Source of the DNA: Treponema sp.
GTDB taxonomy: Bacteria > Spirochaetota > Spirochaetia > Treponematales > Breznakiellaceae
Direction: 5' to 3'
Length of the DNA: 64,000 nt
Assembly (NCBI GenBank): GCA_031278095.1
Contig: JAITLC010000136.1
Location: 1-64,000, forward strand
The notes beneath the pieces were generated by a model. The model was not told the origin of the DNA. It ran no database searches and saw only the letters and a program-made list of their open reading frames with translations. Every line of letters starts with the position of its first letter. The first letter of the stretch is position 1. Below are positions 1 to 64,000 of this stretch, piece by piece. A program made the position numbers and the translations under genes.

Positions 1-591
1 GTCATTGAACACAGGGATCTGGAATCGGGCGAGCATGTCAAGCGTACCCAGTTATATGTCGGCGCGCTGGCGGATCACCTTATCAAGACAAACTCAGTCT
101 ATTCAAAACAGATCCTGGAGCTCCAGCCGGATATTATTGTAAAATCCATGGCCCTCCATGACGTCGGAAAGATCGCCATACCCGACCGGATACTTCTTAA
201 ACCCGGCCATCTTGATCCCGAAGAATATGAGATCATGAAAACCCATACCATCCGCGGAAAGGAAATTATCGGGGAATTGGGAGACGTCAATTCGTCAATG
301 TACCTGAAACACTGCGAAGAAATCTGTTACGGCCACCATGAACGCTGGGACGGTAAAGGCTACCCACGCCAGCTCAAGGGAGAAGAAATTCCCCTGGCTG
401 CCCGCCTTGCCTCTCTTGCCGATGTCTACGACGCCCTTGTATGCGCCAGAGTCTACAAGGCAGCCATACCTTACATCGAGGCGGTCAAGATCATCACCGA
501 CGGCCGGGGCACCCAGTTTGATCCGATCATAACCGATGCGCTCATCGAAATTCAGAAGGAATTCCAGAATATTTCTCAGCAATACTCATAG
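1..591 (+). CDS. HD-GYP domain phosphodiesterase, C-terminal part
   Basis: The reading frame is already open at the first base, so the start and any N-terminal receiver or sensor domain lie outside the window. The visible 196 residues hold a near-complete HD-GYP domain: the HD metal-binding pair in ALHDVGKIAIPD (about nt 151-186), a GHHERWDGKGYP segment (about nt 331-366) with the diagnostic GYP, and a following ARLASLADVYDAL helix. Proteins of this family hydrolyse cyclic di-GMP and often sit behind a response-regulator domain. All the metal-binding His/Asp positions I can check are kept, so it is probably active. The gene ends in TAG at 589-591 and is followed by a repeat-filled gap. Confidence 0.9.
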   Translation, partial: VIEHRDLESGEHVKRTQLYVGALADHLIKTNSVYSKQILELQPDIIVKSMALHDVGKIAIPDRILLKPGHLDPEEYEIMKTHTIRGKEIIGELGDVNSSMYLKHCEEICYGHHERWDGKGYPRQLKGEEIPLAARLASLADVYDALVCARVYKAAIPYIEAVKIITDGRGTQFDPIITDALIEIQKEFQNISQQYS

Positions 592-734
592 CATTGTAGA
601 GTCCGGCGCTGTTCCGGGGAACGGTGGAATAGGGCGGCAGGAGGGCCGCTCTTATTTGCTTGATTCGCAGGCGGGGTTCATACCCGGGGGCTTGCCCCTG
701 CTGCGGAATAGTGTAATGGGAGTGAATAATGGGC

Positions 735-924
735 AATGAACCTCCTCGCCCTAAAGGGTGAGGTATCGTGTAAGCGTTGCATCGTTTACGAGCTTCGTTC
801 TGCAAGGAAATTATTTAACCGTGGGGCCTACTACCATTTTTTTGGCAGCGCTGCCGATTCTAACCGCCCTGAAGCTCCCCCGCGCAAGCGGGTTCTTGGG
901 TATTAGACCCCACTGCGAATAAAA
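735..924. repeat. Dispersed 190 bp repeat, copy A (uninterrupted)
   Basis: This stretch matches the reverse complement of 41955-42281 almost base for base. Shared blocks include AATGAACCTC, a palindrome GCCCTAAAGGG, TTGCATCGTTTACGAGCTTC, CCCCCGCGCAAGCGGG and TTCTTGGGTATT. Copy A has a single TATTTA at 812-817 where the other copy carries a 131 bp insertion, so this is the empty-site form. Confidence 0.85.
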
Positions 925-939
925 GTATAAATTGGTATG

Positions 940-977
940 AACCCCGCATACAATCTTCTTCATTCGCAGGCGGGGTT
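940..977 (-). terminator. Possible terminator hairpin after the GH5 gene
   Basis: The arms AACCCCGC (940-947) and GCGGGGTT (970-977) pair perfectly over 8 bp with a 22-base loop, 33 bases beyond the stop of the minus-strand GH5 gene. The T-rich tail is better on the plus strand (TTTTC), so a role for the minus-strand gene is uncertain. It may simply be another GC-rich repeat. Confidence 0.35.
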
Positions 978-1009
978 TTCATTCCTCTTTGTTATAAGTT
1001 AATCCGGTT

Positions 1010-2143
1010 TTAGTCCTCCACTTTCGGGAACCAGCCCATGTCGAAGCATTTTCCCAGATCCCAACTGTCCATTCCCCTCTTTTCCGGCACATTTACCGTA
1101 TCGAGGAGGAGCTTGTAGTTCCAGTAGAACCAGCCCGATGCCTTTTCCCATACGGAAAGCTGAATGCGGGCTATTTCCTGGTAGATGCATTTGAGTTTTT
1201 TGCTGTTTACCGGGCCGGCAAGGTTTTCCTTTAATTCCTCTGCCGAACAGGAGAGGCACCATTCGCCGCCGATCACGGGGAAATACTTCTGCATCTCAGC
1301 GACATTCTTTGCCAGGGTGTTTTCCACAAATGCCGCCGCATCCTTGAGAGTATAGGGTTTGCCCGCGGCGTCGAGAGCCATAAAATAGAAGTGGGTATCC
1401 AGAACCACGTTTTTGAATTCGGCGCCCCTCATAAAATTCTTCCATTCGGTAAGGCGGAAACCGTCATGGAATACGACCGCCTTGTCTTCCTTGAGATGCT
1501 TCCTAAGCCTGAAATAGGCCCTGGTATAAAATTCCCGGAGAAAGGCAGAAGAAACCGGCTGCGAGCCTTTGGCGTATTCCTTGTCCACCGCAGGGTATCT
1601 GTTGGGAATGTCGGCGCGTACCCACAGTTCTTCTGAAATTGGTTCATTGAGGATCTCTATGCCCCACAGTCCCGAGCGCGCCGCATAGCGTTCCGCAAGC
1701 TTTTCCAGCAGGGCCAGCACAAATTCTACCTTTTCGTCCTGCCCGGCCCATTTGCATACGCCGCAGATGCCGCCGTTATCAAAACCGTTCTGGCTGTCCG
1801 GCGCCGTGTGGAGGTCAATGAGAATTTTAAGGCCGTATTTTTCCGCCCAGGAAAAGGCTTTGTCAAGATAATCGACACAGCCGAGGAAGGGTTTGCAGTC
1901 GCCGAAGATAAAATAGGGTACGGGGATGCGGACGGCATTAAGCCCCCTGCCCGCAATGCAGGCAAAGTCCCGTTCGGTGATGTAGTATGAACGGTGGATA
2001 TTCAGGCGGGCCTCAAGCTCCTTTTCCGGCAGTTCCCTGCAAAAGTACGTTTCGTCTTCGGCCCTGAGGCCGAAAAACAAATCGGGACTCATCCATTTTT
2101 CCAGTACCAGCCAGTTTCCCAAATTGACGCCTCTAATTTTCAT
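1010..2143 (-). CDS. Glycoside hydrolase family 5 (cellulase/exo-glucanase-like)
   Basis: The 377-residue protein has the GH5 pattern: RGVNLGNWL near the N-terminus (residues 4-12), a histidine strand LIDLHTAP (108-115), the acid/base motif ILNEP (Glu167), HFYF (251-254) and the nucleophile motif IGGEWCLS (Glu294). This layout resembles the exo-beta-1,3-glucanase and endoglucanase branches; the exact substrate cannot be told. I start it at the ATG at 2143 because GGAGG lies just upstream and the longer form from 2203 would overlap the neighbouring lipoprotein gene. No signal peptide is visible, so it probably works in the cytoplasm on imported oligosaccharides. The lipoprotein gene upstream ends 40 bases before it on the same strand. 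Confidence 0.88.
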   Translation of the reverse strand: MKIRGVNLGNWLVLEKWMSPDLFFGLRAEDETYFCRELPEKELEARLNIHRSYYITERDFACIAGRGLNAVRIPVPYFIFGDCKPFLGCVDYLDKAFSWAEKYGLKILIDLHTAPDSQNGFDNGGICGVCKWAGQDEKVEFVLALLEKLAERYAARSGLWGIEILNEPISEELWVRADIPNRYPAVDKEYAKGSQPVSSAFLREFYTRAYFRLRKHLKEDKAVVFHDGFRLTEWKNFMRGAEFKNVVLDTHFYFMALDAAGKPYTLKDAAAFVENTLAKNVAEMQKYFPVIGGEWCLSCSAEELKENLAGPVNSKKLKCIYQEIARIQLSVWEKASGWFYWNYKLLLDTVNVPEKRGMDSWDLGKCFDMGWFPKVED

Positions 2144-2183
2144 TACGAACCTCCATATAGACAAATTTCGGAATAGAACAAAT

Positions 2184-2735
2184 TTAAGGGTACAAGCCGA
2201 CAATTTTTATATCGACAAGCCGCCATGCCAGTATGATGCGGCAGGGAAGCGGCCCCTCCGGGCCGTGTATTTGTGCGTCTACTTCGATCATGGGGCCTTT
2301 TTCACTCCATCCTTTGAAGCTGATATAGCCGGCGTCTTCCGCCTTCAGGTATTTTTGCAGCCTTGTTTCCTGAAGGTCTTCCATGGCCAACGGGCCGATA
2401 CGGTAGAGCAGGTTGAAGTATTCCGTTTCGTCCATACCGGGACGCAGATCTCTTTCGTACTGCGGTTCCCCCTGGGCAAGGAGAAAAGTCTTGTCCTCGT
2501 TCCCGAAAGCCCGCGAAAGCAGCTTTAGGTAGGCAAGCGCTTCAGGCGGGCAGCCGGCAAAGGCGGCGGAATCAAGAGAGGAATCTTCACCCCGCAGGCC
2601 CGCTTGGGGATCGATGCCGCCGGACGCCGGAATTGTTCCCCCGGGTTTTTTCATGTCCGCCCCGTTTTGCTGAGGCCCGGAAAAACAGGCTGAAAGACAA
2701 AGCAGCAGGATCAGAACCGGAGAAAAGCGTTCCAT
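2184..2735 (-). CDS. Predicted lipoprotein, function unknown
   Basis: The 183-residue product begins with a short signal peptide and a lipobox, LLLCLSAC, with the lipidated cysteine at residue 17, followed by a Gly/Pro-rich linker. The remainder is a mixed alpha/beta region ending in an IILAWRLVDIKIVGLYP strand pattern that resembles small periplasmic fold proteins with an NTF2-like end. I do not recognise the family. It precedes the GH5 gene by 40 bases on the same strand and may be cotranscribed with it. Export and lipid anchoring are well supported; a role in sugar use is only a guess from position. Confidence 0.75.
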   Translation of the reverse strand: MERFSPVLILLLCLSACFSGPQQNGADMKKPGGTIPASGGIDPQAGLRGEDSSLDSAAFAGCPPEALAYLKLLSRAFGNEDKTFLLAQGEPQYERDLRPGMDETEYFNLLYRIGPLAMEDLQETRLQKYLKAEDAGYISFKGWSEKGPMIEVDAQIHGPEGPLPCRIILAWRLVDIKIVGLYP

Positions 2736-2774
2736 GCACTCAGTATAGCAGAAAATACGCGTGAACGCTATAAT

Positions 2775-2985
2775 TAGCGTCTGTCCATAATGCGTCCTCT
2801 CAGGCCGCGGGCATAAGGAAATTGCTTATACGACGCCGCTATGGAAGCGGCTGTCCGGAACGGTGAGAAAACCTGTTCGGACAGCTTCCGTAATACGGTA
2901 TGTGCATACCGTTTCAGGGAAACGGGGAGGCATACAAGGGGCGGACGGGAACCGGCCGGCTTCCCGGACAGCCCTATTTAAAAGG
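2775..2985. repeat. Degenerate copy of the GTCTGTCC hairpin repeat
   Basis: The left end reads GCGTCTGTCCATAATG (from about 2779) and the right end reads CCGGCTTCCCGGACAGCC, followed by CTATTTA, matching the ends of the elements at 39554 and 42068. In between is a strong hairpin: GGAAGCGGCTGTCCGGAAC pairs with GTTCGGACAGCTTCC (about 2840-2891). It fills the leader of gpsA and would be transcribed with it if the promoter lies upstream. Confidence 0.55.
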
Positions 2986-2992
2986 CTTGTGT

Positions 2993-4063
2993 ATGAAAAG
3001 ACCGGAAATAGCAGTTCTTGGAGCCGGAGCCTGGGGAACCGCCCTGGCAAAGGTCATCGCAGACAAGGGGTATGAGGTGCTTCTGTGGTGCCGCAATGAG
3101 GATACTGCGGCCGGGATCAACCGGGAACACCGTAACCGGCGTCGTCTTCCCGGTATACAGCTTCCCGAAAATCTCTTCGCTTCCAGCGACATACTTGAGG
3201 CTGCCGAGGGGCGGGCCTACATTATCCTTGCCCTGCCTTCGCTTTACCTTCTGGAAAATGTCAAAAAGATTCTTGGCGCCTGCTCGATTCGGGAAGGGAA
3301 AAGTATTATCGCCGTGATCAGCAAAGGTTTTCTTCCCGGCCCCAAAGGCCCCAGGCTTATTCTTGAAACACTGGAAGATTATCTTCCCGGTTTTTACCGG
3401 GATTCCCTGGTCTACATTGCAGGCCCCAGCCATGCCGAAGAGGTGTCCCGCGGGAAGATTACCGGCCTTATTGCCGCCAGCGAAAATGCCAAAAATTCGA
3501 TACGCTTCCGGGATCTGTTGAAGTCCAGGCGGCTTCTTGTGTTTTCTTCATTTGATGTCCGGGGAGTACAGGTGGCGGCGGCGGTAAAGAATGTCATTGC
3601 CCTTGCCTTCGGTATGCTGGACGCGCTTAAAACAGAAAACCTGCCGGATAGCGATAATTTTTTCGGCGACGGAACAGAATCCCTGCTTCTCGCCGCAGGG
3701 CTTAACGAGATCCAGACATTGGGGTTTGCCATGGGAGCCACCCATCCTGAGACTTTTACCTCAATTTCCGGGGTGGGGGATCTTGATGTTACCTGCCGTT
3801 CCCCATTCGGACGCAACCGCCGTTTCGGCAGGGAGATCATAGAAAAAAATATTCTTGAACCTTTCGGCAGCATTGATGATCTGGTGAACCGTATTGGGGA
3901 ACTGGGCTACCTTCCCGAAGGAGCGGCCGCGGCAAAATATGTGCAGCTTCTCTCTGAAACCCATAAGCTTAAACTGCCCGTTTCCCAGGGAGTTTACCGT
4001 ATATTAAACCGGGAGATTAGCCCGGCAGCGTTTCTGCACGATTTTCTTGAAGGACCTGTATGA
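2993..4063 (+). CDS. gpsA: Glycerol-3-phosphate dehydrogenase [NAD(P)+]
   Basis: GpsA reduces dihydroxyacetone phosphate to sn-glycerol 3-phosphate, the entry to phospholipid synthesis. The 356-residue protein starts with the dinucleotide-binding loop GAGAWGTALA, has AGPSHAEEV in the middle, the catalytic lysine in AAVKNVIALAFG, and the substrate-binding stretch GVGDLDVTCRSPFGRNRRFG. Length is normal for the family. The start at 2993 is chosen because the product then begins MKRPEIAVLGAG; a longer frame opens at 2900 but lies in repeat sequence. The downstream sugar kinase gene starts within or just after its stop, so the two form an operon. Confidence 0.95.
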   Translation: MKRPEIAVLGAGAWGTALAKVIADKGYEVLLWCRNEDTAAGINREHRNRRRLPGIQLPENLFASSDILEAAEGRAYIILALPSLYLLENVKKILGACSIREGKSIIAVISKGFLPGPKGPRLILETLEDYLPGFYRDSLVYIAGPSHAEEVSRGKITGLIAASENAKNSIRFRDLLKSRRLLVFSSFDVRGVQVAAAVKNVIALAFGMLDALKTENLPDSDNFFGDGTESLLLAAGLNEIQTLGFAMGATHPETFTSISGVGDLDVTCRSPFGRNRRFGREIIEKNILEPFGSIDDLVNRIGELGYLPEGAAAAKYVQLLSETHKLKLPVSQGVYRILNREISPAAFLHDFLEGPV

Positions 4064-4077
4064 ATACGGAGGAGACA

Positions 4078-5052
4078 ATGTACGACCTGACAGCTCTCGG
4101 CGAACTTTTAATTGATTTTACCCCCAACGGAGTAAATGAACAGGGTATTGCCCTCTTTGGACGGAATCCCGGAGGGGCCCCGGCAAATGTATTGGCAATG
4201 AATGCAAGGCTGGGGGGAAAGACGGCCTTTATCGGTAAGGTGGGGGACGACAGCTTCGGGCGTTTCCTTGCCAAAACTCTCCGGGACGCCGGTATTGATA
4301 CTGCGGGGCTTGCAGTCGATCCTGAGATCCCGACTACCCTTGCCTTTGTGCAGCTTGACGAAAGGGGAGACCGATCCTTTAGTTTTTACCGCAAACCCGG
4401 CGCGGATCTGATGCTTGCATCAAAGGATCTCAGGAAAGATATCATCGGTGATTCCGCCGTTTTCCATTTCGGTTCCGTGTCCCTTACGGGGGAGCCATGC
4501 CGGAAGACGGTGCACGAGGCGGTAAAATTCGCAAAGAAGCAGGGGAAGATTATCAGTTACGATCCCAACTACAGGCCTTTGCTCTGGAAGAGTGAAGAGG
4601 AAGCCGGAAAGGAAATGGCCCGGCTCATCCCCTTGACGGATATTCTTAAAGTTTCCGAAGAGGAGGCGCGGCTTTTAACGGGTCAGCAGGATATTTCCAA
4701 AGGCGCCGCCATGCTTGCCGAACAGGGCCCGGCAATAGTGTTTGTTTCCATGGGCCCCAAAGGCGCCTTCTATTTCTGTGCGGACGGGGAAGGTTCTCTT
4801 TCCACATACGATGTAAAGACCATCGACACCACCGGAGCCGGGGACGCATTCTTTGGCGCCATACTTTTCAAGCTGCAGAAAAAAACAAGGGAGGAACTGC
4901 GGAAGATTGACAAAGATGAACTGGCTGATATTGCAGACTTCGGAAACGCCGCGGGGAGTCTTGCAACCACAAAGAGGGGAGCCATCCCCGCGCTGCCCGG
5001 CGCCGCGGCCATCGAACGCTGCAGGAAGACTGTCGGGCGGATGAAGGCTTAA
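4078..5052 (+). CDS. PfkB-family sugar kinase (fructokinase-like)
   Basis: This 324-residue ribokinase/PfkB-family enzyme transfers phosphate from ATP to a sugar. It has the N-terminal GGAPANVLAMNARLGG substrate segment, GKVGDDSFG, and the C-terminal anion-hole motif TTGAGDAFFGA with the catalytic aspartate. Similarity is strongest to fructokinases. I use the ATG at 4078 because GGAGGA sits 5-6 bases ahead of it; an ATG at 4060 overlapping the gpsA stop is the alternative and would add six residues. The gene ends in a 4-base convergent overlap with the methyltransferase gene. Confidence 0.9.
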   Translation: MYDLTALGELLIDFTPNGVNEQGIALFGRNPGGAPANVLAMNARLGGKTAFIGKVGDDSFGRFLAKTLRDAGIDTAGLAVDPEIPTTLAFVQLDERGDRSFSFYRKPGADLMLASKDLRKDIIGDSAVFHFGSVSLTGEPCRKTVHEAVKFAKKQGKIISYDPNYRPLLWKSEEEAGKEMARLIPLTDILKVSEEEARLLTGQQDISKGAAMLAEQGPAIVFVSMGPKGAFYFCADGEGSLSTYDVKTIDTTGAGDAFFGAILFKLQKKTREELRKIDKDELADIADFGNAAGSLATTKRGAIPALPGAAAIERCRKTVGRMKA

Positions 5053-6002
5053 AAGCCGGCAGAAAATTTAAAGCATAGCGGTATTCGTTTCCCCTTGAAG
5101 TCTTCGTCTCTCATTTTTTCGGTGATGTCTTCGCCGGTCCCGGCGGTCTCTGCGTTCAGTTTGAAGCCTTTTGTGTTGGCGCTGAAGTAGAGTACGCCCC
5201 CGGGTGAGAGCAGGGAAAGGCAGCTTTTGATGAGTTCTCCGTGATCTCTCCTAAGATCGATGGTTCCGCGCATCCTTTTGGAATTTGAAAAGGCCGGGGG
5301 ATCGAGAATGATGATGTCCCAGGTTTTCCGCGCCCGTTTTACGTCTTCCATAAAGAGCAGCGCATCGGCACGGACAAGATTTCCGGGATTGAGGGCGTTC
5401 AGCGCAAAGTTGGCCCTGGCCCATTCCAGGTAGACGCCTGAGAGATCCACCGAATCCACCGAAGCCGCTCCTCCGGATGCGGCATAGACAGAAAAGCTGC
5501 CGGTATAACAGAAGAGGTTGAGAACCTTTTTATTCGCCGCTTCTTCCCGTATGCGGGCGCGGAGGCGGCGTCGATCCGGAAAGAGGCCCGAGTCAAGATA
5601 ATCCGAAAGGTTCACCCTGAACCGGAGACCGCCTTCGCTGACAATTACTTCCCTTGCCGCGCGGGAGATGCGTTCATATTGTGCCGTTCCCCGCTGGCGC
5701 TGCCGGCGGCGGGTATAGATCGCCTCCCGCCCAATGCCCAGGGCCCGAGCCGCCGCTTCACACATGGCCTCAAGCCAGAGATCCTCTTCGGCTTCATCCT
5801 TTTCATAGGGACGTTCGTAGAGAGAGAGACTCACCAGTTCAGCATAGAGATCGATACAGAGGGGAATCTCCGGAATGTCCCGATCGTAGAGACGGTATGC
5901 GTCTGTACCGGTACGGCGAGCCCATCTTCTCAGATGTTTCCGGCGTTTGACAAGGCGGTTTGCAAGCATTTTCGCCTGGATAGAGATTTTTTCAGGATAC
6001 AT
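5049..6002 (-). CDS. 23S rRNA methyltransferase, RlmK-type domain
   Basis: This 317-residue SAM-dependent methyltransferase matches the RlmK half of RlmKL, which makes m7G at position 2069 of 23S rRNA. The N-terminal NRLVKRRKHLRRWARR and DAYRLYDRDIPE (residues 15-45) are typical of that half. The Rossmann core shows VLNLFCYTGSFSVYAA (motif I, about 160-175) and ILDPPAFSNSK (motif IV, Asp234). The THUMP and RlmL half found in the E. coli fusion is absent, so it stands alone. It converges with the sugar kinase gene and diverges from the response-regulator gene with 24 bases between starts. Confidence 0.85.
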   Translation of the reverse strand: MYPEKISIQAKMLANRLVKRRKHLRRWARRTGTDAYRLYDRDIPEIPLCIDLYAELVSLSLYERPYEKDEAEEDLWLEAMCEAAARALGIGREAIYTRRRQRQRGTAQYERISRAAREVIVSEGGLRFRVNLSDYLDSGLFPDRRRLRARIREEAANKKVLNLFCYTGSFSVYAASGGAASVDSVDLSGVYLEWARANFALNALNPGNLVRADALLFMEDVKRARKTWDIIILDPPAFSNSKRMRGTIDLRRDHGELIKSCLSLLSPGGVLYFSANTKGFKLNAETAGTGEDITEKMRDEDFKGKRIPLCFKFSAGF

Positions 6003-6026
6003 GTATTATGATACCAGGTTGACCGG

Positions 6027-7664
6027 GTGATGGATACCGCACTTTACAGTTTTGTCCTTGTTGATGATGAACCGGAGATTCGGGAAGGTATCAGGACTAC
6101 CATCCCATGGGAGGAACTGGGCTTCTCTTTTGCCGGCGCATGCGGCAACGGTTTCGAGGCTCTGGAACTGGCCGAGCGGATTCAGCCTGATGTCGTGATG
6201 ACCGATATAAATATGCCCCATCTTGACGGGCTTGCCTTTACCGAAGGTTTGGCCGCGGTTTCTCCCGATTCCCGTGTACTAATCATCTCCGGTTACGATA
6301 CCTTTGAATATGCCAGAAAGGCCCTACAACTCAAGGTCTATGATTACATTGTAAAGCCTATTACTCCCCGTGAATTCCGGGAAACGCTCCGGAAACTTAA
6401 ATGCACCCTGGATGCCGCACGGGCCGAACGGCTCAACCTTGAGTCCATCAGGAAACAGCTTGAGGAGAGTCTCCCCCTTTTACGGGAACGTTTTCTGGCC
6501 CGGCTTGCCGGGGGAAAATCCGACATAGTTTCGCCTGAAGAGAGGATATCCCGGCTCGGTCTGCCGCTCAGCCGGGAGAACAGCTATCAGTGTCTGCAGA
6601 TCGATCTTCTCAGGCGTCCTGTCGTGCAGGCGGAGAATCCAAACCCGGACATGGATCTCTTAACCCGGCGTACCATCCTGGAAGGCTTTCTCCGGGAGAA
6701 TTATTCACAGGCCCTGCTCTTTCAGGACGGGAATGAAAAGCTGTGTATCCTGCTCTACGGGAAGAACAGGGAGGAACTTTACCGGGACGGATTAAAAACC
6801 GCAGAGAAACTGTGGAGGAATTTTGTTTCCCTGGGACTCAAGGATAGTATTATTGCTGTGGGGGAATGTGTAGAAGGTCTTGAATTCATCCCGCTTTCCT
6901 GGAACACCGCATCCGATGCCCTGAAACAGGCGGGCCTCCTTGAGAAAAGCGGTGTCAGCGTGTACCGGGAATTGACGGGGAAGGTTTCTTCTTCCGGCGC
7001 GGTGTCCCCCCTCCGCGATTGGGAAAGGCGTATCGTATCTACGCTCAAGGCAGGGGAGGGTGTCTCCCGTCTCGTTGACGGTATGCTTGATTCGCTTGCA
7101 AGAGAGTCTTTTTCCATTGAGGAGTATCATACAAGTTTTGCACTGATTCTGTCGGCGCTGATTCGCTGCTGTGAAGATCTGGAGATTCCCCCGGGGGAGA
7201 TCTTTCTTCCGGGGAGCGATCCTTTTACCGAAATTACCGGTGTTGCCAATCTTGAAGAAGTACGTTTCCGGTTCATGGAGATAACCAAAAAAATTTCGTC
7301 CTATACGAGGATCCGGCAGGAAAATTTTGCACAGGTCAAGGTACGGGACGCTCTGGAATTTCTGGAAGACAACTATGCGGATCCTGCCCTTTCCCTGCAG
7401 TCGCTCTGCAAGAAGATGGATATAAGCATGAGCTACTTCAGCGCCATATTAAAGAAGTATCATAACAGGACTTTTGTGGAAGAATTAACCGAAATAAGAT
7501 TGAAGAAGGCCATGGAACTTTTGCGGACAACGGATCTTCTCAGTTACGAGATTGCCGAAAGGATAGGCTACCGTGATGCCCATTACTTTTCCTTGAGTTT
7601 CCGGAAATATTCAGGTTTTACGCCTACCGAATACAGGCATGCTCCGCCGGAGGAAACTGAATGA
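6027..7664 (+). CDS. AraC-family response regulator (YesN-like)
   Basis: The 545-residue protein has an N-terminal receiver domain with acidic pair DD (13-14), phospho-acceptor Asp60 in VVMTDINMPHLDG and the lysine of YDYIVKPI. A long helical linker follows, then a C-terminal AraC-type double helix-turn-helix (about 435-540: LQSLCKKMDISMSYFSAIL, and IGYRDAHYFSLSFRKYSGFTPTEY). Such regulators activate sugar transporter genes when phosphorylated by a YesM-type kinase. The start is GTG at 6027 or ATG at 6030. It overlaps the kinase gene by 4 bases, and the sugar ABC operon downstream is the likely target. Confidence 0.92.
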   Translation: MMDTALYSFVLVDDEPEIREGIRTTIPWEELGFSFAGACGNGFEALELAERIQPDVVMTDINMPHLDGLAFTEGLAAVSPDSRVLIISGYDTFEYARKALQLKVYDYIVKPITPREFRETLRKLKCTLDAARAERLNLESIRKQLEESLPLLRERFLARLAGGKSDIVSPEERISRLGLPLSRENSYQCLQIDLLRRPVVQAENPNPDMDLLTRRTILEGFLRENYSQALLFQDGNEKLCILLYGKNREELYRDGLKTAEKLWRNFVSLGLKDSIIAVGECVEGLEFIPLSWNTASDALKQAGLLEKSGVSVYRELTGKVSSSGAVSPLRDWERRIVSTLKAGEGVSRLVDGMLDSLARESFSIEEYHTSFALILSALIRCCEDLEIPPGEIFLPGSDPFTEITGVANLEEVRFRFMEITKKISSYTRIRQENFAQVKVRDALEFLEDNYADPALSLQSLCKKMDISMSYFSAILKKYHNRTFVEELTEIRLKKAMELLRTTDLLSYEIAERIGYRDAHYFSLSFRKYSGFTPTEYRHAPPEETE

Positions 7665-9574
7665 GGCGGCGGCGTTTCTACAGCATACAGGTGACCATCG
7701 CCATGGCCATTGCCTCTCTTTCGGTGATCATCATCGTAGGCGCTATCCTCATTGCCTTCCGGGTTACCGAAGAGACAGCCCGTATTTCAAGCGGGGTGTA
7801 TACCCGGCAGCTTGTCAGGCAGATAACCAATAACATTGAGTTTTATATTGACTACCTTTATTCCGCCTCTACGCTTCTCCAGTCTGACGGAGGGGTGCGG
7901 GAGTATCTTGATGCCGCCGCCGATTCAGACAGGGATACTGCAGCAGCCAATGCGCTGCCCACCCTGAGCGGCATGATTGCTACCCGCCAGGATATTGCCC
8001 TCATCGGTATCTTCGGCTTTAAGGGAGGCTGCCTCCTTGCAGGCCCGCCGCAGGGTGGAGACGCCGCGGAAGGTTCCGGGCCCGGTCCGGGACTCAATCC
8101 CTTCATCGTTCCCGAAGCCCAGTCCTGGTATGAGACTGCCCGGAACAAGCGGGGTGAGGCGGTGATATCTTCCTCCCATGTGCAGAACATTATACAGAAT
8201 CAATATCCCTGGGTAATATCTCTGTCGCGGGAGATTTTTGATCCTGAAACCGGGGAAGGCAAGGGAGTTCTCTTGTTGGATCTTAACTTTAGGATAATTG
8301 AAAGGATATGCAGTTCCATTCAGCTTGGAAGGAGGGGCTATATTTTTATTATAGACCGCAACGGGGAGATTGTGTACCATCCCCAGCAGCAGCTTCTCTA
8401 CAGCGGCCTTAAGGGTGAAAACATAAGCCGGATTCTGGAATCCAGGGAAGGCTACTTTGCCGGTGAAAGGGACGACAGGGATACTTACTACAGCATACAG
8501 ACAATGGCCTCCACGGGCTGGAAGGTGGTGGCTGTCAATTACCGCAGTGAATTTGCGGAAAACCGGGAATCGATCCGCAGAACCTATACCTTCTGGGGGC
8601 TGTTCTTCTTTACCGCATCCATGCTTATTTCCATTATCCTTTCCCGGCGGATTTCAAAACCGATTATGAAGCTGAGAAGATCCATGATGGCTGTAGAGCA
8701 GGGGAACTTTGACGTTACCGCGGACATTCCTGCACAAAACGAGATCGGGGAACTGGGAGCGGGTTTTAATATCATGGTTGCGGAAATTAAAAAATTGCTC
8801 CGCCGTATCACGCAGGAACAGGAACAGAAACGCAAGAGCGAACTTAATGCCCTGCAGATGCAGATCAACCCGCACTTTCTCTACAATACCCTGGATTCGG
8901 TTATCTGGATGGCCGAACAGGGGAAACAGGATGAGGTGATTGACATGAGTTCCGCATTGGCGCGTCTTTTTAGAATTTCCATCAGCAAGGGGAAGGAGAT
9001 TATCGAAGTTGCCCAGGAAATTGAGCATGTGAGAAGCTATCTTACCATTCAGAAGATCCGTTACAAGGATAAGCTGGACTACCGCATTGAAGTTGATGAA
9101 CAGATACTGCGCTTCAGAATCGTAAAAATTATTCTCCAGCCTTTGGTGGAAAACGCCATTTACCACGGCGTAAAGAATGCCGCAAAATTCGGCGGGGAGA
9201 CTTCCCGGTGTACAGTAACAATATCGGGCTTCCGTACCGGGAAGGGCATGGATCTGATAGTAGGCGATAACGGCGCCGGCATGAGCGCAGAGATCCTGTT
9301 GCGGATTCAGAGGAGCCTCAGGGGAGAAGCTTCCGTGCACAAACCCGTTTCCGCAGACGGTGTTTTCCGGCCTTCCAATCCCGGCAGCGGGGTGGGGATA
9401 CGGAATGTTGATGAAAGGATAAAACTCTACTTTGGCAACGAATACGGGCTCGGCTTTGAAAGCCGTGAAGACGAGGGGACAAAGGTGTTTATTCATCTGC
9501 CTGCAATAAGCGGAGAAGACCCTCTGCCTCCTCTTCGCGGAGCTTCCGCAGAGGGTTCGGGAGGATTGCCATGA
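7661..9574 (+). CDS. Sensor histidine kinase (YesM-like)
   Basis: This 637-residue kinase has a first membrane segment (about 12-34), a large extracytoplasmic Cache-like sensing region with GRRGYIFIIDRNGEIVYHP, a second membrane segment (about 306-325), a HAMP linker, the His_kinase motif QINPHFLYNTLDS with phosphorylated His405, and an ATPase domain with PLVENAIYHGVK and GDNGAGM. The NPHFLYN type is the usual partner of AraC-type regulators. Four-base overlaps with the genes on both sides mean translation is coupled with the regulator and with the sugar-binding sensor protein. Confidence 0.93.
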   Translation: MRRRRFYSIQVTIAMAIASLSVIIIVGAILIAFRVTEETARISSGVYTRQLVRQITNNIEFYIDYLYSASTLLQSDGGVREYLDAAADSDRDTAAANALPTLSGMIATRQDIALIGIFGFKGGCLLAGPPQGGDAAEGSGPGPGLNPFIVPEAQSWYETARNKRGEAVISSSHVQNIIQNQYPWVISLSREIFDPETGEGKGVLLLDLNFRIIERICSSIQLGRRGYIFIIDRNGEIVYHPQQQLLYSGLKGENISRILESREGYFAGERDDRDTYYSIQTMASTGWKVVAVNYRSEFAENRESIRRTYTFWGLFFFTASMLISIILSRRISKPIMKLRRSMMAVEQGNFDVTADIPAQNEIGELGAGFNIMVAEIKKLLRRITQEQEQKRKSELNALQMQINPHFLYNTLDSVIWMAEQGKQDEVIDMSSALARLFRISISKGKEIIEVAQEIEHVRSYLTIQKIRYKDKLDYRIEVDEQILRFRIVKIILQPLVENAIYHGVKNAAKFGGETSRCTVTISGFRTGKGMDLIVGDNGAGMSAEILLRIQRSLRGEASVHKPVSADGVFRPSNPGSGVGIRNVDERIKLYFGNEYGLGFESREDEGTKVFIHLPAISGEDPLPPLRGASAEGSGGLP

Positions 9575-10590
9575 AACTGAAATTTAAAAGTACATCTTCA
9601 TTGATAATTCCTGTCATGCTGGTTTTGATTCTTCTTGCAGGCAGCTTTATCATTCTGTTTTTTACCCGGCTTTCTTCGCCCAGGGAGATCAGGGTTACCG
9701 CGGTGATTAAGGCCATCGCCAATGATTCCGAATTCTGGGAGGTGGTAAAGACAGGGCTGCGCGCCGGGGCTCAGGAATTTTCGGTAGACATTGACATTCA
9801 GGGCCCCTGGGCGGAAAGCGATGTGGAAGGCCAGATCCATATCATCGAAGGCATTCTGCGGAACGATCCTCCGGCAGCGTTGATTCTGGCGGCAACGGAT
9901 TACAAACGGCTCGTGCCTGTGGTTGAAAAGGCCCATGCGCAGGGGATCAAGGTGATCACCATGGATTCCGGAGTTGACAGCCCCATCCCTTTGAGTTTTG
10001 TGGCTACCAACAACATTGAGGGAGGGCAGAAGGCCGCCGCAGAGATAATACGGATTCTGGAGCCGGGGAGGAAGATCGCCATTATAAACCATGTCCGGGG
10101 GACAACTACCGCCATGGAGCGGGAGGCAGGCGCAAGAGAAATTCTGGAAACAGACGGCCGTTATACGATCCTCGGAACCTGGTTTACCGATAATTTTGAA
10201 GAGAACGCGTATTCCATTACCGGACAGGCGCTGCAGGATCACCCTGATCTGGGGGGGATTCTGGCGATGAACGAGATTTCCGCCATAGGCGCCGCCAGGG
10301 CTTTGCGGGATCTGGGTTTTGCCCAGTGGCCTGAGGATCCTGAAAAAGGGGTAAAACTGGTGGGTTTTGATCATTCCCTGGGGGAGATCCAGTCCATTGA
10401 ACAGGGGATCATCGCCGCGACGGTAATTCAAAAACCCTTCAACATGGGTTATCTTGCCGTCCGGGCGGCAAGGGACGGAGTGCTGAAGCGGAAACTGCCT
10501 CCCTTCATCGACACCGGCCTGGTGCTGATCACCAGGGACAATCTCTATGAACCCGAAAACCAGAAGCTTCTCTTTCCCTTTGTCGAATGA
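9571..10590 (+). CDS. Membrane-anchored periplasmic sugar-binding sensor protein
   Basis: The 339-residue protein begins with an uncleaved-looking membrane anchor (about residues 10-33, IIPVMLVLILLAGSFIILFF) followed by a LacI/RbsB-type periplasmic binding domain: VTAVIKAIANDSEFWEVVKTG, GILRNDPPAALILAATD, VITMDSGVD, EGGQKAAAEI, GILAMNE, KLVGFDHS. Because it lacks a free signal-peptide form and is translationally coupled to the histidine kinase, it probably presents bound sugar to the kinase rather than feeding the transporter. Three-part kinase, regulator and binding-protein sensors are known in Firmicutes and spirochaetes. The true transport binding protein is the next gene. Confidence 0.87.
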   Translation: MKLKFKSTSSLIIPVMLVLILLAGSFIILFFTRLSSPREIRVTAVIKAIANDSEFWEVVKTGLRAGAQEFSVDIDIQGPWAESDVEGQIHIIEGILRNDPPAALILAATDYKRLVPVVEKAHAQGIKVITMDSGVDSPIPLSFVATNNIEGGQKAAAEIIRILEPGRKIAIINHVRGTTTAMEREAGAREILETDGRYTILGTWFTDNFEENAYSITGQALQDHPDLGGILAMNEISAIGAARALRDLGFAQWPEDPEKGVKLVGFDHSLGEIQSIEQGIIAATVIQKPFNMGYLAVRAARDGVLKRKLPPFIDTGLVLITRDNLYEPENQKLLFPFVE

Positions 10591-10667
10591 GCCTGTTCCG
10601 AAGCCGACCGGCTTTATAGACAGACACCGGAGCTTGTTCCAAAACCTGACATTTAGGAACAGCCTCA
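10591..10667. repeat. Composite of two intergenic repeat types
   Basis: Directly after the stop codon lies a fragment resembling the right end of the GTCTGTCC family (ACCGGCTTTATAGACAGACAC, about 10605-10625, read in two parts) joined to a short element of the TGTTCC family: GAGCTTGTTCCAAAACC and AGGAACAGCCTC (10630-10666). Nesting of the two families suggests that one inserted into or beside the other. Confidence 0.55.
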
Positions 10668-10784
10668 CTGAATAATTTTTTTACCATTCTCAATAAATTT
10701 TTGACTATACGGCTTTTTCAAATGGGATTTATACTACTCATATGGGAATATATAAGTCCCAATAATCACTTTATGGAGGAAACC

Positions 10785-11876
10785 ATGAAAAAAATCGCTT
10801 TGGTATTACTGGTTCTGTTCGCGGCCGCTTTGGTGTTTGCCGGTGGAAGACAGCAGGGCGGACAGGCCGCATCGGGAGCGCCCAAAATCGCGCTGCTCAT
10901 GAGGAATATGGACGAGCAGTTTCTCAAGGACTATTCGGACAATATCCGTAAGCTCGCATCCGAAAAGGGTGTAGACCTTAACGTACAGGATGCCCGCAGC
11001 GACGGGGCCACCCAGCTTACCCAGTTGCAGACCCTGCTTAACCAGGGCTACAAGTACTTTGTAATCATCCCCTGCGTGTCGGAACTTTCCGAACAGATGA
11101 ATCAGCTCATCGCCGAGAGGGGCGGGGCGGCTGCCTATTCAAACATTCAGCCTACCGTTGCATCCCTCAAGGCCGGAAAGAACTTCTTCTTTGCCTCTTC
11201 CCCCGAATTCGTCGGCGGACGCTATCAGGGACAGCTCATTGCCGATTACTTTGACAAGAACGCCGACAAGGCTCCCGGCAAGGTCATCAACATGATCCTC
11301 ATTCTCGGACAGTTGGGCCATCCTGCCCAGGTAAACCGTGAGGCAGGACTCCTGGCGGAACTCAAGACCAGAGGCTACACCGTCAATGTGGTGGCCCGCG
11401 ATACCGCCAACTGGACTCCCGATCAGGCCCAGCAGAAGATGGACGCATGGATTGGCGCCTTCAAGGGCAGCTTCAACGTGGTCGCCGCCCAGAACGATGG
11501 GATGGCCCTCGGTGCGGTAGAATCTCTGATCCAGAACAGCATGACCAAAGCCGATTCCGCCGATGGTACCATTCTTTCCGTACCGGTACTGGGAATTGAC
11601 GCCACCGCTTCCGCGCTTGCCTCGATGAAGGAAAACAAGCTCTATGCGACGGTTCTCCAGGACGCGGTAGGCCAGTCCGCGGCGGCTTTCGATGTTATCC
11701 ATCAGAACGCCACCGGAACCTATAAGGCCGGCAATGCCGCGGGCGGGACTCCTGCGGCCACCGTTCCCATTGACGAAGCTCCTGCCAACGATGCTTCCGT
11801 CATCGGACAGTGCTACCTCGTACCCTTTGTACCGGTTGATAAAGACTCAGCTTATTACAAGGCTAACGTCAGATAA
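10785..11876 (+). CDS. Sugar ABC transporter substrate-binding protein
   Basis: This 363-residue periplasmic binding protein belongs to the ribose/galactose group. A signal peptide (MKKIALVLLVLFAAALVFA) precedes GGRQQGGQ, a start very common in treponemes. The two-lobed fold is visible in IALLMRNMDEQFLKDY, LLNQGYKYFVIIPCV, GQLIADYFDK, VVAAQNDGMALGAVES and VLGIDATASALASMKENKLYATVLQD. ATG at 10785 is chosen for GGAGG seven bases upstream; a longer frame from 10701 has no signal peptide. A terminator-like hairpin and a repeat separate it from the ATPase gene, which would favour higher expression of the binding protein. Confidence 0.93.
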   Translation: MKKIALVLLVLFAAALVFAGGRQQGGQAASGAPKIALLMRNMDEQFLKDYSDNIRKLASEKGVDLNVQDARSDGATQLTQLQTLLNQGYKYFVIIPCVSELSEQMNQLIAERGGAAAYSNIQPTVASLKAGKNFFFASSPEFVGGRYQGQLIADYFDKNADKAPGKVINMILILGQLGHPAQVNREAGLLAELKTRGYTVNVVARDTANWTPDQAQQKMDAWIGAFKGSFNVVAAQNDGMALGAVESLIQNSMTKADSADGTILSVPVLGIDATASALASMKENKLYATVLQDAVGQSAAAFDVIHQNATGTYKAGNAAGGTPAATVPIDEAPANDASVIGQCYLVPFVPVDKDSAYYKANVR

Positions 11877-11891
11877 GGTATGATTGGACAT

Positions 11892-11932
11892 GCCTGAGGC
11901 GCGTCCCTTTGCGCTTCGGGCGTGTTTGTTTT
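11892..11932 (+). terminator. Terminator or attenuator after the sugar-binding protein gene
   Basis: GCCTGAGGCGC (11892-11902) pairs with GCGCTTCGGGC (11911-11921), allowing two G-U pairs, with an 8-base loop and a T-rich tail GTGTTTGTTTT. It lies 15 bases past the stop codon, in the usual place for partial termination between a binding-protein gene and its ATPase and permease genes. Confidence 0.55.
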
Positions 11933-11935
11933 AGT

Positions 11936-12051
11936 GAGTCTGTTCCAAAACCCGGTTAGTTTTCAACAGACTCTTGGAAAAAACGGTCAAATGCCCGCTT
12001 TTTCCCTTCAAATCCAAGGTTGCTGTTTCAAAACAGTTTTGAGACAGCCTC
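11936..12051. repeat. TGTTCC-family inverted repeat element, 116 bp copy
   Basis: The left end is GAGTCTGTTCCAAAAC and the right end is GTTTTGAGACAGCCTC, near-complementary. The interior shares AATCCAAGGTT, a GGTCAA block and flanking bases with the 117 bp element at 42289-42405, showing they are copies of one sequence. Both copies sit just upstream of a gene. Confidence 0.75.
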
Positions 12052-12078
12052 ATGTAACTATGTCTTGTTGAGGTTAGC

Positions 12079-13584
12079 ATGAGTGAAAGTGAATTTGTTC
12101 TGGAGATGCGCGGGGTAACAAAACGGTTCCCCGGAGTGCTGGCGCTGGACAGTGTGAATTTTAAAATTAATCCTGGAACGGTACACGCCCTCATGGGGGA
12201 AAACGGCGCCGGTAAATCCACATTGATGAAGTGTCTCTTCGGTATTTACAAGATGGACTCAGGCAGTATCATCCTCAAGGGTGAGGAACGGATCTTTAAC
12301 AATGCCGCCGATGCCATGAAGGCCGGGGTTTCCATGATCCATCAGGAACTGTCCAATGTTCCCCAGCGTTCGGTAGCCCAGAATTTATGGCTGGGCAGGG
12401 AACCCCTCAATGTGTTCGGTCTTATCAACCATAAAAAAATGCTCGTCGATACCAGAACACTTCTTAAAACCCTTAATTTCGATTTTGATCCGGCAGCGCG
12501 GATGGCGGATCTTTCCATCAGCCATCAACAGGGCTGTGAAATAGCAAAGGCGGTTTCCTATAACGCATCAATTGTGGTTATGGATGAACCGACCAGTTCC
12601 CTGACAGAGAATGAAGTGGCCCACCTCTTCGACATAATCAGAAACCTCCGTTCCCGGGGTGTGGCGATTATATATATTTCCCACAAGATGGAAGAGATCT
12701 TCCGGATTGCCGACATGGTTACTGTCATGCGTGACGGCCGGGTAATAGGGGATTATCCTGTAAGCGAAATAAATGCCGACAAGCTCATCTCCCTCATGGT
12801 TGGCCGGGATACGGTACACCGTTTCCCGCCTGTGGAATCCGAAATCGGTGAAGTGTTACTGGAAGTAAAGAACCTTTCCTCAGACAATCCCCGCTCTTTC
12901 AGGGATATAAGTTTTATGCTTCGCCGGGGTGAGATTCTGGGCCTGGGAGGCCTCGTCGGCGCACAGCGGACTGAACTGGTGGAGAGTATCTTTGGTATCC
13001 GGGAAGTTGCCGGAGGAGAGGTAATTGTAAAAGGCAGGCCCCTGAAAAAGCTCAGGCCGGAGAAGGCAATTGGTGCGGGTATAGGACTGGTAACGGAAGA
13101 CAGGCGCAGTTCGGGGATCTTTCCCCTGCTCAATGTAACGGTCAACACTGCCATTGCCTCCCTGAATAATTACAAAAACAGGGCCGGTCTTCTGGATCAC
13201 AAAAGGCTTACCGCCGTTGCCAATACCCAGAATCAGCAGCTCCGTACAAAGACTCCTTCAATGGGTACGCTGGTACAGAATCTGTCGGGAGGAAACCAGC
13301 AGAAGGTGATCCTTTCCCGCTGGCTTATGACGCTGCCTGACATACTTATCATGGATGAACCCACACGGGGCATTGATGTCGGGGCCAAGTACGAGATCTA
13401 TACGATCATGGCGGAACTGGTAAAACAGGGCAAGGCGATCATCATGGTGTCCAGCGAGATGCCTGAACTCATCGGCATGAGCCACCGGATAGCGGTGCTC
13501 TGCGCGGGACGGCTTACGGGAATTTTGGAACGGAAAGACGTAAATCAGGAAGAAGTCATGCGTTATGCAACTCAGTTCGGATAA
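12079..13584 (+). CDS. Sugar ABC transporter ATP-binding protein (double ATPase)
   Basis: This 501-residue protein carries two ABC ATPase domains as in MglA and RbsA. The first has Walker A GENGAGKST (40-48) and Walker B IVVMDEPTSSLT. The second begins with GLGGLVGAQRTELVES, the degenerate Walker A normal for this family, and has LSGGNQQKVILSRW and ILIMDEPTRGIDVGAKYEIY. It powers uptake by the permease encoded 22 bases downstream. The ATG at 12079 is preceded by TTGAGGTTAGC, a modest ribosome site. Confidence 0.94.
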   Translation: MSESEFVLEMRGVTKRFPGVLALDSVNFKINPGTVHALMGENGAGKSTLMKCLFGIYKMDSGSIILKGEERIFNNAADAMKAGVSMIHQELSNVPQRSVAQNLWLGREPLNVFGLINHKKMLVDTRTLLKTLNFDFDPAARMADLSISHQQGCEIAKAVSYNASIVVMDEPTSSLTENEVAHLFDIIRNLRSRGVAIIYISHKMEEIFRIADMVTVMRDGRVIGDYPVSEINADKLISLMVGRDTVHRFPPVESEIGEVLLEVKNLSSDNPRSFRDISFMLRRGEILGLGGLVGAQRTELVESIFGIREVAGGEVIVKGRPLKKLRPEKAIGAGIGLVTEDRRSSGIFPLLNVTVNTAIASLNNYKNRAGLLDHKRLTAVANTQNQQLRTKTPSMGTLVQNLSGGNQQKVILSRWLMTLPDILIMDEPTRGIDVGAKYEIYTIMAELVKQGKAIIMVSSEMPELIGMSHRIAVLCAGRLTGILERKDVNQEEVMRYATQFG

Positions 13585-13606
13585 ACGAAAAAAAAGGGGA
13601 GTGATC

Positions 13607-14599
13607 ATGAATAATGTATCGTGGAAACAGTTTTTAAGCAAATATACCACCTTTGTTACCTTTGTGGTGCTGGTATTCGTATTGGCCATACTTACCAGAG
13701 GCCGGGCCCTGACCTGGGATTCGATAAAAACTCTGATCATCGCGGAATCGGTGCGGGCCTTTGCGTCTCTGGGAGTGGGGATGATCATCATCACCAAGGG
13801 CATAGACCTTTCCATAGGGTATGTTGTTTGTCTTACCGCTTCTGTCGCCGCTTCCTTTGCACAGATACCGGAGTATGAAACGGCCCTCTACTACGGTCAC
13901 AGTTTTCCCCTGGCCGTTCCGATTCTTGCGGGTATCCTCGCCGGGGGTCTCTTCGGGCTTTTTAACGGTGTCCTCGTAGCCTACGGAAAGCTGCCGCCCT
14001 TTATCGCAACGCTGGGAACAATGTCCATCGCCCGCGGTATACAGCTTATCTACACAAAGGCTGCCATTGTTAGCTCCCTTACCCCCCAGTTCAAGTCTCT
14101 GGCGCAGAGTTCCATCGGTCCTTCGTTCTTTCAAATTCCATATCTGGGAATCTTTGTAGCGATCATCACATTCATAATATGGGTGTTCCTCAAGCATACC
14201 AAGCAGGGTACCAACTTCTATGCCATAGGCGGGAACGCACAGGCCGCCAGGGTTTCCGGGATCAATGTAGAACGCGATCTGGTCTGTGTGTACTTATATG
14301 CGGGGCTTCTCTATGGCTGCGCAGGAGTACTGCAGGCCGGCCGTCTGGGTCTTGCCAATGCCCTCACCGCAAACGGCATGGAACTGGATGCCATTGCCGC
14401 AGTAACCGTGGGAGGAGTTTCCCAGAACGGCGGTGTCGGTACCGTTGGAGGCATGATCATCGGGGTATTTACCATGGGCCTCATCAACTACGGGATGAGT
14501 TTTCTCATGATAGATTCTTACTATCAATTGCTGGTCAAGGGCGGTATAATCATTGCCGCCGTATTCTTTGACATGAAGAAATATGCCAAACGGGCATAG
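13607..14599 (+). CDS. Sugar ABC transporter permease
   Basis: The 330-residue inner-membrane protein belongs to the RbsC/MglC family. It has repeated hydrophobic segments, GVGMIIITKGIDLSIGYVV near the N-terminus, the glycine-rich GLFNGVLVAYGKLPPFIATLGTMSIARG, and the cytoplasmic coupling segment FYAIGGNAQAARVSGINVE. ATG at 13607 follows AAAGGGGAG; an ATG at 13565 would overlap the ATPase gene. A single permease gene implies a homodimeric membrane part. Gene order binding protein, ATPase, permease is standard. Confidence 0.93.
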   Translation: MNNVSWKQFLSKYTTFVTFVVLVFVLAILTRGRALTWDSIKTLIIAESVRAFASLGVGMIIITKGIDLSIGYVVCLTASVAASFAQIPEYETALYYGHSFPLAVPILAGILAGGLFGLFNGVLVAYGKLPPFIATLGTMSIARGIQLIYTKAAIVSSLTPQFKSLAQSSIGPSFFQIPYLGIFVAIITFIIWVFLKHTKQGTNFYAIGGNAQAARVSGINVERDLVCVYLYAGLLYGCAGVLQAGRLGLANALTANGMELDAIAAVTVGGVSQNGGVGTVGGMIIGVFTMGLINYGMSFLMIDSYYQLLVKGGIIIAAVFFDMKKYAKRA

Positions 14600-14608
14600 G
14601 GGTTGGTT

Positions 14609-15616
14609 ATGGGCGATTCAGGTATTTCAATCGATTCAAAAAAAGTTCCCCATATCAGGCTGTCCTCCGGGGAAGAGGTTCCCTGTATGGGAATGGGAAC
14701 ATTCGGTTCCGACAAGTATTCGCCTGACGAAGTTTCCGCGGCTGTTGCCGGGGCAATCCGTTATGGATACCGTTTTTTTGACTGCGCTTCGGTATACGGC
14801 AATGAGAATCTTATCGGTAAAGTTTTTGAAGAGGCTTTTATTTCCGGGATTGTAAAACGGGAAGAACTTTTCATCACCTCAAAGCTGTGGAACGATATGC
14901 ACGGGAAGGGGGATGTGCTCCTCTCTCTGGCAAAGACCCTGCGGGATCTGCGGCTTGAGAGTATAGACCTCTACTTTATCCATTGGCCTTTTCCAAATTA
15001 CCACGCGCCGGGGGTGGGCAGGGACGCCCGCGATCCCAATTCGGTTCCCTTTTCTACGGAACGTTTTATGGCTACCTGGGCTCAGATGGAAAGGATCGCT
15101 GACATGGGCCTGGCCCGTTACATCGGTATGTCCAACATGACCATACCCAAGCTTGAGGCGGTGCTGCCTCTCTGCAGGATCAAGCCCGCCTTCATCGAGA
15201 TGGAACAGCATCCTTCTTTCCAGCAGCCGGAACTTTTCGAGTACTGCCGCGGCAGGGGAATTGTTGTTATCGGCTACTGCCCTCTGGGGAGCCCCAACCG
15301 GCCCGAGCGGGACAAGACGCCCGGCGATGTGGCGGACATGGATTTGCCGGAGGTCAGGGCCATTGCCCGGGCCCGCGGCATTCATCCGGCCCGGGTCTGC
15401 CTCAAATGGGCCGTTCAGCGGGGAAGCATACCCATTCCCTTCTCCGTTCACGAAAAGAACTATCAGGCTAATCTTTCCTGCATCATGCAGGATCCTTTAA
15501 GCGAAAAAGAGATGGAAGAGATGAAGAAGGCCGAACGGAACTGCCGTCTGGTCAAGGGCCAGGTGTTTCTCTGGGCCGGAGCTTCAGGCTGGGAGGATCT
15601 CTGGGATCCCGTCTAG
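14609..15616 (+). CDS. Aldo/keto reductase
   Basis: The 335-residue NADPH-dependent oxidoreductase shows the AKR pattern: MGMGTFGSD, AIRYGYRFFDCASVYGNE with the catalytic Asp and Tyr, LFITSKLW with the lysine, DLYFIHWPFP with the catalytic His, and YIGMSNM. C-terminal IPFSVHEKNYQAN is the cofactor phosphate region. It probably reduces or oxidises the sugar, or a keto-sugar, brought in by the transporter encoded 9 bases upstream. I use ATG at 14609 behind AGGGG rather than the TTG at 14603. Confidence 0.9.
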   Translation: MGDSGISIDSKKVPHIRLSSGEEVPCMGMGTFGSDKYSPDEVSAAVAGAIRYGYRFFDCASVYGNENLIGKVFEEAFISGIVKREELFITSKLWNDMHGKGDVLLSLAKTLRDLRLESIDLYFIHWPFPNYHAPGVGRDARDPNSVPFSTERFMATWAQMERIADMGLARYIGMSNMTIPKLEAVLPLCRIKPAFIEMEQHPSFQQPELFEYCRGRGIVVIGYCPLGSPNRPERDKTPGDVADMDLPEVRAIARARGIHPARVCLKWAVQRGSIPIPFSVHEKNYQANLSCIMQDPLSEKEMEEMKKAERNCRLVKGQVFLWAGASGWEDLWDPV

Positions 15617-15631
15617 AGCTGTACTTCTATT

Positions 15632-16843
15632 CTAATAGAGCAGTCCATGCCCCAGATTTTCCGCTCTGTCCAAATCGGCCTTTGCCTTGCGCTCATCGCC
15701 CTTTGTCTGCCATGCCTTGCCGCGGAGGTAATAATGAAAACCCCGGTTGGGTTCGAGCAGGATAGCGCGGTCTGAGTCCACAAAAGCCTGATTTACATTT
15801 CCAACTGAAACATAAAGCGCGCTGCGGTACGAAAAGATATAGGCATTGCGCGGGTCGAGTTTTACCGCATGGTTAAGGTCGATAAACGCCGCTTCCGTTT
15901 CTCCGCGAAAAACCCGGCAGTAGCCCCGGACCGCCCAGGCATATGAATTTCCCGGTTCGAGTTTTATCGCCTCTGAATAATCGGCAAGGGCCGCTTCATA
16001 GTCATCCTGCTCAAAATAAAAATTTCCGCGTTTGATGTAATCCCGGGCCGTTGCGGGATCGAAACCGGGCGAAGGCTCCGGCGCCGGATCGGGGCCGGGC
16101 GCCGGTTTGGCGCCAAGATATACATCCTTGTAATACTGTGTATAAACGGCGGGATGCTGTTTGCCGCTTGTTTCTCTTTCCACGTCTTCGCCTGTTTTTT
16201 TAAACACCTGCATTATTTCAATGCCCGGTTCGGCCAGGTGTTTGATAAACGCCCCGGTAAAAACACTGTTCCTTCCGGAGCCGTCAACGGCGGACATTCC
16301 TTCGCCGGTGGCATATACGACAATGCTGCCGTTGGGCCGATGGGTGATGACGGTAAGACCCTTTTTGGCCCCCGGGCTCCAGTCGAACGGATTGTCGCGG
16401 CAGGAGTCGAGGACGACAACATTCACTTCGTTTGCGGCGGCGTTAAGTTCATCAAGGGCATTTTGCAGGGAAAGCGCCTGCCGGGGCAGATCCGTTTCGC
16501 TTTCGATAGCGGCGTCCACCGGAATTAAATAATTCCGGCCCTGCGACTGGACGCCGTGTCCCGAATAAAACAAAAAGCCGTAGGAACCGGGGGAGGCCCG
16601 GAGCCGCGCTTTGAGGGCCGCGACGGCATCGGTCATCCGCTTGAGGCTGCCGTTGTTCACCGTATCAACCTTGAACCCGAGCGATTCGAGGACCGTTTTC
16701 ATATCGGCGGCATCGTTCAAGGGGTTTTTAAGTTTTGTCACGGTCCGGTAATCCGCGTTCCCGATGACGAGGGCGAATTTATGCTGAGCGGCGGCGGGAA
16801 AAGCGAGAAAAGCGGCAAACAGCAAAACGGAAACATTTTTCAT
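15632..16843 (-). CDS. Secreted caspase-like (C14) protease with TPR repeats
   Basis: The 403-residue protein has a signal peptide (residues 1-20, ending AAAQ), then a caspase-fold domain: KFALVIGNADY, LKNPLNDAADM, the catalytic histidine in FYSGHGVQ (His96) and the catalytic cysteine in VVLDSCRDNPF (Cys148). A Pro-rich linker (about 262-275) leads to three to four TPR units (about 280-400: RGNFYFEQDDYEAALADYSEAI and similar). Metacaspase-type enzymes cut after basic residues, and TPRs bind partner proteins. I start at ATG 16843 because the signal peptide begins there; no strong ribosome site is seen. It is transcribed away from the papain-like protease gene. Confidence 0.88.
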   Translation of the reverse strand: MKNVSVLLFAAFLAFPAAAQHKFALVIGNADYRTVTKLKNPLNDAADMKTVLESLGFKVDTVNNGSLKRMTDAVAALKARLRASPGSYGFLFYSGHGVQSQGRNYLIPVDAAIESETDLPRQALSLQNALDELNAAANEVNVVVLDSCRDNPFDWSPGAKKGLTVITHRPNGSIVVYATGEGMSAVDGSGRNSVFTGAFIKHLAEPGIEIMQVFKKTGEDVERETSGKQHPAVYTQYYKDVYLGAKPAPGPDPAPEPSPGFDPATARDYIKRGNFYFEQDDYEAALADYSEAIKLEPGNSYAWAVRGYCRVFRGETEAAFIDLNHAVKLDPRNAYIFSYRSALYVSVGNVNQAFVDSDRAILLEPNRGFHYYLRGKAWQTKGDERKAKADLDRAENLGHGLLY

Positions 16844-16895
16844 TTTTAATATGAGACTATACAGTGTTTCCGGTTTCTTGTAAACTTGCAGCCGC

Positions 16896-18341
16896 ATGGT
16901 CAGCCGGACGTTTAAGGCAGTTTCCGTAATCCTCCTCTTTTGCGCCGTTTCGGTGTTTGGGCAGATTTATCCCAAGGGCGCGATACTCGACCCGGAAATC
17001 TACGAAAAAGTTCCGGCAAAACCCGTGCTCCTTACACGGGACTATGCCGCAGTTCCCGAAACCGTTTCCCTTAAACGATTCGCCCCTATTCCCGGCAACC
17101 AGAATCCCTATGGTACCTGTGTCGCCTGGGCGACCGCTTTTGGAGCGCGGACTCTGGCGGAATCCGCGGCGCTTGGCCGCACGGATTCCCGAATCAACAC
17201 GGCAAACGCTTTTTCTCCGGCCTTTTTGTGGAACAGCGCGGCGGGTGACCCGACCGGCCGGGTGGGCTGGGTTATCCCCTGGGCGCTGGATTTTATAGTG
17301 CGCGAAGGCCTTGTCAAACGCCAGCCTTTCGAGGAAACAATGGATTTTCTGGCCCGTTCGCCGCGGCTTTTTGAAAGTCTTAGGCGTTACCCGATTTCGG
17401 GCTACACCCGGCTTTTTTCCAGCCGGCTATTGCCGGGATTTACTGAAGAAAAGGTTGCGCCGGTAAAGAAGAGCCTTGCCGAAGGGAAGCCGGTTATTAT
17501 CGGAATGAACACGCCGGAATCGTTTTACGAAGTCGGGGCGTCGGCAATCTGGCAGGCAAAGACCGGTCTCTGGCAGGACCGGTTCAAAGTGTGGCGTCCC
17601 GCGGAAAGCCCCTGGAACAGGTACGGCGGACACGCGATGTGTGTTATAGGGTACGATGATAACAAGGCGGGCGGCGCTTTTGAAGTGCTGAACAGTTGGG
17701 GCACGAATTGGGGCGGCGGCGGTTTTGTCTGGATTCCCTACGAGGATTTTGCGAATTATGTGAACGAAGCCTACGAACTTATTGAAAACCTTGCAAACTA
17801 CCGGGACGCGGTGAACTTCGGCGCTTCCATCGAAATTGAAGTATACCAGTCAACCGGGGGGATGCCTGTCCGGTTCAACAAAGCGGGTTATTACGAAACC
17901 CTGTCGCTCTACCCTTCGGGAACCGAATTCCGTTTCCTTATGACCAACCGTCATCCCGCCTATGTGTACGCCTTTTCCGCCGACTCGAAAACTCCCGGCA
18001 CGGAACGTATTTTCCCCCGGAGCGGGGTCTCGCCGGTGATAGATTATGCAGGAAGTTCCATAGCCTGGCCGGGAGAGTTTGACTGGATAAGAATGGACAA
18101 CGTTTCCGGCACCGACTATCTCGTGATCCTTTTTGCCAAACAGGCCATTGACATAGACGCCATAGAGCGCCGTTTTGCCGTGGAAAAAGGGAGCCTCCCC
18201 GAACGGGTGGCGAAGGCGGCCGGCCCGGCATTCATCCCATTCGGCGATGTTCAATATGACGGGGACGAAGTAAATTTCGAGGCGGTTTCAAATGACCCCA
18301 GGGCTGTATTTGCACTGCTTTTAGCTATCGACCATCAGTAA
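16896..18341 (+). CDS. Secreted papain-like cysteine protease with DUF4384-like tail
   Basis: This 481-residue exported protein (signal peptide 1-22) has a C1-type peptidase domain with the full catalytic set: Cys75 in NPYGTCVAWAT, His246 in YGGHAMCVIGYDD and Asn266 in NSWGTNWGGGGFVWIPY. The remaining third (about 310-470: GYYETLSLYPSGTEFRFL, HPAYVYAFSADS) resembles the DUF4384 beta-rich domain often attached to secreted caspase and papain proteins. It starts 52 bases from the caspase-like gene in the opposite direction, so one short promoter region serves both. The tubulin operon promoter follows 55 bases after its stop. Confidence 0.88.
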   Translation: MVSRTFKAVSVILLFCAVSVFGQIYPKGAILDPEIYEKVPAKPVLLTRDYAAVPETVSLKRFAPIPGNQNPYGTCVAWATAFGARTLAESAALGRTDSRINTANAFSPAFLWNSAAGDPTGRVGWVIPWALDFIVREGLVKRQPFEETMDFLARSPRLFESLRRYPISGYTRLFSSRLLPGFTEEKVAPVKKSLAEGKPVIIGMNTPESFYEVGASAIWQAKTGLWQDRFKVWRPAESPWNRYGGHAMCVIGYDDNKAGGAFEVLNSWGTNWGGGGFVWIPYEDFANYVNEAYELIENLANYRDAVNFGASIEIEVYQSTGGMPVRFNKAGYYETLSLYPSGTEFRFLMTNRHPAYVYAFSADSKTPGTERIFPRSGVSPVIDYAGSSIAWPGEFDWIRMDNVSGTDYLVILFAKQAIDIDAIERRFAVEKGSLPERVAKAAGPAFIPFGDVQYDGDEVNFEAVSNDPRAVFALLLAIDHQ

Positions 18342-18395
18342 AAATATGCGTTTTATGCCTAATGCCTCATAATAAATCCAGCTGCGGCGGTTATG

Positions 18396-18424
18396 TTGAC
18401 AGTTTTGTCCATTTGACGTATTAT
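18396..18424 (+). promoter_or_regulatory. Consensus sigma-70 promoter of the tubulin operon
   Basis: TTGACA at 18396-18401 and TATTAT at 18419-18424 are separated by exactly 17 bases. The predicted start of transcription is near 18431, about 47 bases before the first gene. No other good promoter is seen until 34970, which fits one long operon. Confidence 0.75.
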
Positions 18425-18477
18425 TTAACCATTATTGTTATTTTTTGACGGCTTTATACTGCAAAAGGAGGGTCAGG

Positions 18478-19878
18478 ATGAAGCGGTTCCCGCTTATTTT
18501 GTGCGTTTTCTTGTTTTTTCTGTGTATCGCAAACCCTCTTTCCGCCCAGACCGACTGGTTTTTTGTTTTTGAACAGCCCGCCCGGGGTGAAGCGTCGGCT
18601 TCCGTTTTCTTTGCCCTCTTTTCCGCCCTGGTGGGCGACAGCGACACCGCTTCCATTATCACCTATTCCGATTCGCCTTACCTTGCGCTCCCGTCCCTTC
18701 CCGGCAGCCTCGACGGTCTCCTCCGCATGGCGGGCGAGCGGGTGTTCCCGCCGGGCCTTGAAGTCCTCCCCGTCGGCGGCAGCGCCCTTGCCGGCGCCTT
18801 AAAACTGGCAGGCCAGGAAGCCGCCCTTAACAGCCGCGGCAATTCCGTTCCGTGCAGGCTGGTCATCGTTTCCGGCGCCGGAACAGGTGAAAAAACGGAA
18901 GGCGCGGCCGACGCGGTCGCCGAGGCCTTCAGGGACGGAACCTATTATGTTTTCGTCGGGGCCGATCCCCCGGAAACCCTGATCGGTGAATTTTCCGACA
19001 ACAGCGTAATTGATCCTTCCAACCCTGCCGTTAGTCTTAAAGAATGTGTAGATAACATAAACGTCAAATTTAACCTTAACAGAAATTATGTGTACCCCAG
19101 CCCGGCGGGGACGGCGTTTTCGGTTTTCGGCCTTCCTAAATCGCGTAAGGTCTATGTCAAACTAACCCTTGTTTTTACCGGTGTTTCAGGCGACCCCGCA
19201 TTAACCGTAAACAATACCGCATTGGAAAACGCCGACCTCTACCCCTGCGGCCTCCCTTCCGACGGCGCTAAAAAAACCGTTGTTTCACTCCGCCGCCCTG
19301 CCGCCAAAATATATGCCCTCGATAGCGGCGGGATCGGCCTGGAAATGGTCATCGGGATGGAGAAAACCAATCCTCTCTTTTTCGTTTTTGTTGTAGGCGG
19401 AGGAATTTTAGCCGTGGTTTTGGCCGTGGTTTCTGCTGTTGTTTTCGTTTGGAAAAAGAGAGCCGCGGATAAAGAATCCGCCAGGGTGATATGTTTGTAT
19501 CGCGATGGTGAAGATACGGGGCAGCGTTATGAACTTCCTCCGCGGGAAGACGGCGTAAATATCAGGAAATTCACCATTTCCGTTTTTTCAATCTGCAGGA
19601 AACTGGGTGTTCAGGAAGATGTCATAATTGAGGACTTTGCGAACGCGGCGCTGATTAAAAAAGTAAAAAACAACTGGGTCATCATTCCGCCAAATTTTGA
19701 AACTAAAAAAGAAACAGAAGAGGAACCGGACGGCGAAATTGATTATACGGGCGGCGCCGCGCCTGAAAAAACAAAACAAAATACCGTAAATAGCGTAAAC
19801 ATTGAGAGTTTTCCGCCATCGGATTGGGAAAAATTCTTTAATGACGGCTTGACCACGTTGAAGTGTAAAAAAGTTTAG
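18478..19878 (+). CDS. VWA-like membrane protein with cytoplasmic tail
   Basis: The 466-residue product has a signal peptide (1-24), an extracytoplasmic region, one membrane segment (about 298-325, FVFVVGGGILAVVLAVVSAVVFVW) followed by KKR, and a cytoplasmic domain of about 140 residues ending in a charged tail. The outer region resembles a von Willebrand A fold (GDSDTASIITYSDSPYLALPS, PCRLVIVSGAGTGEKTEGAA, GTYYVFVGADPPE), but the DxSxS metal site is not evident, so metal binding is doubtful. ATG at 18478 follows AGGAGGG. It lies 19 bases before the tubulin-like gene. VWA proteins have been linked by gene context with divergent tubulin-family proteins, which makes it the candidate membrane anchor. 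Confidence 0.72.
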   Translation: MKRFPLILCVFLFFLCIANPLSAQTDWFFVFEQPARGEASASVFFALFSALVGDSDTASIITYSDSPYLALPSLPGSLDGLLRMAGERVFPPGLEVLPVGGSALAGALKLAGQEAALNSRGNSVPCRLVIVSGAGTGEKTEGAADAVAEAFRDGTYYVFVGADPPETLIGEFSDNSVIDPSNPAVSLKECVDNINVKFNLNRNYVYPSPAGTAFSVFGLPKSRKVYVKLTLVFTGVSGDPALTVNNTALENADLYPCGLPSDGAKKTVVSLRRPAAKIYALDSGGIGLEMVIGMEKTNPLFFVFVVGGGILAVVLAVVSAVVFVWKKRAADKESARVICLYRDGEDTGQRYELPPREDGVNIRKFTISVFSICRKLGVQEDVIIEDFANAALIKKVKNNWVIIPPNFETKKETEEEPDGEIDYTGGAAPEKTKQNTVNSVNIESFPPSDWEKFFNDGLTTLKCKKV

Positions 19879-19897
19879 GCAAAGCAAGGAGAGTATC

Positions 19898-22642
19898 ATG
19901 GGAAACACCGGAGCGCGGAAGGATGCGCCCCTTAACAATACAAGGGAGAATTACTACAACAAAATTGAAGAGGCCTTGTTCGGGGGAAACAATCCCTTTG
20001 AACTTTGCGAAGATGTTCTCGTTCTCATTATCGGCCTGGGCGGAACAGGCATGCGCTTTGTCGCGGAAACAAAGAAATTGTTCACAAAGCGTTATGGCGC
20101 CGAAACCCTTGCGAAAACGGTGACCTTTCGCTGTATTGACACGGATGCGGCCACGCTTAACGATCCCGCCTATTCTATTTTTGAAGACAATGAAAAGATT
20201 CCGATAAACGGCTTTACCCGCACCAGGTGGATTGACGGCTGGCTGTCCGAAACGACAAAAAAAGCCGATTTTGGAACAGGACGGGACGGCGCGGGCGGTA
20301 TACGTCCCTGCGGCAGATGGCAGCTGTTTTCAACAGAACGTTCCTTAACCAATGATTTTAAAGCAATCTTTGAAGGGTATGGAAGCAGACAGGATGAAAC
20401 GTCCCTAATCAGCCGGGTGTATATAATCGAGATCGCCTCAATTTACGGCGGCACCGGCTGCGGGACCTTCATAGACGTGCCCTATATTGTCCGCCACGCG
20501 ATGGAAAAGGCTGATTTTACCGTTCACACGGAATTTTACGGAATGCTGGTAACGCCGGACGCGGTTCATTTTAACAACGATGAAGACAAAAAGCAGGCCT
20601 ACGCAAACGGTTATGCCGCCTTGAAGGAACTGCAGTATTTTATGCGGAATGACTGTGAGTACAGCGCGTCCTTTGGTGAAAAGCAGGAGATGTGGGAAGC
20701 AGGCGGCAAAACTGAACGGAAAATATTCAAACAGGTGTTTTTGCTTTCCAACCGGGCGATAAAACCGACAGAGCGGCAGCAGATCAATCGCGGTTACAGT
20801 TTTGATAAAACCATGTACCTGGACGGCGCCATTCCGGAAGCCATCAATATTATGATAAGCAGGCCGAAAAGAGGAGAAAACGAAAGGGTGAACGGTATTT
20901 TTCGCGGATTTGCCAGCAAGATGAGCGATATAAACGCGCGCACGAACGACGCGGATATAGAAAGGGGACTGTTTGTCGCAACCTTCGGCGCGACAAAATC
21001 GGAGATACCCCTCGCGGAATTCATTATCGCTATTTTCAACCGTCTTTTTCTTGATTTAAAATTCTATTGGGACGAACTCAACAACCGGGAAAAAATCGAC
21101 AATCTTGCCGACAGGAAAATTGCCGCCGCTTTCAATGTAAGCGGTCTTTACGATGAAATTGTCTCCAGGCTGGATTTTGGAGGCATTAATTTTGACTCTT
21201 CGGAAGTCAATGAGCTAATCAGAAAGAGGCTTGATACGGTTGTTTCCGACCTGAATTCAAGCGACGCGGCGTTTATTGAGAGAATGAAGGGAGTGGTTGA
21301 CGGAATTTACCGGGCTTACGGACCCTTTGTTGTGAGTAAGGTGCTGGAAGATGACGTCTATAAAGAGAAACTTGACGGGAAAATTAAACAGGTTAAAGAG
21401 GAGAGGCTTTTGCAATTTCGGGAAAGCATAAAGGCCAACAACAAATCGGCCGTAACCGGCGATCCGGTTTCGCCCCAGGAAATAAGACAGGCGTTCAAGA
21501 AAAGAAATTCAGGATTGGGAAAAGACGCCAGGCAAAAAAGCAGGCAAAAATATGTCGGAATGTTAAATTGTCAGGACAAAGTCTTTAAAAAACTTGAGGA
21601 AATCGTTTCAAACAGGCAGAAAAAAGTTGAAACCGAAATTCATCAAAACATATATGACCGCGTTACGGAGATGATGCATAACAAAAAGACGAATGAAGGT
21701 CTTATTCCTTTACTGGAAGGTATTACCGGAATAAAGACAAAGGACAAATTCAGGAATACAGGCAACGGCGAAACCTGGACATGGGATTCTTCCGAAGTTG
21801 AATACGACAAGGTTCACAAAAAAGTTGATCTGATGTTCTCCAGGAAGCTGGTTTTGAAGAACAAAAAGGAAATCGTGATGAAAGAACCCGTATTTCGGAT
21901 AGAAGGCGGGGTTAAGAAAGAGGAAATTCTTTTTTGGCCTTCCGATGCAGGGCCGGTAGACGTTTTAATTGGAAATGATGAAGAAAAACACAGCGTGGTT
22001 TCCGTTGACGAGATGTTCTGCCTCAACGGAGCCGCAGCAGCGCCATTGCCGATTCATAACATGCTGATGGATTTTCTTGAAGATGTTAAAAACAATAAAA
22101 ATGACGGCATATTCGACCTTCTTGTGAAGCATTTCACGGAGATTATCAATCAGTTTACACGTCAGAGTTTTGTTGACCTGATGGTTATGAATTCCGACAG
22201 ATGGGATTTTTCATGGTCTATTGCGGACATGCCGGAAAGCGAAAAATTGGAAATATTCAAAGACGCCGTAACGCGGTTTAAACTAAGAGGGCTGCCGAGT
22301 TTCTTTGTTGCCGATGATCATGCGCAAGACCTTTTTACCGATTCGCTTTTTTCTATTCTTCTTCAGCCCTCTTTTGAAGAGCCTTACCAAACAATCCTTC
22401 AAACAGACAATACTGAACAAATTGTCAAATGGGGTAACACCGTTCCCCTGGAACGGGATCATCTTAACAGCATGATGATTTCAGTCAACTTTTACTTCAA
22501 ATACGGGCTTGACTGGTTCAGAATACTGAATGAGTGCCGGGACGAATACAACGAACGAATCAAGGCCGTTTCCATGCATCTTGCGGACGGCGGTAAGGAA
22601 AACTGGCTGGCCGAGGGCAAATTGAAAGATATTGGCGGTTGA
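19898..22642 (+). CDS. Tubulin/FtsZ-superfamily protein (Tubulin_2-like)
   Basis: This 914-residue cytoplasmic protein starts like a tubulin-fold GTPase: strand and loop VLVLIIGLGGTGMRF (40-54), TFRCIDTDAATL, and the tubulin signature GGTGCGTF (184-191, DNA 20447-20470) that binds GTP phosphates. It is more than twice FtsZ length; residues about 400-640 are strongly charged and helical (RKRLDTVVSDLN, RQAFKKRNSGLGKDARQKS), probably a coiled-coil extension, and a further alpha/beta region follows. It fits the little-studied Tubulin_2 type group rather than FtsZ, TubZ or BtubA/B. ATG follows AAGGAGAG. No division genes are nearby; a membrane-remodelling or scaffold role with the neighbouring VWA-like and ABC proteins is inference. 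Confidence 0.8.
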   Translation: MGNTGARKDAPLNNTRENYYNKIEEALFGGNNPFELCEDVLVLIIGLGGTGMRFVAETKKLFTKRYGAETLAKTVTFRCIDTDAATLNDPAYSIFEDNEKIPINGFTRTRWIDGWLSETTKKADFGTGRDGAGGIRPCGRWQLFSTERSLTNDFKAIFEGYGSRQDETSLISRVYIIEIASIYGGTGCGTFIDVPYIVRHAMEKADFTVHTEFYGMLVTPDAVHFNNDEDKKQAYANGYAALKELQYFMRNDCEYSASFGEKQEMWEAGGKTERKIFKQVFLLSNRAIKPTERQQINRGYSFDKTMYLDGAIPEAINIMISRPKRGENERVNGIFRGFASKMSDINARTNDADIERGLFVATFGATKSEIPLAEFIIAIFNRLFLDLKFYWDELNNREKIDNLADRKIAAAFNVSGLYDEIVSRLDFGGINFDSSEVNELIRKRLDTVVSDLNSSDAAFIERMKGVVDGIYRAYGPFVVSKVLEDDVYKEKLDGKIKQVKEERLLQFRESIKANNKSAVTGDPVSPQEIRQAFKKRNSGLGKDARQKSRQKYVGMLNCQDKVFKKLEEIVSNRQKKVETEIHQNIYDRVTEMMHNKKTNEGLIPLLEGITGIKTKDKFRNTGNGETWTWDSSEVEYDKVHKKVDLMFSRKLVLKNKKEIVMKEPVFRIEGGVKKEEILFWPSDAGPVDVLIGNDEEKHSVVSVDEMFCLNGAAAAPLPIHNMLMDFLEDVKNNKNDGIFDLLVKHFTEIINQFTRQSFVDLMVMNSDRWDFSWSIADMPESEKLEIFKDAVTRFKLRGLPSFFVADDHAQDLFTDSLFSILLQPSFEEPYQTILQTDNTEQIVKWGNTVPLERDHLNSMMISVNFYFKYGLDWFRILNECRDEYNERIKAVSMHLADGGKENWLAEGKLKDIGG

Positions 22643-22675
22643 AAGGCTCAAATTCATTTTAAGTAAGGACGTAAA

Positions 22676-23065
22676 ATGCCTGCCAAACAGAACATGTTCA
22701 ATCGGCCTCTCTTTTTTTCCACTTTCCCGGCGGGTTTTACACGGCGGCTGCCGGGTGGGGAGATTGCGGTTTTTTTGAAAAAAGAGCCGCATATAGCCCT
22801 TCCCTTCCCTGCTGTTTCCTTTTATTTTATTTTTCTAACCCTGTTTGCGGCAGCGGCGGCCTTTTACATCGAAAACGCGCTGCCCCGGATGTTGAGCGTT
22901 TACTGTTTTCATTGGGCTGTTAAAGCGTCTTTTGCAAAAGCGCTTGTCATAATAACGCTGTTAATGTTAATTTCAGCCAAAACCGGGAGCCCGGATTCCG
23001 CGGACAGCGGTTTTCAAAGGGGACGAACGGAAAACATGGCAAAGGGGAGTTTTGGCAATGATTAA
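22676..23065 (+). CDS. Small membrane protein of the tubulin operon
   Basis: The 129-residue protein has two likely membrane spans (about 45-65, SFYFIFLTLFAAAAAFYIE, and 84-100, FAKALVIITLLMLISA) between a short basic N-terminus and a polar tail. It has no recognisable domain. An AAGGA site precedes the ATG, and its stop codon overlaps the start of the ABC ATPase gene by 8 bases, which supports it as a real, coupled gene. I cannot assign a function. Confidence 0.6.
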   Translation: MPAKQNMFNRPLFFSTFPAGFTRRLPGGEIAVFLKKEPHIALPFPAVSFYFIFLTLFAAAAAFYIENALPRMLSVYCFHWAVKASFAKALVIITLLMLISAKTGSPDSADSGFQRGRTENMAKGSFGND

Positions 23066-24701
23066 ACTCTCAAATATCAGATTATGTGATAACAATAACA
23101 ATTCCTTCCTCGAATTTAAAGATGAATATTGTTTTGAAGAGAATACGGTATATTTTATCATCGGGCGCTCAGGCTGCGGGAAAACTTCGCTCCTGGATTT
23201 TTTGACCGCTCCTTTTACCGAAGATCCGCTTAAATCAGGCGACATTGATATAGACGGAAAAAAATTCAATGTCCGTAATTCATTTGCCGGCAATAAAAGG
23301 AATTATTATAAAATTGCCAACAGGCGTTTTGCTTTTATTCCGCAGAAGACAGATTCTTTCCACCCGGACAAACCGGTTGCCGGGCAGATGGAGGATTTTT
23401 TCAAATCCGCAAGGAAGGCAGGGGCGGATTACGGAACCGGAAATTTTGCGGATCGGGTTTCGCAATGCGCAAAGGCGGCGGGATGGGATTCGCTTGCCAT
23501 CGACAGGGGGAAAATCTTTATCGACAGCGATAACAGGCGCCCGAGGGTATTGCAGGGAGATTTTTCGTCCGGCCAAAAACAGCGCCTGTTAATTTTAAAC
23601 GGACTTGTCCAGTTCAGTCTGATGGAAAATCCTGTTTTAATCGCGGATGAAATTTTTGTGAACTTTAGCTGGGCGGAAGCAAACAGTGTTTTGCGCGGAA
23701 TGTTGGATATTTTCAAGGCAAAAAACAATGACGGCCGCAAAAAAACGGCGATTTTCATACTCCATGATCTGTCTTTTGACGCCATAGAAAAGATCAATTC
23801 TTTAAACGGGAAAGATGACGCCATTAATGTTAAATTGATCATCCTGGAAAGAAATGAAAACATTGTCGGCAAGTATGAGCCTGAGTTTGCGGAATTTAAC
23901 GCGGGCAGGTGCGCGGATGAACCTGCCCGGTCTTTCCATGAAAGTTATCGCAGAGAGGCGCTTAAAAACTGCGTGTTTTCCGCCGGCGCTTCCAAAGAAA
24001 ACCTGTACGAACCGTTCATTATAGACAGACCGCCAAAAAAGTATCCGCAGGATCTTTATTCAAACGTAGAAATTGCCGTTAAAAAGAATCACTTTATAGT
24101 GTTAACCGGTCTTTCGGGAACAGGCAAAACAACGCTGGTGCGTCAAATCATCGAAGAAAAAATAGAAAAGAGCCGGATAATGAAAATTCGGTATATGCCT
24201 TCCGAAATTCTTTCTTCCCTTACCGATGACGGCAGAACGACCCTTTATCAGGATCTCTCCATAATTTATAAATTTTACAATGGAATGGAAAAACCGGAAA
24301 ATTGCGTGGAAAAAATCAAAGAGACCTTCAACATGGTCGAGTTTAAACACGGAAATCTGCCTGAAGACCTGAAAAGAAAAGTTTTTGAACTTTCGGGCGG
24401 CGAACAGCAGCGTTACTGGCTTGCGCGCCTTTTGTTTGCGGGGGACGAAACCCCCGAAATTCTCATTCTCGATGAAAGTATCGCGAGCCTTGATTGTATT
24501 ACCAAAAATAAGATCATCAGGGTGCTTTTGGAAAAATGCATGGTTCAAAAGAACATGACCGTTCTGCTTGTTTCGCATGATATTCGTGACATTGCGGTTA
24601 TACAGAAAACCCTTGAAGAAAATAATGCCGGTGCGGTATTTGAAAATTATGACCTTGTAAATAAAAGGTTGTCTCTCTCAATTAAGGAAGGGAAGGCATG
24701 A
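23058..24701 (+). CDS. Fused double ABC ATPase (oligopeptide-type)
   Basis: The 547-residue protein joins two ABC ATPase domains. Domain 1 has Walker A GRSGCGKTS (36-44), signature FSSGQKQR, Walker B PVLIADEIF and switch histidine IFILHDLS. Domain 2 has Walker A GLSGTGKTT (351-359, Lys357), signature LSGGEQQR (about 445), Walker B ILILDESIASLD and LLVSHDIRD. Domain 1 has weaker signature and D-loop sequences, so one of the two sites may be poorly active. The arrangement equals OppD plus OppF in one chain. I use ATG at 23058 behind AGGGGAG; a TTG lies at 23052. Its partners are probably the fused permease and the binding protein of this operon. Confidence 0.85.
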   Translation: MIKLSNIRLCDNNNNSFLEFKDEYCFEENTVYFIIGRSGCGKTSLLDFLTAPFTEDPLKSGDIDIDGKKFNVRNSFAGNKRNYYKIANRRFAFIPQKTDSFHPDKPVAGQMEDFFKSARKAGADYGTGNFADRVSQCAKAAGWDSLAIDRGKIFIDSDNRRPRVLQGDFSSGQKQRLLILNGLVQFSLMENPVLIADEIFVNFSWAEANSVLRGMLDIFKAKNNDGRKKTAIFILHDLSFDAIEKINSLNGKDDAINVKLIILERNENIVGKYEPEFAEFNAGRCADEPARSFHESYRREALKNCVFSAGASKENLYEPFIIDRPPKKYPQDLYSNVEIAVKKNHFIVLTGLSGTGKTTLVRQIIEEKIEKSRIMKIRYMPSEILSSLTDDGRTTLYQDLSIIYKFYNGMEKPENCVEKIKETFNMVEFKHGNLPEDLKRKVFELSGGEQQRYWLARLLFAGDETPEILILDESIASLDCITKNKIIRVLLEKCMVQKNMTVLLVSHDIRDIAVIQKTLEENNAGAVFENYDLVNKRLSLSIKEGKA

Positions 24702-26428
24702 AAAATCATTGGCTCTTTAAACTTTGCGGCCTGTTTTTTGTCTTTGCTGTCTCCTGTAATCCTGAAAAAAGAACCGGCATGGAGCCGATTGAGTATAAAT
24801 TTGAAGATGATACTTATTTTGCCGTTCTTTTGCCGCAGGAAGAAATAAGGCAGATGCGGCTTGTAAAACGTAAAGACGAAACAGAAGTCATTTATGCTGA
24901 TTTTAGAAATTTGAGTGATAAAAGAATACAAAAACTCGAAAGCGGCGATTATTTTATCACCGTAAACGGCGTCGAATTTGACATAGACGAACTTAAATCA
25001 ATACAGCAGGACATAATTATTCGTCTGACCGCAAAAGGCCCGAGGAACAACTGGGTAAAAGTTGAACCTGTTTTACCCTCGCCGGTAGTGTTCAGACGAA
25101 ACGGCGAGGCGGATCGCTTAAAAAGCATCCCCGAAATGCAGAGATATTATATTGCTGTCCGCGATCTTGATAAATCGATTATACCGGAGAAGCTCAAGGC
25201 GCGGCTGTCAGGCAAAGACATTCTTGGCAATACCGTGGACGACGAGTTCGATTTTAATACCCGAACAGGTGATCGGATACGCAGTTCCCGCATGATACCG
25301 GGTTATATTATAGGCGATTTTGTTTTAACCGTTACCATTGACGGCTCCTCAAACAGCGATTACCCGCCGCTTTCTTTCAGTGTCATTGACAATGATACGG
25401 CCGGTCCGCGAATTGTAAATAAGGACAACAAATTTTATTTTAACAGGGACAAGGAAACGCGGGTCAGATTGCAGTTTGTTGATCCTTCCGGCATTGATGA
25501 GGAAAACACCCGGATTAAATATAACGGGATCGAATATAGGCCGACAAGATTCCGCTATACCACGGCGCGAACTCATGGTTTTGCGGAATTTACCCTGGGT
25601 GCGGATGTTTTAGAGGATGTTCAAAAAGGACAAATCGCGAAAATAGACTATCATTTTCCCGATGCCGACAAACACCATCCGGGCGACCAGGAAGTGAGTA
25701 GCGGGACAATATCCATGGAAGAAGGCGGCATTGAACAGGAATATTTGTTAAGCCGGGGTGACGGGCATCCTCTGCCGGGCGTTCAGGTAACGGTATTCAG
25801 ATCCGAGGGCGGTTTGTCGAAGCAGACGATGGGCCCCGCCGCTTATCGGGACTATTACAACTCAGGCGAAAGAATCGCCGGCGATATACGGGATTCAGTT
25901 TACACCGATAAATACGGTATAGTAACAATAGAAAATATTCCTCCCGATACAGATCTTGTTTTTGCGGTGGGCAGCGAAGAGACGAATCATTATCTTCGCG
26001 AAGTTCCGGGCATTGGCGGGCCGCGCGGCACAATAAGCATCTCATTCGGGGAAATTCCGGCAAAGGGAAGCCTTGTTATAAGTGCGACAATCGCGCCGGG
26101 CGCGCTTGACGATTGGCTTAGTGTGTATGAAACAGACAATTCCAGAACACCCTATCTTTATTACGAATCGGACAAAGAAGCGGGACCAAGACGCGAAGAC
26201 TTCCTGAACGGGAATCCGCAGCGTATAGAAGGTCATTTCAGGAAAATATCGGACGATAATTACGAGTTTGAATTCGATTTCGGGGAGACAATTATTTCCG
26301 AGATCGAAAACGTCAATTACCTTCTGGTTGTACACTTTGATTCCATGGGAGATTTTTCCATGGCTAACGCCCGTTCTATGGGTTACCGGCAGGAAGCCGA
26401 ATTGAGCACTCAATTGTCGAGGTTTTAG
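24698..26428 (+). CDS. Large lipoprotein of the tubulin operon
   Basis: The 576-residue product has a lipoprotein signal (FVFAVSC, cysteine at about residue 24). The body is beta-rich, with many DxDG-like turns and a segment (about 350-430: LPGVQVTVFRSEGG, VYTDKYGIVTIENIPPDTDLVFAVG) that looks like a carboxypeptidase-regulatory-type beta sandwich. No enzyme motif is visible. It overlaps the ATPase gene by ATGA, so its expression is coupled to it. It probably sits on the outer face of a membrane as a structural or binding part of this operon's complex; I do not recognise the family. Confidence 0.75.
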   Translation: MKNHWLFKLCGLFFVFAVSCNPEKRTGMEPIEYKFEDDTYFAVLLPQEEIRQMRLVKRKDETEVIYADFRNLSDKRIQKLESGDYFITVNGVEFDIDELKSIQQDIIIRLTAKGPRNNWVKVEPVLPSPVVFRRNGEADRLKSIPEMQRYYIAVRDLDKSIIPEKLKARLSGKDILGNTVDDEFDFNTRTGDRIRSSRMIPGYIIGDFVLTVTIDGSSNSDYPPLSFSVIDNDTAGPRIVNKDNKFYFNRDKETRVRLQFVDPSGIDEENTRIKYNGIEYRPTRFRYTTARTHGFAEFTLGADVLEDVQKGQIAKIDYHFPDADKHHPGDQEVSSGTISMEEGGIEQEYLLSRGDGHPLPGVQVTVFRSEGGLSKQTMGPAAYRDYYNSGERIAGDIRDSVYTDKYGIVTIENIPPDTDLVFAVGSEETNHYLREVPGIGGPRGTISISFGEIPAKGSLVISATIAPGALDDWLSVYETDNSRTPYLYYESDKEAGPRREDFLNGNPQRIEGHFRKISDDNYEFEFDFGETIISEIENVNYLLVVHFDSMGDFSMANARSMGYRQEAELSTQLSRF

Positions 26429-26433
26429 GCGGA

Positions 26434-28560
26434 ATGAAAAAACTATATATCCGTATATTACTGATGTTCTTCCCGTTTTTCCTCGCCGCGCAGACGGTTG
26501 AATTCACCAATAAATTTTTTGCCGCTTCTTTCGGCAATGATATGTATATGGCGTTTGTGTATGGTGATAAACTGGAAATAATGAAAAGGGACGGACGCGG
26601 CGCTTTGGTTCAGGTCAGGCTTGATTACCGGGCCGTAGGATCTTCGCGGGAAATTGTCGTCATAAAGGACGAACTTTTACTCTATGACCGCGCCAAAAAT
26701 ATTTCCGTTTATGATTTAAACATTTTAACGGCGCCGGAAAATCATGGTAAAACGCTCGAATACCGTACCGGCCGCATCAAAGTGATAGAACATATTCAGT
26801 CCATCACTTCCATGGAAGATTCACTGTATTTTATCAAAGATAAAGATTCATCCCTCTATGAATATACCGGAAGGGGAAACGCATCGGCTGTTCAGGACGT
26901 TTTGCTGCGCAACGCTACCGGCGCGGCAAAATATTTGCTTTATTATCCGTTTGCCGCCGAGCGCAGAAACCGGTATCGCCGGCTTGAACAGAATTTCGGC
27001 GGAATTGTCGGCAGATATATGGATTCTTCCCTGCCGTCAATTGAAAAAGAATTGGAGGGGCTTGCCGATGAGAAAAAGAAAAACAGTTATTTGTACGGCA
27101 TTGTTACGGATAAATTGAAGAATGCTTCCGAATCGGATAAACGTACATTTACCGACTATGTTATTGTTTCAAATTTGCTTGGTGAAACTTCGTATCTGGC
27201 CCGGCTGAATCCTCTGCGCCAGCCCGATTTAAAGTCGGTGCAGACGGCAAGCGAAATTTCCATCAGGGACTATTATGAGCAGACAGCCGCCATATACAAT
27301 TTTACCAACAATGAACAAAAGCGGCGCAATGATAAAATACAGGCCGACTACGCCGCCGGCATTGCATCAAAAAACAGGGATATGAAAAATCAATATGGGG
27401 AAAGTTTTGATTCCCTTAACAGGGAAATAAATGAACTGGATAAAAGGCTTCAGCTAAAAAACTGGATCGGCTCGAATGGCACGGTGACGGAATACAGAAG
27501 CAATAAAGACAGGATCGGGGGATATGATACTGAGCTTGTTTCTCTTTCCGAAAGCAGCCGCTTTCTTACCAATGAATATCGCGATCTATGCGGCCTGTTC
27601 ACATTTTTCTCCGGCGAAAACGAGTCGGATTATTCAGGTAAGATCATAAGCGGAATTATTGACCTTGGCCGCGCTGTTTCGGGGCTTCAAAATAAAGCCA
27701 AAGATGAATATATTAAAAGCCGAATCAACGCAAAGCCGTCCGTAAGCCCAAAATCACTTGCAGAATTTAACAGGGATTATGAAAATTACAAAACGGAAAA
27801 AGCAAAACTTGAAAAAAACAGGGATGATGCGCTGCGCAGCGTCGATGCCGATATAAGGAATGACATTAATGCCGCCGGGAGGAAAAAAGCCTCAGATGTC
27901 GAAGCAATCAACAACTATATAAGAAAACAATACCTCAATGATGCCTATGAGGAATTTAGCAGAATTGTTTCCAATAATAAAATGTCGGACTACAGCCCCA
28001 GGCTGCAAAATGTAACCGTTGTCTCGCCCGAAGAAAGGGTTCTATTTGGTTTTTCGATAAAAGACCGGATCGATTTCGATAAAGTGAACATACCTGTAAA
28101 TAACAATAACAGGCAGCCAATTTTTTCCACGCCTTCCCTGTATTCGGTGCTGGCGCGAAATAAAACAATGGCCGCCCTTGTCGCGGAACCAAAAAAGTTG
28201 AAATTCTATATTATAGACGGGAATAACATTGCCAATCTTAATAAAAGTTTTGATATAACGGTGAATGAAGAATTGTTTTATATCCTTTCCGGCCCTGATT
28301 GCATATATTATGTTACCCGGACGGGGAATGTTCACCGTTTGCGTCCGGCAGGTTCGTCTTTCGAGGACAGTGTTCTTCGGGAATTAAAACTCGGGGATAA
28401 TGACGCCCTGGTTATCTCTTCCTCCGGGGGAACGGTTATTTCTTCGGATGGAAAGGTGAATGGGAGGGATTCGGGCAATGTGACGCTTAATGCAAGAAAT
28501 GTTCCGTCGAGGACGGTAACAGTAAAAATCGCAGACAAACAAATTACCTGGGAGAGATAA
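26434..28560 (+). CDS. Secreted propeller-like protein with coiled-coil insert (708 aa)
   Basis: A signal peptide (1-19, FFPFFLAAQ) starts this exported protein. The N-terminal 160 residues and the last 170 show repeated short beta strands with YxxD and YFIKDKDSSLYEYTG or CIYYVTRTGNVHRL type blades, suggesting one broken beta-propeller. Between them (about 190-500) is a long helical, charged region with coiled-coil character (YENYKTEKAKLEKNRDDALRSVDADI). I know no family for it. The gene at 33013 has the same layout, so the two may be distant paralogues. It lies 5 bases after the lipoprotein stop and abuts the binding-protein gene. Confidence 0.72.
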   Translation: MKKLYIRILLMFFPFFLAAQTVEFTNKFFAASFGNDMYMAFVYGDKLEIMKRDGRGALVQVRLDYRAVGSSREIVVIKDELLLYDRAKNISVYDLNILTAPENHGKTLEYRTGRIKVIEHIQSITSMEDSLYFIKDKDSSLYEYTGRGNASAVQDVLLRNATGAAKYLLYYPFAAERRNRYRRLEQNFGGIVGRYMDSSLPSIEKELEGLADEKKKNSYLYGIVTDKLKNASESDKRTFTDYVIVSNLLGETSYLARLNPLRQPDLKSVQTASEISIRDYYEQTAAIYNFTNNEQKRRNDKIQADYAAGIASKNRDMKNQYGESFDSLNREINELDKRLQLKNWIGSNGTVTEYRSNKDRIGGYDTELVSLSESSRFLTNEYRDLCGLFTFFSGENESDYSGKIISGIIDLGRAVSGLQNKAKDEYIKSRINAKPSVSPKSLAEFNRDYENYKTEKAKLEKNRDDALRSVDADIRNDINAAGRKKASDVEAINNYIRKQYLNDAYEEFSRIVSNNKMSDYSPRLQNVTVVSPEERVLFGFSIKDRIDFDKVNIPVNNNNRQPIFSTPSLYSVLARNKTMAALVAEPKKLKFYIIDGNNIANLNKSFDITVNEELFYILSGPDCIYYVTRTGNVHRLRPAGSSFEDSVLRELKLGDNDALVISSSGGTVISSDGKVNGRDSGNVTLNARNVPSRTVTVKIADKQITWER

Positions 28561-30753
28561 ATGAAGAAATCCGCCCTTGTTCCGCTTTTTATCGCTATTG
28601 CGGCTGTTTCCGTTTTTTCACAGGCCGGAGGAAACGAAATTACCGTCAATTTGACGACTTCATTTAAGATCGATCCGATTACCGGTCTCTGCGGAGATAA
28701 ATATGAGGAAAACTCAAAATTTGTCCAGCGATTCATTTACTCTCCTCTTATAACGCCCCTGCAGGATCCGTATCTTCAAAACGATTATAAAGTTTCCTAC
28801 CAACTTTCCATTATTAGTGAACTTGAGCATTATTCAACCCGAAGGGGCTGGGAAAGGTATGAAATGACCGAAAACAACGAATCAAAACAGCCCGGTTATT
28901 ATTCTATTTATAAAATAAAAATACGCCCCGGTTTGCGGTTTAACTTTTATGATAAAAGGGGAAGGAAAAGCAGCTTCCCGCTTGGAAATGAGGATATCGT
29001 CTTTTCGTACCGTATGGCGCGGGTGACCATGGACAGAAAGTTTGATGAATACATCAACATGAATAAAAAGAATGATAAAACACTGGAAATAAATACTCTG
29101 CTTTACACAAAGGTGCGCGCTTTTTCCAGGGTTTATTGCGATAATGAATATGTATATTTTGAAATGTTCAATCAATGCGAACCTTTTTCTTTTTTACGTA
29201 TGCTGGCCTATGTTCCTGTCTTGCCCGCGGAAAAGATGCATGGAGATATTAAAACACAGGGGAAGAAAGAATATAACGAAACAAGAAGACCGGACGCGAT
29301 GACAGATTTAAAAGATAAGGATTTTTATGATCTGCATAAAAAAAACAAACTGAATATTCTTAGCGACGAACCGGTCGGCTATGGTCAATTTTTGGTAAAA
29401 AAAATGGGAATGTCCGAAAAGGGCATCTATTCTTCCATTACATTGGAACGAAACCCTTCCTGGTTTGATTTTTTGATTAAGGGGCCGGGCGGAATAAATC
29501 ATTTTAATTACCGGAATGACAACTTAACCATAAACATCGAGGGAGGAAATAAAAAAGTCCGTGAATTGATAAATGAAATAGCCAGCAGGGGCGGTCAAAA
29601 TGATTTGGTTTACAATATTCCCGTTTCTCTTACATCCTTCTCGGTATTTGATGAGAATAATAACCCCATTGACATAGAGAACATGAATCTGGACAAAAAA
29701 GAAATGCAGATATCGCATAATTTATACGGTCTGCTTTTCGGGCCTGATTTTGTGGACAGACGCGGGAATACGCCCATGCCTTATGATTTACGGCAATTTT
29801 TCGGAAAATTTATAGGCCGGACGGCTATTCAGAATGTAATACGATACGGAACGATTGACACCCAGATTAACAGCTTTTTGGGTGACGATAAATTCTTTTT
29901 ATCCGACATTAATGTAAAGCGGCTTTATTATCCATTTTATTCAGGAGGAACAAAAACAAATTCCGAAATTGACGAAATCTACGCGCGTTTTGAAGACAAA
30001 GACAGATTGTCGCGGGAATATATCTCTGCCATTAGCGGAGACTCTGTGTCAAGACTCAGATTTTATTATGGCAGTCTGCCGGGTGATTTTAACGGAGATG
30101 AAAAAGCGGCGTTTAGAAACCGTTATATGCTGGGATATTTGTCTGAAAATATGAACAGGGATTATTCCAGGAATTTAAAGAACGAATATGCCAAAATAAA
30201 AGACAAATTGAACATCTCCAACAATGAGATAAAAATACAGATTTTTTATTCGTCCGAAGACGCGGTCTGCAAAGACATTGCAGATTATTATGCCGAGGTG
30301 CTGAATGATTTTTTCAAAAATGACATTCATCTTGATACCGACATTAAACCCCAGTATGCAGATTACGATGATTGGATGAATAAAGCAAAAGACAACAGAC
30401 GCAAAAATATTTACACTTTTTTTGTTTATGGCTGGAACGACAAACTGGATTTGTTGAATGACCTTTCAAATCAGTTTATTGACGACTATTCGATTCGAAA
30501 TATCCGCAGGGTTTATCAGGATGTTATTGATTCGCGGCAGCCTATCGAAACAATAATCGCGCAAATTGCGGAAAAATTCGATTTTGACCGCAACCGGGAC
30601 GCCCTTCCTTTGCCTCTTGTTTCAGTTCAGAATTATTCAATATTTAAAAAGAAGCCGGACGGAACGCAGAGCGCCAACCCTGTATTGAACGCGATTAACA
30701 ATCATCCGGATCTGCAAATGATGCTGCTTCCGTATTACTGGAGGGAGCGATGA
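28561..30753 (+). CDS. Oligopeptide-binding-protein relative (SBP family 5-like)
   Basis: The 730-residue exported protein (signal peptide about 1-21) keeps landmarks of OppA/DppA binding proteins: IKIRPGLRFNFYDK followed by NEDIVFSYRMARV (about 119-155), matching the usual LRKGVKFHDG and AEDVVFSY segments, then GYGQFLVKKMGMSEKG and SITLERNPSWFDF, and late in the chain EIKIQIFYSSEDAVCKDIADYY. It is about 200 residues longer than the normal family member encoded at 50053, with several Lys/Asn-rich insertions. It starts directly after the preceding stop and overlaps the permease gene by ATGA. The ligand may not be a peptide. Confidence 0.78.
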   Translation: MKKSALVPLFIAIAAVSVFSQAGGNEITVNLTTSFKIDPITGLCGDKYEENSKFVQRFIYSPLITPLQDPYLQNDYKVSYQLSIISELEHYSTRRGWERYEMTENNESKQPGYYSIYKIKIRPGLRFNFYDKRGRKSSFPLGNEDIVFSYRMARVTMDRKFDEYINMNKKNDKTLEINTLLYTKVRAFSRVYCDNEYVYFEMFNQCEPFSFLRMLAYVPVLPAEKMHGDIKTQGKKEYNETRRPDAMTDLKDKDFYDLHKKNKLNILSDEPVGYGQFLVKKMGMSEKGIYSSITLERNPSWFDFLIKGPGGINHFNYRNDNLTINIEGGNKKVRELINEIASRGGQNDLVYNIPVSLTSFSVFDENNNPIDIENMNLDKKEMQISHNLYGLLFGPDFVDRRGNTPMPYDLRQFFGKFIGRTAIQNVIRYGTIDTQINSFLGDDKFFLSDINVKRLYYPFYSGGTKTNSEIDEIYARFEDKDRLSREYISAISGDSVSRLRFYYGSLPGDFNGDEKAAFRNRYMLGYLSENMNRDYSRNLKNEYAKIKDKLNISNNEIKIQIFYSSEDAVCKDIADYYAEVLNDFFKNDIHLDTDIKPQYADYDDWMNKAKDNRRKNIYTFFVYGWNDKLDLLNDLSNQFIDDYSIRNIRRVYQDVIDSRQPIETIIAQIAEKFDFDRNRDALPLPLVSVQNYSIFKKKPDGTQSANPVLNAINNHPDLQMMLLPYYWRER

Positions 30754-33026
30754 AAAAACCATTGGCGACCGCGGGAAAATATGCGTTTTTCATCGTTTTA
30801 ACGCTGTGTATTGTAAGCACGGTATTCATGGAAGACCCCGTTTCCATACTTGGGGATACATTAAAGGACGGGCAATGGCTGCCATTGCCTTCCACCGTCA
30901 TGACATTGGTAATATGCATCGTGCTCTTTATCGCCTTAATATTTATACTTTCGCTTTTTTCGTCTTTTTTTTCAAACTTTTTTTTCAACTGCGGAATATG
31001 GATTAAATGCGCGGTGTTTATATTGGGCATTTTGCCCCTTTCGCTGACTACTGAAGTGTTGTTTGCAAAATATGGATTGGTGGTTTTGTATCTCGGTATC
31101 GTTTATATTTTCTTTAATATTACATATGCCTGTTTACGGCCAAAAATGGCATATATAATAAAGTCATCCTTTAACGGCAGATTGGGGCATGGATTAAGAT
31201 ATGTTGAATATATTATCGTCGAGGCAATAATTGTAGTCCTTTCCTGGAAATTGCTTTCCTGTATCATTCCGGAAAACATGACTCATTTTTCAATTAATCA
31301 CAGCGTAAAGTCAGACTTGATAACTACCGGCATTCTCTATCCGTATACGGTTGTTTTTAATACCATTAATTTCTTTGTTATTGAATATTGTATTAATGTA
31401 TTTAATACCGAATACAAGAAAAATTACGTTAAATATTATTTTAAATATCATGATGGTTTGTTCAAAAGATTTAAATTTTTATTAAGGAAGACGATGCCGT
31501 TAATACTTATTAAAATTCAAAAAAACATTACCTGGATTGCCGCTTATGTTCTGATGCTTGAAGCGGTATTCAATTACAATAACGGTGAAATTGGAAGCAC
31601 ATTGATGAAGTATGCCGGTCCTGATGTTTATTTTAAATATTTTTCCCATATAATTTTATTTATGATGATTGTAAATCTTGTATTTGATGCTGTAAGATCA
31701 AGGCTGGAGGCCGCCGGTAAACCGGTGTCCGATTCAAATGACAGGGCTGAAAAAGCGAAATTCAGGGGAACCGTTCCAAAAACCGAAGTTTCGGAACGGC
31801 CCCAGGCAGCATGCCCGGAGAATATATTGATTCATGCATGTCTTGCCGCGATAATATTCTTTTTGTTTATATTTTGTCAATTTCAATACCCTTTTGCGGC
31901 ATATTATAATTTTGATGAAAACACGTTAAAAACACTGGACGATTTTATAAATGTCAAAACAAATAATGTGCCCGAATCCGTTGTTTTTTCTGATCCGGAT
32001 TATGATATTCATAAAAACAGATCGCTGTGCCAAATAGGAAAAGGGAATTTGTATACCCGGTATAATGTAATGATTTTTAATGTTAAATACAACAATAAAA
32101 GCATGAAGATTATTCCTTATTTTTACAAAGGGCGTCCGCAGACAATCTATTCACAAAACAACAGCCTGTCAAATCTGCGGCAAAATATGATCATAGAAAA
32201 TATTGGTTATAGATCAATAACGGTTCCGTCATTTCTTGATTATAAAATATATTTGGGTGCAAATCTCGACCAGGGCCAGGGTTTAAACGGCAATAAACCG
32301 GTTTTCCTGCTGCTGCCTTTCTTTTTGTTATATTTTTTGATATTGTTTTTTGTCGTATTTTCAATAACATTCCTTGTTTACAGAAAGGCGCTATTAAACA
32401 GTTTTAACCAAAGGGAAGGGGGATTTTTGAAATTCGGCGGGCATGCCGGCAAAATATTGGTTGAATATCTGTCGGCGATAACAATTGTCGGGACAATATT
32501 GATTATAAACCGGTTTATAAATCATTATCTGAACATAACATGGCAGGAAAAACCCCTCTATTTAAATCTGATTGTGTTTGTGATTTTACAAATTATAATA
32601 GTGATAATGTTCAGCGATAATTATACCATGACCTTCAACAAAACCATCAGGAAATTTGTTGATTCTGATGAATATAATTATTATAAACTAATAGGAATGA
32701 ACAATAATTACATAATTGATATTTATAACAAAAAATACGGCAATTTTATGCTTCATAACCAGACTTTTCAGAATCTTTTTTTTGTTATTGCCGTAAATTT
32801 CTTTATTGTGTATCTTTTTACGGTAATTCAGGATTTTGAAGACTATATAGGCATAAAATATACACTGGGTTTTGAAAATGTGTTTACCAGACTTGTCTGC
32901 GAAAGAAAAACGGACATTGCCGCCTCTGAATATATAATTCCGCTGCTTGCCTATTGTGTTTTTGTCGCCCTGGCATATATAATTTCCCGCTATTTTATAA
33001 AAAGGAATTGTTATGGAAAAATATAA
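30750..33026 (+). CDS. Fused double permease, oligopeptide-type (OppB-OppC-like)
   Basis: The 758-residue membrane protein appears to hold two divergent permease halves. In the first, the segment at about 222-330 (YVKYYFKYHDGLFKRFKFLLRK, read as two parts, then MLEAVFNYNNGEIGSTLMKYA and IVNLVFDAVRSRLE) follows the order of the OppB coupling loop, E-x-VFN-x-x-G and the C-terminal NL-x-x-D segment. In the second, EYNYYKLIGMNNNYIIDIYN (about 637-656) occupies the place of the OppC EAA loop, before two membrane spans. An extracytoplasmic stretch of about 120 residues precedes the second half. Homology is by layout, not strong identity. Codons are very AT-rich. Confidence 0.68.
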   Translation: MKKPLATAGKYAFFIVLTLCIVSTVFMEDPVSILGDTLKDGQWLPLPSTVMTLVICIVLFIALIFILSLFSSFFSNFFFNCGIWIKCAVFILGILPLSLTTEVLFAKYGLVVLYLGIVYIFFNITYACLRPKMAYIIKSSFNGRLGHGLRYVEYIIVEAIIVVLSWKLLSCIIPENMTHFSINHSVKSDLITTGILYPYTVVFNTINFFVIEYCINVFNTEYKKNYVKYYFKYHDGLFKRFKFLLRKTMPLILIKIQKNITWIAAYVLMLEAVFNYNNGEIGSTLMKYAGPDVYFKYFSHIILFMMIVNLVFDAVRSRLEAAGKPVSDSNDRAEKAKFRGTVPKTEVSERPQAACPENILIHACLAAIIFFLFIFCQFQYPFAAYYNFDENTLKTLDDFINVKTNNVPESVVFSDPDYDIHKNRSLCQIGKGNLYTRYNVMIFNVKYNNKSMKIIPYFYKGRPQTIYSQNNSLSNLRQNMIIENIGYRSITVPSFLDYKIYLGANLDQGQGLNGNKPVFLLLPFFLLYFLILFFVVFSITFLVYRKALLNSFNQREGGFLKFGGHAGKILVEYLSAITIVGTILIINRFINHYLNITWQEKPLYLNLIVFVILQIIIVIMFSDNYTMTFNKTIRKFVDSDEYNYYKLIGMNNNYIIDIYNKKYGNFMLHNQTFQNLFFVIAVNFFIVYLFTVIQDFEDYIGIKYTLGFENVFTRLVCERKTDIAASEYIIPLLAYCVFVALAYIISRYFIKRNCYGKI

Positions 33027-34656
33027 AAATTACAGACAAAAATCTTTCATTGTGATTATTTTCATATTTATTGCATCCGGTATGCCGCTTGCCGCCGCCG
33101 GCAGCTCGAGCAAAAACAATGCGAAGCTGGCGCCCGCAATTGGCATAAACAATGATAATTCAATATTGGTATTTTATCAGGATAATGAATATTTATATAT
33201 TGATGAATATACTGTTAACAGGGACACAAGAAAAATACAAAAAATAAAAAATGAAAATAATATGTTTATAAAAAGCGAAAGTGATAAAAATAAATTATAT
33301 TCCCAATATTTAAGTAACGGCGGAATATTGTTTATTAACGGAAATACATTGTCCGGGATCGACATATCTCAAAAAAAGCCTGTAAAGATTGCGGAGAATG
33401 TAAAACAGGCCGTATTTACGCCGGATAGATGTTTCTTTCTTTCAGCCGATGGTTCGTTCCATCTATATAATCCGATAGATAAAGAAATAAAAAAAATGTT
33501 CGATTGCGGCCCGGAAACCAACGGTTATCTGGAGGCTGTAAAAAAACAGGAATATAAAAATATGCTTGAACAGGACGCAAAAAGCTGGCTTGAAACAAAG
33601 ATTGACGGTTTTTCCTCAAATAATCCTGATGTTACATTTACCGATGCGGAAAAACATATGATTAACCGTTATGCGCTAATAATGAATAATCCGGATTCCG
33701 GAATAACCGCGGAAGAGTGGATTTCTTCCCTGCGGCAGGATTTAGAAGACAACAGAAAGAGCGAAGAATCGGCATCTGATATTCTTAAAAACAACAACAC
33801 AATACCGGAGAATTTAAAATACAGGATCGCTTACCGGGACGGAAATATTAATGTTCTCCTTGATTACACGGAAAATATTGATTTGATACTTCCTGCAAAT
33901 TCGTCTGTCAACACAAATATACGCACTTACAATAAATTGCTGGAATATAAGACCGGCTCCTATTCGCAAAATTCAAAAGCTGTAATAGAACGGCTGAAAA
34001 ATGATGTAAAAGAGGAAATTGAAACATATATCAAAACCGAATACGGTAAGATTATGCTGCAAAGTGAAAATTATCGGAATGCCATAAAGGATCTAAAAAA
34101 AGAATATACGCTTAACAATATAAAGGCCGATCCGTTTTCCGGGCCGAAAGGAGGTTTTGACTTTTTCCCTGCCGATGAAGAATATATTGTTTTTTGCAAA
34201 AGAATTGAATTTGATGAAGAGTATTACAAAAATTTTGCTTCTATCGGTCAAAAAATGTCATTTATAAATATATCTGACAATGGTTTTTTTGTAATAGAAA
34301 ATGGCAGACAGTACTATTACAATGCCTTTAATCTGGAAAAAAAGGAAACTTCGTTTAGGCAGGAAGGGGAAGTTCTTTTTGCCGTTCCCGGAAACGGAAA
34401 CATCACTGTCACCAGGGGCGGGCAATATCAGATAAAAAACAGCGATAAGTCCTCTGCACTTCTCCGCAATGACAGGAAATCAAACTATGCCGTAGATGGT
34501 TTATTTTATCTGGATATACTGCCTTTAACGAATGGGAAAAGCATATTGTATGTAAATACGGAAAACAACAGCCTTGATTCTTCCGTTAGAGAAGATTATA
34601 TTTACATAAAACTAAACGGAAATAACGGTCTTGTAATGCCAATGGAGGTAAAATGA
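33013..34656 (+). CDS. Secreted propeller-like protein with helical insert (547 aa)
   Basis: A signal peptide (about 9-29, SFIVIIFIFIASGMPLAAA) is followed by short beta-strand repeats (SILVFYQDNEYLYIDEYT, CFFLSADGSFHLYNP), a helical charged region (about 170-370), and a second beta-rich part (YIVFCKRIEFDEEYYK, FFVIENGRQYYYNAFNLE). This is the same order as the 708-residue protein at 26434. The family is unknown. It overlaps the permease gene by 14 bases with AAAGGA as ribosome site, and the next gene by ATGA. The base composition is among the most AT-rich in the window. Confidence 0.7.
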   Translation: MEKYKNYRQKSFIVIIFIFIASGMPLAAAGSSSKNNAKLAPAIGINNDNSILVFYQDNEYLYIDEYTVNRDTRKIQKIKNENNMFIKSESDKNKLYSQYLSNGGILFINGNTLSGIDISQKKPVKIAENVKQAVFTPDRCFFLSADGSFHLYNPIDKEIKKMFDCGPETNGYLEAVKKQEYKNMLEQDAKSWLETKIDGFSSNNPDVTFTDAEKHMINRYALIMNNPDSGITAEEWISSLRQDLEDNRKSEESASDILKNNNTIPENLKYRIAYRDGNINVLLDYTENIDLILPANSSVNTNIRTYNKLLEYKTGSYSQNSKAVIERLKNDVKEEIETYIKTEYGKIMLQSENYRNAIKDLKKEYTLNNIKADPFSGPKGGFDFFPADEEYIVFCKRIEFDEEYYKNFASIGQKMSFINISDNGFFVIENGRQYYYNAFNLEKKETSFRQEGEVLFAVPGNGNITVTRGGQYQIKNSDKSSALLRNDRKSNYAVDGLFYLDILPLTNGKSILYVNTENNSLDSSVREDYIYIKLNGNNGLVMPMEVK

Positions 34657-34970
34657 AATCACGGACGGTATTATTTGCTGCTGTCGCTTTACTGGTATCA
34701 GGCTGTTCAGGTTTTATGGGTGATACCGGGAAGGATTCTGCCGTATTTAACGATGCTTCGGTCAAAAACATTGTCAATTTTGTCCCGAAGGGAAAAATGG
34801 ATGTAGACGCTCTCATCAAAGACGAAACTGCCGACGGTAAAAACAACGACGGTAAAATCGTTAAATCCATAATAAAATTTAACCTGGGCGAAGTCAGGCA
34901 AATTGATGATTCCTCGAAAGATTCCGACCTGAAAAAGCGGCTGTCTGCCGTAAAGAATGCTTTAAAATAA
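34653..34970 (+). CDS. Small lipoprotein ending the tubulin operon
   Basis: The 105-residue product has a lipoprotein signal, VALLVSGCSGF (cysteine at about residue 18), then a short polar domain with FVPKGKMDVDALIKDE and a lysine/aspartate-rich C-terminus. No known domain. It overlaps the preceding gene by four bases and is the last gene of the operon; a 196-base gap follows before ileS. Confidence 0.68.
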   Translation: MKSRTVLFAAVALLVSGCSGFMGDTGKDSAVFNDASVKNIVNFVPKGKMDVDALIKDETADGKNNDGKIVKSIIKFNLGEVRQIDDSSKDSDLKKRLSAVKNALK

Positions 34971-35166
34971 AAGCGGGGAGACCGGCGGTTTGAGATAACC
35001 TCGAACCATGCGAACGGAAGAAAATTCGGGCAAAAATGAAGGCCGTCGAAGCAAACGTTCGTGTCTGTCCGCGTCGTGGTAAACCGGGAATTGCTGCCGC
35101 TATTCCCTATTTTTTTCATTTGTGGCATAGTATAGCCAGATTGTTCTGCTGCTTCGGAGGAATTCT
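34971..35166. other. Gap between the tubulin operon and ileS
   Basis: The 196-base gap has a short hairpin, GGTTTGAG (34987-34994) with CTCGAACC (35000-35007), but no T-run to make it a clear terminator. No T-box-like or tRNA-like structure was recognised ahead of ileS. GGAGG at about 35157 serves the ileS GTG start. Confidence 0.4.
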
Positions 35167-38100
35167 GTGTATAAAAGCGTAGACTCCAGGGTCAATTTTC
35201 CCAAACTTGAGGAGGAGATCCTCATCTTTTGGGAGAAGAATCACATCTTTGAAAAATCAGTTTCCCGGCGTGAGGGAAGGGAAGAGTTTGTCTTCTACGA
35301 TGGCCCCCCCTTTGCCACGGGCATGCCTCACTTTGGCCATTTTATCCCCAGTACCATCAAGGACATCATTCCCCGTTACATGACCATGAAGGGGAAGAAG
35401 GTGGAACGCCGTTTCGGCTGGGACTGTCACGGTCTTCCCGTCGAGACACTCATTGAAAAGGAGCTGGGTCTCAATTCCAGGACGGATATAGAAAAGTACG
35501 GCATTGCCAAATTCAACGAGGCCTGCCGTTCCTCAGTGCTCCGCTATGTGAAGGAATGGAGGGCCATCATTACCCGTCTGGGCCGCTGGGTGGATTTTGA
35601 TAACGACTACAAGACCATGGACGGCGACTACATGGAGACGATCTGGTGGGCGGTGAAGAGCCTCTGGGAGAAGGCCCTTCTCTACGAGGGCTACTATATC
35701 CTGCCCTACTGTCCCCGCTGCGCCACGGTGCTTTCCGCCCACGAACTCAACCTGGGCGGCTACAGAGATGTTCACGATCCCGCAATCACGATCCGTTTCA
35801 GGGTGAAGGGTATTGCTCCCGCGGGCCGTGCTTCTGCAAACCCCGGACTAGACGGTCTTGCCGGCGGAAACACATATGTACTGGCCTGGACTACCACCCC
35901 CTGGACTCTGCCGTCGAACCTTGCCCTCACCGTAGGGCCGGACATTGATTATGTGCTGATCCAGGACGGGACCGACCGCTATATTCTTGCGGAGGCCCGG
36001 CTTTCCGCTTATTACAGGAATCCGCCAAAGATGCCCGGGGAAGCGGAACTTCAGGCGGGAGCGCTTCCCGGAGAGGGGGACTGTAAGATTCTCCGGCGTA
36101 TGAAAGGGGCGGATCTTGTGGGTATCGAATATGAACCCCTGTTTCCCTATTTTGCTTCAGCCGCGGAGCAGAATGCCTTTAGGATTTATCCCGGCGACTT
36201 TGTCTCTACCGAAGACGGCACGGGAATTGTACACACCGCGCCCGGTTTCGGCGAAGACGACGCACGGGTGCTTAAGGGAACCGGAGTTCCCACCATCTGC
36301 CCCATTGACGCCGAATGCCGCTTTACCGCCGAGGTGTCCGATTACGAGGGGCTCTTTGTCAAGGACGCGGACAGGGCGATCATGGAGCGTCTCAAGGCTG
36401 AAGGGAAACTGGTAAAACGCGATCAGATCCTCCACTCGTATCCCCACTGCTGGAGATGCGGAAGCCCGTTAATATACCGGGCGGTGAGTTCCTGGTTTGT
36501 CAATGTTGAAAAGATCAAGGAAGACATGCTGAATGCCAACAGTCAGATCTACTGGGTACCCGAACATATCAAGACAGGACGTTTCGGTAAATGGCTTGAA
36601 GGCGCAAGGGACTGGGCGATAAGCCGCAACCGCTACTGGGGCAATCCCCTGCCCATCTGGCGCTGTCCCGATTGCGGCAAGACGATCTGTATCGGAAACC
36701 GCGCGGAACTGAAGGAGCTTTCCGGCATAGAGCCTGAAGATCTGCACAAGCATTTTGTTGACGATATTACCATTCCCTGTGAATGCGGTTCCGTGATGAA
36801 ACGGATTCCCGAAGTTCTGGACTGCTGGTTTGAATCCGGCGCCATGCCCTACGGACAGAATCACTATCCCTTTGAAAACAAGGAATTCTTTGACAGCCAT
36901 TTTCCGGCGGATTTTATCAACGAAAGCCTTGACCAGACCAGGGGCTGGTTCTACACCCTTACTGTCCTTGCGGCGGCGCTTTTCAGGAAGCCGGCTTTTA
37001 AGAACTGCATTGTCAGCGGTTTGGTATTGGCTTCCGACGGCAAGAAGATGAGCAAGAGCCTCCGCAATTACACCGATCCTGTGAAAGTGCTGAATACGTA
37101 CGGAGCCGACGCTGTCCGGTTTTTTCTCATTCACTCGGCGCTCATTAAGGCCGAAGATCTCCGTTACAGCGATGAGGGAGTGAAAGAGGTACTTAAAAGC
37201 ATCATCCTTCCCCTCTGGAGTGCGTACAGTTTCTTTGTTACCTACGCTGCTATAGACAAGGTTAGTCCCTCGGGGGCGCCGGGGCATCCCTCCAATCTCC
37301 TGGATAAATGGATCCTCTCCATGGCAGAACTTCTGTCGGAGGATGTAGGGAATGCCCTTGATGTCTACGATCTTTCCCGTGCCGTTGATCCCATCATCAG
37401 CTTTATAGATCTTCTCAACAACTGGTACATCCGCCGTTCCCGGCGCCGTTTCTGGAAGAGCGAAAACGACGAGGATAAGCTTGAAGCTTATGCCACACTC
37501 CATGATGTGCTCAAGACGCTGATCACCGTTGCCGCTCCTTTTATGCCCTTTATCACCGATGCAATCTGGCAGAATCTCCGTTCCGAAGGGGATGCGGAAT
37601 CGGTGCACCTGGCCGACTATCCCGTCGTGCGGGCGGAACGCCGCGACCCGGATCTGGAATTCAGAATGGCTGCGGTGCAGCATGCAGTCTCCATGGGGCG
37701 GGCCCTTCGTTCCCAGCATAACATCAAGGTACGCCAGCCCCTTAAAACCGTTGAATTGGTAACACGCGATGAAGATGAAAAAAAAGCGCTCCTTGAAATG
37801 GAAGACATTATCCGGGAGGAGTTGAACGTAAAGGATGTGCTTTTCCGGGATAACGAGGAAGATCTTGTAAGTTACGAGGTAAAGGCCAATTTCCGTGTTC
37901 TGGGTAAGGAACTGGGCAAGGACATGAAGACTGCCGCCTCCAGAATTGAGGCTCTAAGCCAGCAGGAGATCCAGGGGCTTCTTGAAGACGCAACCCTCTC
38001 CATTGACATTAAATCTGCGAATGGCGGAAGCCGGACTCTGGAGATTACCGCAGAAAAACTGGATATACGGCGTATAGAAAAGGCCAACCTCAAGGTGCTG

Positions 38101-38403
38101 AACGAAGCTACCCTTACCGTGGGCCTTGATACGGAGATTACCGAAGAACTCTCCCAGGAGGGAGATGTGCGGGATCTTGTGCGGGGCATACAGAATCTCC
38201 GCAAGGTAAAGGGTTTTGAGGTTACCGACAGGATAAAGCTCACGCTTTCCGGTTCAGCCGCACTGAAAAAGGCGTGGGACAATTTCTCCGCCTTTGCCGT
38301 TTCGGAAATACTGGCAACAGAAACAGTATGGGCCGAAGTAGAAAATATGCAGGAAATTGAAGCGGGGGAAGAAAAGTGGCTTGTTCATATACAGCGGGTG
38401 TAA
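35167..38403 (+). CDS. ileS: Isoleucyl-tRNA synthetase, eukaryote-like type
   Basis: IleRS charges tRNA-Ile. At 1078 residues it is longer than the common bacterial form and has the class I signatures PHFGHF (54-59) in the DGPPFATGMPHFGHF context and KMSKS (about 626-630), an editing domain (TTPWTLPSNLAL, GTGIVHTAPGFGEDD) and an anticodon domain. The DGPPFATG context and length indicate the eukaryote-like or type 2 group, which in other bacteria is associated with resistance to mupirocin; that property is not shown here. The start is GTG behind GGAGG. Confidence 0.95.
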   Translation: MYKSVDSRVNFPKLEEEILIFWEKNHIFEKSVSRREGREEFVFYDGPPFATGMPHFGHFIPSTIKDIIPRYMTMKGKKVERRFGWDCHGLPVETLIEKELGLNSRTDIEKYGIAKFNEACRSSVLRYVKEWRAIITRLGRWVDFDNDYKTMDGDYMETIWWAVKSLWEKALLYEGYYILPYCPRCATVLSAHELNLGGYRDVHDPAITIRFRVKGIAPAGRASANPGLDGLAGGNTYVLAWTTTPWTLPSNLALTVGPDIDYVLIQDGTDRYILAEARLSAYYRNPPKMPGEAELQAGALPGEGDCKILRRMKGADLVGIEYEPLFPYFASAAEQNAFRIYPGDFVSTEDGTGIVHTAPGFGEDDARVLKGTGVPTICPIDAECRFTAEVSDYEGLFVKDADRAIMERLKAEGKLVKRDQILHSYPHCWRCGSPLIYRAVSSWFVNVEKIKEDMLNANSQIYWVPEHIKTGRFGKWLEGARDWAISRNRYWGNPLPIWRCPDCGKTICIGNRAELKELSGIEPEDLHKHFVDDITIPCECGSVMKRIPEVLDCWFESGAMPYGQNHYPFENKEFFDSHFPADFINESLDQTRGWFYTLTVLAAALFRKPAFKNCIVSGLVLASDGKKMSKSLRNYTDPVKVLNTYGADAVRFFLIHSALIKAEDLRYSDEGVKEVLKSIILPLWSAYSFFVTYAAIDKVSPSGAPGHPSNLLDKWILSMAELLSEDVGNALDVYDLSRAVDPIISFIDLLNNWYIRRSRRRFWKSENDEDKLEAYATLHDVLKTLITVAAPFMPFITDAIWQNLRSEGDAESVHLADYPVVRAERRDPDLEFRMAAVQHAVSMGRALRSQHNIKVRQPLKTVELVTRDEDEKKALLEMEDIIREELNVKDVLFRDNEEDLVSYEVKANFRVLGKELGKDMKTAASRIEALSQQEIQGLLEDATLSIDIKSANGGSRTLEITAEKLDIRRIEKANLKVLNEATLTVGLDTEITEELSQEGDVRDLVRGIQNLRKVKGFEVTDRIKLTLSGSAALKKAWDNFSAFAVSEILATETVWAEVENMQEIEAGEEKWLVHIQRV

Positions 38404-39362
38404 AAAATTCGGAAGCAGGATTTTTGCATTTCAAATTCCGTGCCGTCTTTTTTTCTCTATTCGTTTTATTTTCCTGCGCCAGCCGTCCCTCTATCGAGGA
38501 AATGTATCCGGGGATGGAGTTTGTGGCTCTTAACCCCGGCGCTCTTGCCTATGTGTATGTGGACGCGGCTTCTTCCCGGCTCATTCTGGAAGCCTCGGAT
38601 CTTGCAGGACTCCGGGACAGGCATGCGGCGGAAATTCTTGACCGTACCGGTAATGCGGTATTGGCGGTCTTTCCGGGCAACAGTGAGATGGCTATACAGG
38701 CGCTTGCCTGGGGCAACTACCCTGCCGGCCGGGTAAATTTTTCCTTTTTTTTCAGCAAGGCCTGGAAGAAGTACAAGTCCGAACGCGGAAGTTCCTTCTG
38801 GTTTTCGGCGGATGACGGAATATCGTTAGCCCTGAAAAAGGATCAGGTTTTTCTGGGGGTAAAGAACCGGAATGTTAGAGGACTGTCCGTGGAGGAAGTC
38901 TGGGATCCCTGGGCGCCCGTCGATCCCTTCGGCCCCTATCCGGGGCGGGTTGTGCCCGATGGTTTCAGGGCTTACCGGGAGGGAGCCGCCCTGGCTCTCT
39001 GGGTCGATAATCCTGCAGCCAACCTGGGCGCCGTTCTTGAGACCCTCTCCATTCCCCTGCAGATCCCGGCGGAAAGCTGCTTTGTAGCCCTTGATCCTCT
39101 CGAAAAGGAGAGTTTTAGCGGGCGTATACGGATGGAATTCTCCCAGCCGAGCCAGGCGCGGGCCATTCTTGTCCTCATGACCATGGCCAGATCCCTAATG
39201 CCCAGGACGGAAAACAGGCTTGAAGGAACGGCGGCCCTGGCTTCCCTGATATTTGCAAATCCCCCCCAACAGGACGGCAGCGCCATTAACCTGATCACCG
39301 CTCCCCTGGGTTCTGATGAGATTGCTTTACTTTTTAGGATGTTTTCAGTATCATCAAAATAG
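38376..39362 (+). CDS. Predicted lipoprotein, function unknown
   Basis: The reading frame starts at GTG 38376, overlapping ileS by 28 bases; a TTG at 38424 is the alternative. It has a hydrophobic segment and lipobox VLFSCAS, followed by an alpha/beta body of about 290 residues (PGMEFVALNPGALAYVYVDAA, AVLAVFPGNSEMAIQAL, RGSSFWFSADDGISLAL). I do not recognise the family, although similar lipoproteins occur next to ileS in treponemes as far as I can recall. The overlap suggests coupled translation with ileS. Confidence 0.7.
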   Translation: MACSYTAGVKNSEAGFLHFKFRAVFFSLFVLFSCASRPSIEEMYPGMEFVALNPGALAYVYVDAASSRLILEASDLAGLRDRHAAEILDRTGNAVLAVFPGNSEMAIQALAWGNYPAGRVNFSFFFSKAWKKYKSERGSSFWFSADDGISLALKKDQVFLGVKNRNVRGLSVEEVWDPWAPVDPFGPYPGRVVPDGFRAYREGAALALWVDNPAANLGAVLETLSIPLQIPAESCFVALDPLEKESFSGRIRMEFSQPSQARAILVLMTMARSLMPRTENRLEGTAALASLIFANPPQQDGSAINLITAPLGSDEIALLFRMFSVSSK

Positions 39363-39750
39363 ATGAGCTTGTTTCAAAACTCAGGTTTTTTCTGAACAAT
39401 GGTTTTTGAACAAGTCATAATGAACAAATATACAGGGAAACGGATTGGCGTCATTTAATCGGCGTTTCCCTAAATCTATGGTGTATAAAGAGACTTTTCC
39501 AAAACTTCAGCTTTTTGGAAGACAAGTTTTGCTTGTCAAGTTTCCTTATATTGGTGTCTGTCCATAATGTAGACATATTATGGACAGACTTCCTTAAAAC
39601 GGTCTGTCCGCAAAGTAACCGGCTTTATGGACAGACGCTATTTAGAGGAAAAAGCGGACGTGCGGCCGCTTTTTCTAAAGCCATTCCCGGAAAAAACTTG
39701 AGTTTTGGGAATGGCTCTAAATTTTAAAAAAAATATGTGCGGAGAGTGCG
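39363..39750. other. Repeat-filled intergenic gap
   Basis: No gene is seen in this 388-base gap. It holds a TGTTTC-type inverted repeat (39364-39417), a hairpin AGGGAAACG/CGTTTCCCT (about 39435-39473) enclosing ATTGGCGTCATTTAATCGGC, a second small TTTTCC/GGAA hairpin (39490-39525), the 85 bp GTCTGTCC element (39554-39638), and a GCCATTCCC/GGGAATGGC hairpin (about 39680-39716) before the zinc-ribbon gene. Confidence 0.6.
39554..39638. repeat. GTCTGTCC hairpin element, 85 bp short form
   Basis: The ends are inverted repeats: GTGTCTGTCCATAATG on the left and the complement GCGTCTGTCCATAAAG on the right. Inside are two hairpins, GTCTGTCCATAAT with ATTATGGACAGAC, and GTCTGTCCGCAAAG with GCTTTATGGACAGAC, joined by CTTCCTTAAAACG. 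Flanks TATATTG and TATTTAG resemble a decayed target duplication. Compared with the 131 bp copy at 42068 it lacks the middle hairpin. Confidence 0.75.
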
Positions 39751-40092
39751 ATGCCTACCTACGGATACGAATGCAAATCCTGCGGACACATCTTTGATGT
39801 GTTCCAGAACATGAGCGATGAGCCGTTAAAAACCTGCCCGCAGTGCGGCAAAGATGTCAGGCGGCTTATCAATGGAGGTACCGGTATTATCTTTAAGGGC
39901 TCCGGTTTCTATGTTACCGACAAGGGGAAAGAGAAGCCGGCCGCGGCCGCGGGGAAAGAGAAGACCGAAACTCCCAAAACGGAGAGTTCCTCCCCCGCCG
40001 CTGCGGCAACAGCAGGCACGGAACATGCCGTCAAGAGTGCAGACCGTTCTCCCCCGCACGAGGCTTCTCAGACGAAGAAGGTTGCAGGGTAA
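39751..40092 (+). CDS. FmdB-type zinc-ribbon protein
   Basis: The 113-residue protein begins MPTYGYECKSCGHIFD, with a zinc ribbon of Cys8, Cys11, Cys29 and Cys32 and the family's FKGSGFYVTD ending (about 49-58). The rest is a low-complexity Ala/Lys/Pro tail. Members of this FmdB/CxxC_CxxC family are widespread and were first noticed as regulators near formamidase genes; the role here is unknown. The next gene starts 4 bases after its stop. Confidence 0.85.
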   Translation: MPTYGYECKSCGHIFDVFQNMSDEPLKTCPQCGKDVRRLINGGTGIIFKGSGFYVTDKGKEKPAAAAGKEKTETPKTESSSPAAAATAGTEHAVKSADRSPPHEASQTKKVAG

Positions 40093-40096
40093 TACG

Positions 40097-40438
40097 GTGA
40101 AACGGAGCGCAGTATTAAAAAAAAGCCCGCGGTTTTTTTGTGACAACTGCGGTGAAGAAGTAGGCCGGCAGGCAAAGAGCTGTCCCCATTGCGGCAGATT
40201 CTTTGCCTCTGTGCGTTGTCCCGCCTGCGGTTTTACCGGAGCGGAGGGCCTCTTTTCATCAGGCTGTCCGATCTGCGGTTATTCCACTCCTGTTTCAAGA
40301 GCGCCGCCTCCGAAGGAGGGCTTTTTCAGCAAGCCGTCCGCAAGGGAAGCGGCAGGACCCTTGCCCCTCTGGGTCTACATTGTTGCCCTTGTTACTCTCG
40401 CCGCCGTTATCTTTTTGCTTATCCGCAATATTCTTTAA
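40097..40438 (+). CDS. Zinc-ribbon membrane protein
   Basis: I start it at GTG 40097, four bases after the previous stop and behind AGGGT; the longer frame runs inside the FmdB gene. The 113-residue product has two zinc ribbons (CDNCGEEV with SCPHCGRF, and RCPACGFT with GCPICGYS), a Pro-rich linker and one C-terminal membrane helix (PLWVYIVALVTLAAVIFLLI). The ribbons would face the cytoplasm. Such proteins are common and mostly unstudied. It converges with the radical SAM gene with a 4-base overlap. Confidence 0.75.
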   Translation: MKRSAVLKKSPRFFCDNCGEEVGRQAKSCPHCGRFFASVRCPACGFTGAEGLFSSGCPICGYSTPVSRAPPPKEGFFSKPSAREAAGPLPLWVYIVALVTLAAVIFLLIRNIL

Positions 40439-41442
40439 TAGACTATCGGGGCGGCCTTTCCACAGCGGACGCAGGTATACTGCTTGTTGTTGAACGCAAG
40501 GCCTGAAGTGTCTGCCCTGAAGCCGCTGCGGGACACCAGCGTTGCGCCGCAGCCGGGACAGACAGTGTCGCTGAAGCGTTTTGGGTTGTGTGGAATATTG
40601 CCTGTATAGACAAATGACAGTTTTTCTGCGGCTCGTTCCGCCGCGCTGATGATCCGCCCGGCTTTCGTTGCAGCCCCATGGTAACGCCATGCCGGATGGT
40701 AGGCGGAGAGGTGCCAGGGAATGCCGGCGGATAATCCTTTGATAAAATCCCCCAGGGCATCCAGCTCTTCTTCTGAATCGTTAAGGTCCGGAACAATCAG
40801 GGTGGTGATCTCGGTATGAACTCCTGCTTCCACTGCAAGCCGTACAAAGTCCAGAACTGTTCCGAGATCCCCTCCCAGAACACGGGAATAGGTATCCTCT
40901 GAAAAACATTTAATGTCTATGTTGGCGGCATCGGTGAGGGCCAGCACTTCTTTTGCGGCCTCCTTCAGGACAGTACCATTGCTCACAAGAACATTGGCAA
41001 TTCCCCGGCTGCGGGCTTCCTCCATGCAGGAGAGAAGATACTCAATATGGACAAGCGGCTCCGAATAGGTATAGGCAATCTGGGGATTCCCGCTCCGCAG
41101 TGCCGCCCTGCAGAGTTCCTGCGGAGACACAAAAGGCGCTTCATTATCGGTACTCTGGGAGATATGCCAGTTCTGGCAGAATGGACAACGGAGATTGCAG
41201 CCCGAAAATCCGACGGAAAGTATCTGTGAACCGGGACGGAAGTGGTAGAGCGGTTTCTTTTCAACCGGATCTACGGCGCTGCCCGTAATACGGCCTGCAA
41301 AAGGAAGCAAAAGTTTTCCTTCATGGTTAATGCGGACTTTGCAGATACCCTGCATGCCTTCCTTGAGCCTGCATCTCCACGGACAGAGACTGCATCCAAC
41401 AATGCCTGTTCCGGTGAAGGAATAAAAACGGCTCTCCGGCAT
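40435..41442 (-). CDS. Radical SAM enzyme, AmrS-like
   Basis: This 335-residue protein belongs to the pyruvate formate-lyase-activase-like group named AmmeMemoRadiSam system radical SAM enzyme. It has an N-terminal CSLCPWRCRLKEGMQGIC (Cys17-Cys34) typical of the family, the 4Fe-4S motif GCNLRCPFCQNW (Cys82, Cys86, Cys89), SNGT and IDIKCFSEDTY. A C-terminal CPGCG and CVRCG pair forms an extra zinc ribbon, which is not always present. The other members of the three-gene AmmeMemo set are not in the window. A small unknown gene lies 9 bases upstream, probably in one operon. Confidence 0.85.
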   Translation of the reverse strand: MPESRFYSFTGTGIVGCSLCPWRCRLKEGMQGICKVRINHEGKLLLPFAGRITGSAVDPVEKKPLYHFRPGSQILSVGFSGCNLRCPFCQNWHISQSTDNEAPFVSPQELCRAALRSGNPQIAYTYSEPLVHIEYLLSCMEEARSRGIANVLVSNGTVLKEAAKEVLALTDAANIDIKCFSEDTYSRVLGGDLGTVLDFVRLAVEAGVHTEITTLIVPDLNDSEEELDALGDFIKGLSAGIPWHLSAYHPAWRYHGAATKAGRIISAAERAAEKLSFVYTGNIPHNPKRFSDTVCPGCGATLVSRSGFRADTSGLAFNNKQYTCVRCGKAAPIVY

Positions 41443-41451
41443 AAGCCCTGT

Positions 41452-41847
41452 TTAACGGGCTTCTTTCATGCTGCCGGCGAAACGGCTGCGCAGATCTTCG
41501 TTTATCTGTGAAAACTGGAGGGAAATTTGAGCGGGCCCGCTTACCTCAAATGGCTCCAGGATCACCCCGCGGGCGCCCTGCCGTATCCAGAGTTTTACCA
41601 GGGGAGCCGCTTCGCCGGATTCAGTCACCGCGGAATGGATTTCCTCCACAAAGAGTATGTCTTCGATCCTGAATTCCAGCGCCATGGGTTTTTCTCCCAG
41701 GGGATCATAGATGAGGATGAGTTTGTCTTTTTCGGAAGGGTGCTGACGGGGATAGCCGGAGAAAGGCACTGCATTTTTGGGTATGGCGCCTGAGTATTTG
41801 GCTATATGGCTTAAAGGTAGAGTTTCAAGATAATTGGTTATCGCCAT
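41452..41847 (-). CDS. Small conserved-looking protein, unknown function
   Basis: The 131-residue product starts MAITNYLETLPLSHIAKYSG and looks like a soluble alpha/beta protein with ILIYDPLGEKPMALEFRIEDILFVEEI and LVKLWIRQGARGVILEPFEV strands. No known motif. ATG at 41847 is preceded by GAGGAGG, which rules out the longer frame from 41976. It shares the strand with the radical SAM gene 9 bases downstream. Confidence 0.7.
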   Translation of the reverse strand: MAITNYLETLPLSHIAKYSGAIPKNAVPFSGYPRQHPSEKDKLILIYDPLGEKPMALEFRIEDILFVEEIHSAVTESGEAAPLVKLWIRQGARGVILEPFEVSGPAQISLQFSQINEDLRSRFAGSMKEAR

Positions 41848-41865
41848 GTCCTGACCTCCTCTTAT

Positions 41866-41894
41866 AATATAACCCCTGAGTTTTGAAATGGCAA
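41866..41894 (-). promoter_or_regulatory. Possible promoter for the unknown gene and AmrS
   Basis: On the minus strand TTGCCA (41894-41889) and TATATT (41871-41866) are spaced by 17 bases. The start of transcription would leave only about 12 bases of leader, just enough for the GAGGAGG site, so confidence is limited. Confidence 0.35.
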
Positions 41895-41954
41895 CCGGTT
41901 TTGCCATTAGACTGTTTGCGAAATTTAGGTTGTGCAGGCAGTCTATTAAACGGC

Positions 41955-42281
41955 CTTTATTCGCAGCGGGGTCCAATACCCAAGAACCCGCTTGCGCGGG
42001 GGAGCTTTAGGGTGGTTAGAATCGGCAACGCTGTCAAAAAAGTGGTAGTAGAGCCCACAGTTAAATAGAGTCTGTCTATAATGTAGACACAGTATAGACA
42101 GACTACCTTAAAACAGGCATTTTGCGCACCGTTTTGGTACAAAAAGATGCGCAAATGCAAGGTCTGTCCATAAAGTAACCGGCTTTATGGAAAGACACTA
42201 AATAATTTCCCTGCAGAACGAAGCTCGTAAACGATGCAACGCTTATACGATACCTCGCCCTTTAGGGCGAAGAGGTTCATT
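41955..42281. repeat. Dispersed 190 bp repeat, copy B (interrupted)
   Basis: It is the inverted counterpart of 735-924. It is split by a 131 bp element at 42068-42198; removing that element and one copy of TAAATA restores a length of about 190 bp. Conserved blocks are the same as in copy A, for example CCCGCTTGCGCGGG and GAAGCTCGTAAACGATGCAA. Confidence 0.85.
42068..42198. mobile_element. MITE-like GTCTGTCC element, 131 bp, with target duplication
   Basis: The element is bounded by TAAATA on both sides (42062-42067 and 42199-42204), while the empty site at 812-817 has one copy. The ends GAGTCTGTCTATAATG and, reversed, GTGTCTTTCCATAAAG are imperfect inverted repeats. Three hairpins follow one another; the middle one has GCGCACCGTTTTGGTAC and its partner. 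It has no coding capacity, so it would need a transposase supplied from elsewhere. Confidence 0.8.
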
Positions 42282-42288
42282 AAGAGGC

Positions 42289-42405
42289 GGACTTGTTCCA
42301 AAACTCAGGTTTTTTCTGAACAAACTCTTGGGAAACCGGTCAAGTTCGATTTCCCCATTAAATCCAAGGTTACTGTTCCAAAATTTGACATTTTGGAACA
42401 GCCTC
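42289..42405. repeat. TGTTCC-family inverted repeat element, 117 bp copy
   Basis: The left end GGACTTGTTCCAAAAC and right end TTTTGGAACAGCCTC form the family ends. It is homologous along its length to 11936-12051 (shared AATCCAAGGTT, ACTCTTGG, GGTCAA). It ends 15 bases before the nudC ribosome site. Confidence 0.75.
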
Positions 42406-42431
42406 GGGTACTATTTTTGCGGAGGTTTACC

Positions 42432-43262
42432 ATGTGTAATGTTGATTCGGGCGGGATATTTCTTTTCCAAGGCCTTGCCATGATACTTCCTCCCGGCGAT
42501 TCGGAGGATCATTTCAGGGGTTTCGGACGGGAACTCCTGGAAGCTTCCTTTGTTGACGCTCAGGCAGATCCGGATGTCTTTGAAATCCCGGCACTTAACG
42601 GTTCCGCCCCGATCCTTGCCGCCTCCATTCCCGTTTCGCAGCCTCTGCCCGGCGGCTGGCAGGCTGTTCCTGTGCGTCAGGTTCTCTCGGCGGTCTGCGG
42701 GGAAAAGAACCGGTATTCAGGCGGCGGCCTTTCCGGCTGTATACTCCGGGCCTACCACGCCGCCCAATGGCGGAGGGATTCCCGTTTTTGCGGGTGTTGC
42801 GGTGAAAAGAATATCGATGCCCCCGATGAATTCGCCCGGCTCTGTCCTGTCTGCGGCAGACGGGAATATCCCCGGATCTCCCCGGCCGTGATCACGATCG
42901 TCATCAATGATAAGAACGAGGCCCTGCTTGCCCATAACAAAAAATTTTCACACGGCATGTACAGTCTTATTGCCGGCTTTAACGAGGCGGGAGAGAGCCT
43001 TGAAGACACGGTAGCCAGGGAGATTCTGGAAGAGGTGGGAATTGAGGTACGGAATATCCGCTACATAACAAGCCAGCCCTGGCCCTTTCCCAATTCCCTC
43101 ATGCTGGGTTTTACCTGCCGTCATGCAGGCCGCAGCATACGGCCCGACGGCATTGAGATTGAAGACGCCCGCTGGTTTAACCGGGACAATCTCCCGCCGC
43201 TTCCCGGCTATGGCTCGGTGTCCCGCTACCTTATCGAACTGTGGCGGGAGGGGAGCCTTTAA
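42432..43262 (+). CDS. nudC: NADH pyrophosphatase (NudC-type Nudix hydrolase)
   Basis: The 276-residue enzyme cleaves NADH or NAD-capped RNA to NMN and AMP. It has the typical N-terminal half, a four-cysteine zinc ribbon (Cys120, Cys123, Cys138, Cys141) and the Nudix box GFNEAGESLEDTVAREILEE (182-201, continuing VGI). The SQPWPFPNSLM motif just after it is diagnostic of the NudC subgroup. ATG at 42432 follows GGAGG; the upstream extension in the same frame lies in repeat sequence. Confidence 0.93.
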   Translation: MCNVDSGGIFLFQGLAMILPPGDSEDHFRGFGRELLEASFVDAQADPDVFEIPALNGSAPILAASIPVSQPLPGGWQAVPVRQVLSAVCGEKNRYSGGGLSGCILRAYHAAQWRRDSRFCGCCGEKNIDAPDEFARLCPVCGRREYPRISPAVITIVINDKNEALLAHNKKFSHGMYSLIAGFNEAGESLEDTVAREILEEVGIEVRNIRYITSQPWPFPNSLMLGFTCRHAGRSIRPDGIEIEDARWFNRDNLPPLPGYGSVSRYLIELWREGSL

Positions 43263-43336
43263 GCGCCAGGGAAGTACCGATTGGAAGGCGGGGTCCATAC
43301 CCTGAAGCTTGCCCCGGGGTTCTTCATTGGCGTCAT
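43263..43336. repeat. GC-rich GCGGGGTTCATACCC repeat fragment
   Basis: GGCGGGGTCCATACCC (about 43285-43300) is followed by GCTTGCCCCGGGGTTCTTC, the same arrangement as at 664-700 and, in part, at 41964-42000. The right edge, ATTGGCGTCATTTAATCGGC, also occurs at about 39444-39463 and here runs into the end of the minus-strand gene. Confidence 0.5.
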
Positions 43337-44785
43337 TTAATCGGCGTCCTGCCGGCGGTTTATCTCCGAAATGCGCCAGGCGTCCTTGTGTCTGATCAGT
43401 GTTACTTCGTCACGGATACTGAGAACCTGGGGGATCATCGGAGATATTTCTCCCGGCGCCGTAAGCTCTCCCCCCGGAGCCGCTTCTTCCGCACTGCCGG
43501 GATAGTAGATCTTGTAGCGGGCTTCGTAGCTGACCAGTTCCCGGCTTTCGTCTCCCCCATTCAATTCGATGGAGAGGTCTGTGACGCCGAACACCGGGAC
43601 GGGGAGGACAGGGGAGCCCTGAGCCTTCCACTCGGGAGCGGAGAGCATGGTCAACTGTCCTATTTCATAGGCCTGGCGTACCTTGCTCATCACAAAAAAG
43701 TTGGTCACCATGTTGATGTCTTCCTTTCCGGCCTTTTCTATGACGCAGGCTTCCATCATTATGTGATCCAGGGTATTAAAACTGTTATAGTAAGCCGATA
43801 CGACTTCTTCCGCCCTCATGCCTTTGGTAGTGGGCCTGTCCTTCTGGCCTGCAACAATGCTGTGGGCTATCAACCCGGCGACAAGCACGGCAACGGCGAT
43901 CACCGCAATAATCGTGGAGTTCCGGATCACGAAGCGGCGGCTCTGCACCGATGCAGTCTTGCGTTTCTGCAGTTTCTTTCTTTCCTCTTCAAGCTCTTTA
44001 AATTCGCTTTCGCTCAGGGCTTTGACAAAGGATGAAGGAGGGCCTTCAAGAACAGCGGCAAATTCGCCAAGATCGGTGCGTTTTTCGCCCTTACCCGGGA
44101 AAAGCGCCCTGTCGATGAGGGCGGCCAGCCTTTCGTCCAGTCCGGGGGCGGCAAGACGGGCGGGGAGAAATACCCCTTCGTTCATGTCCTGATGCAGCGT
44201 ATCCCCCGGCTTATCGGAAGTCAAATCCCAGGGCAGCTTTCCTGCAAAGATGCGGTAGAGCATGACCGCTGCGGAAAAAGCCGCCGCTTCCCCCCCGTTC
44301 AACGCCGGATTGACATAAGCGTCCCGCCCGGAAAAGAGGGCTTCATTCCCTTCGGCCTGGAGACAGCGGGTACAGAGGAAATCCGGGGGGAAGAGAATGA
44401 CGCCCGAAGCCTGCACGATTACCGCGCCCGGCCAGATTGGAACAGCCTCATCCTTCAGGCGGGCGCGTATCCAACAGCGCAGGGCATCCAGCGCCTCCTC
44501 CCTCCGCCGGTTATCCTCAAGGATACTGTCAAGCCTTTCTCCCTCAAAGGCCGGCCCCCGGATGATCATGCGCTTTCCCTCTCCGGGAGCCGCAGGAGAA
44601 TCCGTCTCGATCACCGCGGCAGGCTTCCAGATTTCTTTCCTGCCTTCAGGATAGAGGATAAAACCCTGCTCGGTAATAAACTGGGCAAGTTTTGCCTGCG
44701 CAAAGCCCTGGGCATCAAGGCCCGTATCAAAGCCCAGAACTTTTTCGCCTTCCGGCTCAAATGTAAAAATATGAACGTTCATCAT
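43337..44785 (-). CDS. Membrane protein with degenerate kinase-like domain
   Basis: The 482-residue protein has a cytoplasmic N-terminal domain (about 1-255) that resembles the C-lobe of a protein kinase: VIVQASGVILFPPDFLCTRC, AYVNPALNGGEAAAFSAAVMLYRIFAGKLPWDL and LIDRALFPGKGEKRTDL. The ATP-lysine loop, HRD and DFG motifs are not visible, so it is probably a pseudokinase. A charged coiled-coil stretch (about 262-280), one membrane span (about 290-312, IIAVIAVAVLVAGLIAHSIVAG) and an outer NTF2-like domain (about 325-475) follow. Its start overlaps the hflC stop, so it belongs to the hflK-hflC operon. Confidence 0.7.
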   Translation of the reverse strand: MMNVHIFTFEPEGEKVLGFDTGLDAQGFAQAKLAQFITEQGFILYPEGRKEIWKPAAVIETDSPAAPGEGKRMIIRGPAFEGERLDSILEDNRRREEALDALRCWIRARLKDEAVPIWPGAVIVQASGVILFPPDFLCTRCLQAEGNEALFSGRDAYVNPALNGGEAAAFSAAVMLYRIFAGKLPWDLTSDKPGDTLHQDMNEGVFLPARLAAPGLDERLAALIDRALFPGKGEKRTDLGEFAAVLEGPPSSFVKALSESEFKELEEERKKLQKRKTASVQSRRFVIRNSTIIAVIAVAVLVAGLIAHSIVAGQKDRPTTKGMRAEEVVSAYYNSFNTLDHIMMEACVIEKAGKEDINMVTNFFVMSKVRQAYEIGQLTMLSAPEWKAQGSPVLPVPVFGVTDLSIELNGGDESRELVSYEARYKIYYPGSAEEAAPGGELTAPGEISPMIPQVLSIRDEVTLIRHKDAWRISEINRRQDAD

Positions 44786-45732
44786 CTCGGTGAATAAAGA
44801 TAGCGGAAATAATCCATGTCCGTGGACAGTGTCTTGTCAAACTTCGGCATGGTTGTCCTGTAGGATTCCAACGCCCGCCAGAAATCGAAGAAAGAGCGAT
44901 CCTGGTTGTAGGCTTCCGCATAGATCCTCGTGGCCTCGGCGTCGGCGGTTCCCCGGATCGTTTCGGCCTTCTCATACGCGTCGGAAAGTATCGAACGGCG
45001 CTCGTTATCCATACGGCCCATCCATTCGGCCTTTTTGCCTTCGCCTTCGGAGCGGAAAGCCTGGGCTATCTGATTACGTTCCTTGATCATCCTGGCGTAT
45101 ACGGACTGTGTCAATTCGTCGCTGTAGCGGATCTGCCGGGTAACCACATCAATGAGTTCTATTCCGTATTCGGGAACCATGCGCCTGGAACGGAAGAGAA
45201 TCTCTTCCGCCAATTGCCGCCTTCCCCTGGCGACAGGTTCTCTGCTCCCCTCACTCTGAATGAGAGTGGGGATCTGTTCCATATCAATACTGTCGCCTAT
45301 GCCCAGACTGTCCTTGGAATTGCGGACTGTTTCCCGGAGGTAGTTTTCCGCAACAACGGTACGGACTTCCGAATCGATAACTTCGGCAAGCTTTGAATAG
45401 GCCCCGTCGATTGTAGTGATCGATTCATAGAATTTTTTCGGATGGGAGATCCGCCAGCGGGCAGTAACATCAACCCAGATATACTGTTTCTCCCGTGTGG
45501 GCATACTCTTGGCTTCCCCGTCCCAGGCAAGAATACGTTTGGGATAGCGTACCACATCGTCGATAAAGGGTATCTTTACATGGAAACCGGCGTCGGTGAT
45601 AACATCGGTAAGGCGGCCCATCTGAACGATAACGGCCTGTTCGCCTTCATCAATAATATAGAAGGGGTTTGCGATGAGTAGACCGATAAGAATGACGGCC
45701 AAAACAATAAAGGAGCTGACAAATTTTTTCAT
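44782..45732 (-). CDS. hflC: HflC, band-7 membrane protease modulator
   Basis: The 316-residue SPFH/band-7 protein has one N-terminal membrane helix (about 5-25) and ends with a periplasmic domain carrying AEATRIYAEAYNQDRSFFDFWRALESY in two parts, the HflC hallmark. With HflK it forms a large cage around FtsH and limits its activity on membrane proteins. ATG at 45732 follows GGGGGAGAG and lies 1 base from the hflK stop; the longer frame from 45939 would overlap hflK. Confidence 0.93.
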   Translation of the reverse strand: MKKFVSSFIVLAVILIGLLIANPFYIIDEGEQAVIVQMGRLTDVITDAGFHVKIPFIDDVVRYPKRILAWDGEAKSMPTREKQYIWVDVTARWRISHPKKFYESITTIDGAYSKLAEVIDSEVRTVVAENYLRETVRNSKDSLGIGDSIDMEQIPTLIQSEGSREPVARGRRQLAEEILFRSRRMVPEYGIELIDVVTRQIRYSDELTQSVYARMIKERNQIAQAFRSEGEGKKAEWMGRMDNERRSILSDAYEKAETIRGTADAEATRIYAEAYNQDRSFFDFWRALESYRTTMPKFDKTLSTDMDYFRYLYSPR

Positions 45733-45733
45733 A

Positions 45734-46720
45734 TTAACGCTCTCCCCCGGCAGTTCCGTCCGAAACCCTTCCTGAACCCAGATTCCGCAGAGGCAGGAAA
45801 TTTTCAAAGTTTCTGTCGATGAGTATTGTTTTTTCTTCATCGGCAAAGACATCTTCAACCATTTCATAGTAGAGACGCTGCCGGGTAACTTCCGGAGCCC
45901 GGCGGTACTCTTCGTACACGGAGAGGAAGCGCGCCACATCCCCCCTGGCCTTGTTCACCCGCTCGGTACCGTAACCCTGGGCCTCCTGAATGAGCCGTTC
46001 CCGCTCGCCCCGCGCCCGGGGAATCTCGGCGTTGTAGGCCTGCTGACCTTCGTTAATCAGCCGGTTCATGTCCTGTTCCGCCTTGTTCACATCGTCAAAA
46101 GCTTCCTGCACCCCGGAAGGCGGATCAATGTTCTGGAGCTTTACGGCAATAACATTGATCCCAAGGCCATAACCCCGGAAGGTTTCATTCATAATATCCG
46201 TACCTGCCGCCTCGATGGCGCTCCGTTCGGAGCCCATGATATCCATGATCGGCCTGTCGCCTACCAGCATGTTGATTACCGAGCGGCTCACATCCCGGAT
46301 AGTCCGGGATCTCTCCTGAACATTGAAAACCCAGGCCCTGGGGTCTATGATGCGGTACTGGATGATCCATTCAACATCAATGATGTTGAGATCCCCGGTG
46401 AGCATGGTAGCCTCGCTGGTGTCTCCGGAATAGGTAGACTGGATGCCGCTTGAAAGCGTGCGGAAACCGAACTGTTCGGTCTGTACGGTTTTGACATTTA
46501 CATTGTAGTTCTTGTCGATACCGAAGGGAAGCTTGATGTGAGGGCCGGGGCCTCCGGTGTTGAGGTACTTCCCGAATCTGGTAACAACAGCCTCCTCGGT
46601 CTGGTCAACAAAATAGATGCTGGTTGCCAGGAAAATAATCACCACAATCACGGCGAATGCGATTCCGCCTACGACCGGTGAAAACCACTTTGCCCCTTTG
46701 GGAGGACTGAATACAGGCAT
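45734..46720 (-). CDS. hflK: HflK, band-7 membrane protease modulator
   Basis: The 328-residue partner of HflC has a membrane helix (about 15-38, VVGGIAFAVIVVIIFLATSI), the band-7 domain start FVDQTEEAVVTRFGKYL, and the helical tail EIPRARGERERLIQEAQGYG. It lacks the Gly-rich N-terminal extension of the E. coli protein. It is the first gene of an hflK, hflC, pseudokinase operon on the minus strand. Confidence 0.93.
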   Translation of the reverse strand: MPVFSPPKGAKWFSPVVGGIAFAVIVVIIFLATSIYFVDQTEEAVVTRFGKYLNTGGPGPHIKLPFGIDKNYNVNVKTVQTEQFGFRTLSSGIQSTYSGDTSEATMLTGDLNIIDVEWIIQYRIIDPRAWVFNVQERSRTIRDVSRSVINMLVGDRPIMDIMGSERSAIEAAGTDIMNETFRGYGLGINVIAVKLQNIDPPSGVQEAFDDVNKAEQDMNRLINEGQQAYNAEIPRARGERERLIQEAQGYGTERVNKARGDVARFLSVYEEYRRAPEVTRQRLYYEMVEDVFADEEKTILIDRNFENFLPLRNLGSGRVSDGTAGGER

Positions 46721-46800
46721 AACATACCTCCACTATCATAATAGCGGGAAACGGGAATTCTGGAAAGGGTATACGGGCTGCATCTCAATCTTTTTCCAAG

Positions 46801-46856
46801 AACCTGTTCCAAAACCGTGCGCATTAGCGCACAGTCAATTAGTTTTGGAACAGGTT
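46801..46856. repeat. TGTTCC-family element, 56 bp, perfect ends
   Basis: AACCTGTTCCAAAAC and GTTTTGGAACAGGTT are perfect 15 bp inverted repeats enclosing a second hairpin, GTGCGC/GCGCAC. It lies between the divergent hflK and rpoZ genes. Confidence 0.75.
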
Positions 46857-46894
46857 CCCTTTACATTTTCTTAAAAAAATTGTATTTTCATTTT

Positions 46895-47086
46895 ATGATA
46901 TTCCCCCTGGAAGAACTTATTGAATATAATGAGAACATGTACGAGATCACCTCCGCGGCTTCTCGCCGCTCTTATCAGCTTTCCATGTTGAAAGACCCGG
47001 AAATTGAAGAGAACGACGGCAAGGTTGTCTCCCTCGCATCCCGGCAGGTCTTTACCAAGGAAGTGGAATTCCGGCTTGAAGAATAG
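46895..47086 (+). CDS. rpoZ: RNA polymerase omega subunit
   Basis: The 63-residue protein begins MIFPLEELIEYNENMYEITS and has the helix AASRRSYQLS, matching the RpoZ core motif (AARRARQL in E. coli), and ends with SLASRQVFTKEVEFRLEE. Such short omega proteins are typical of spirochaetes. Omega helps RNA polymerase beta-prime fold. No clear ribosome site precedes the ATG at 46895; an upstream TTG at 46881 is possible. miaA follows 39 bases later. Confidence 0.75.
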   Translation: MIFPLEELIEYNENMYEITSAASRRSYQLSMLKDPEIEENDGKVVSLASRQVFTKEVEFRLEE

Positions 47087-47125
47087 GCCGGCCGGCGGGT
47101 TGTACATACCGGAAGCGTAGAACCT

Positions 47126-48169
47126 GTGTTCCCTGTTTTTGTCTTTTTTGGGCCTACCGCATCAGGAAAGACCGGTATTCTATACCGTCTTTTTACAGGT
47201 CCGGCTTCCCTCTGCCCCGCAGAGGTGGTTTCCGCGGATTCGATGCAGGTCTACCGGGGTATGAACATCGGAACAGCCAAGCCTTCGGCAGCGGAACGGG
47301 CGGCGCTGCCCCATCACCTTATTGACATACGGGAACCTTCCGAACAGTTCAATGTTGGGGACTTTGTGCGCCTGGCCGGTGAAGCCTGCCAGGACATTCA
47401 CCGCCGGGGGAAGCTTCCGGTAGTTTCCGGGGGAACCGGTTTTTACCTGAAAAACTTTATCCGGGGCCTCCCCGAATCCCCCCCCTCGGATCCCCAAATC
47501 CGCACGACGGTGAAGGCCGATCTTGCCCAAAAGGGTGCTGCCGCGCTTATGGAGGAACTGGCCGCATGGGACGCGGAAAGCGCCGCCCGGATTCACCTCA
47601 ACGATACCTACCGGCTCACCAGGGCACTGGAGGTCCTCCGTCTGACAGGCCGGCCCCTGAGTTCCTTCAGGCAAAACGGGACGGAAAGGAAGTATAGCTT
47701 TTTTATAGCGGGCCTCAGACGGGAGAGGGAGGATCTGTACCGCCGCATCGATGCCCGTACCACAGAGATGTTCAGCAGGGGCCTTCCCTCCGAAGTGGAG
47801 GCCCTCTTCAACGCGGGCTTCAGCCCTGCCGATCCGGGCCTGCGGGCCATAGGCTACCGGGAATTTTTTACAGAAGAACGGGAAAACGGTAAACCTCTCT
47901 GGCGTCTTTTGCACGGAAACGCGCGGGATCTCTCCGCCATAGAGGCCCTCGTCGCCCGAAATAGCCGCCGCTACGCCAAACGGCAGATCACCTACTTCTC
48001 CTCTTTACATGAAACAGTCTGGATGGATGCGGACAGTGAAGAAACGCCAACGGAGACACTTCGCCGGGAACTGGGGGAATTTGTTTCGCGCCAAGGTAAT
48101 TCCGTAAGGCCGGATCTACTTCATCCCCCGCAGAATTCTTGCAGAAATGGGTATGGCGAGGAAAAATGA
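47126..48169 (+). CDS. miaA: tRNA dimethylallyltransferase
   Basis: MiaA adds an isopentenyl group to A37 of tRNAs that read UNN codons, using dimethylallyl diphosphate, which the dxs pathway in this window would supply. The 347-residue protein has the P-loop FFGPTASGKTG (9-16), VSADSMQVYRGMNIGTAKP, DIREPSEQFNVGDF, GGTGFYLKNFI and the C-terminal RNSRRYAKRQITYF. It starts at GTG 47126. Its last 54 bases overlap the convergent MATE gene. Confidence 0.94.
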   Translation: MFPVFVFFGPTASGKTGILYRLFTGPASLCPAEVVSADSMQVYRGMNIGTAKPSAAERAALPHHLIDIREPSEQFNVGDFVRLAGEACQDIHRRGKLPVVSGGTGFYLKNFIRGLPESPPSDPQIRTTVKADLAQKGAAALMEELAAWDAESAARIHLNDTYRLTRALEVLRLTGRPLSSFRQNGTERKYSFFIAGLRREREDLYRRIDARTTEMFSRGLPSEVEALFNAGFSPADPGLRAIGYREFFTEERENGKPLWRLLHGNARDLSAIEALVARNSRRYAKRQITYFSSLHETVWMDADSEETPTETLRRELGEFVSRQGNSVRPDLLHPPQNSCRNGYGEEK

Positions 48170-49465
48170 CAAAATATCTGCCACCGGCATACAGAGTTGT
48201 ATGCCCAAAAGCCCCAGCAGGGGCGCAAGAATAAAAATCGCCGGGATAAGAAAGAGCCCCTGACGGCTCACGGCCAGGATACTCGCTTCAAAAGATTTAC
48301 CGATGGTTTGAGTCATCATGTTGTTCATCACAACCCATGCGGAAACGGGAATACTGATGCACTGGAGCCGCAGGGACAGCGTTCCTATGCGTATAACCTC
48401 AGGATCGTCCCTGCGGAAGAGGGCAATGATCTGAGGCGCAAAGACAGCCATGGCAATGGCAATGACAAAAAGTGCGCCGGCCGCCAGCCGCACACAGAAC
48501 CAGAACGCCTTTTTTACCCTGTCGTAACGTTTTGCCCCGTAGTTAAACCCGCACACCGGCTGAAAACCCTGACCAAAGCCCAGCATGGCCGAGGCTGCAA
48601 ACATGCAGACCCTGTTGGTAATGGAAATGGCGGCAATGGCTTCATCCCCCCAGACCCCGGCAAAGTGGTTGATGATAATCGTCGCAATACTCATGAGGAA
48701 CTGGCGGAGCAGAGCAGGGATGCCGCCCTTGAAGATGTCCCGGTAGTTGGCAAGACTGGGAGAAAAGTTTTTCGGATGGATTCTGATATTGTCCTTGAAT
48801 CTACAGCCGATCAAAAGGATTACAAAGGCAATGCTCTGGCTGATAATCGTGGCAAGGGCGGCCCCCTTCACTCCCATATCAAAACCGTAAATCAGCAGGG
48901 GATCGAGAAAAATATTGATGATGGCCCCTGATGTCATGCCGATCATCGCATAGAAGGCGCTGCCCTGGAAACGGAGCTGCTGGTTAATCACCAGGGAACC
49001 CACCATGACAGGTCCTCCGATAAGGATGAAGAAGATGTACTGTTCCGCATAGGGGAGAATGGTTTCCGTGGCGCCAAGACCCCGGCAGAGGGGGGAAAGA
49101 AGAAAGAGCCCGCCTAAGGAAACAAAAACCATAAAGATGATGCCGCTGAAAAGTCCCGTGGCAGCCATCTTCGATGCGTTTTCAATCCTCTGGGCCCCCA
49201 GTTCACGGGAAATATAGTTTCCCGAACCTTGCCCAAAGAAGAAGCCCAGGGCCTGGATGATGGCCATGAGAGGAAATGCAATACCCACCGCTCCCACGGC
49301 GCTGGTCCCCAGCCTTCCCACAAAGTAGGTATCCGCCATATTGTAGAGCCCGGATATCAGCATGATCATGATACTGGGAATAGCCAGACTTACCACCAGT
49401 TTTCCAACCGGTTCGGTAGTCATTTTGATGAATTTGCTGTTTCCCGATTGCGCAGCCGCTTCCAT
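48116..49465 (-). CDS. MATE-family multidrug/cation exporter
   Basis: The 449-residue inner-membrane protein shows the twelve-helix MATE pattern, with PSIMIMLISGLYNMADTYFVG near the N-terminus and repeated FGQGFQPVCGFNYGA in the second half, the conserved QP-x-x-G-x-N-x-GA motif. It expels cationic compounds using a Na+ or H+ gradient. I start it at ATG 49465; ATG 49426 and GTG 49507 are alternatives, and none has a good ribosome site. It ends inside the 3' part of miaA on the other strand. Confidence 0.9.
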   Translation of the reverse strand: MEAAAQSGNSKFIKMTTEPVGKLVVSLAIPSIMIMLISGLYNMADTYFVGRLGTSAVGAVGIAFPLMAIIQALGFFFGQGSGNYISRELGAQRIENASKMAATGLFSGIIFMVFVSLGGLFLLSPLCRGLGATETILPYAEQYIFFILIGGPVMVGSLVINQQLRFQGSAFYAMIGMTSGAIINIFLDPLLIYGFDMGVKGAALATIISQSIAFVILLIGCRFKDNIRIHPKNFSPSLANYRDIFKGGIPALLRQFLMSIATIIINHFAGVWGDEAIAAISITNRVCMFAASAMLGFGQGFQPVCGFNYGAKRYDRVKKAFWFCVRLAAGALFVIAIAMAVFAPQIIALFRRDDPEVIRIGTLSLRLQCISIPVSAWVVMNNMMTQTIGKSFEASILAVSRQGLFLIPAIFILAPLLGLLGIQLCMPVADILSFFLAIPISARILRGMK

Positions 49466-49870
49466 TTGTAAAGTATAGACTTTTTGGCAATCAATGTGCA
49501 GGGTCACGGACGCAGGATGGGGGGCCTCTTTCCATGCCGTCTCCGCAGACCGCCGCCTTTATCCTCCGGCCCCCCTCCGGCCGCACTTTGTTGCGGCCTA
49601 CCCCCCCCCCTGAACGGTGATTAAAAGGCGGGGGGGTTATAGCCCGAGGCTTGCCTCTATGCCTCCCCGTAACACATCCCTATAACGGATCCCGGCGCCA
49701 CCCTTATCCCCCGCGCGTTCTACTCAGGGAGGAGAAGCGGAAACACCCGGTTTCCGGCAAATCGACACGGTCCGCCACTGCGGACAGACTACTTACGGTC
49801 AATATGTGCATACTTTGACCGCCGCCGATGCCGGATCGGGCTGCGTTCCCTCCGCAATACCACCTATACA

Positions 49871-49887
49871 TAGTAAAAACATAGATT
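49871..49887 (+). promoter_or_regulatory. Candidate operator, upstream copy
   Basis: TAGTAAAAACATAGATT lies 15 bases ahead of the -35 box and matches the copy at 49947. See the shared-motif finding. Confidence 0.35.
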
Positions 49888-49902
49888 TTATAAGATAAGT
49901 AC

Positions 49903-49931
49903 TTGACATATTATTTTGTTTGGAATAAACT
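49903..49931 (+). promoter_or_regulatory. Sigma-70 promoter of the peptide transporter operon
   Basis: TTGACA (49903-49908) and TAAACT (49926-49931) have a 17-base spacer. Transcription should begin near 49938, giving a leader of about 115 bases before the binding-protein gene. Confidence 0.7.
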
Positions 49932-49946
49932 GGAATCATTAAAACC

Positions 49947-49963
49947 TACTAAAACCATAGGAT
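49947..49963 (+). promoter_or_regulatory. Candidate operator overlapping the transcription start
   Basis: TACTAAAACCATAGGAT sits just after the -10 box. With two more bases on the left it is an imperfect palindrome, CCTA-N9-TAGG. A similar motif recurs upstream and at the cysteine synthase promoter, which suggests one repressor for both. The regulator is unknown; the shape is compatible with an Rrf2-type protein. Confidence 0.4.
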
Positions 49964-50052
49964 TAATATGAATTTTGGCAGGGGCTCAGAAATAGTAAAT
50001 AATTCCCCGGTTTTTCCGGGAGATTATAAATTTGGTTAAAAAGGAGATTTTT

Positions 50053-51627
50053 ATGACAAAAAAACAGATGCTTATTCAGATGCTGCTCCTGGCAGTTATA
50101 GCAATGCCGGGCATCGTGTCTGCCGGCGGCAAGAAGGATGCGGGTACTGCGCAGAGTACGTATCGAGAAAATCTGCGTATTGCGGTATCCGCAGCGCCTG
50201 AAACGTTGGACATCGCTTTTTCCTCATCCGCCGTCGCCCAGCAGATGACCAAGGGAGCCGTTTACGAAAGCCTCGTATACGTCAAGAGTGACTTCTCCAT
50301 CGGACTTGAGCTGGCCGAAAGTTTTACGGTCAACGACGATTCTTCGGTGTACACCTACAAGCTGCGCAGGGGCGTCAAGTTCCACAATGGGCAGGAACTG
50401 AAGGCCGATGATGTGGTCGCCTCTCTCAACCGCTGGCTCGAACTCTATGGTTCCGCGGTAACCAAAGGCGCCGGCTTTGTAAAGACGGATGATTACACCG
50501 TTACGATAAACCTAGGACACCCCATGCTTTATCTGAACGAGCTTATCGCCACCGCGGAAAATAACGCCATCATTGTCCCCAAATCTATTGCGGACGCTGC
50601 AGGAACCGGTAAACCCATTACCGAATATATCGGTACTGGTCCCTATCAGTTCACCGAATGGGCCGCCGACCGTTATATCCTGCTGTCCAGATTTGACGGT
50701 TACGTTCCCTATGGAATAAAAGGAGAGTGCTCCGGCTGGGGAGGCTATAAAGAAGCCTTAACACCGAAGGTCTACTACTATTTTTCCAGCGACGGCAATA
50801 CCCGTATCGCAGGTATTCAAACCGGCGAGTACGATATAGTCGCCGGCATCCCCGTAGAAAATTACGGGTTGTTCGAAAACAATGCCCAGTTCAATATCCA
50901 CCAGCTTGATGGCGGCGATCATGCCCTGGTCTTTAACAAAAGGCAGGGTATCGCGTCAAACCCGAAATTCCGGCAGGCTTTACAGGCGGCAGTTAATAAT
51001 GAAGATATTTTATTGGCGGCATTCTCCGATAAGGCTTTTTACAAAACAGACTCAAGTTATATCATCCCTTCCGATTCGGAGTGGTACACAAAAGCGGGCA
51101 GCGAGTATTATAATGTACACAATGCCGATACGGCGCGCCGCTTGTTGCGCGAGGCAAACTACAATGGCGAGCCCTTCCGGTTGCTTACATCAAATACCTA
51201 TGCGGCGTTTTACAACGAAGCCATTGTGGTAGAACAGCAGCTAAAACAGGCGGGCATAAATGTTGAACTTATTGTCCAGGACTGGGCAACCTATTTCAGT
51301 ACCCGTTCAGACCCGGGCAAGTGGGATGCGTTTATTACCGGTTTTGATGTAACCGTACTGCCGCCCTTTATTCTCTACCTTTCGCCTTCCTGGGCCGGTT
51401 TTGCCGATGACGCCGTGCTGCAGAACGGTTTGACGGAGATCACCACCGCCTCAGACAAAAAAAGCGTTATAGGAAAATGGGTTGAGCTGCAGCGGTACTG
51501 TCTGGCCGAATATGTGCCGGTACTCAAGTTCGGCAACTCCAGAGCCGTATCGGTATCGACATCCGGGGTGGAGGGAGGCGTGTATTTTATTTCTGTGCAC
51601 CCGTGGAATATACGCGTTCAACGTTAA
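50053..51627 (+). CDS. Oligopeptide-type ABC transporter substrate-binding protein
   Basis: The 524-residue family 5 binding protein has a signal peptide (about 1-26, ending VSA, then GGKKD) and standard landmarks: LRIAVSAAPETLDIAF, LAESFTVNDDSSVYTYKLRRG with VKFHNGQELKADDVVASLNRW, IGTGPYQFTEW, and NPKFRQALQAAVNNEDI. Ligands of this family include peptides, nickel chelates and glutathione-like compounds. ATG at 50053 follows AAAAAGGAG. It is the first gene of a complete five-gene transporter set, and a repeat separates it from the permease genes. Confidence 0.93.
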   Translation: MTKKQMLIQMLLLAVIAMPGIVSAGGKKDAGTAQSTYRENLRIAVSAAPETLDIAFSSSAVAQQMTKGAVYESLVYVKSDFSIGLELAESFTVNDDSSVYTYKLRRGVKFHNGQELKADDVVASLNRWLELYGSAVTKGAGFVKTDDYTVTINLGHPMLYLNELIATAENNAIIVPKSIADAAGTGKPITEYIGTGPYQFTEWAADRYILLSRFDGYVPYGIKGECSGWGGYKEALTPKVYYYFSSDGNTRIAGIQTGEYDIVAGIPVENYGLFENNAQFNIHQLDGGDHALVFNKRQGIASNPKFRQALQAAVNNEDILLAAFSDKAFYKTDSSYIIPSDSEWYTKAGSEYYNVHNADTARRLLREANYNGEPFRLLTSNTYAAFYNEAIVVEQQLKQAGINVELIVQDWATYFSTRSDPGKWDAFITGFDVTVLPPFILYLSPSWAGFADDAVLQNGLTEITTASDKKSVIGKWVELQRYCLAEYVPVLKFGNSRAVSVSTSGVEGGVYFISVHPWNIRVQR

Positions 51628-51630
51628 ACA

Positions 51631-51730
51631 GGCTCTGTTTATAAAACGTATGTTGTGCACCGTTTCGGTACGAAACGGTGCTTACATGCAATGCCTGTCC
51701 GCAAAGTAACCGACTTTGCGGACAGATACC
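51631..51730. repeat. GTCTGTCC hairpin element inside the transporter operon
   Basis: It begins GGCTCTGTTTATAAAACG and ends CGACTTTGCGGACAGATACC, with a middle hairpin GCACCGTTTC/GAAACGGTGC homologous to that of the 131 bp element. It starts 3 bases after the binding-protein stop and may lower transcription into the permease genes. Confidence 0.65.
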
Positions 51731-51764
51731 AATCAGGACGGAAATTAAAAGTCCGGGACAGTGT

Positions 51765-52718
51765 ATGAAAAGGTTTATTACTAAGCGGTTTCTTGGTCTT
51801 ATCCCCGTATTGTTTATTCTGTCGGTTATTGTCTTTGCATTCATTCACCTAATTCCAGGGGACCCCGCGCGGGTTATGCTGGGGGATAAAGTAACCGAGG
51901 CCGAAGTACAGGCCCTGCGCGAAACCATGCATCTAAACGACAGTATTCCTGTACAGTACATCAAATGGATAAGCGGCGTACTGCGGGGGAATTTTGGCGC
52001 ATCAATTTTTATCAACGAAAATATGATAGTATTGATTAGGAGCCATTTAGTACCGACGCTGCTCTTAACTGTTTATTCAATGGCGTTTGGAATCCTCATT
52101 GCCCTGCCGTTAGGTGTCTTTGCCGCATACCGGCAAGGCAGTGTTTTCGATTTATCAATCGAAGGTTTTGCCATGGCGGGCATTTCGATTCCCAGTTTTC
52201 TGTTGGGGCTGGTCATGATTATTGTTTTTTCCGTAAAGCTCAGGATTTTTCCGTCGTCGGGTTATATGACGATTGGCGAAGCGGGTATTTTCGGCAACCT
52301 TACCTACCTTGCCTTGCCGGCTATTGCGCTGGGCAGTATACAGACAGGGCTGCTTATCCGTATGACCCGATCTTCCGTTCTGGAAGTGCTGTATAGCGAT
52401 TATATTCGTATGGTACGTGCGAAAGGCATGGGAGACTTGACGGTGATCGCAAAACACGCGCTGCGTAACGCTCTCCTCCCCATCATAACAACCGCCGGTC
52501 AGACGATGATGAGTTTATTGTCCGGTGCGGCGGTGATTGAGTCGGTGTTTAATATTCCCGGAGTAGGGCAGCTCATCATTAATTCGGTAACGCGGCGTGA
52601 CTATGAGGTCATTCAGGCGATAATTCTATTAATCGCGGTGATCAATATCATCGTTTGTTTTTTTATCGATTTGCTTTACGGGATTGTAGACCCAAGGGTA
52701 CGGCTGGAAAGCCATTAG
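51765..52718 (+). CDS. Oligopeptide-type ABC permease (DppB/OppB family)
   Basis: The 317-residue inner-membrane protein starts MKRFITKRFLGLIPVLFILS and has the OppB pattern: LIPGDPARVMLGD, the coupling loop DYIRMVRAKGMGDLTVIAKHA, LLSGAAVIESVFNIPGVGQLI, and the C-terminal DLLYGIVDPRVRL. ATG at 51765 is preferred because the earlier frame runs in repeat sequence; the ribosome site is weak. It pairs with the next permease. Confidence 0.93.
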   Translation: MKRFITKRFLGLIPVLFILSVIVFAFIHLIPGDPARVMLGDKVTEAEVQALRETMHLNDSIPVQYIKWISGVLRGNFGASIFINENMIVLIRSHLVPTLLLTVYSMAFGILIALPLGVFAAYRQGSVFDLSIEGFAMAGISIPSFLLGLVMIIVFSVKLRIFPSSGYMTIGEAGIFGNLTYLALPAIALGSIQTGLLIRMTRSSVLEVLYSDYIRMVRAKGMGDLTVIAKHALRNALLPIITTAGQTMMSLLSGAAVIESVFNIPGVGQLIINSVTRRDYEVIQAIILLIAVINIIVCFFIDLLYGIVDPRVRLESH

Positions 52719-52806
52719 CCTTGTTCGATAACCCGGTTGGTTATCTCACAAGTCTCGCAAAATGCTCCGTATTTTGCCGTTTTTAAGCGGAAGTAAGGAT
52801 AATATC

Positions 52807-53664
52807 ATGAATAGAGTAAAACAATACCTGGAAAGGGAACAGCGGCGGATGGCTTTAAATAAATTTTTTGCCAATAAGCTGGCAGTCACCGGATCTGCAA
52901 TTATGCTGTTCATGCTTTTTTTTGCTTTGGCGGCCCCGGTTCTGGGTCCCGCAGGTCCCTATGTAATGACCGTATCGGATCGGCTTAAAGGCCCGGGTCC
53001 CGGCCATTTTTTTGGTACCGATGCATTTGGCCGGGACCTTTTGACCCGTGTTTTTTATGGCGCGCGTATTTCGCTTTCAATAGGCGCTATGGTAAGCGCC
53101 GCTGCCCTTGGCATGGGCATCCTCATAGGACTGCATGCGGCGTACTATCGCTGCCTGGATAATGTGCTGATGCGTTTTTGCGATAGCCTCAGCGCTATAC
53201 CGTCTACACTGCTCGCTATTGCCTTGATGGCTGTTCTGGGGGCAGGGGGAAAAAATGTAATCCTCAGCCTTTCGATCATCTTTACCCCCGGTGTAGCCCG
53301 CGTTGTCCGTGCCGCTGCTTTGTCGGTGAAGGAACGCACTTATATTGAAGCAATGCGTGCGCAGGGCGCAAAAACAGTGCGGATATTGTGGCTGCATATT
53401 TTCCCTAACATTTTAGGGCCGATTGTCGTGCAGGGTACCTATATTTTTGCCAGCGCCATAATCTCAGAAGCCGCGCTGAGCTTTTTAGGTGTCGGTGTTC
53501 CCATACCGGAACCCAGTTGGGGGAACATTCTCTATGAAGGCAAAGGCGTTATTTATACCTCGCTATGGATGGTAATTTTTCCAGGAGCGTTTACCGTCCT
53601 GTCGGTTCTGGGCCTTAATCTTTTCGGTGACGGCCTGCGGGATGCGCTTGACCCGAATACCTGA
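52807..53664 (+). CDS. Oligopeptide-type ABC permease (DppC/OppC family)
   Basis: The 285-residue second permease carries FFGTDAFGRDLLTRVFYGARISLSIG in two parts, the OppC hallmark, the loop YIEAMRAQGAKTVRILWLHI, and AALSFLGVGVPIPEPSWGN followed by a C-terminal GDGLRDALDPNT. ATG at 52807 follows AAGGAT, with a longer frame from 52762 less likely. It sits 14 bases before the first ATPase gene. Confidence 0.93.
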   Translation: MNRVKQYLEREQRRMALNKFFANKLAVTGSAIMLFMLFFALAAPVLGPAGPYVMTVSDRLKGPGPGHFFGTDAFGRDLLTRVFYGARISLSIGAMVSAAALGMGILIGLHAAYYRCLDNVLMRFCDSLSAIPSTLLAIALMAVLGAGGKNVILSLSIIFTPGVARVVRAAALSVKERTYIEAMRAQGAKTVRILWLHIFPNILGPIVVQGTYIFASAIISEAALSFLGVGVPIPEPSWGNILYEGKGVIYTSLWMVIFPGAFTVLSVLGLNLFGDGLRDALDPNT

Positions 53665-53678
53665 CGGAAGGCGGATTC

Positions 53679-54662
53679 ATGAAACTATTGGAAATACAGG
53701 AACTGGGTACTTCTTTCAGGACAGGACGGGATACGGTAAAGGCTATTGACGGCGTCAGTTTCGCGGTGGGTGAAGGTGAGCGTGTTGCTTTGGTGGGAGA
53801 ATCGGGCTGCGGAAAAAGCGTTACCATGCAGTCGATATTACGGCTTTACGACGAGCGTAAACTGGTACACTATAGCGGAAAAATCTATTACAAAGGCAAG
53901 GATCTGCTCAGCCTGCCTCAAAAAGACATGCAGCATATACGGGGCAAGGAAATTGCAATGGTGTTTCAGGATGCGTTAAGCGCTCTTGATCCGATATTTA
54001 CCATCGAAGACCAGATTACAGAATCGATTAAGCTGCATCAGGGTCTTTCGGGCCGTGCGGCTCAGGAGGCTGCGGCGGATATGCTTCAACTGGCAGGCAT
54101 CAGTGATCCGTATCGCAGGTTAGGCCAGTATCCCTTTGAGCTTTCAGGCGGAATGCGTCAACGGGTGATGATCGCCATTTCGCTCTCCTGCAGGCCCAAC
54201 CTTCTGATTGCCGATGAACCAACAAGCGCGCTGGACGTTACTATTCAAGCGCAAATAATGGAACTGATTATGGATCTTAACCGCAAGCTCAACATGGCGG
54301 TAATCCTGATAACCCATGATCTGGCAATTGTGGCGGAAACCTGTACCTGGGCGCTGGTGATGTATCTGGGACAAATCGTAGAAGAAGCGCCGGTGAAAGA
54401 CCTTTTTTCCGCGCCGCAGCATCCCTATACCCTGGCTTTGATTAGATCTATTCCAAAAATTACCGGAGAAAGACCGAAACGGCTTTATGCTATTGAAGGG
54501 ATGGTACCGTTGTTGAATAACATTCCCGCAGGCTGCCGTTTTGCGCCCCGCTGTCCTTTGACGGAAGAACGCTGTAGGCAGGAAAATCCGCTGCTGATTT
54601 CAATACCCAAAGAAAACGACAGGCGGCATAAATCGCGGTGTTGGCGTGCGGGGGAACTATGA
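53679..54662 (+). CDS. Oligopeptide-type ABC ATPase (DppD/OppD family)
   Basis: The 327-residue ATPase shows Walker A GESGCGKSV, the family IVFQDALSALDPIF equivalent MVFQDALSALDPIF, signature LSGGMRQRVMIAI, Walker B LLIADEPTSALD and the C-terminal 4Fe-4S motif of this subfamily (CRFAPRCPLTEERCRQENPLL, in part). It overlaps the next gene by ATGA. Confidence 0.94.
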   Translation: MKLLEIQELGTSFRTGRDTVKAIDGVSFAVGEGERVALVGESGCGKSVTMQSILRLYDERKLVHYSGKIYYKGKDLLSLPQKDMQHIRGKEIAMVFQDALSALDPIFTIEDQITESIKLHQGLSGRAAQEAAADMLQLAGISDPYRRLGQYPFELSGGMRQRVMIAISLSCRPNLLIADEPTSALDVTIQAQIMELIMDLNRKLNMAVILITHDLAIVAETCTWALVMYLGQIVEEAPVKDLFSAPQHPYTLALIRSIPKITGERPKRLYAIEGMVPLLNNIPAGCRFAPRCPLTEERCRQENPLLISIPKENDRRHKSRCWRAGEL

Positions 54663-55651
54663 GCGATGTGATTCTTGAGGTAAAAAACCTTAAAAAGTTT
54701 TTTCCGTTAAAATCCGGTTTCCGTAAAGGTTTCCACCGGGAGCCTGATTTAGTTAAGGCGGTTGATAATGTTTCACTCACCTTAAAACGGGGTGAAACCT
54801 ACGGTCTTGTCGGGGAGACCGGAAGCGGAAAGACCACATTAGGCCGTACTATTCTAAAACTTATAAAACCCACCGATGGGATAATCCGTTTTGGGGGACA
54901 GGATATAAGCAACTTAAACGAAGAAGCGATGCGGCCATACCGCCAAAAAATGCAGATTGTTTTTCAGGATCCTTTTACGTCCCTCAATCCACGCAGGCGG
55001 ATCGGCGCCGCGCTTATGGAACCGCTGGTAATTCACGGCATTGGTAATAAAAAAGAGCGTGAAAAAAAAGCTTTTGAAATATTGGAACAGGTGGGTCTTT
55101 TACCGGAACACTTTTACCGGTTTCCCCATGAATTTTCGGGGGGGCAGCGGCAGCGTATCGGCCTTGCCAGGGCTTTGATACAAAATCCCGATCTGTTAAT
55201 TTGTGACGAACCGGTATCCGCGCTGGATGTATCGGTTCAGGCCCAGATACTAAATCTGCTCATGGATATTCAAAACGAACGTACCGTAAGCTGTCTGTTT
55301 ATTGCCCACGATTTGAGCGTGGTCAAGTACATAAGTACCCGCGTTGGAGTGATGTACTTGGGAGTGATTGTCGAGGAGGGTCCGGTGAACGAACTTTTTT
55401 CATTATCCCTGCATCCTTATACCCAGGCGTTAATTTCGGCGGTTCCGGAGCCGGACCCGCAGCTGAAGAAAACACGGATTATTTTGGAAGGCGATCCGCC
55501 TTCGCCGATTAACACGCCCGCGGGCTGTGTTTTTTACGGCCGCTGTAATCGCCGCATTGATATTTGCCGGTACTCACGGCCTGCACTGAAAAAACGGGGG
55601 CCGGATCATTATGCCGCTTGTCATTGTTTGCCGCCTGAATTTGAGATATAA
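54659..55651 (+). CDS. Oligopeptide-type ABC ATPase (DppF/OppF family)
   Basis: The 330-residue partner ATPase has LKKFFPLKSG at the N-terminus, Walker A GETGSGKTT, VFQDPFTSLNPRRR, signature FSGGQRQRIGLARA and Walker B LLICDEPVSALDVS. The C-terminus has CVFYGRCNRRIDICR, the iron-sulfur motif of the group. It starts within the DppD-like gene stop. The amidohydrolase gene begins 5 bases after its end. Confidence 0.94.
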   Translation: MSDVILEVKNLKKFFPLKSGFRKGFHREPDLVKAVDNVSLTLKRGETYGLVGETGSGKTTLGRTILKLIKPTDGIIRFGGQDISNLNEEAMRPYRQKMQIVFQDPFTSLNPRRRIGAALMEPLVIHGIGNKKEREKKAFEILEQVGLLPEHFYRFPHEFSGGQRQRIGLARALIQNPDLLICDEPVSALDVSVQAQILNLLMDIQNERTVSCLFIAHDLSVVKYISTRVGVMYLGVIVEEGPVNELFSLSLHPYTQALISAVPEPDPQLKKTRIILEGDPPSPINTPAGCVFYGRCNRRIDICRYSRPALKKRGPDHYAACHCLPPEFEI

Positions 55652-55656
55652 TAATT

Positions 55657-57018
55657 ATGGCTTATGATACCGTTATTACCGGCGCCCGGGTTATTGACCC
55701 TGAAAGCGGAACCGATGAAATTTTGCACCTGGGGATTGAGAACGGTGTAATTGCCGCTCTTAGCCGGAACAGTCTTTCCGGGAAAAATGAAATTGACGGA
55801 CAGGGGCTGATTCTGGCCCCGGGTTTTATCGATATACACACCCACGAGGATACAACCGAAGGTGAAAAGGCAGGTTTCCGCATCCCGCGGCAAACGGCGG
55901 CCTGCGCTTTGCGTACCGGAAATACCATCATACTGGGGGGTAACTGCGGCGGAAGCAACTACCCTATAAGCGGCTATTTAGGGGCGGTAAAAAAAGCGTC
56001 GCTTCCCATTAACTGCCCCACGCTCATTGGAAATATCACTCTGCGCAAACAAATCGGAGTGGGCAATTATGATGCGGCAAGTCCGGCCCGGATTGCCCGT
56101 CTTAAAGATCTTGCCGCTGCCGCGCTGGACGAAGGCGCCGCGGGTATTTCCTTTGGCTTGCAGTATGCGCCTGGAACCGGCTTTGACGAGCTTCTGGCGC
56201 TGGCCCATGTAGCGGCGGAAAAAAACAAATTTTTCGCGGTGCATATACGTTACGATACGCCGCTCAAAGCTGTCCTTGCGCTGGAAGAAGTAATTGCCGC
56301 CGCTAAAATATCCGGCGCCTCGCTGCAAATATCCCATCTTGCCGCCAATGTATACGGCAAAGACAGTTCGGGAAACCGCAATATCCTCATTGCGGCGGAC
56401 ATGATACAGGCGGCACGGCAGGGTGGTGCGGACATCACCGCCGATCTGTACCCTTATGATACCTGGGCCACCGGAATTAAGTCGGCGGTTTTCGACCATG
56501 GATTTGATGGGTTTAACTTTAATGCCGGGGATCTGGAAATCCTTTCCGGAGAGCGGGCCGGGCAATATTGCACACAAGAACTCTTTGAACAGCTACGCAG
56601 TATTGAAGAAGATACCTCCGTGGCCTGCCATAACGCCATCCCCATGGAAGACATGGAAACGGCATATACCCTCGGTTTTACCTGTGTGGCCAGCGATGCG
56701 GTCATTTCCGTAGGCGGGGGACACATCAAAGGGCATCCCCGTTCTTCTTCCTCGCCTGTACGGTTTCTGCGGGAATTTGTCCGTGAAAAAAAACTCTTTC
56801 CCCTTCTTGAGGGTATTCGCAAACTCACCCTGGTTCCCGCGCAGCGTTTGAGACTCGAAAAAAAAGGGCGTATCCGGGAAGGCTGCGACGCTGATCTTGT
56901 ATTGTTTGATTTTAAGTCAATCACCGACAGGGCTGGTTTCGGTGTCGATATCTGTGCCCTGCCGCCGGAAGGCATAAAATATGTTTTTATTTCCGGCAAG
57001 GATCTTTTTTCATACTAA
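55657..57018 (+). CDS. Metallo-amidohydrolase (D-aminoacylase/N-acyl-amino-acid deacylase-like)
   Basis: The 453-residue enzyme belongs to the amidohydrolase superfamily: N-terminal VITGARVIDPESG, the metal motif GFIDIHTHED (about residues 57-66), metal-bridging and later ligands in FFAVHIRYD and LQISHLA, and GCDADLVLFDFKSI at the C-terminus. It resembles D-aminoacylase and N-acyl-amino-acid deacylases and, less, dihydroorotases. In this operon it would remove an acyl group from, or open, a compound brought in by the transporter. It is 5 bases downstream of the ATPase gene; its stop overlaps a candidate operator. Confidence 0.85.
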   Translation: MAYDTVITGARVIDPESGTDEILHLGIENGVIAALSRNSLSGKNEIDGQGLILAPGFIDIHTHEDTTEGEKAGFRIPRQTAACALRTGNTIILGGNCGGSNYPISGYLGAVKKASLPINCPTLIGNITLRKQIGVGNYDAASPARIARLKDLAAAALDEGAAGISFGLQYAPGTGFDELLALAHVAAEKNKFFAVHIRYDTPLKAVLALEEVIAAAKISGASLQISHLAANVYGKDSSGNRNILIAADMIQAARQGGADITADLYPYDTWATGIKSAVFDHGFDGFNFNAGDLEILSGERAGQYCTQELFEQLRSIEEDTSVACHNAIPMEDMETAYTLGFTCVASDAVISVGGGHIKGHPRSSSSPVRFLREFVREKKLFPLLEGIRKLTLVPAQRLRLEKKGRIREGCDADLVLFDFKSITDRAGFGVDICALPPEGIKYVFISGKDLFSY

Positions 57019-57029
57019 AATTAATAGGA
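57013..57029 (+). promoter_or_regulatory. Candidate operator at the cysteine synthase promoter
   Basis: TACTAAAATTAATAGGA lies just before the -35 box and has the same halves, TACTAAAA and ATAGGA, as the copy at 49947. Its left half overlaps the stop codon of the amidohydrolase gene, so part of the match could be chance. Confidence 0.35.
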
Positions 57030-57032
57030 GTA

Positions 57033-57061
57033 TTGACAGGGAGTATTTTGAGCTATATAAT
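57033..57061 (+). promoter_or_regulatory. Perfect-consensus sigma-70 promoter of cysK and the nitrogenase-like genes
   Basis: TTGACA (57033-57038) and TATAAT (57056-57061) are both exact consensus with a 17-base spacer, the strongest promoter seen in the window. Transcription should begin near 57068. An unregulated promoter this strong would be costly, which supports control by a repressor. Confidence 0.85.
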
Positions 57062-57079
57062 AATATATAACCGATATGA

Positions 57080-57094
57080 ATACTATGTTTTATC
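57080..57094 (-). promoter_or_regulatory. Candidate operator downstream of the cysK promoter, inverted
   Basis: ATACTATGTTTTATC read on the opposite strand gives GATAAAACATAGTAT, similar to the TACTAAAACCATAGGAT motif. It lies just after the predicted start of transcription. Confidence 0.25.
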
Positions 57095-57126
57095 TCTATT
57101 AAGGTTCGGAGAAAGGAGAAAGTTGG

Positions 57127-58068
57127 ATGGCGAAGATTGCGGAGAGCCTTACGGAATTGATAGGGCGGACACCCTTATTAAGGCTGAACAAGTACGCTGA
57201 GGATAAAAAATTATCCGGCAGCCTCATTGCGAAGCTGGAGTACTTCAACCCTCTGGGCAGTGTGAAGGACCGGATCGCCCTGGCGATGATTTCGGACGCG
57301 GAAAAACGGGGGTTGATCAACAAGGGTACTACCATTATTGAGCCTACCAGCGGTAATACCGGCATCGGCCTGGCTTTTGTGTCCGCAGCCCGGGGATACC
57401 GGATAATACTCACCATGCCCGAGACCATGAGCATTGAACGGCGCAGGCTTCTCCTTGCCCTGGGGGCCGAACTGGTATTGACCCCGGGGCTCCTGGGAAT
57501 GAAGGGGGCGATCAGGAAGGCGGAGGAATTAAACGCCCAGATTGATAATTCTTTTATTCCCCAACAGTTCGATAACCCTGCCAACCCCGCAATACACCGG
57601 GAAACCACCGCCAGGGAGATCCTGGAGGATACCGACGGCAATGTCGATGTTTTTGTGGGAGGTGTCGGCACCGGGGGCACCATCACCGGGGTAGGGGAGA
57701 CTCTGAAGACGGCTAACCCGTCGATTAGGATTGTTGCGGTGGAACCCTATGACTCATCGGTTCTCAGCGGCGAAGCGCCGGCGCCTCATCCCATTCAGGG
57801 TATTGGCGCCGGTTTTGTACCGAATGTTTTTAACCGCACCGTGGTGGATGAGATATTCAGGGTAAAAAACAAAGAAGCCTTTGAGGTATCCCGGGAGGCT
57901 GCCAGAAAAGAAGGGCTGTTGGTGGGGATATCTTCGGGGGCGGCCCTTTTTGCGGCAACCCGGGTGGCGAGACGGCCTGAATACATGGGTAAAAATATTG
58001 TGGTGCTTCTTCCCGATACCGGGGAACGGTATTTATCAACACCATTGTTTTCCGGAGATTCGGCCTGA
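57127..58068 (+). CDS. cysK: Cysteine synthase (O-acetylserine sulfhydrylase)
   Basis: The 313-residue PLP enzyme makes cysteine from O-acetylserine and sulfide. It has the cofactor lysine in [24 protein letters not shown], the substrate loop and phosphate-binding [12 protein letters not shown], and [11 protein letters not shown]. Length is normal for CysK/CysM. AAGGAGAAAG lies ahead of the ATG. It is the first gene after the consensus promoter and is followed by the K-like and D-like nitrogenase genes, so sulfide produced by those proteins could be trapped here. Confidence 0.93.
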
Positions 58069-58072
58069 TATG

Positions 58073-58110
58073 TGAGCCTGTTTCAAAACTGAAGTTTCGA
58101 AACAGGCTCA
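58073..58110. repeat. TGTTTC hairpin between cysK and the K-like gene
   Basis: TGAGCCTGTTTC (58073-58084) and GAAACAGGCTCA (58099-58110) are perfect 12 bp inverted repeats with a small inner stem. No T-run follows, so it is more likely a repeat of the TGTTCC family or an mRNA-stabilising hairpin than a terminator. Confidence 0.7.
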
Positions 58111-58140
58111 TGTTATTAACCTAAAAAAGGAGTGTGTATT

Positions 58141-59472
58141 ATGGCCCATATCGAAAGGCCCAGATTTTCCTGTATGCTTGGAGGTGTTTTGGCAACCTTG
58201 AGCGCCCTGCCGAAGACTATTCCCATCATTCACGGAGCCCAGGGCTGCGGCGGCACCTTGGCGGGGGCGGCTAACTTAGGCGGTTACTTCGGCGGCGGTT
58301 ACTGCGGCGACGGCGCTCCCAGTTCCAATGTGGCGGAGTCTGAAATTATCTTTGGGGGTACAGAAAAACTAAAGCAGGAAATTACCAATACCTTTGAAAT
58401 AATGAATGGGGATCTCTTTGTGGTTACCACCAGCTGTATGACCGATATTATCGGAGATGACATAAAGGGGGTTTTAAGTGAACTCGGGGAAACCGAAAAG
58501 CCCCTGGTGTTTATTGATGCCGGAGGATTCAAAGGAAATTCCTACTATGGGTATTCGAAAATCATAGAAGAACTGTTCCTCCAGTATATTCCCAGGTCGG
58601 AAACCAAACGGAAGAATGTGGTCAATCTTTTTGGTCTGGTTCCTGCCTATGATCCCTATTTCCGGGGGGATCTGGAAGAAATTCGGCGTATCCTGGGCTT
58701 ATTGGGGATAGAAGCTAACACGTTCTTTACCAATGATCAGACCCAGGAGAATGTTCTTGGCGCAGGAGCGGCCTCCCTTAATATTGCGCTCTCCCGGTTG
58801 TACGGCTCTGAATCGGTTAAGGTTATTAAGGAAAGCCATGGCATTGATTACTTAATTACCGATCTGCCTATCGGGAACCGGGCCACGGTGGATTTCATCT
58901 GGAAAGTAGCGGACAAATTACACCTGGATAAGGACATGGTTACTCAGGCGCTTCACAGGGAAACGGAACATTACTATAAGTACATAGATCGGGTTACCAA
59001 CCTTATTTCCGACTTTGATTTCCAGAACTATGCGGTGGTTATATCCAATGGAACCACGGCACTGCCTTATACCAAATACCTGGATAATGAAATAGGATGG
59101 CTTCCCGGCTACGTATTTATCACCGATGATCTCTCGGAAACGCAGAAGGATATTATCCGGAAGGCCTTTGAGGAAATCGAATTTTCCAAAAAGCCCGAGC
59201 TTGTTTTTGAGACCGATACCTACAAGATTCAGCAATATATAGAGCAGACGAATCCCCAGTACAAGCCGGATCCCTATTACGAAACCTTTTCACCGGTCTT
59301 TGTATTAGGCAGTACCATTGACCGGAAACTTGCGGATACTCTGAACGGACCCTTCCTGTCGGTGAGCTATCCGGTTATTAACCGGATCATTCTGTCTAAG
59401 GGATATGCGGGATTCAAGGGAGGCTTGAATCTCCTGGAAGATCTTATCAGTACCCAGATTACCGGCAGGTAA
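58141..59472 (+). CDS. Nitrogenase component-1-like protein, NifK-like
   Basis: The 443-residue protein has the nitrogenase/oxidoreductase component 1 fold. P-cluster-type cysteines are kept: Cys11 in RPRFSCMLGG, Cys36 in IHGAQGCGGT and Cys99 in VVTTSCMTDIIGDD, matching NifK Cys70, Cys95 and Cys153. Cys55 is extra. It is about 80 residues shorter than NifK, lacking its N-terminal extension. ATG at 58141 follows AAAAAAGGAG; the GTG at 58132 is part of that site. It is most like the nitrogenase-like (group IV to VI) proteins. A D-like gene follows 39 bases later, so the two should form a heterotetramer. Confidence 0.88.
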   Translation: MAHIERPRFSCMLGGVLATLSALPKTIPIIHGAQGCGGTLAGAANLGGYFGGGYCGDGAPSSNVAESEIIFGGTEKLKQEITNTFEIMNGDLFVVTTSCMTDIIGDDIKGVLSELGETEKPLVFIDAGGFKGNSYYGYSKIIEELFLQYIPRSETKRKNVVNLFGLVPAYDPYFRGDLEEIRRILGLLGIEANTFFTNDQTQENVLGAGAASLNIALSRLYGSESVKVIKESHGIDYLITDLPIGNRATVDFIWKVADKLHLDKDMVTQALHRETEHYYKYIDRVTNLISDFDFQNYAVVISNGTTALPYTKYLDNEIGWLPGYVFITDDLSETQKDIIRKAFEEIEFSKKPELVFETDTYKIQQYIEQTNPQYKPDPYYETFSPVFVLGSTIDRKLADTLNGPFLSVSYPVINRIILSKGYAGFKGGLNLLEDLISTQITGR

Positions 59473-59511
59473 CCGGATTATTGGGTTTACTATTAACGGA
59501 GGTAAAGAAAA

Positions 59512-61065
59512 ATGAATAACCCCATACTCGAAGTCAATTTTAATTCAAGGGAACCTCAGACCAGAGAGATTTCCCGCCGTACCGGTTTTGCCTATGGCGG
59601 CTGTACCAGGGACATGACCAACTGCGCCCGGAAGGGCTGCCTTATCAACTGCGACAGAACCTTTACTCAGGGGACGGGGTGTCAGATGAGTGTTTCCACC
59701 CTTATCTCCTTTTCGGTGAAGGATTCGGTGGTGATAATGCATGGGCCGGTAGGCTGCGGTTCCAATAGCCATCTTATTGATTTTAGCGTCAGGACTTACG
59801 GTACTGCCCGGGGGGTTAAGATGTCCGGAGCCCGGTGGTTCAGTACTAACCTTACCGAATCCGAGGTGATCGGCGGAGGGGAGGAAAAGTTAAAGCGAAC
59901 CATCCTGGATGCGGAACGGCAGTTCCGGCCCACGGCCATATTCATCCTTATGACCTGTACCCCCGCTATCATCGGCGATGATATTGATGAAGTGGTAAAC
60001 CGGTTGCAGCCCGAGGTGGCGGCGACACTGGTTCCCCTCCATTGCCCGGGGTTCAAAGCCAAGGTCTTCTCCGGCGCCTACGATGTGGTGTACCACGGGA
60101 TACTGCAGAAGTTCTCTTTTGAGCCCAAACCCTATGTGGACTACCTGCCCTTTAACAAGGACGACAGGGACTACGAGCTTAAGGTTAAGCAGTACGAGTA
60201 CGAGAAAGCCCATACGGTCAACCTCTATAACGCCTGGTCCATCGGGCCGCAGGACGAAGCGGAGATCCGGCGGCTCCTGGAGGCCATAGGGTTGAATGTG
60301 CAGATCTTTGTGGAATTCAAGGAACCGGATGAATGGCGTAAAATTACCGAGGCGGCGCTGAACGTCAGTTTCTGCCATGTGCACGATCTGTACTTTATAG
60401 AATTTTTAAAGCAGAAATTCGGCATGCCCTACCTGACCCCCAATATTCCCATTGGTTCCAGCGCAACCCGGAATTTCATCATGGAGATTGCGGAATTCTT
60501 CGGCCTGGAAAAAGAGGCGGAGAAAATTCTATCCAGGGAAGAGGAAAAACTAAAAGCGGCCCTGGCGCCGATCCGGAAACGGGTTAAGGGAAAGAGGGTA
60601 TTGATCTCCGGGGGCTATCTGCGGATAGGAACCACGGGACTTCTGGCAAACGAGATTGGCATGGATGTGGCCGCCTTCCGTCACTTCAACTTTGATTCCT
60701 TTGGGAACAAGCTCTTTGACGAAATCGCCGATACCATCGGGGACATTCCCAATAGTATTTCCAATCAGCCTTCGGAACTGGTGAACCAGGTAAAGAAACT
60801 CAAACCGGATATCGCCATATCCCATCCCGGGGTAGGGGTCTGGGTAAACAAGCTGGGGATTCCCTCAATAACCCTCTTTGCCCAGCGTTTTGCCTTCTTC
60901 GGGTACCGCGGGGCCTACGATTTGGCAAGGCGTATCGACAGGACTCTCCTGAATACCAATTATTCCAAAAATCTAAGCCGGAATACGGCTCTTCCCTACA
61001 AAGAAAGTTGGTACGAAAAGAGTCCCTATCATTACATTATTGATAAACAGATCGTCCCGGTTTGA
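59512..61065 (+). CDS. Nitrogenase component-1-like protein, NifD-like
   Basis: The 517-residue subunit keeps P-cluster-type cysteines Cys57 (TGTGCQMSV context), Cys82 (MHGPVGCGSNS) and Cys149 (LMTCTPAIIGDD). Cys288 in LNVSFCHVHDLYF aligns by context with NifD Cys275, which binds FeMo-cofactor, whereas the place of NifD His442 reads GIPSITLFAQRFAFFGY with no histidine. A cysteine-rich N-terminal stretch (Cys31, Cys38, Cys43, Cys47) is not part of ordinary NifD. It therefore probably holds a P-cluster and a different or differently bound active-site cluster. GGAGG precedes the ATG. It is not expected to be a standard N2-fixing NifD. Confidence 0.88.
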   Translation: MNNPILEVNFNSREPQTREISRRTGFAYGGCTRDMTNCARKGCLINCDRTFTQGTGCQMSVSTLISFSVKDSVVIMHGPVGCGSNSHLIDFSVRTYGTARGVKMSGARWFSTNLTESEVIGGGEEKLKRTILDAERQFRPTAIFILMTCTPAIIGDDIDEVVNRLQPEVAATLVPLHCPGFKAKVFSGAYDVVYHGILQKFSFEPKPYVDYLPFNKDDRDYELKVKQYEYEKAHTVNLYNAWSIGPQDEAEIRRLLEAIGLNVQIFVEFKEPDEWRKITEAALNVSFCHVHDLYFIEFLKQKFGMPYLTPNIPIGSSATRNFIMEIAEFFGLEKEAEKILSREEEKLKAALAPIRKRVKGKRVLISGGYLRIGTTGLLANEIGMDVAAFRHFNFDSFGNKLFDEIADTIGDIPNSISNQPSELVNQVKKLKPDIAISHPGVGVWVNKLGIPSITLFAQRFAFFGYRGAYDLARRIDRTLLNTNYSKNLSRNTALPYKESWYEKSPYHYIIDKQIVPV

Positions 61066-61189
61066 TCACCGAGAGCCTGTTATGCTTGTGGACTTTTGCG
61101 GTACTTTGTACCACAAAAGTCCCGATTATCGGGTTCTCTTGGCAGTTTGCAGGGTAAAAACCGCCCAATCGGCAATTTTTGGAGGTTTT

Positions 61190-61288
61190 ATGCACAAAGC
61201 GCAACAAACTGCCAGAGCTAAGTACGGCAACGGAAAAAGTTCAAAGATGGTGCTCCGCAAAGCAAGCGGCTTTGCGGGCAGAGCCTAA
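61190..61288 (+). CDS. Possible 32-residue basic peptide inside a repeat
   Basis: An ATG follows GGAGG at 6 bases' distance and opens a 32-residue frame, MHKAQQTARAKYGNGKSS and onward, ending TAA. The peptide is basic and has no known match. Because it lies in repeat-like sequence and ends at the element's terminal GCAGAGCC, it may be fortuitous. Confidence 0.25.
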   Translation: MHKAQQTARAKYGNGKSSKMVLRKASGFAGRA

Positions 61289-61371
61289 ATATTCCCCGCC
61301 CCATGCCTTGTCATGCTTTTTTGTAATGTTAAACTGCCGTGCCTGGCGCCCCTACATTATCGCGCGCCTAC

Positions 61372-61400
61372 TTGACCTTTTCGGCTCCAGGTATCATACT
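61372..61400 (+). promoter_or_regulatory. Promoter of the small ribosomal gene and dxs
   Basis: TTGACC (61372-61377) and CATACT (61395-61400) are spaced by 17 bases, about 35 bases ahead of the GTG start of the small ribosomal protein. Confidence 0.55.
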
Positions 61401-61434
61401 TCTATAATCAAATCAACACTAAGGAGACGCCGAA

Positions 61435-61524
61435 GTGCCCTGCGGAAGAAAACGCAAACTGCGCAAAATTGCGACCCACAAGCGTAAGAAGAAGCTGCGG
61501 AAGAACAGACACAAGAACAAATAG
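61435..61524 (+). CDS. Tiny basic ribosomal protein (bS22/AURKAIP1-COX24-like)
   Basis: A GTG at 61435, eight bases after AAGGAGA, opens a 29-residue frame: MPCGRKRKLRKIATHKRKKK and then LRKNRHKNK. More than half of the residues are Lys or Arg. The HKRKKKLRKNRHK core is typical of the AURKAIP1/COX24 C-terminal domain, shared by mitochondrial mS38 and actinobacterial bS22, small-subunit ribosomal proteins. It is too short for ordinary gene finders. It lies 23 bases before dxs, and both probably share the promoter at 61372. Confidence 0.8.
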   Translation: MPCGRKRKLRKIATHKRKKKLRKNRHKNK

Positions 61525-61547
61525 GCCCTCCTCTATCTGTTATCATA

Positions 61548-63452
61548 ATGAAAGAAAAAGCGTCCCTGCTGTCCCGAATTCGGAATCCCGAGGACATAAA
61601 AGATCTGTCTTTTGGCGAACTGGAACTCCTGGCTGAGGAAATCCGGGTCGAAATCGTCTCAACGGTAAGCAAGACCGGAGGGCATTTGGCCTCTAATCTG
61701 GGGGTGGTGGAACTCAGTATTGCCCTGCACCGGGTCTTTACTTCACCGGAGGACAAGATCGTCTGGGATGTGGGGCATCAATGCTATGCCCATAAACTCC
61801 TCACCGGCCGTTACGGGGCTTTTTCGGGTCTCCGTAAGCGGGGCGGTATATCCGGTTTTCCAAAACGGGCCGAAAGCGTCCACGACGTATTCGATACAGG
61901 TCACGCATCCACCTCAATCTCTGCCGCTCTGGGGCTTTTGGCTGCCGAGAGGTTCAGTGGAGGCCGGGGAAATGCGGTGGCGGTTATCGGGGACGGCGCG
62001 CTTACCGGCGGCCTGGCTTATGAGGCCCTCTCCCACGCGGGCCAACTGGGGCTTCCCCTGGTGGTGGTGCTCAACGATAACAAGATGTCGATCAGTCCCA
62101 ATGTAGGCGGGCTTTCAAAGTATCTGAGCCGTCTCTCCATGAAGGCGAAATATCAGCTTTTCCGCCGTACTTTCGATTCCACCGTCAAAAAGATCCCCTA
62201 TATCGGGGAAACCCTCTTCGACTGGGTTGTCCGTCTCAAGCGGGCGGTAAAGGCGGTTTTCTATACCGACAACTTCTTTGTGGATCTGGGTTTTGAGTAT
62301 GCCGGGCCCATCGACGGTCACAATATCCAGTATCTTACCGATGTGTTTGAAGATGTGCGCAAGCTCGGACGGCCGGTGGTGATCCATGTGATCACCCGGA
62401 AGGGCAAGGGCTACCACCGGGCGGAACAGGATCCGGGTCTCTGGCACGGGGTGGGGGCCTTCTCCCCTTCGGAGGGGCTTCCTGATGTGCCTTCTCCCCA
62501 GAGCGAGGCAAAAAACGGGGAAAGCGGGCCTTCATTTACCGAAGCTTTCAGCAAGGCCCTCCTCGATCTGGGCAAAAATGACGGAAGGCTTGCCGCGGTT
62601 ACCGCTGCCATGGAGAAAGGTACAGGACTTTCGGCGTTCAGGGAGGCTTTCCCGGGCCGTTTCTTCGATGTGGGAATAGCCGAAGCCCATGGGGTATGCT
62701 TTGCGGCAGGGCTTGCGGTACGGGGCATGCGTCCGGTCACGGCGTTTTATTCAAGCTTCATCCAGCGGGCCATCGACCAGGTGATCCATGATGTATGTCT
62801 CCAGAATCTGCCGGTGATCTTTGCCCTGGATCGTTCAGGCTTTGTTCCCGAAGACGGGGAAACCCACCAGGGGCTCTACGATATTGCCCTGTTCCGTGCC
62901 GCGCCGGGTATGAGTATCCTTGCTCCCGCGGGGGAAAGGGAACTTGCCTCCATGCTGGCCTGGGCCCTGCGGCAGGAAGGCCCGGTGATGATCCGCTACC
63001 CCAAGTGCCGCTGCCCTCCCGAAATTCCGGCCTTTTCCGAAGAACTCAAGCCGGGAAGGGGGGTCTTTGTCCGCCGGGTACAGGGGGCCAGGGTGCTGAT
63101 CGCCTTTACCGGAGGGCTTTACCGGGAAGTCATCGACGCCGCGGAAAGGCTTGAAAGAGAGGGGATTGAAACCGATCTCTACAACCTCCGTTTTATAAAA
63201 CCTCTGGATGAAGACTATCTTGCCTTCCTCTTTGATTCCCATGAATTGACTCTTGTTGTCGAGGAAGGCATCCGGGAGGGCGGTTTCGGTGAGTACGCCG
63301 CCGCGCTGGCCCGGGATCGGAACTGTCGCGGAAAGTTCAAGTTCCTTGCCGTCGAGGCAGTCTCCGATACCCTGGGAACACGGCAGGAATTGCTGGCGGC
63401 AAACGGTCTGGACGGCCCCTCCCTCGCCAAAGCGGTATCGGCTGCCGTTTAA
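61548..63452 (+). CDS. dxs: 1-deoxy-D-xylulose-5-phosphate synthase
   Basis: DXS condenses pyruvate and glyceraldehyde 3-phosphate using thiamine diphosphate, the first step of the MEP route to isoprenoids. The 634-residue protein has GGHLASNLGVVELSIALH, the TPP-binding GDGALTGGLAYEAL with LNDNKMSISPNVG, the catalytic FVDLGFEYAGPIDGH, and C-terminal transketolase domains (DVGIAEAHGVCFAAG, LDRSGFVPEDGETHQG). Length is standard. Its product pathway supplies the MiaA substrate. Confidence 0.96.
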   Translation: MKEKASLLSRIRNPEDIKDLSFGELELLAEEIRVEIVSTVSKTGGHLASNLGVVELSIALHRVFTSPEDKIVWDVGHQCYAHKLLTGRYGAFSGLRKRGGISGFPKRAESVHDVFDTGHASTSISAALGLLAAERFSGGRGNAVAVIGDGALTGGLAYEALSHAGQLGLPLVVVLNDNKMSISPNVGGLSKYLSRLSMKAKYQLFRRTFDSTVKKIPYIGETLFDWVVRLKRAVKAVFYTDNFFVDLGFEYAGPIDGHNIQYLTDVFEDVRKLGRPVVIHVITRKGKGYHRAEQDPGLWHGVGAFSPSEGLPDVPSPQSEAKNGESGPSFTEAFSKALLDLGKNDGRLAAVTAAMEKGTGLSAFREAFPGRFFDVGIAEAHGVCFAAGLAVRGMRPVTAFYSSFIQRAIDQVIHDVCLQNLPVIFALDRSGFVPEDGETHQGLYDIALFRAAPGMSILAPAGERELASMLAWALRQEGPVMIRYPKCRCPPEIPAFSEELKPGRGVFVRRVQGARVLIAFTGGLYREVIDAAERLEREGIETDLYNLRFIKPLDEDYLAFLFDSHELTLVVEEGIREGGFGEYAAALARDRNCRGKFKFLAVEAVSDTLGTRQELLAANGLDGPSLAKAVSAAV

Positions 63453-63510
63453 GGAAGCGCTGATTTATGCACAGCTCCTGAGGCTGTCCCGTCAGTCTCT
63501 TGATCCTCCC

Positions 63511-64000
63511 TTATATGCTCAGTTTCACCCCGGTGGTCATGTTAAAGGCCGGCATGGGGTAACGGTTGTAGGATTCGTAGGACTGGTTGAGCAGGTTCCG
63601 CAGCGCCGTAAACACCGTGAGGTGTTTCCCCAGGGTTTGATTTACATTCAGGTTCACCAACAGGTACGGCGCAAGCTCCACCAGGTTTGTGACGCTGTAG
63701 TAGCGCACGCTCTCATAATGGGCCGAAAGCAGGGCCGATCCCGTCCCCCAGGAGACATCCGCCGAGGCCCCTATCGTATGTTCCGGCTGGTAGGGAATAC
63801 GCTGCCGGTCCCGCCAGGTGTAGCCGTAACTCAAAAGATAACTTTGCAATAATTGATACGACAGGGCGGGGCTTATCTTTTTCACCGGCCCCCAGGACAC
63901 GGAGAAGATCGATTTGAGCCGGGTGTCCCAGCCGAAAAACGCCGCCTCCCCGATGTTTTCAGGTTCCCAGTAGCCCCCCGCCGCCTTGTGCCAGTGGATC
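63511..64000 (-). CDS. TonB-dependent receptor, C-terminal part of the barrel
   Basis: The minus-strand frame is open from the window edge to a stop at 63511 and is cut at its 5' side. The visible 163 residues, including WHKAAGGYWEPENIGEAAFF and YLLVNLNVNQTLGKHLTVFT, followed by ALRNLLNQSYESYNRYPMPA and a final GVKLSI strand, are typical of the last strands of a BtuB-like outer-membrane barrel. It would import a bound nutrient such as a cobalamin or chelate with TonB energy. The ligand cannot be told from this part. A GTG at 63900 is internal and not the real start. Confidence 0.85.
   Translation of the reverse strand, partial: IHWHKAAGGYWEPENIGEAAFFGWDTRLKSIFSVSWGPVKKISPALSYQLLQSYLLSYGYTWRDRQRIPYQPEHTIGASADVSWGTGSALLSAHYESVRYYSVTNLVELAPYLLVNLNVNQTLGKHLTVFTALRNLLNQSYESYNRYPMPAFNMTTGVKLSI

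Follow-up and report, generated by a model that had tools for sequence, protein, structure and literature searches.

Does an operon that places a tubulin-like protein beside the parts of an oligopeptide-type ABC system encode one machine? The question is raised by a window of 64,000 nucleotides from a Treponema sp. genome (contig JAITLC010000136.1), in which ten genes (here g1 to g10) follow one another. The operon was compared with a second genome, G336 (Treponema sp. Pcl387_bin11, contig JAITIK010000114.1), and with related loci in other spirochaetes.

Operon organization

The ten open reading frames are co-directional on the + strand (18478–34970), and the gene block is present almost exactly as described earlier. 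Their positions bear out the original prediction of ten tightly packed genes with five overlapping junctions, and one good promoter precedes them. The overlaps lie at g3/g4 (14 nt), g4/g5 (4 nt), g7/g8 (4 nt), g8/g9 (14 nt) and g9/g10 (4 nt), and g6 and g7 touch. The start of g1 was placed at ATG 18478, behind AAAAGGAGGG; the longer start at TTG 18445 is unnecessary. An AGGAGG precedes ATG 18478. The candidate promoter (18396–18424, + strand) is a sigma-70-like TTGACA-N17-TATTAT site that agrees with the consensus, its sole basis, at 11 of 12 positions and ends 54 bp before the g1 ATG. It is one of the two best among 55 sigma-70-like sites found in the region. Shuffled sequences gave 37 such sites, so that its assignment as the operon promoter is plausible, short of proof. 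On the + strand, the interval from g10 to the IleRS gene (35167) showed no terminator-like site.

The tubulin-like protein and its membrane partners

Residues 43–386 of g2 (19898–22642, + strand, 914 aa) match the Pfam family Tubulin_2 (PF13809; E = 3e-42, score 146 against a curated cut-off of 27 bits). A tubulin fold had been expected for residues 35–350, and the match agrees with this as profile evidence. The GTP-binding loop motifs GLGGTG (at residue 46) and GGTGCG (at residue 184) are both also present in the G336 protein, which is 37% identical to g2. Proteins of the FtsZl1 (FtsZ-like 1) family, described by Makarova and Koonin (2010, PMC2875224), have an N-terminal FtsZ-like domain with a GGTG loop and a long C-terminal region, and the gene just before theirs usually encodes a VWA-type membrane protein. 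By its Tubulin_2 match and its two loops, g2 is, at the level of sequence, a bona fide FtsZl1 protein in the sense of these authors. Few tubulin/FtsZ families are as diverged as FtsZl1. In a tree, g2 and the G336 protein form a pair (100/100) that a very long branch sets apart from the other spirochaete FtsZl1 proteins; the deep placement of the pair is unsure. g2 is the sole Tubulin_2 protein found in the window genome. No experimental study of FtsZl1 function was found in the searchable literature.

g1 (18478–19878, + strand) had been called a VWA-like membrane protein. The second half of this label stood: a signal peptide and a periplasmic domain are followed by one transmembrane segment (about residues 296–330) and a cytoplasmic tail, which is the layout of the VWA protein preceding FtsZl1 at loci L057 and L041. 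The first half is weaker. VWA_2 is the only Pfam family matched by the outer domain of g1 (E = 0.016) and by its G336 homologue (L035; E = 0.013), both matches miss the first part of the domain, comparison of g1 with VWA by hhalign gave E = 0.19, and the MIDAS is absent, neither protein having the metal-binding motif DxSxS. 'VWA-like without MIDAS' is a fair description of g1 on these profile matches. In G336 the tubulin gene stands between two VWA-type genes (VWA1-TUB-VWA2), of which VWA2 encodes an intact VWA membrane protein (1e-12). Its place in the window is taken by g3 (22676–23065, + strand), a small protein with two transmembrane segments. g3 was rejected as a remnant of VWA2 (alignment score no better than shuffles), and a search of the window genome, run without a positive control, found no VWA2 homologue.

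The ABC core

The original prediction held that the operon encodes a full ABC set, and this is supported through homologues for the binding protein and the permeases. g4 (23052–24701, + strand) is the fused double ABC ATPase that had been described: it contains two PF00005 domains, each with Walker A, signature and Walker B sequences, as expected of a family 5 ABC transporter, with both Walker A/B pairs intact and both H-loops present. The Q-loop of NBD2 has Ser instead of Gln in the window, G336 and G295, and Gln in G037 and G147.

g7 (28561–30753, + strand, 730 aa) is secreted and has no direct Pfam match. That it is a diverged family 5 solute-binding-protein homologue, as first proposed, was borne out through intermediates. 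BLAST links g7 to proteins of G037 (2e-11) and G147 (1e-13), and these match SBP_bac_5 (PF00496) at 4e-27 and 5e-31, respectively. Profile comparison of the g7 family with the same two proteins in hhalign gave a probability of 99.5%. A PDB profile search with the G037/G147 binding-protein pair (alignment A5) found solved family 5 binding proteins, than which g7 is about 200 residues longer; searches with alignments A2 and A3 returned nothing relevant.

g8 (30750–33026, + strand) is a multi-transmembrane protein with a soluble domain between its halves. It had been described as a fused double permease. A direct family match is absent from g8 itself (no Pfam match, BPD_transp_1 included), and support for this part of the claim comes from the agreement of its halves with separate permeases elsewhere. 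In the G295 homologue, the N-terminal half gives a BPD_transp_1 match of 2.6e-5, which falls slightly short of the curated score. In profile comparisons, permease B of G037/G147 aligned to the N-terminal half of g8 and permease C to the C-terminal half, in order. The EAA motif sits in a loop of BPD-type permeases, and both alignments fall at the loop where it is expected. Column shuffles scored as well in one of 60 (N-terminal half with B) and two of 60 trials (C-terminal half with C), and the crossed comparisons, run as a control, gave noise. These comparisons lend moderate support to the reading of g8 as two fused permeases of the BPD type. AlphaFold models of g7 and g8 from three-sequence alignments (pLDDT 38 and 36, respectively) were discarded.

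Secreted proteins and lipoproteins

Two lipoproteins are encoded. g5 (24698–26428, + strand; lipobox AVSC) has a homologue in G336 and a weaker one in G037, and the small g10 (34653–34970, + strand; lipobox VSGC) has one in G336 (E = 3e-6, z = 11). g6 (26434–28560, + strand) and g9 (33013–34656, + strand) are secreted, as predicted. Judged by eye, g6 has beta-rich ends around a helical middle, and g9 has a similar layout. Both had also been called propeller-like, for which neither gave a significant match in the window; the label stays putative, the G336 homologue of g6 (E = 1e-30) matching PQQ_2 weakly (E = 0.0015). In the place of g9, G336 encodes a 439-aa secreted protein with no clear homology to it.

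Distribution among spirochaetes

Co-occurrence of the tubulin-like gene with the same neighbours in another genome had been set beforehand as a test, and it was found in G336. The gene order there is VWA-like protein, SH3-domain protein, tubulin, VWA2, ABC ATPase, lipoprotein, secreted protein, binding protein, permease, 439-aa secreted protein and small lipoprotein. Recurrence of this order indicates that the block is more than chance, and the presence of the same block in a second genome argues against an assembly error at the window locus. Among 200 genomes of the family, the binding protein was found in three and this tubulin in two, both times inside the ABC operon. The tubulin link thus rests on two genomes, G336 being a metagenome assembly and the window genome a draft of 157 contigs. 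A weak tubulin match in G421 (E = 2e-4, one internal stop) was left out of the count. A contig scan with the two-row tubulin alignment found only the known G336 locus; its patterns are very specific, so it is silent on non-spirochaetes. Viral contigs and phages were also searched and gave no matches.

The original prediction had placed the ABC set and the tubulin in a single kind of system. In that form it was not supported, as the same ABC set occurs without a tubulin in three genomes. In G295 the order is ABC ATPase, two other proteins, secreted protein, another protein, binding protein, permease and a leucine-rich-repeat protein. In G037 and G147, which belong to two other spirochaete families, it is lipoprotein (in G147 a related protein stands in this position), secreted protein, binding protein, permease B, permease C and fused ABC ATPase. 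These two operons (L055/L056) share with the window the order from lipoprotein to permeases and the fused double ATPase, and differ from it in their separate permeases and in having no tubulin or VWA genes. The permease fusion is therefore probably derived. Conversely, VWA-FtsZl1 pairs occur without an ABC set at L057 and L041 and likewise in Meiothermus, and in G551 such a pair forms a locus of its own, on an 8.3-kb contig that carries no ABC gene. ABC sets free of tubulin indicate that the tubulin/VWA pair is an add-on and that the ABC core stands alone in other genomes.

Island character

Congeners are homologous to the window up to 15608 and again from 35097, so that positions 15609–35096 form a species-private stretch; three congeners were informative for the right-hand break and two for the left-hand break. 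In G450 the two flanks of the stretch are on different contigs. Congeners with 92–94% IleRS identity have no such binding protein. The GC content of the operon is 34–52% (nine genes at 34–48%, g1 at 52%) against about 53% in the flanks; in G336 it is 40–49% against 52–57%. The window genome and G336 are 75% identical in IleRS, as against 23–38% in the operon proteins, with the tubulin and the ABC ATPase equally diverged (both 37%). In G336 the operon and the IleRS gene are on different contigs, and the sites of the operon in the two genomes are unlinked. Rarity (two of 200 genomes), AT-richness, unrelated sites and the difference in identity together make the block look like a horizontally acquired island. 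It would have reached the two genomes in separate events, or at least have been put in place independently in each.

Proposed machine

We regard it as about an even chance that the operon encodes a modular, horizontally acquired envelope ABC machine to which a known VWA-FtsZl1 pair has been added. Its core would be a derived oligopeptide-type ABC system composed of the binding protein g7, the two permeases of g8 and the two ATPases of g4. The core would carry dedicated partners facing the periplasm or the outer membrane, namely the lipoproteins g5 and g10 and the secreted g6 and g9. From one operon would thus come a putative tubulin-like GTPase of the cytoplasm, a membrane protein whose cytoplasmic tail can reach this GTPase, and the ABC machine. 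g7 and the secreted partners may capture a bulky ligand in the periplasm, and g8/g4 may spend ATP to move the ligand, or a signal, across the inner membrane. g2 would assemble in a GTP-dependent manner beneath the complex, held by the tail of g1 (in G336 also by the second VWA protein), and its assembly might cluster the ABC complex or switch it on and off. We infer the physical complex, the polymerization, the direction of transport and the ligand. The original proposal, in which the tubulin assembles at the inner face, is anchored by the VWA-like tail and drives an envelope-spanning complex, may likewise be envisaged.

Since the linkage was kept through two placements, the tubulin, where present, probably serves the ABC core, which in general does not need it, as its tubulin-free relatives indicate. 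Those same relatives mean that the two parts may be coupled loosely, or through shared transcription alone. In addition, the altered NBD2 Q-loop and the extra length of g7 suggest that transport itself may have been lost. A stronger form is rather doubtful: the operon would encode a cytoskeleton-coupled transporter that spreads horizontally among spirochaetes, with a tubulin-superfamily polymer on the cytoplasmic side that organizes or gates the dedicated ABC transport machine. The operon suggests that the poorly understood FtsZl1 family can serve a transport machine. The tubulin-free ABC forms provide a natural control, and with the same machine available with and without the tubulin the transport reading is directly testable.

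Alternatives and relation to known systems

The VWA-FtsZl1 pair and the ABC set might instead be unrelated accessory cassettes that share a mobile island and a promoter and form no joint machine. The tubulin-free ABC sets of G295, G037 and G147, the ABC-free pairs of L057, L041 and Meiothermus and the island character would all fit. Against this stand the same order at different places in two genomes, with both modules similarly diverged, and overlaps of 4 to 14 nt through the ABC part, and we consider it unlikely.

Tubulin/HSP70/GTPase/vWA conflict systems have been described (Kaur et al. 2020, PMC7159879), and the operon shares with them a tubulin-superfamily protein with VWA-like membrane proteins. 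On this model FtsZl1/VWA would sense or trigger in an NTP-dependent manner, with the ABC/permease part serving as a membrane effector or as a route of signal uptake. On a Meiothermus plasmid, vWA-tubulin genes lie a short distance ahead of brxL within a defence-like stretch, and the window operon is a rare, AT-rich island adjoined by a caspase-like gene. The caspase-like gene, however, has flank-like GC, and none was seen beside the G336 operon. Neither a TRAFAC GTPase nor an HSP70 was found in the window operon, where only g4 gives P-loop matches (led by ABC_tran) and an ABC set stands instead. PADLOC matches concern g4 only, are of the kind that any ABC ATPase gives and were discarded as a defence signal. 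A defence role is improbable. The spirochaete locus L038 looks like a system of the conflict type.

A role in membrane remodelling or vesicle formation, which was put forward for FtsZl1 in 2010, with the ABC set powering work on the envelope and not transport, in the manner of FtsEX or LolCDE, is improbable. The FtsZl1-VWA-membrane association (PMC2875224) and the many secreted and lipoprotein partners point that way, and the best NCBIfam matches of g4 include FtsE and LolD. The FtsE and LolD matches, however, are far below their cut-offs and generic for ABC ATPases, and the relatives of g7 and g8 are a binding protein and BPD permeases and not transmembrane proteins of the FtsX/MacB type.

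The modular ABC machine with an added VWA-FtsZl1 pair can be set against two known types of operon. With Opp/Dpp importers it has in common a family 5 binding-protein homologue, two probable permease cores of the BPD type and two ATPase domains in one operon. It differs in its fused ATPases, its fused permeases with a soluble insert, four extra secreted proteins and lipoproteins, a tubulin partner and a g7 with about 200 extra residues that scores under the Pfam threshold. With the known FtsZl1/VWA operons, in which the VWA partner is usual but not universal (PMC2875224), it shares an FtsZ-like domain with GGTG, a long C-terminal region and an upstream VWA-like protein. In contrast to these, the VWA-like protein beside the tubulin in the window is without MIDAS, there is no GTPase, kinase or OmpA protein, and a full ABC set is built in.

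No described system was thought to link a tubulin-like protein to an ABC set. This has to be qualified: the authors of 2010 favoured membrane remodelling, while a reviewer proposed a role for FtsZl1 in transmembrane transport from single-genome neighbours (PMC2875224). The transport role was set aside at that time because conservation of the transport neighbours did not reach past one or a few close relatives (PMC2875224). A literature search of open-licence papers found none on FtsZl1 within an ABC operon. Reviewer 1 of PMC2875224 noted a lack of contact points, and the cytoplasmic ATPases and the tail of g1 would offer points of this kind. Here FtsZl1 lies inside a complete ABC operon, with the order kept at unrelated places in two genomes.

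Genomic surroundings of the operon

A secreted caspase-like protease and a secreted papain-like (C1) protein are encoded head to head upstream of the operon (window 15632–18341). The former matches Peptidase_C14 (7e-39) and contains TPRs. The pair lies within the species-private stretch, yet its GC content resembles that of the flanks.

Nitrogenase-like protein pairs are encoded at window 58132–61065 and at 201–3089 of locus L034. In the window the pair is ~23 kb from the operon, and in Treponema sp. Pcl387_bin11, the second genome with a tubulin and ABC operon, it is located downstream of the operon, past two genes; its proximity in both genomes is probably coincidental. A short dispersed repeat (~40–140 nt), common to the window and congeners, occurs in several window copies (at about 10.65, 12.0, 39.6, 42.2–42.4 [42204–42437] and 51.7 kb).

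Related loci

In the tubulin-free ABC operons of two other spirochaete families, permease C (L055 7060–8211 and L056 6889–8019) carries a conserved, zinc-ribbon-like double-cysteine insert with the motif C-x-A-x-NNGSR-x-QCR-x-CG. After the operon in L055 (genome G037) comes a gene for a genuine WD40-propeller lipoprotein (1663–4182; PF00400, 5e-75).

An additional case of FtsZl1 adjoining a binding protein was found on a Cylindrospermopsis plasmid (L064 7998–13461), where a PhnD/SsuA-type binding-protein gene is convergent with the FtsZl1 gene. On a Meiothermus taiwanensis plasmid (L063 8273–14706), a vWA, tubulin-like and hypothetical trio is followed immediately by brxL, with DUF1156 and Swt1-HEPN genes nearby; the trio looks as if it were a component of a BREX-like defence locus. 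In the spirochaete locus L038 (9618–20000), a Tubulin_2 gene precedes genes for another large protein, for DnaK and for a protein resembling MotA/ExbB, a set that is probably a GTPase/HSP70-type system; a related gene set is present in L039.
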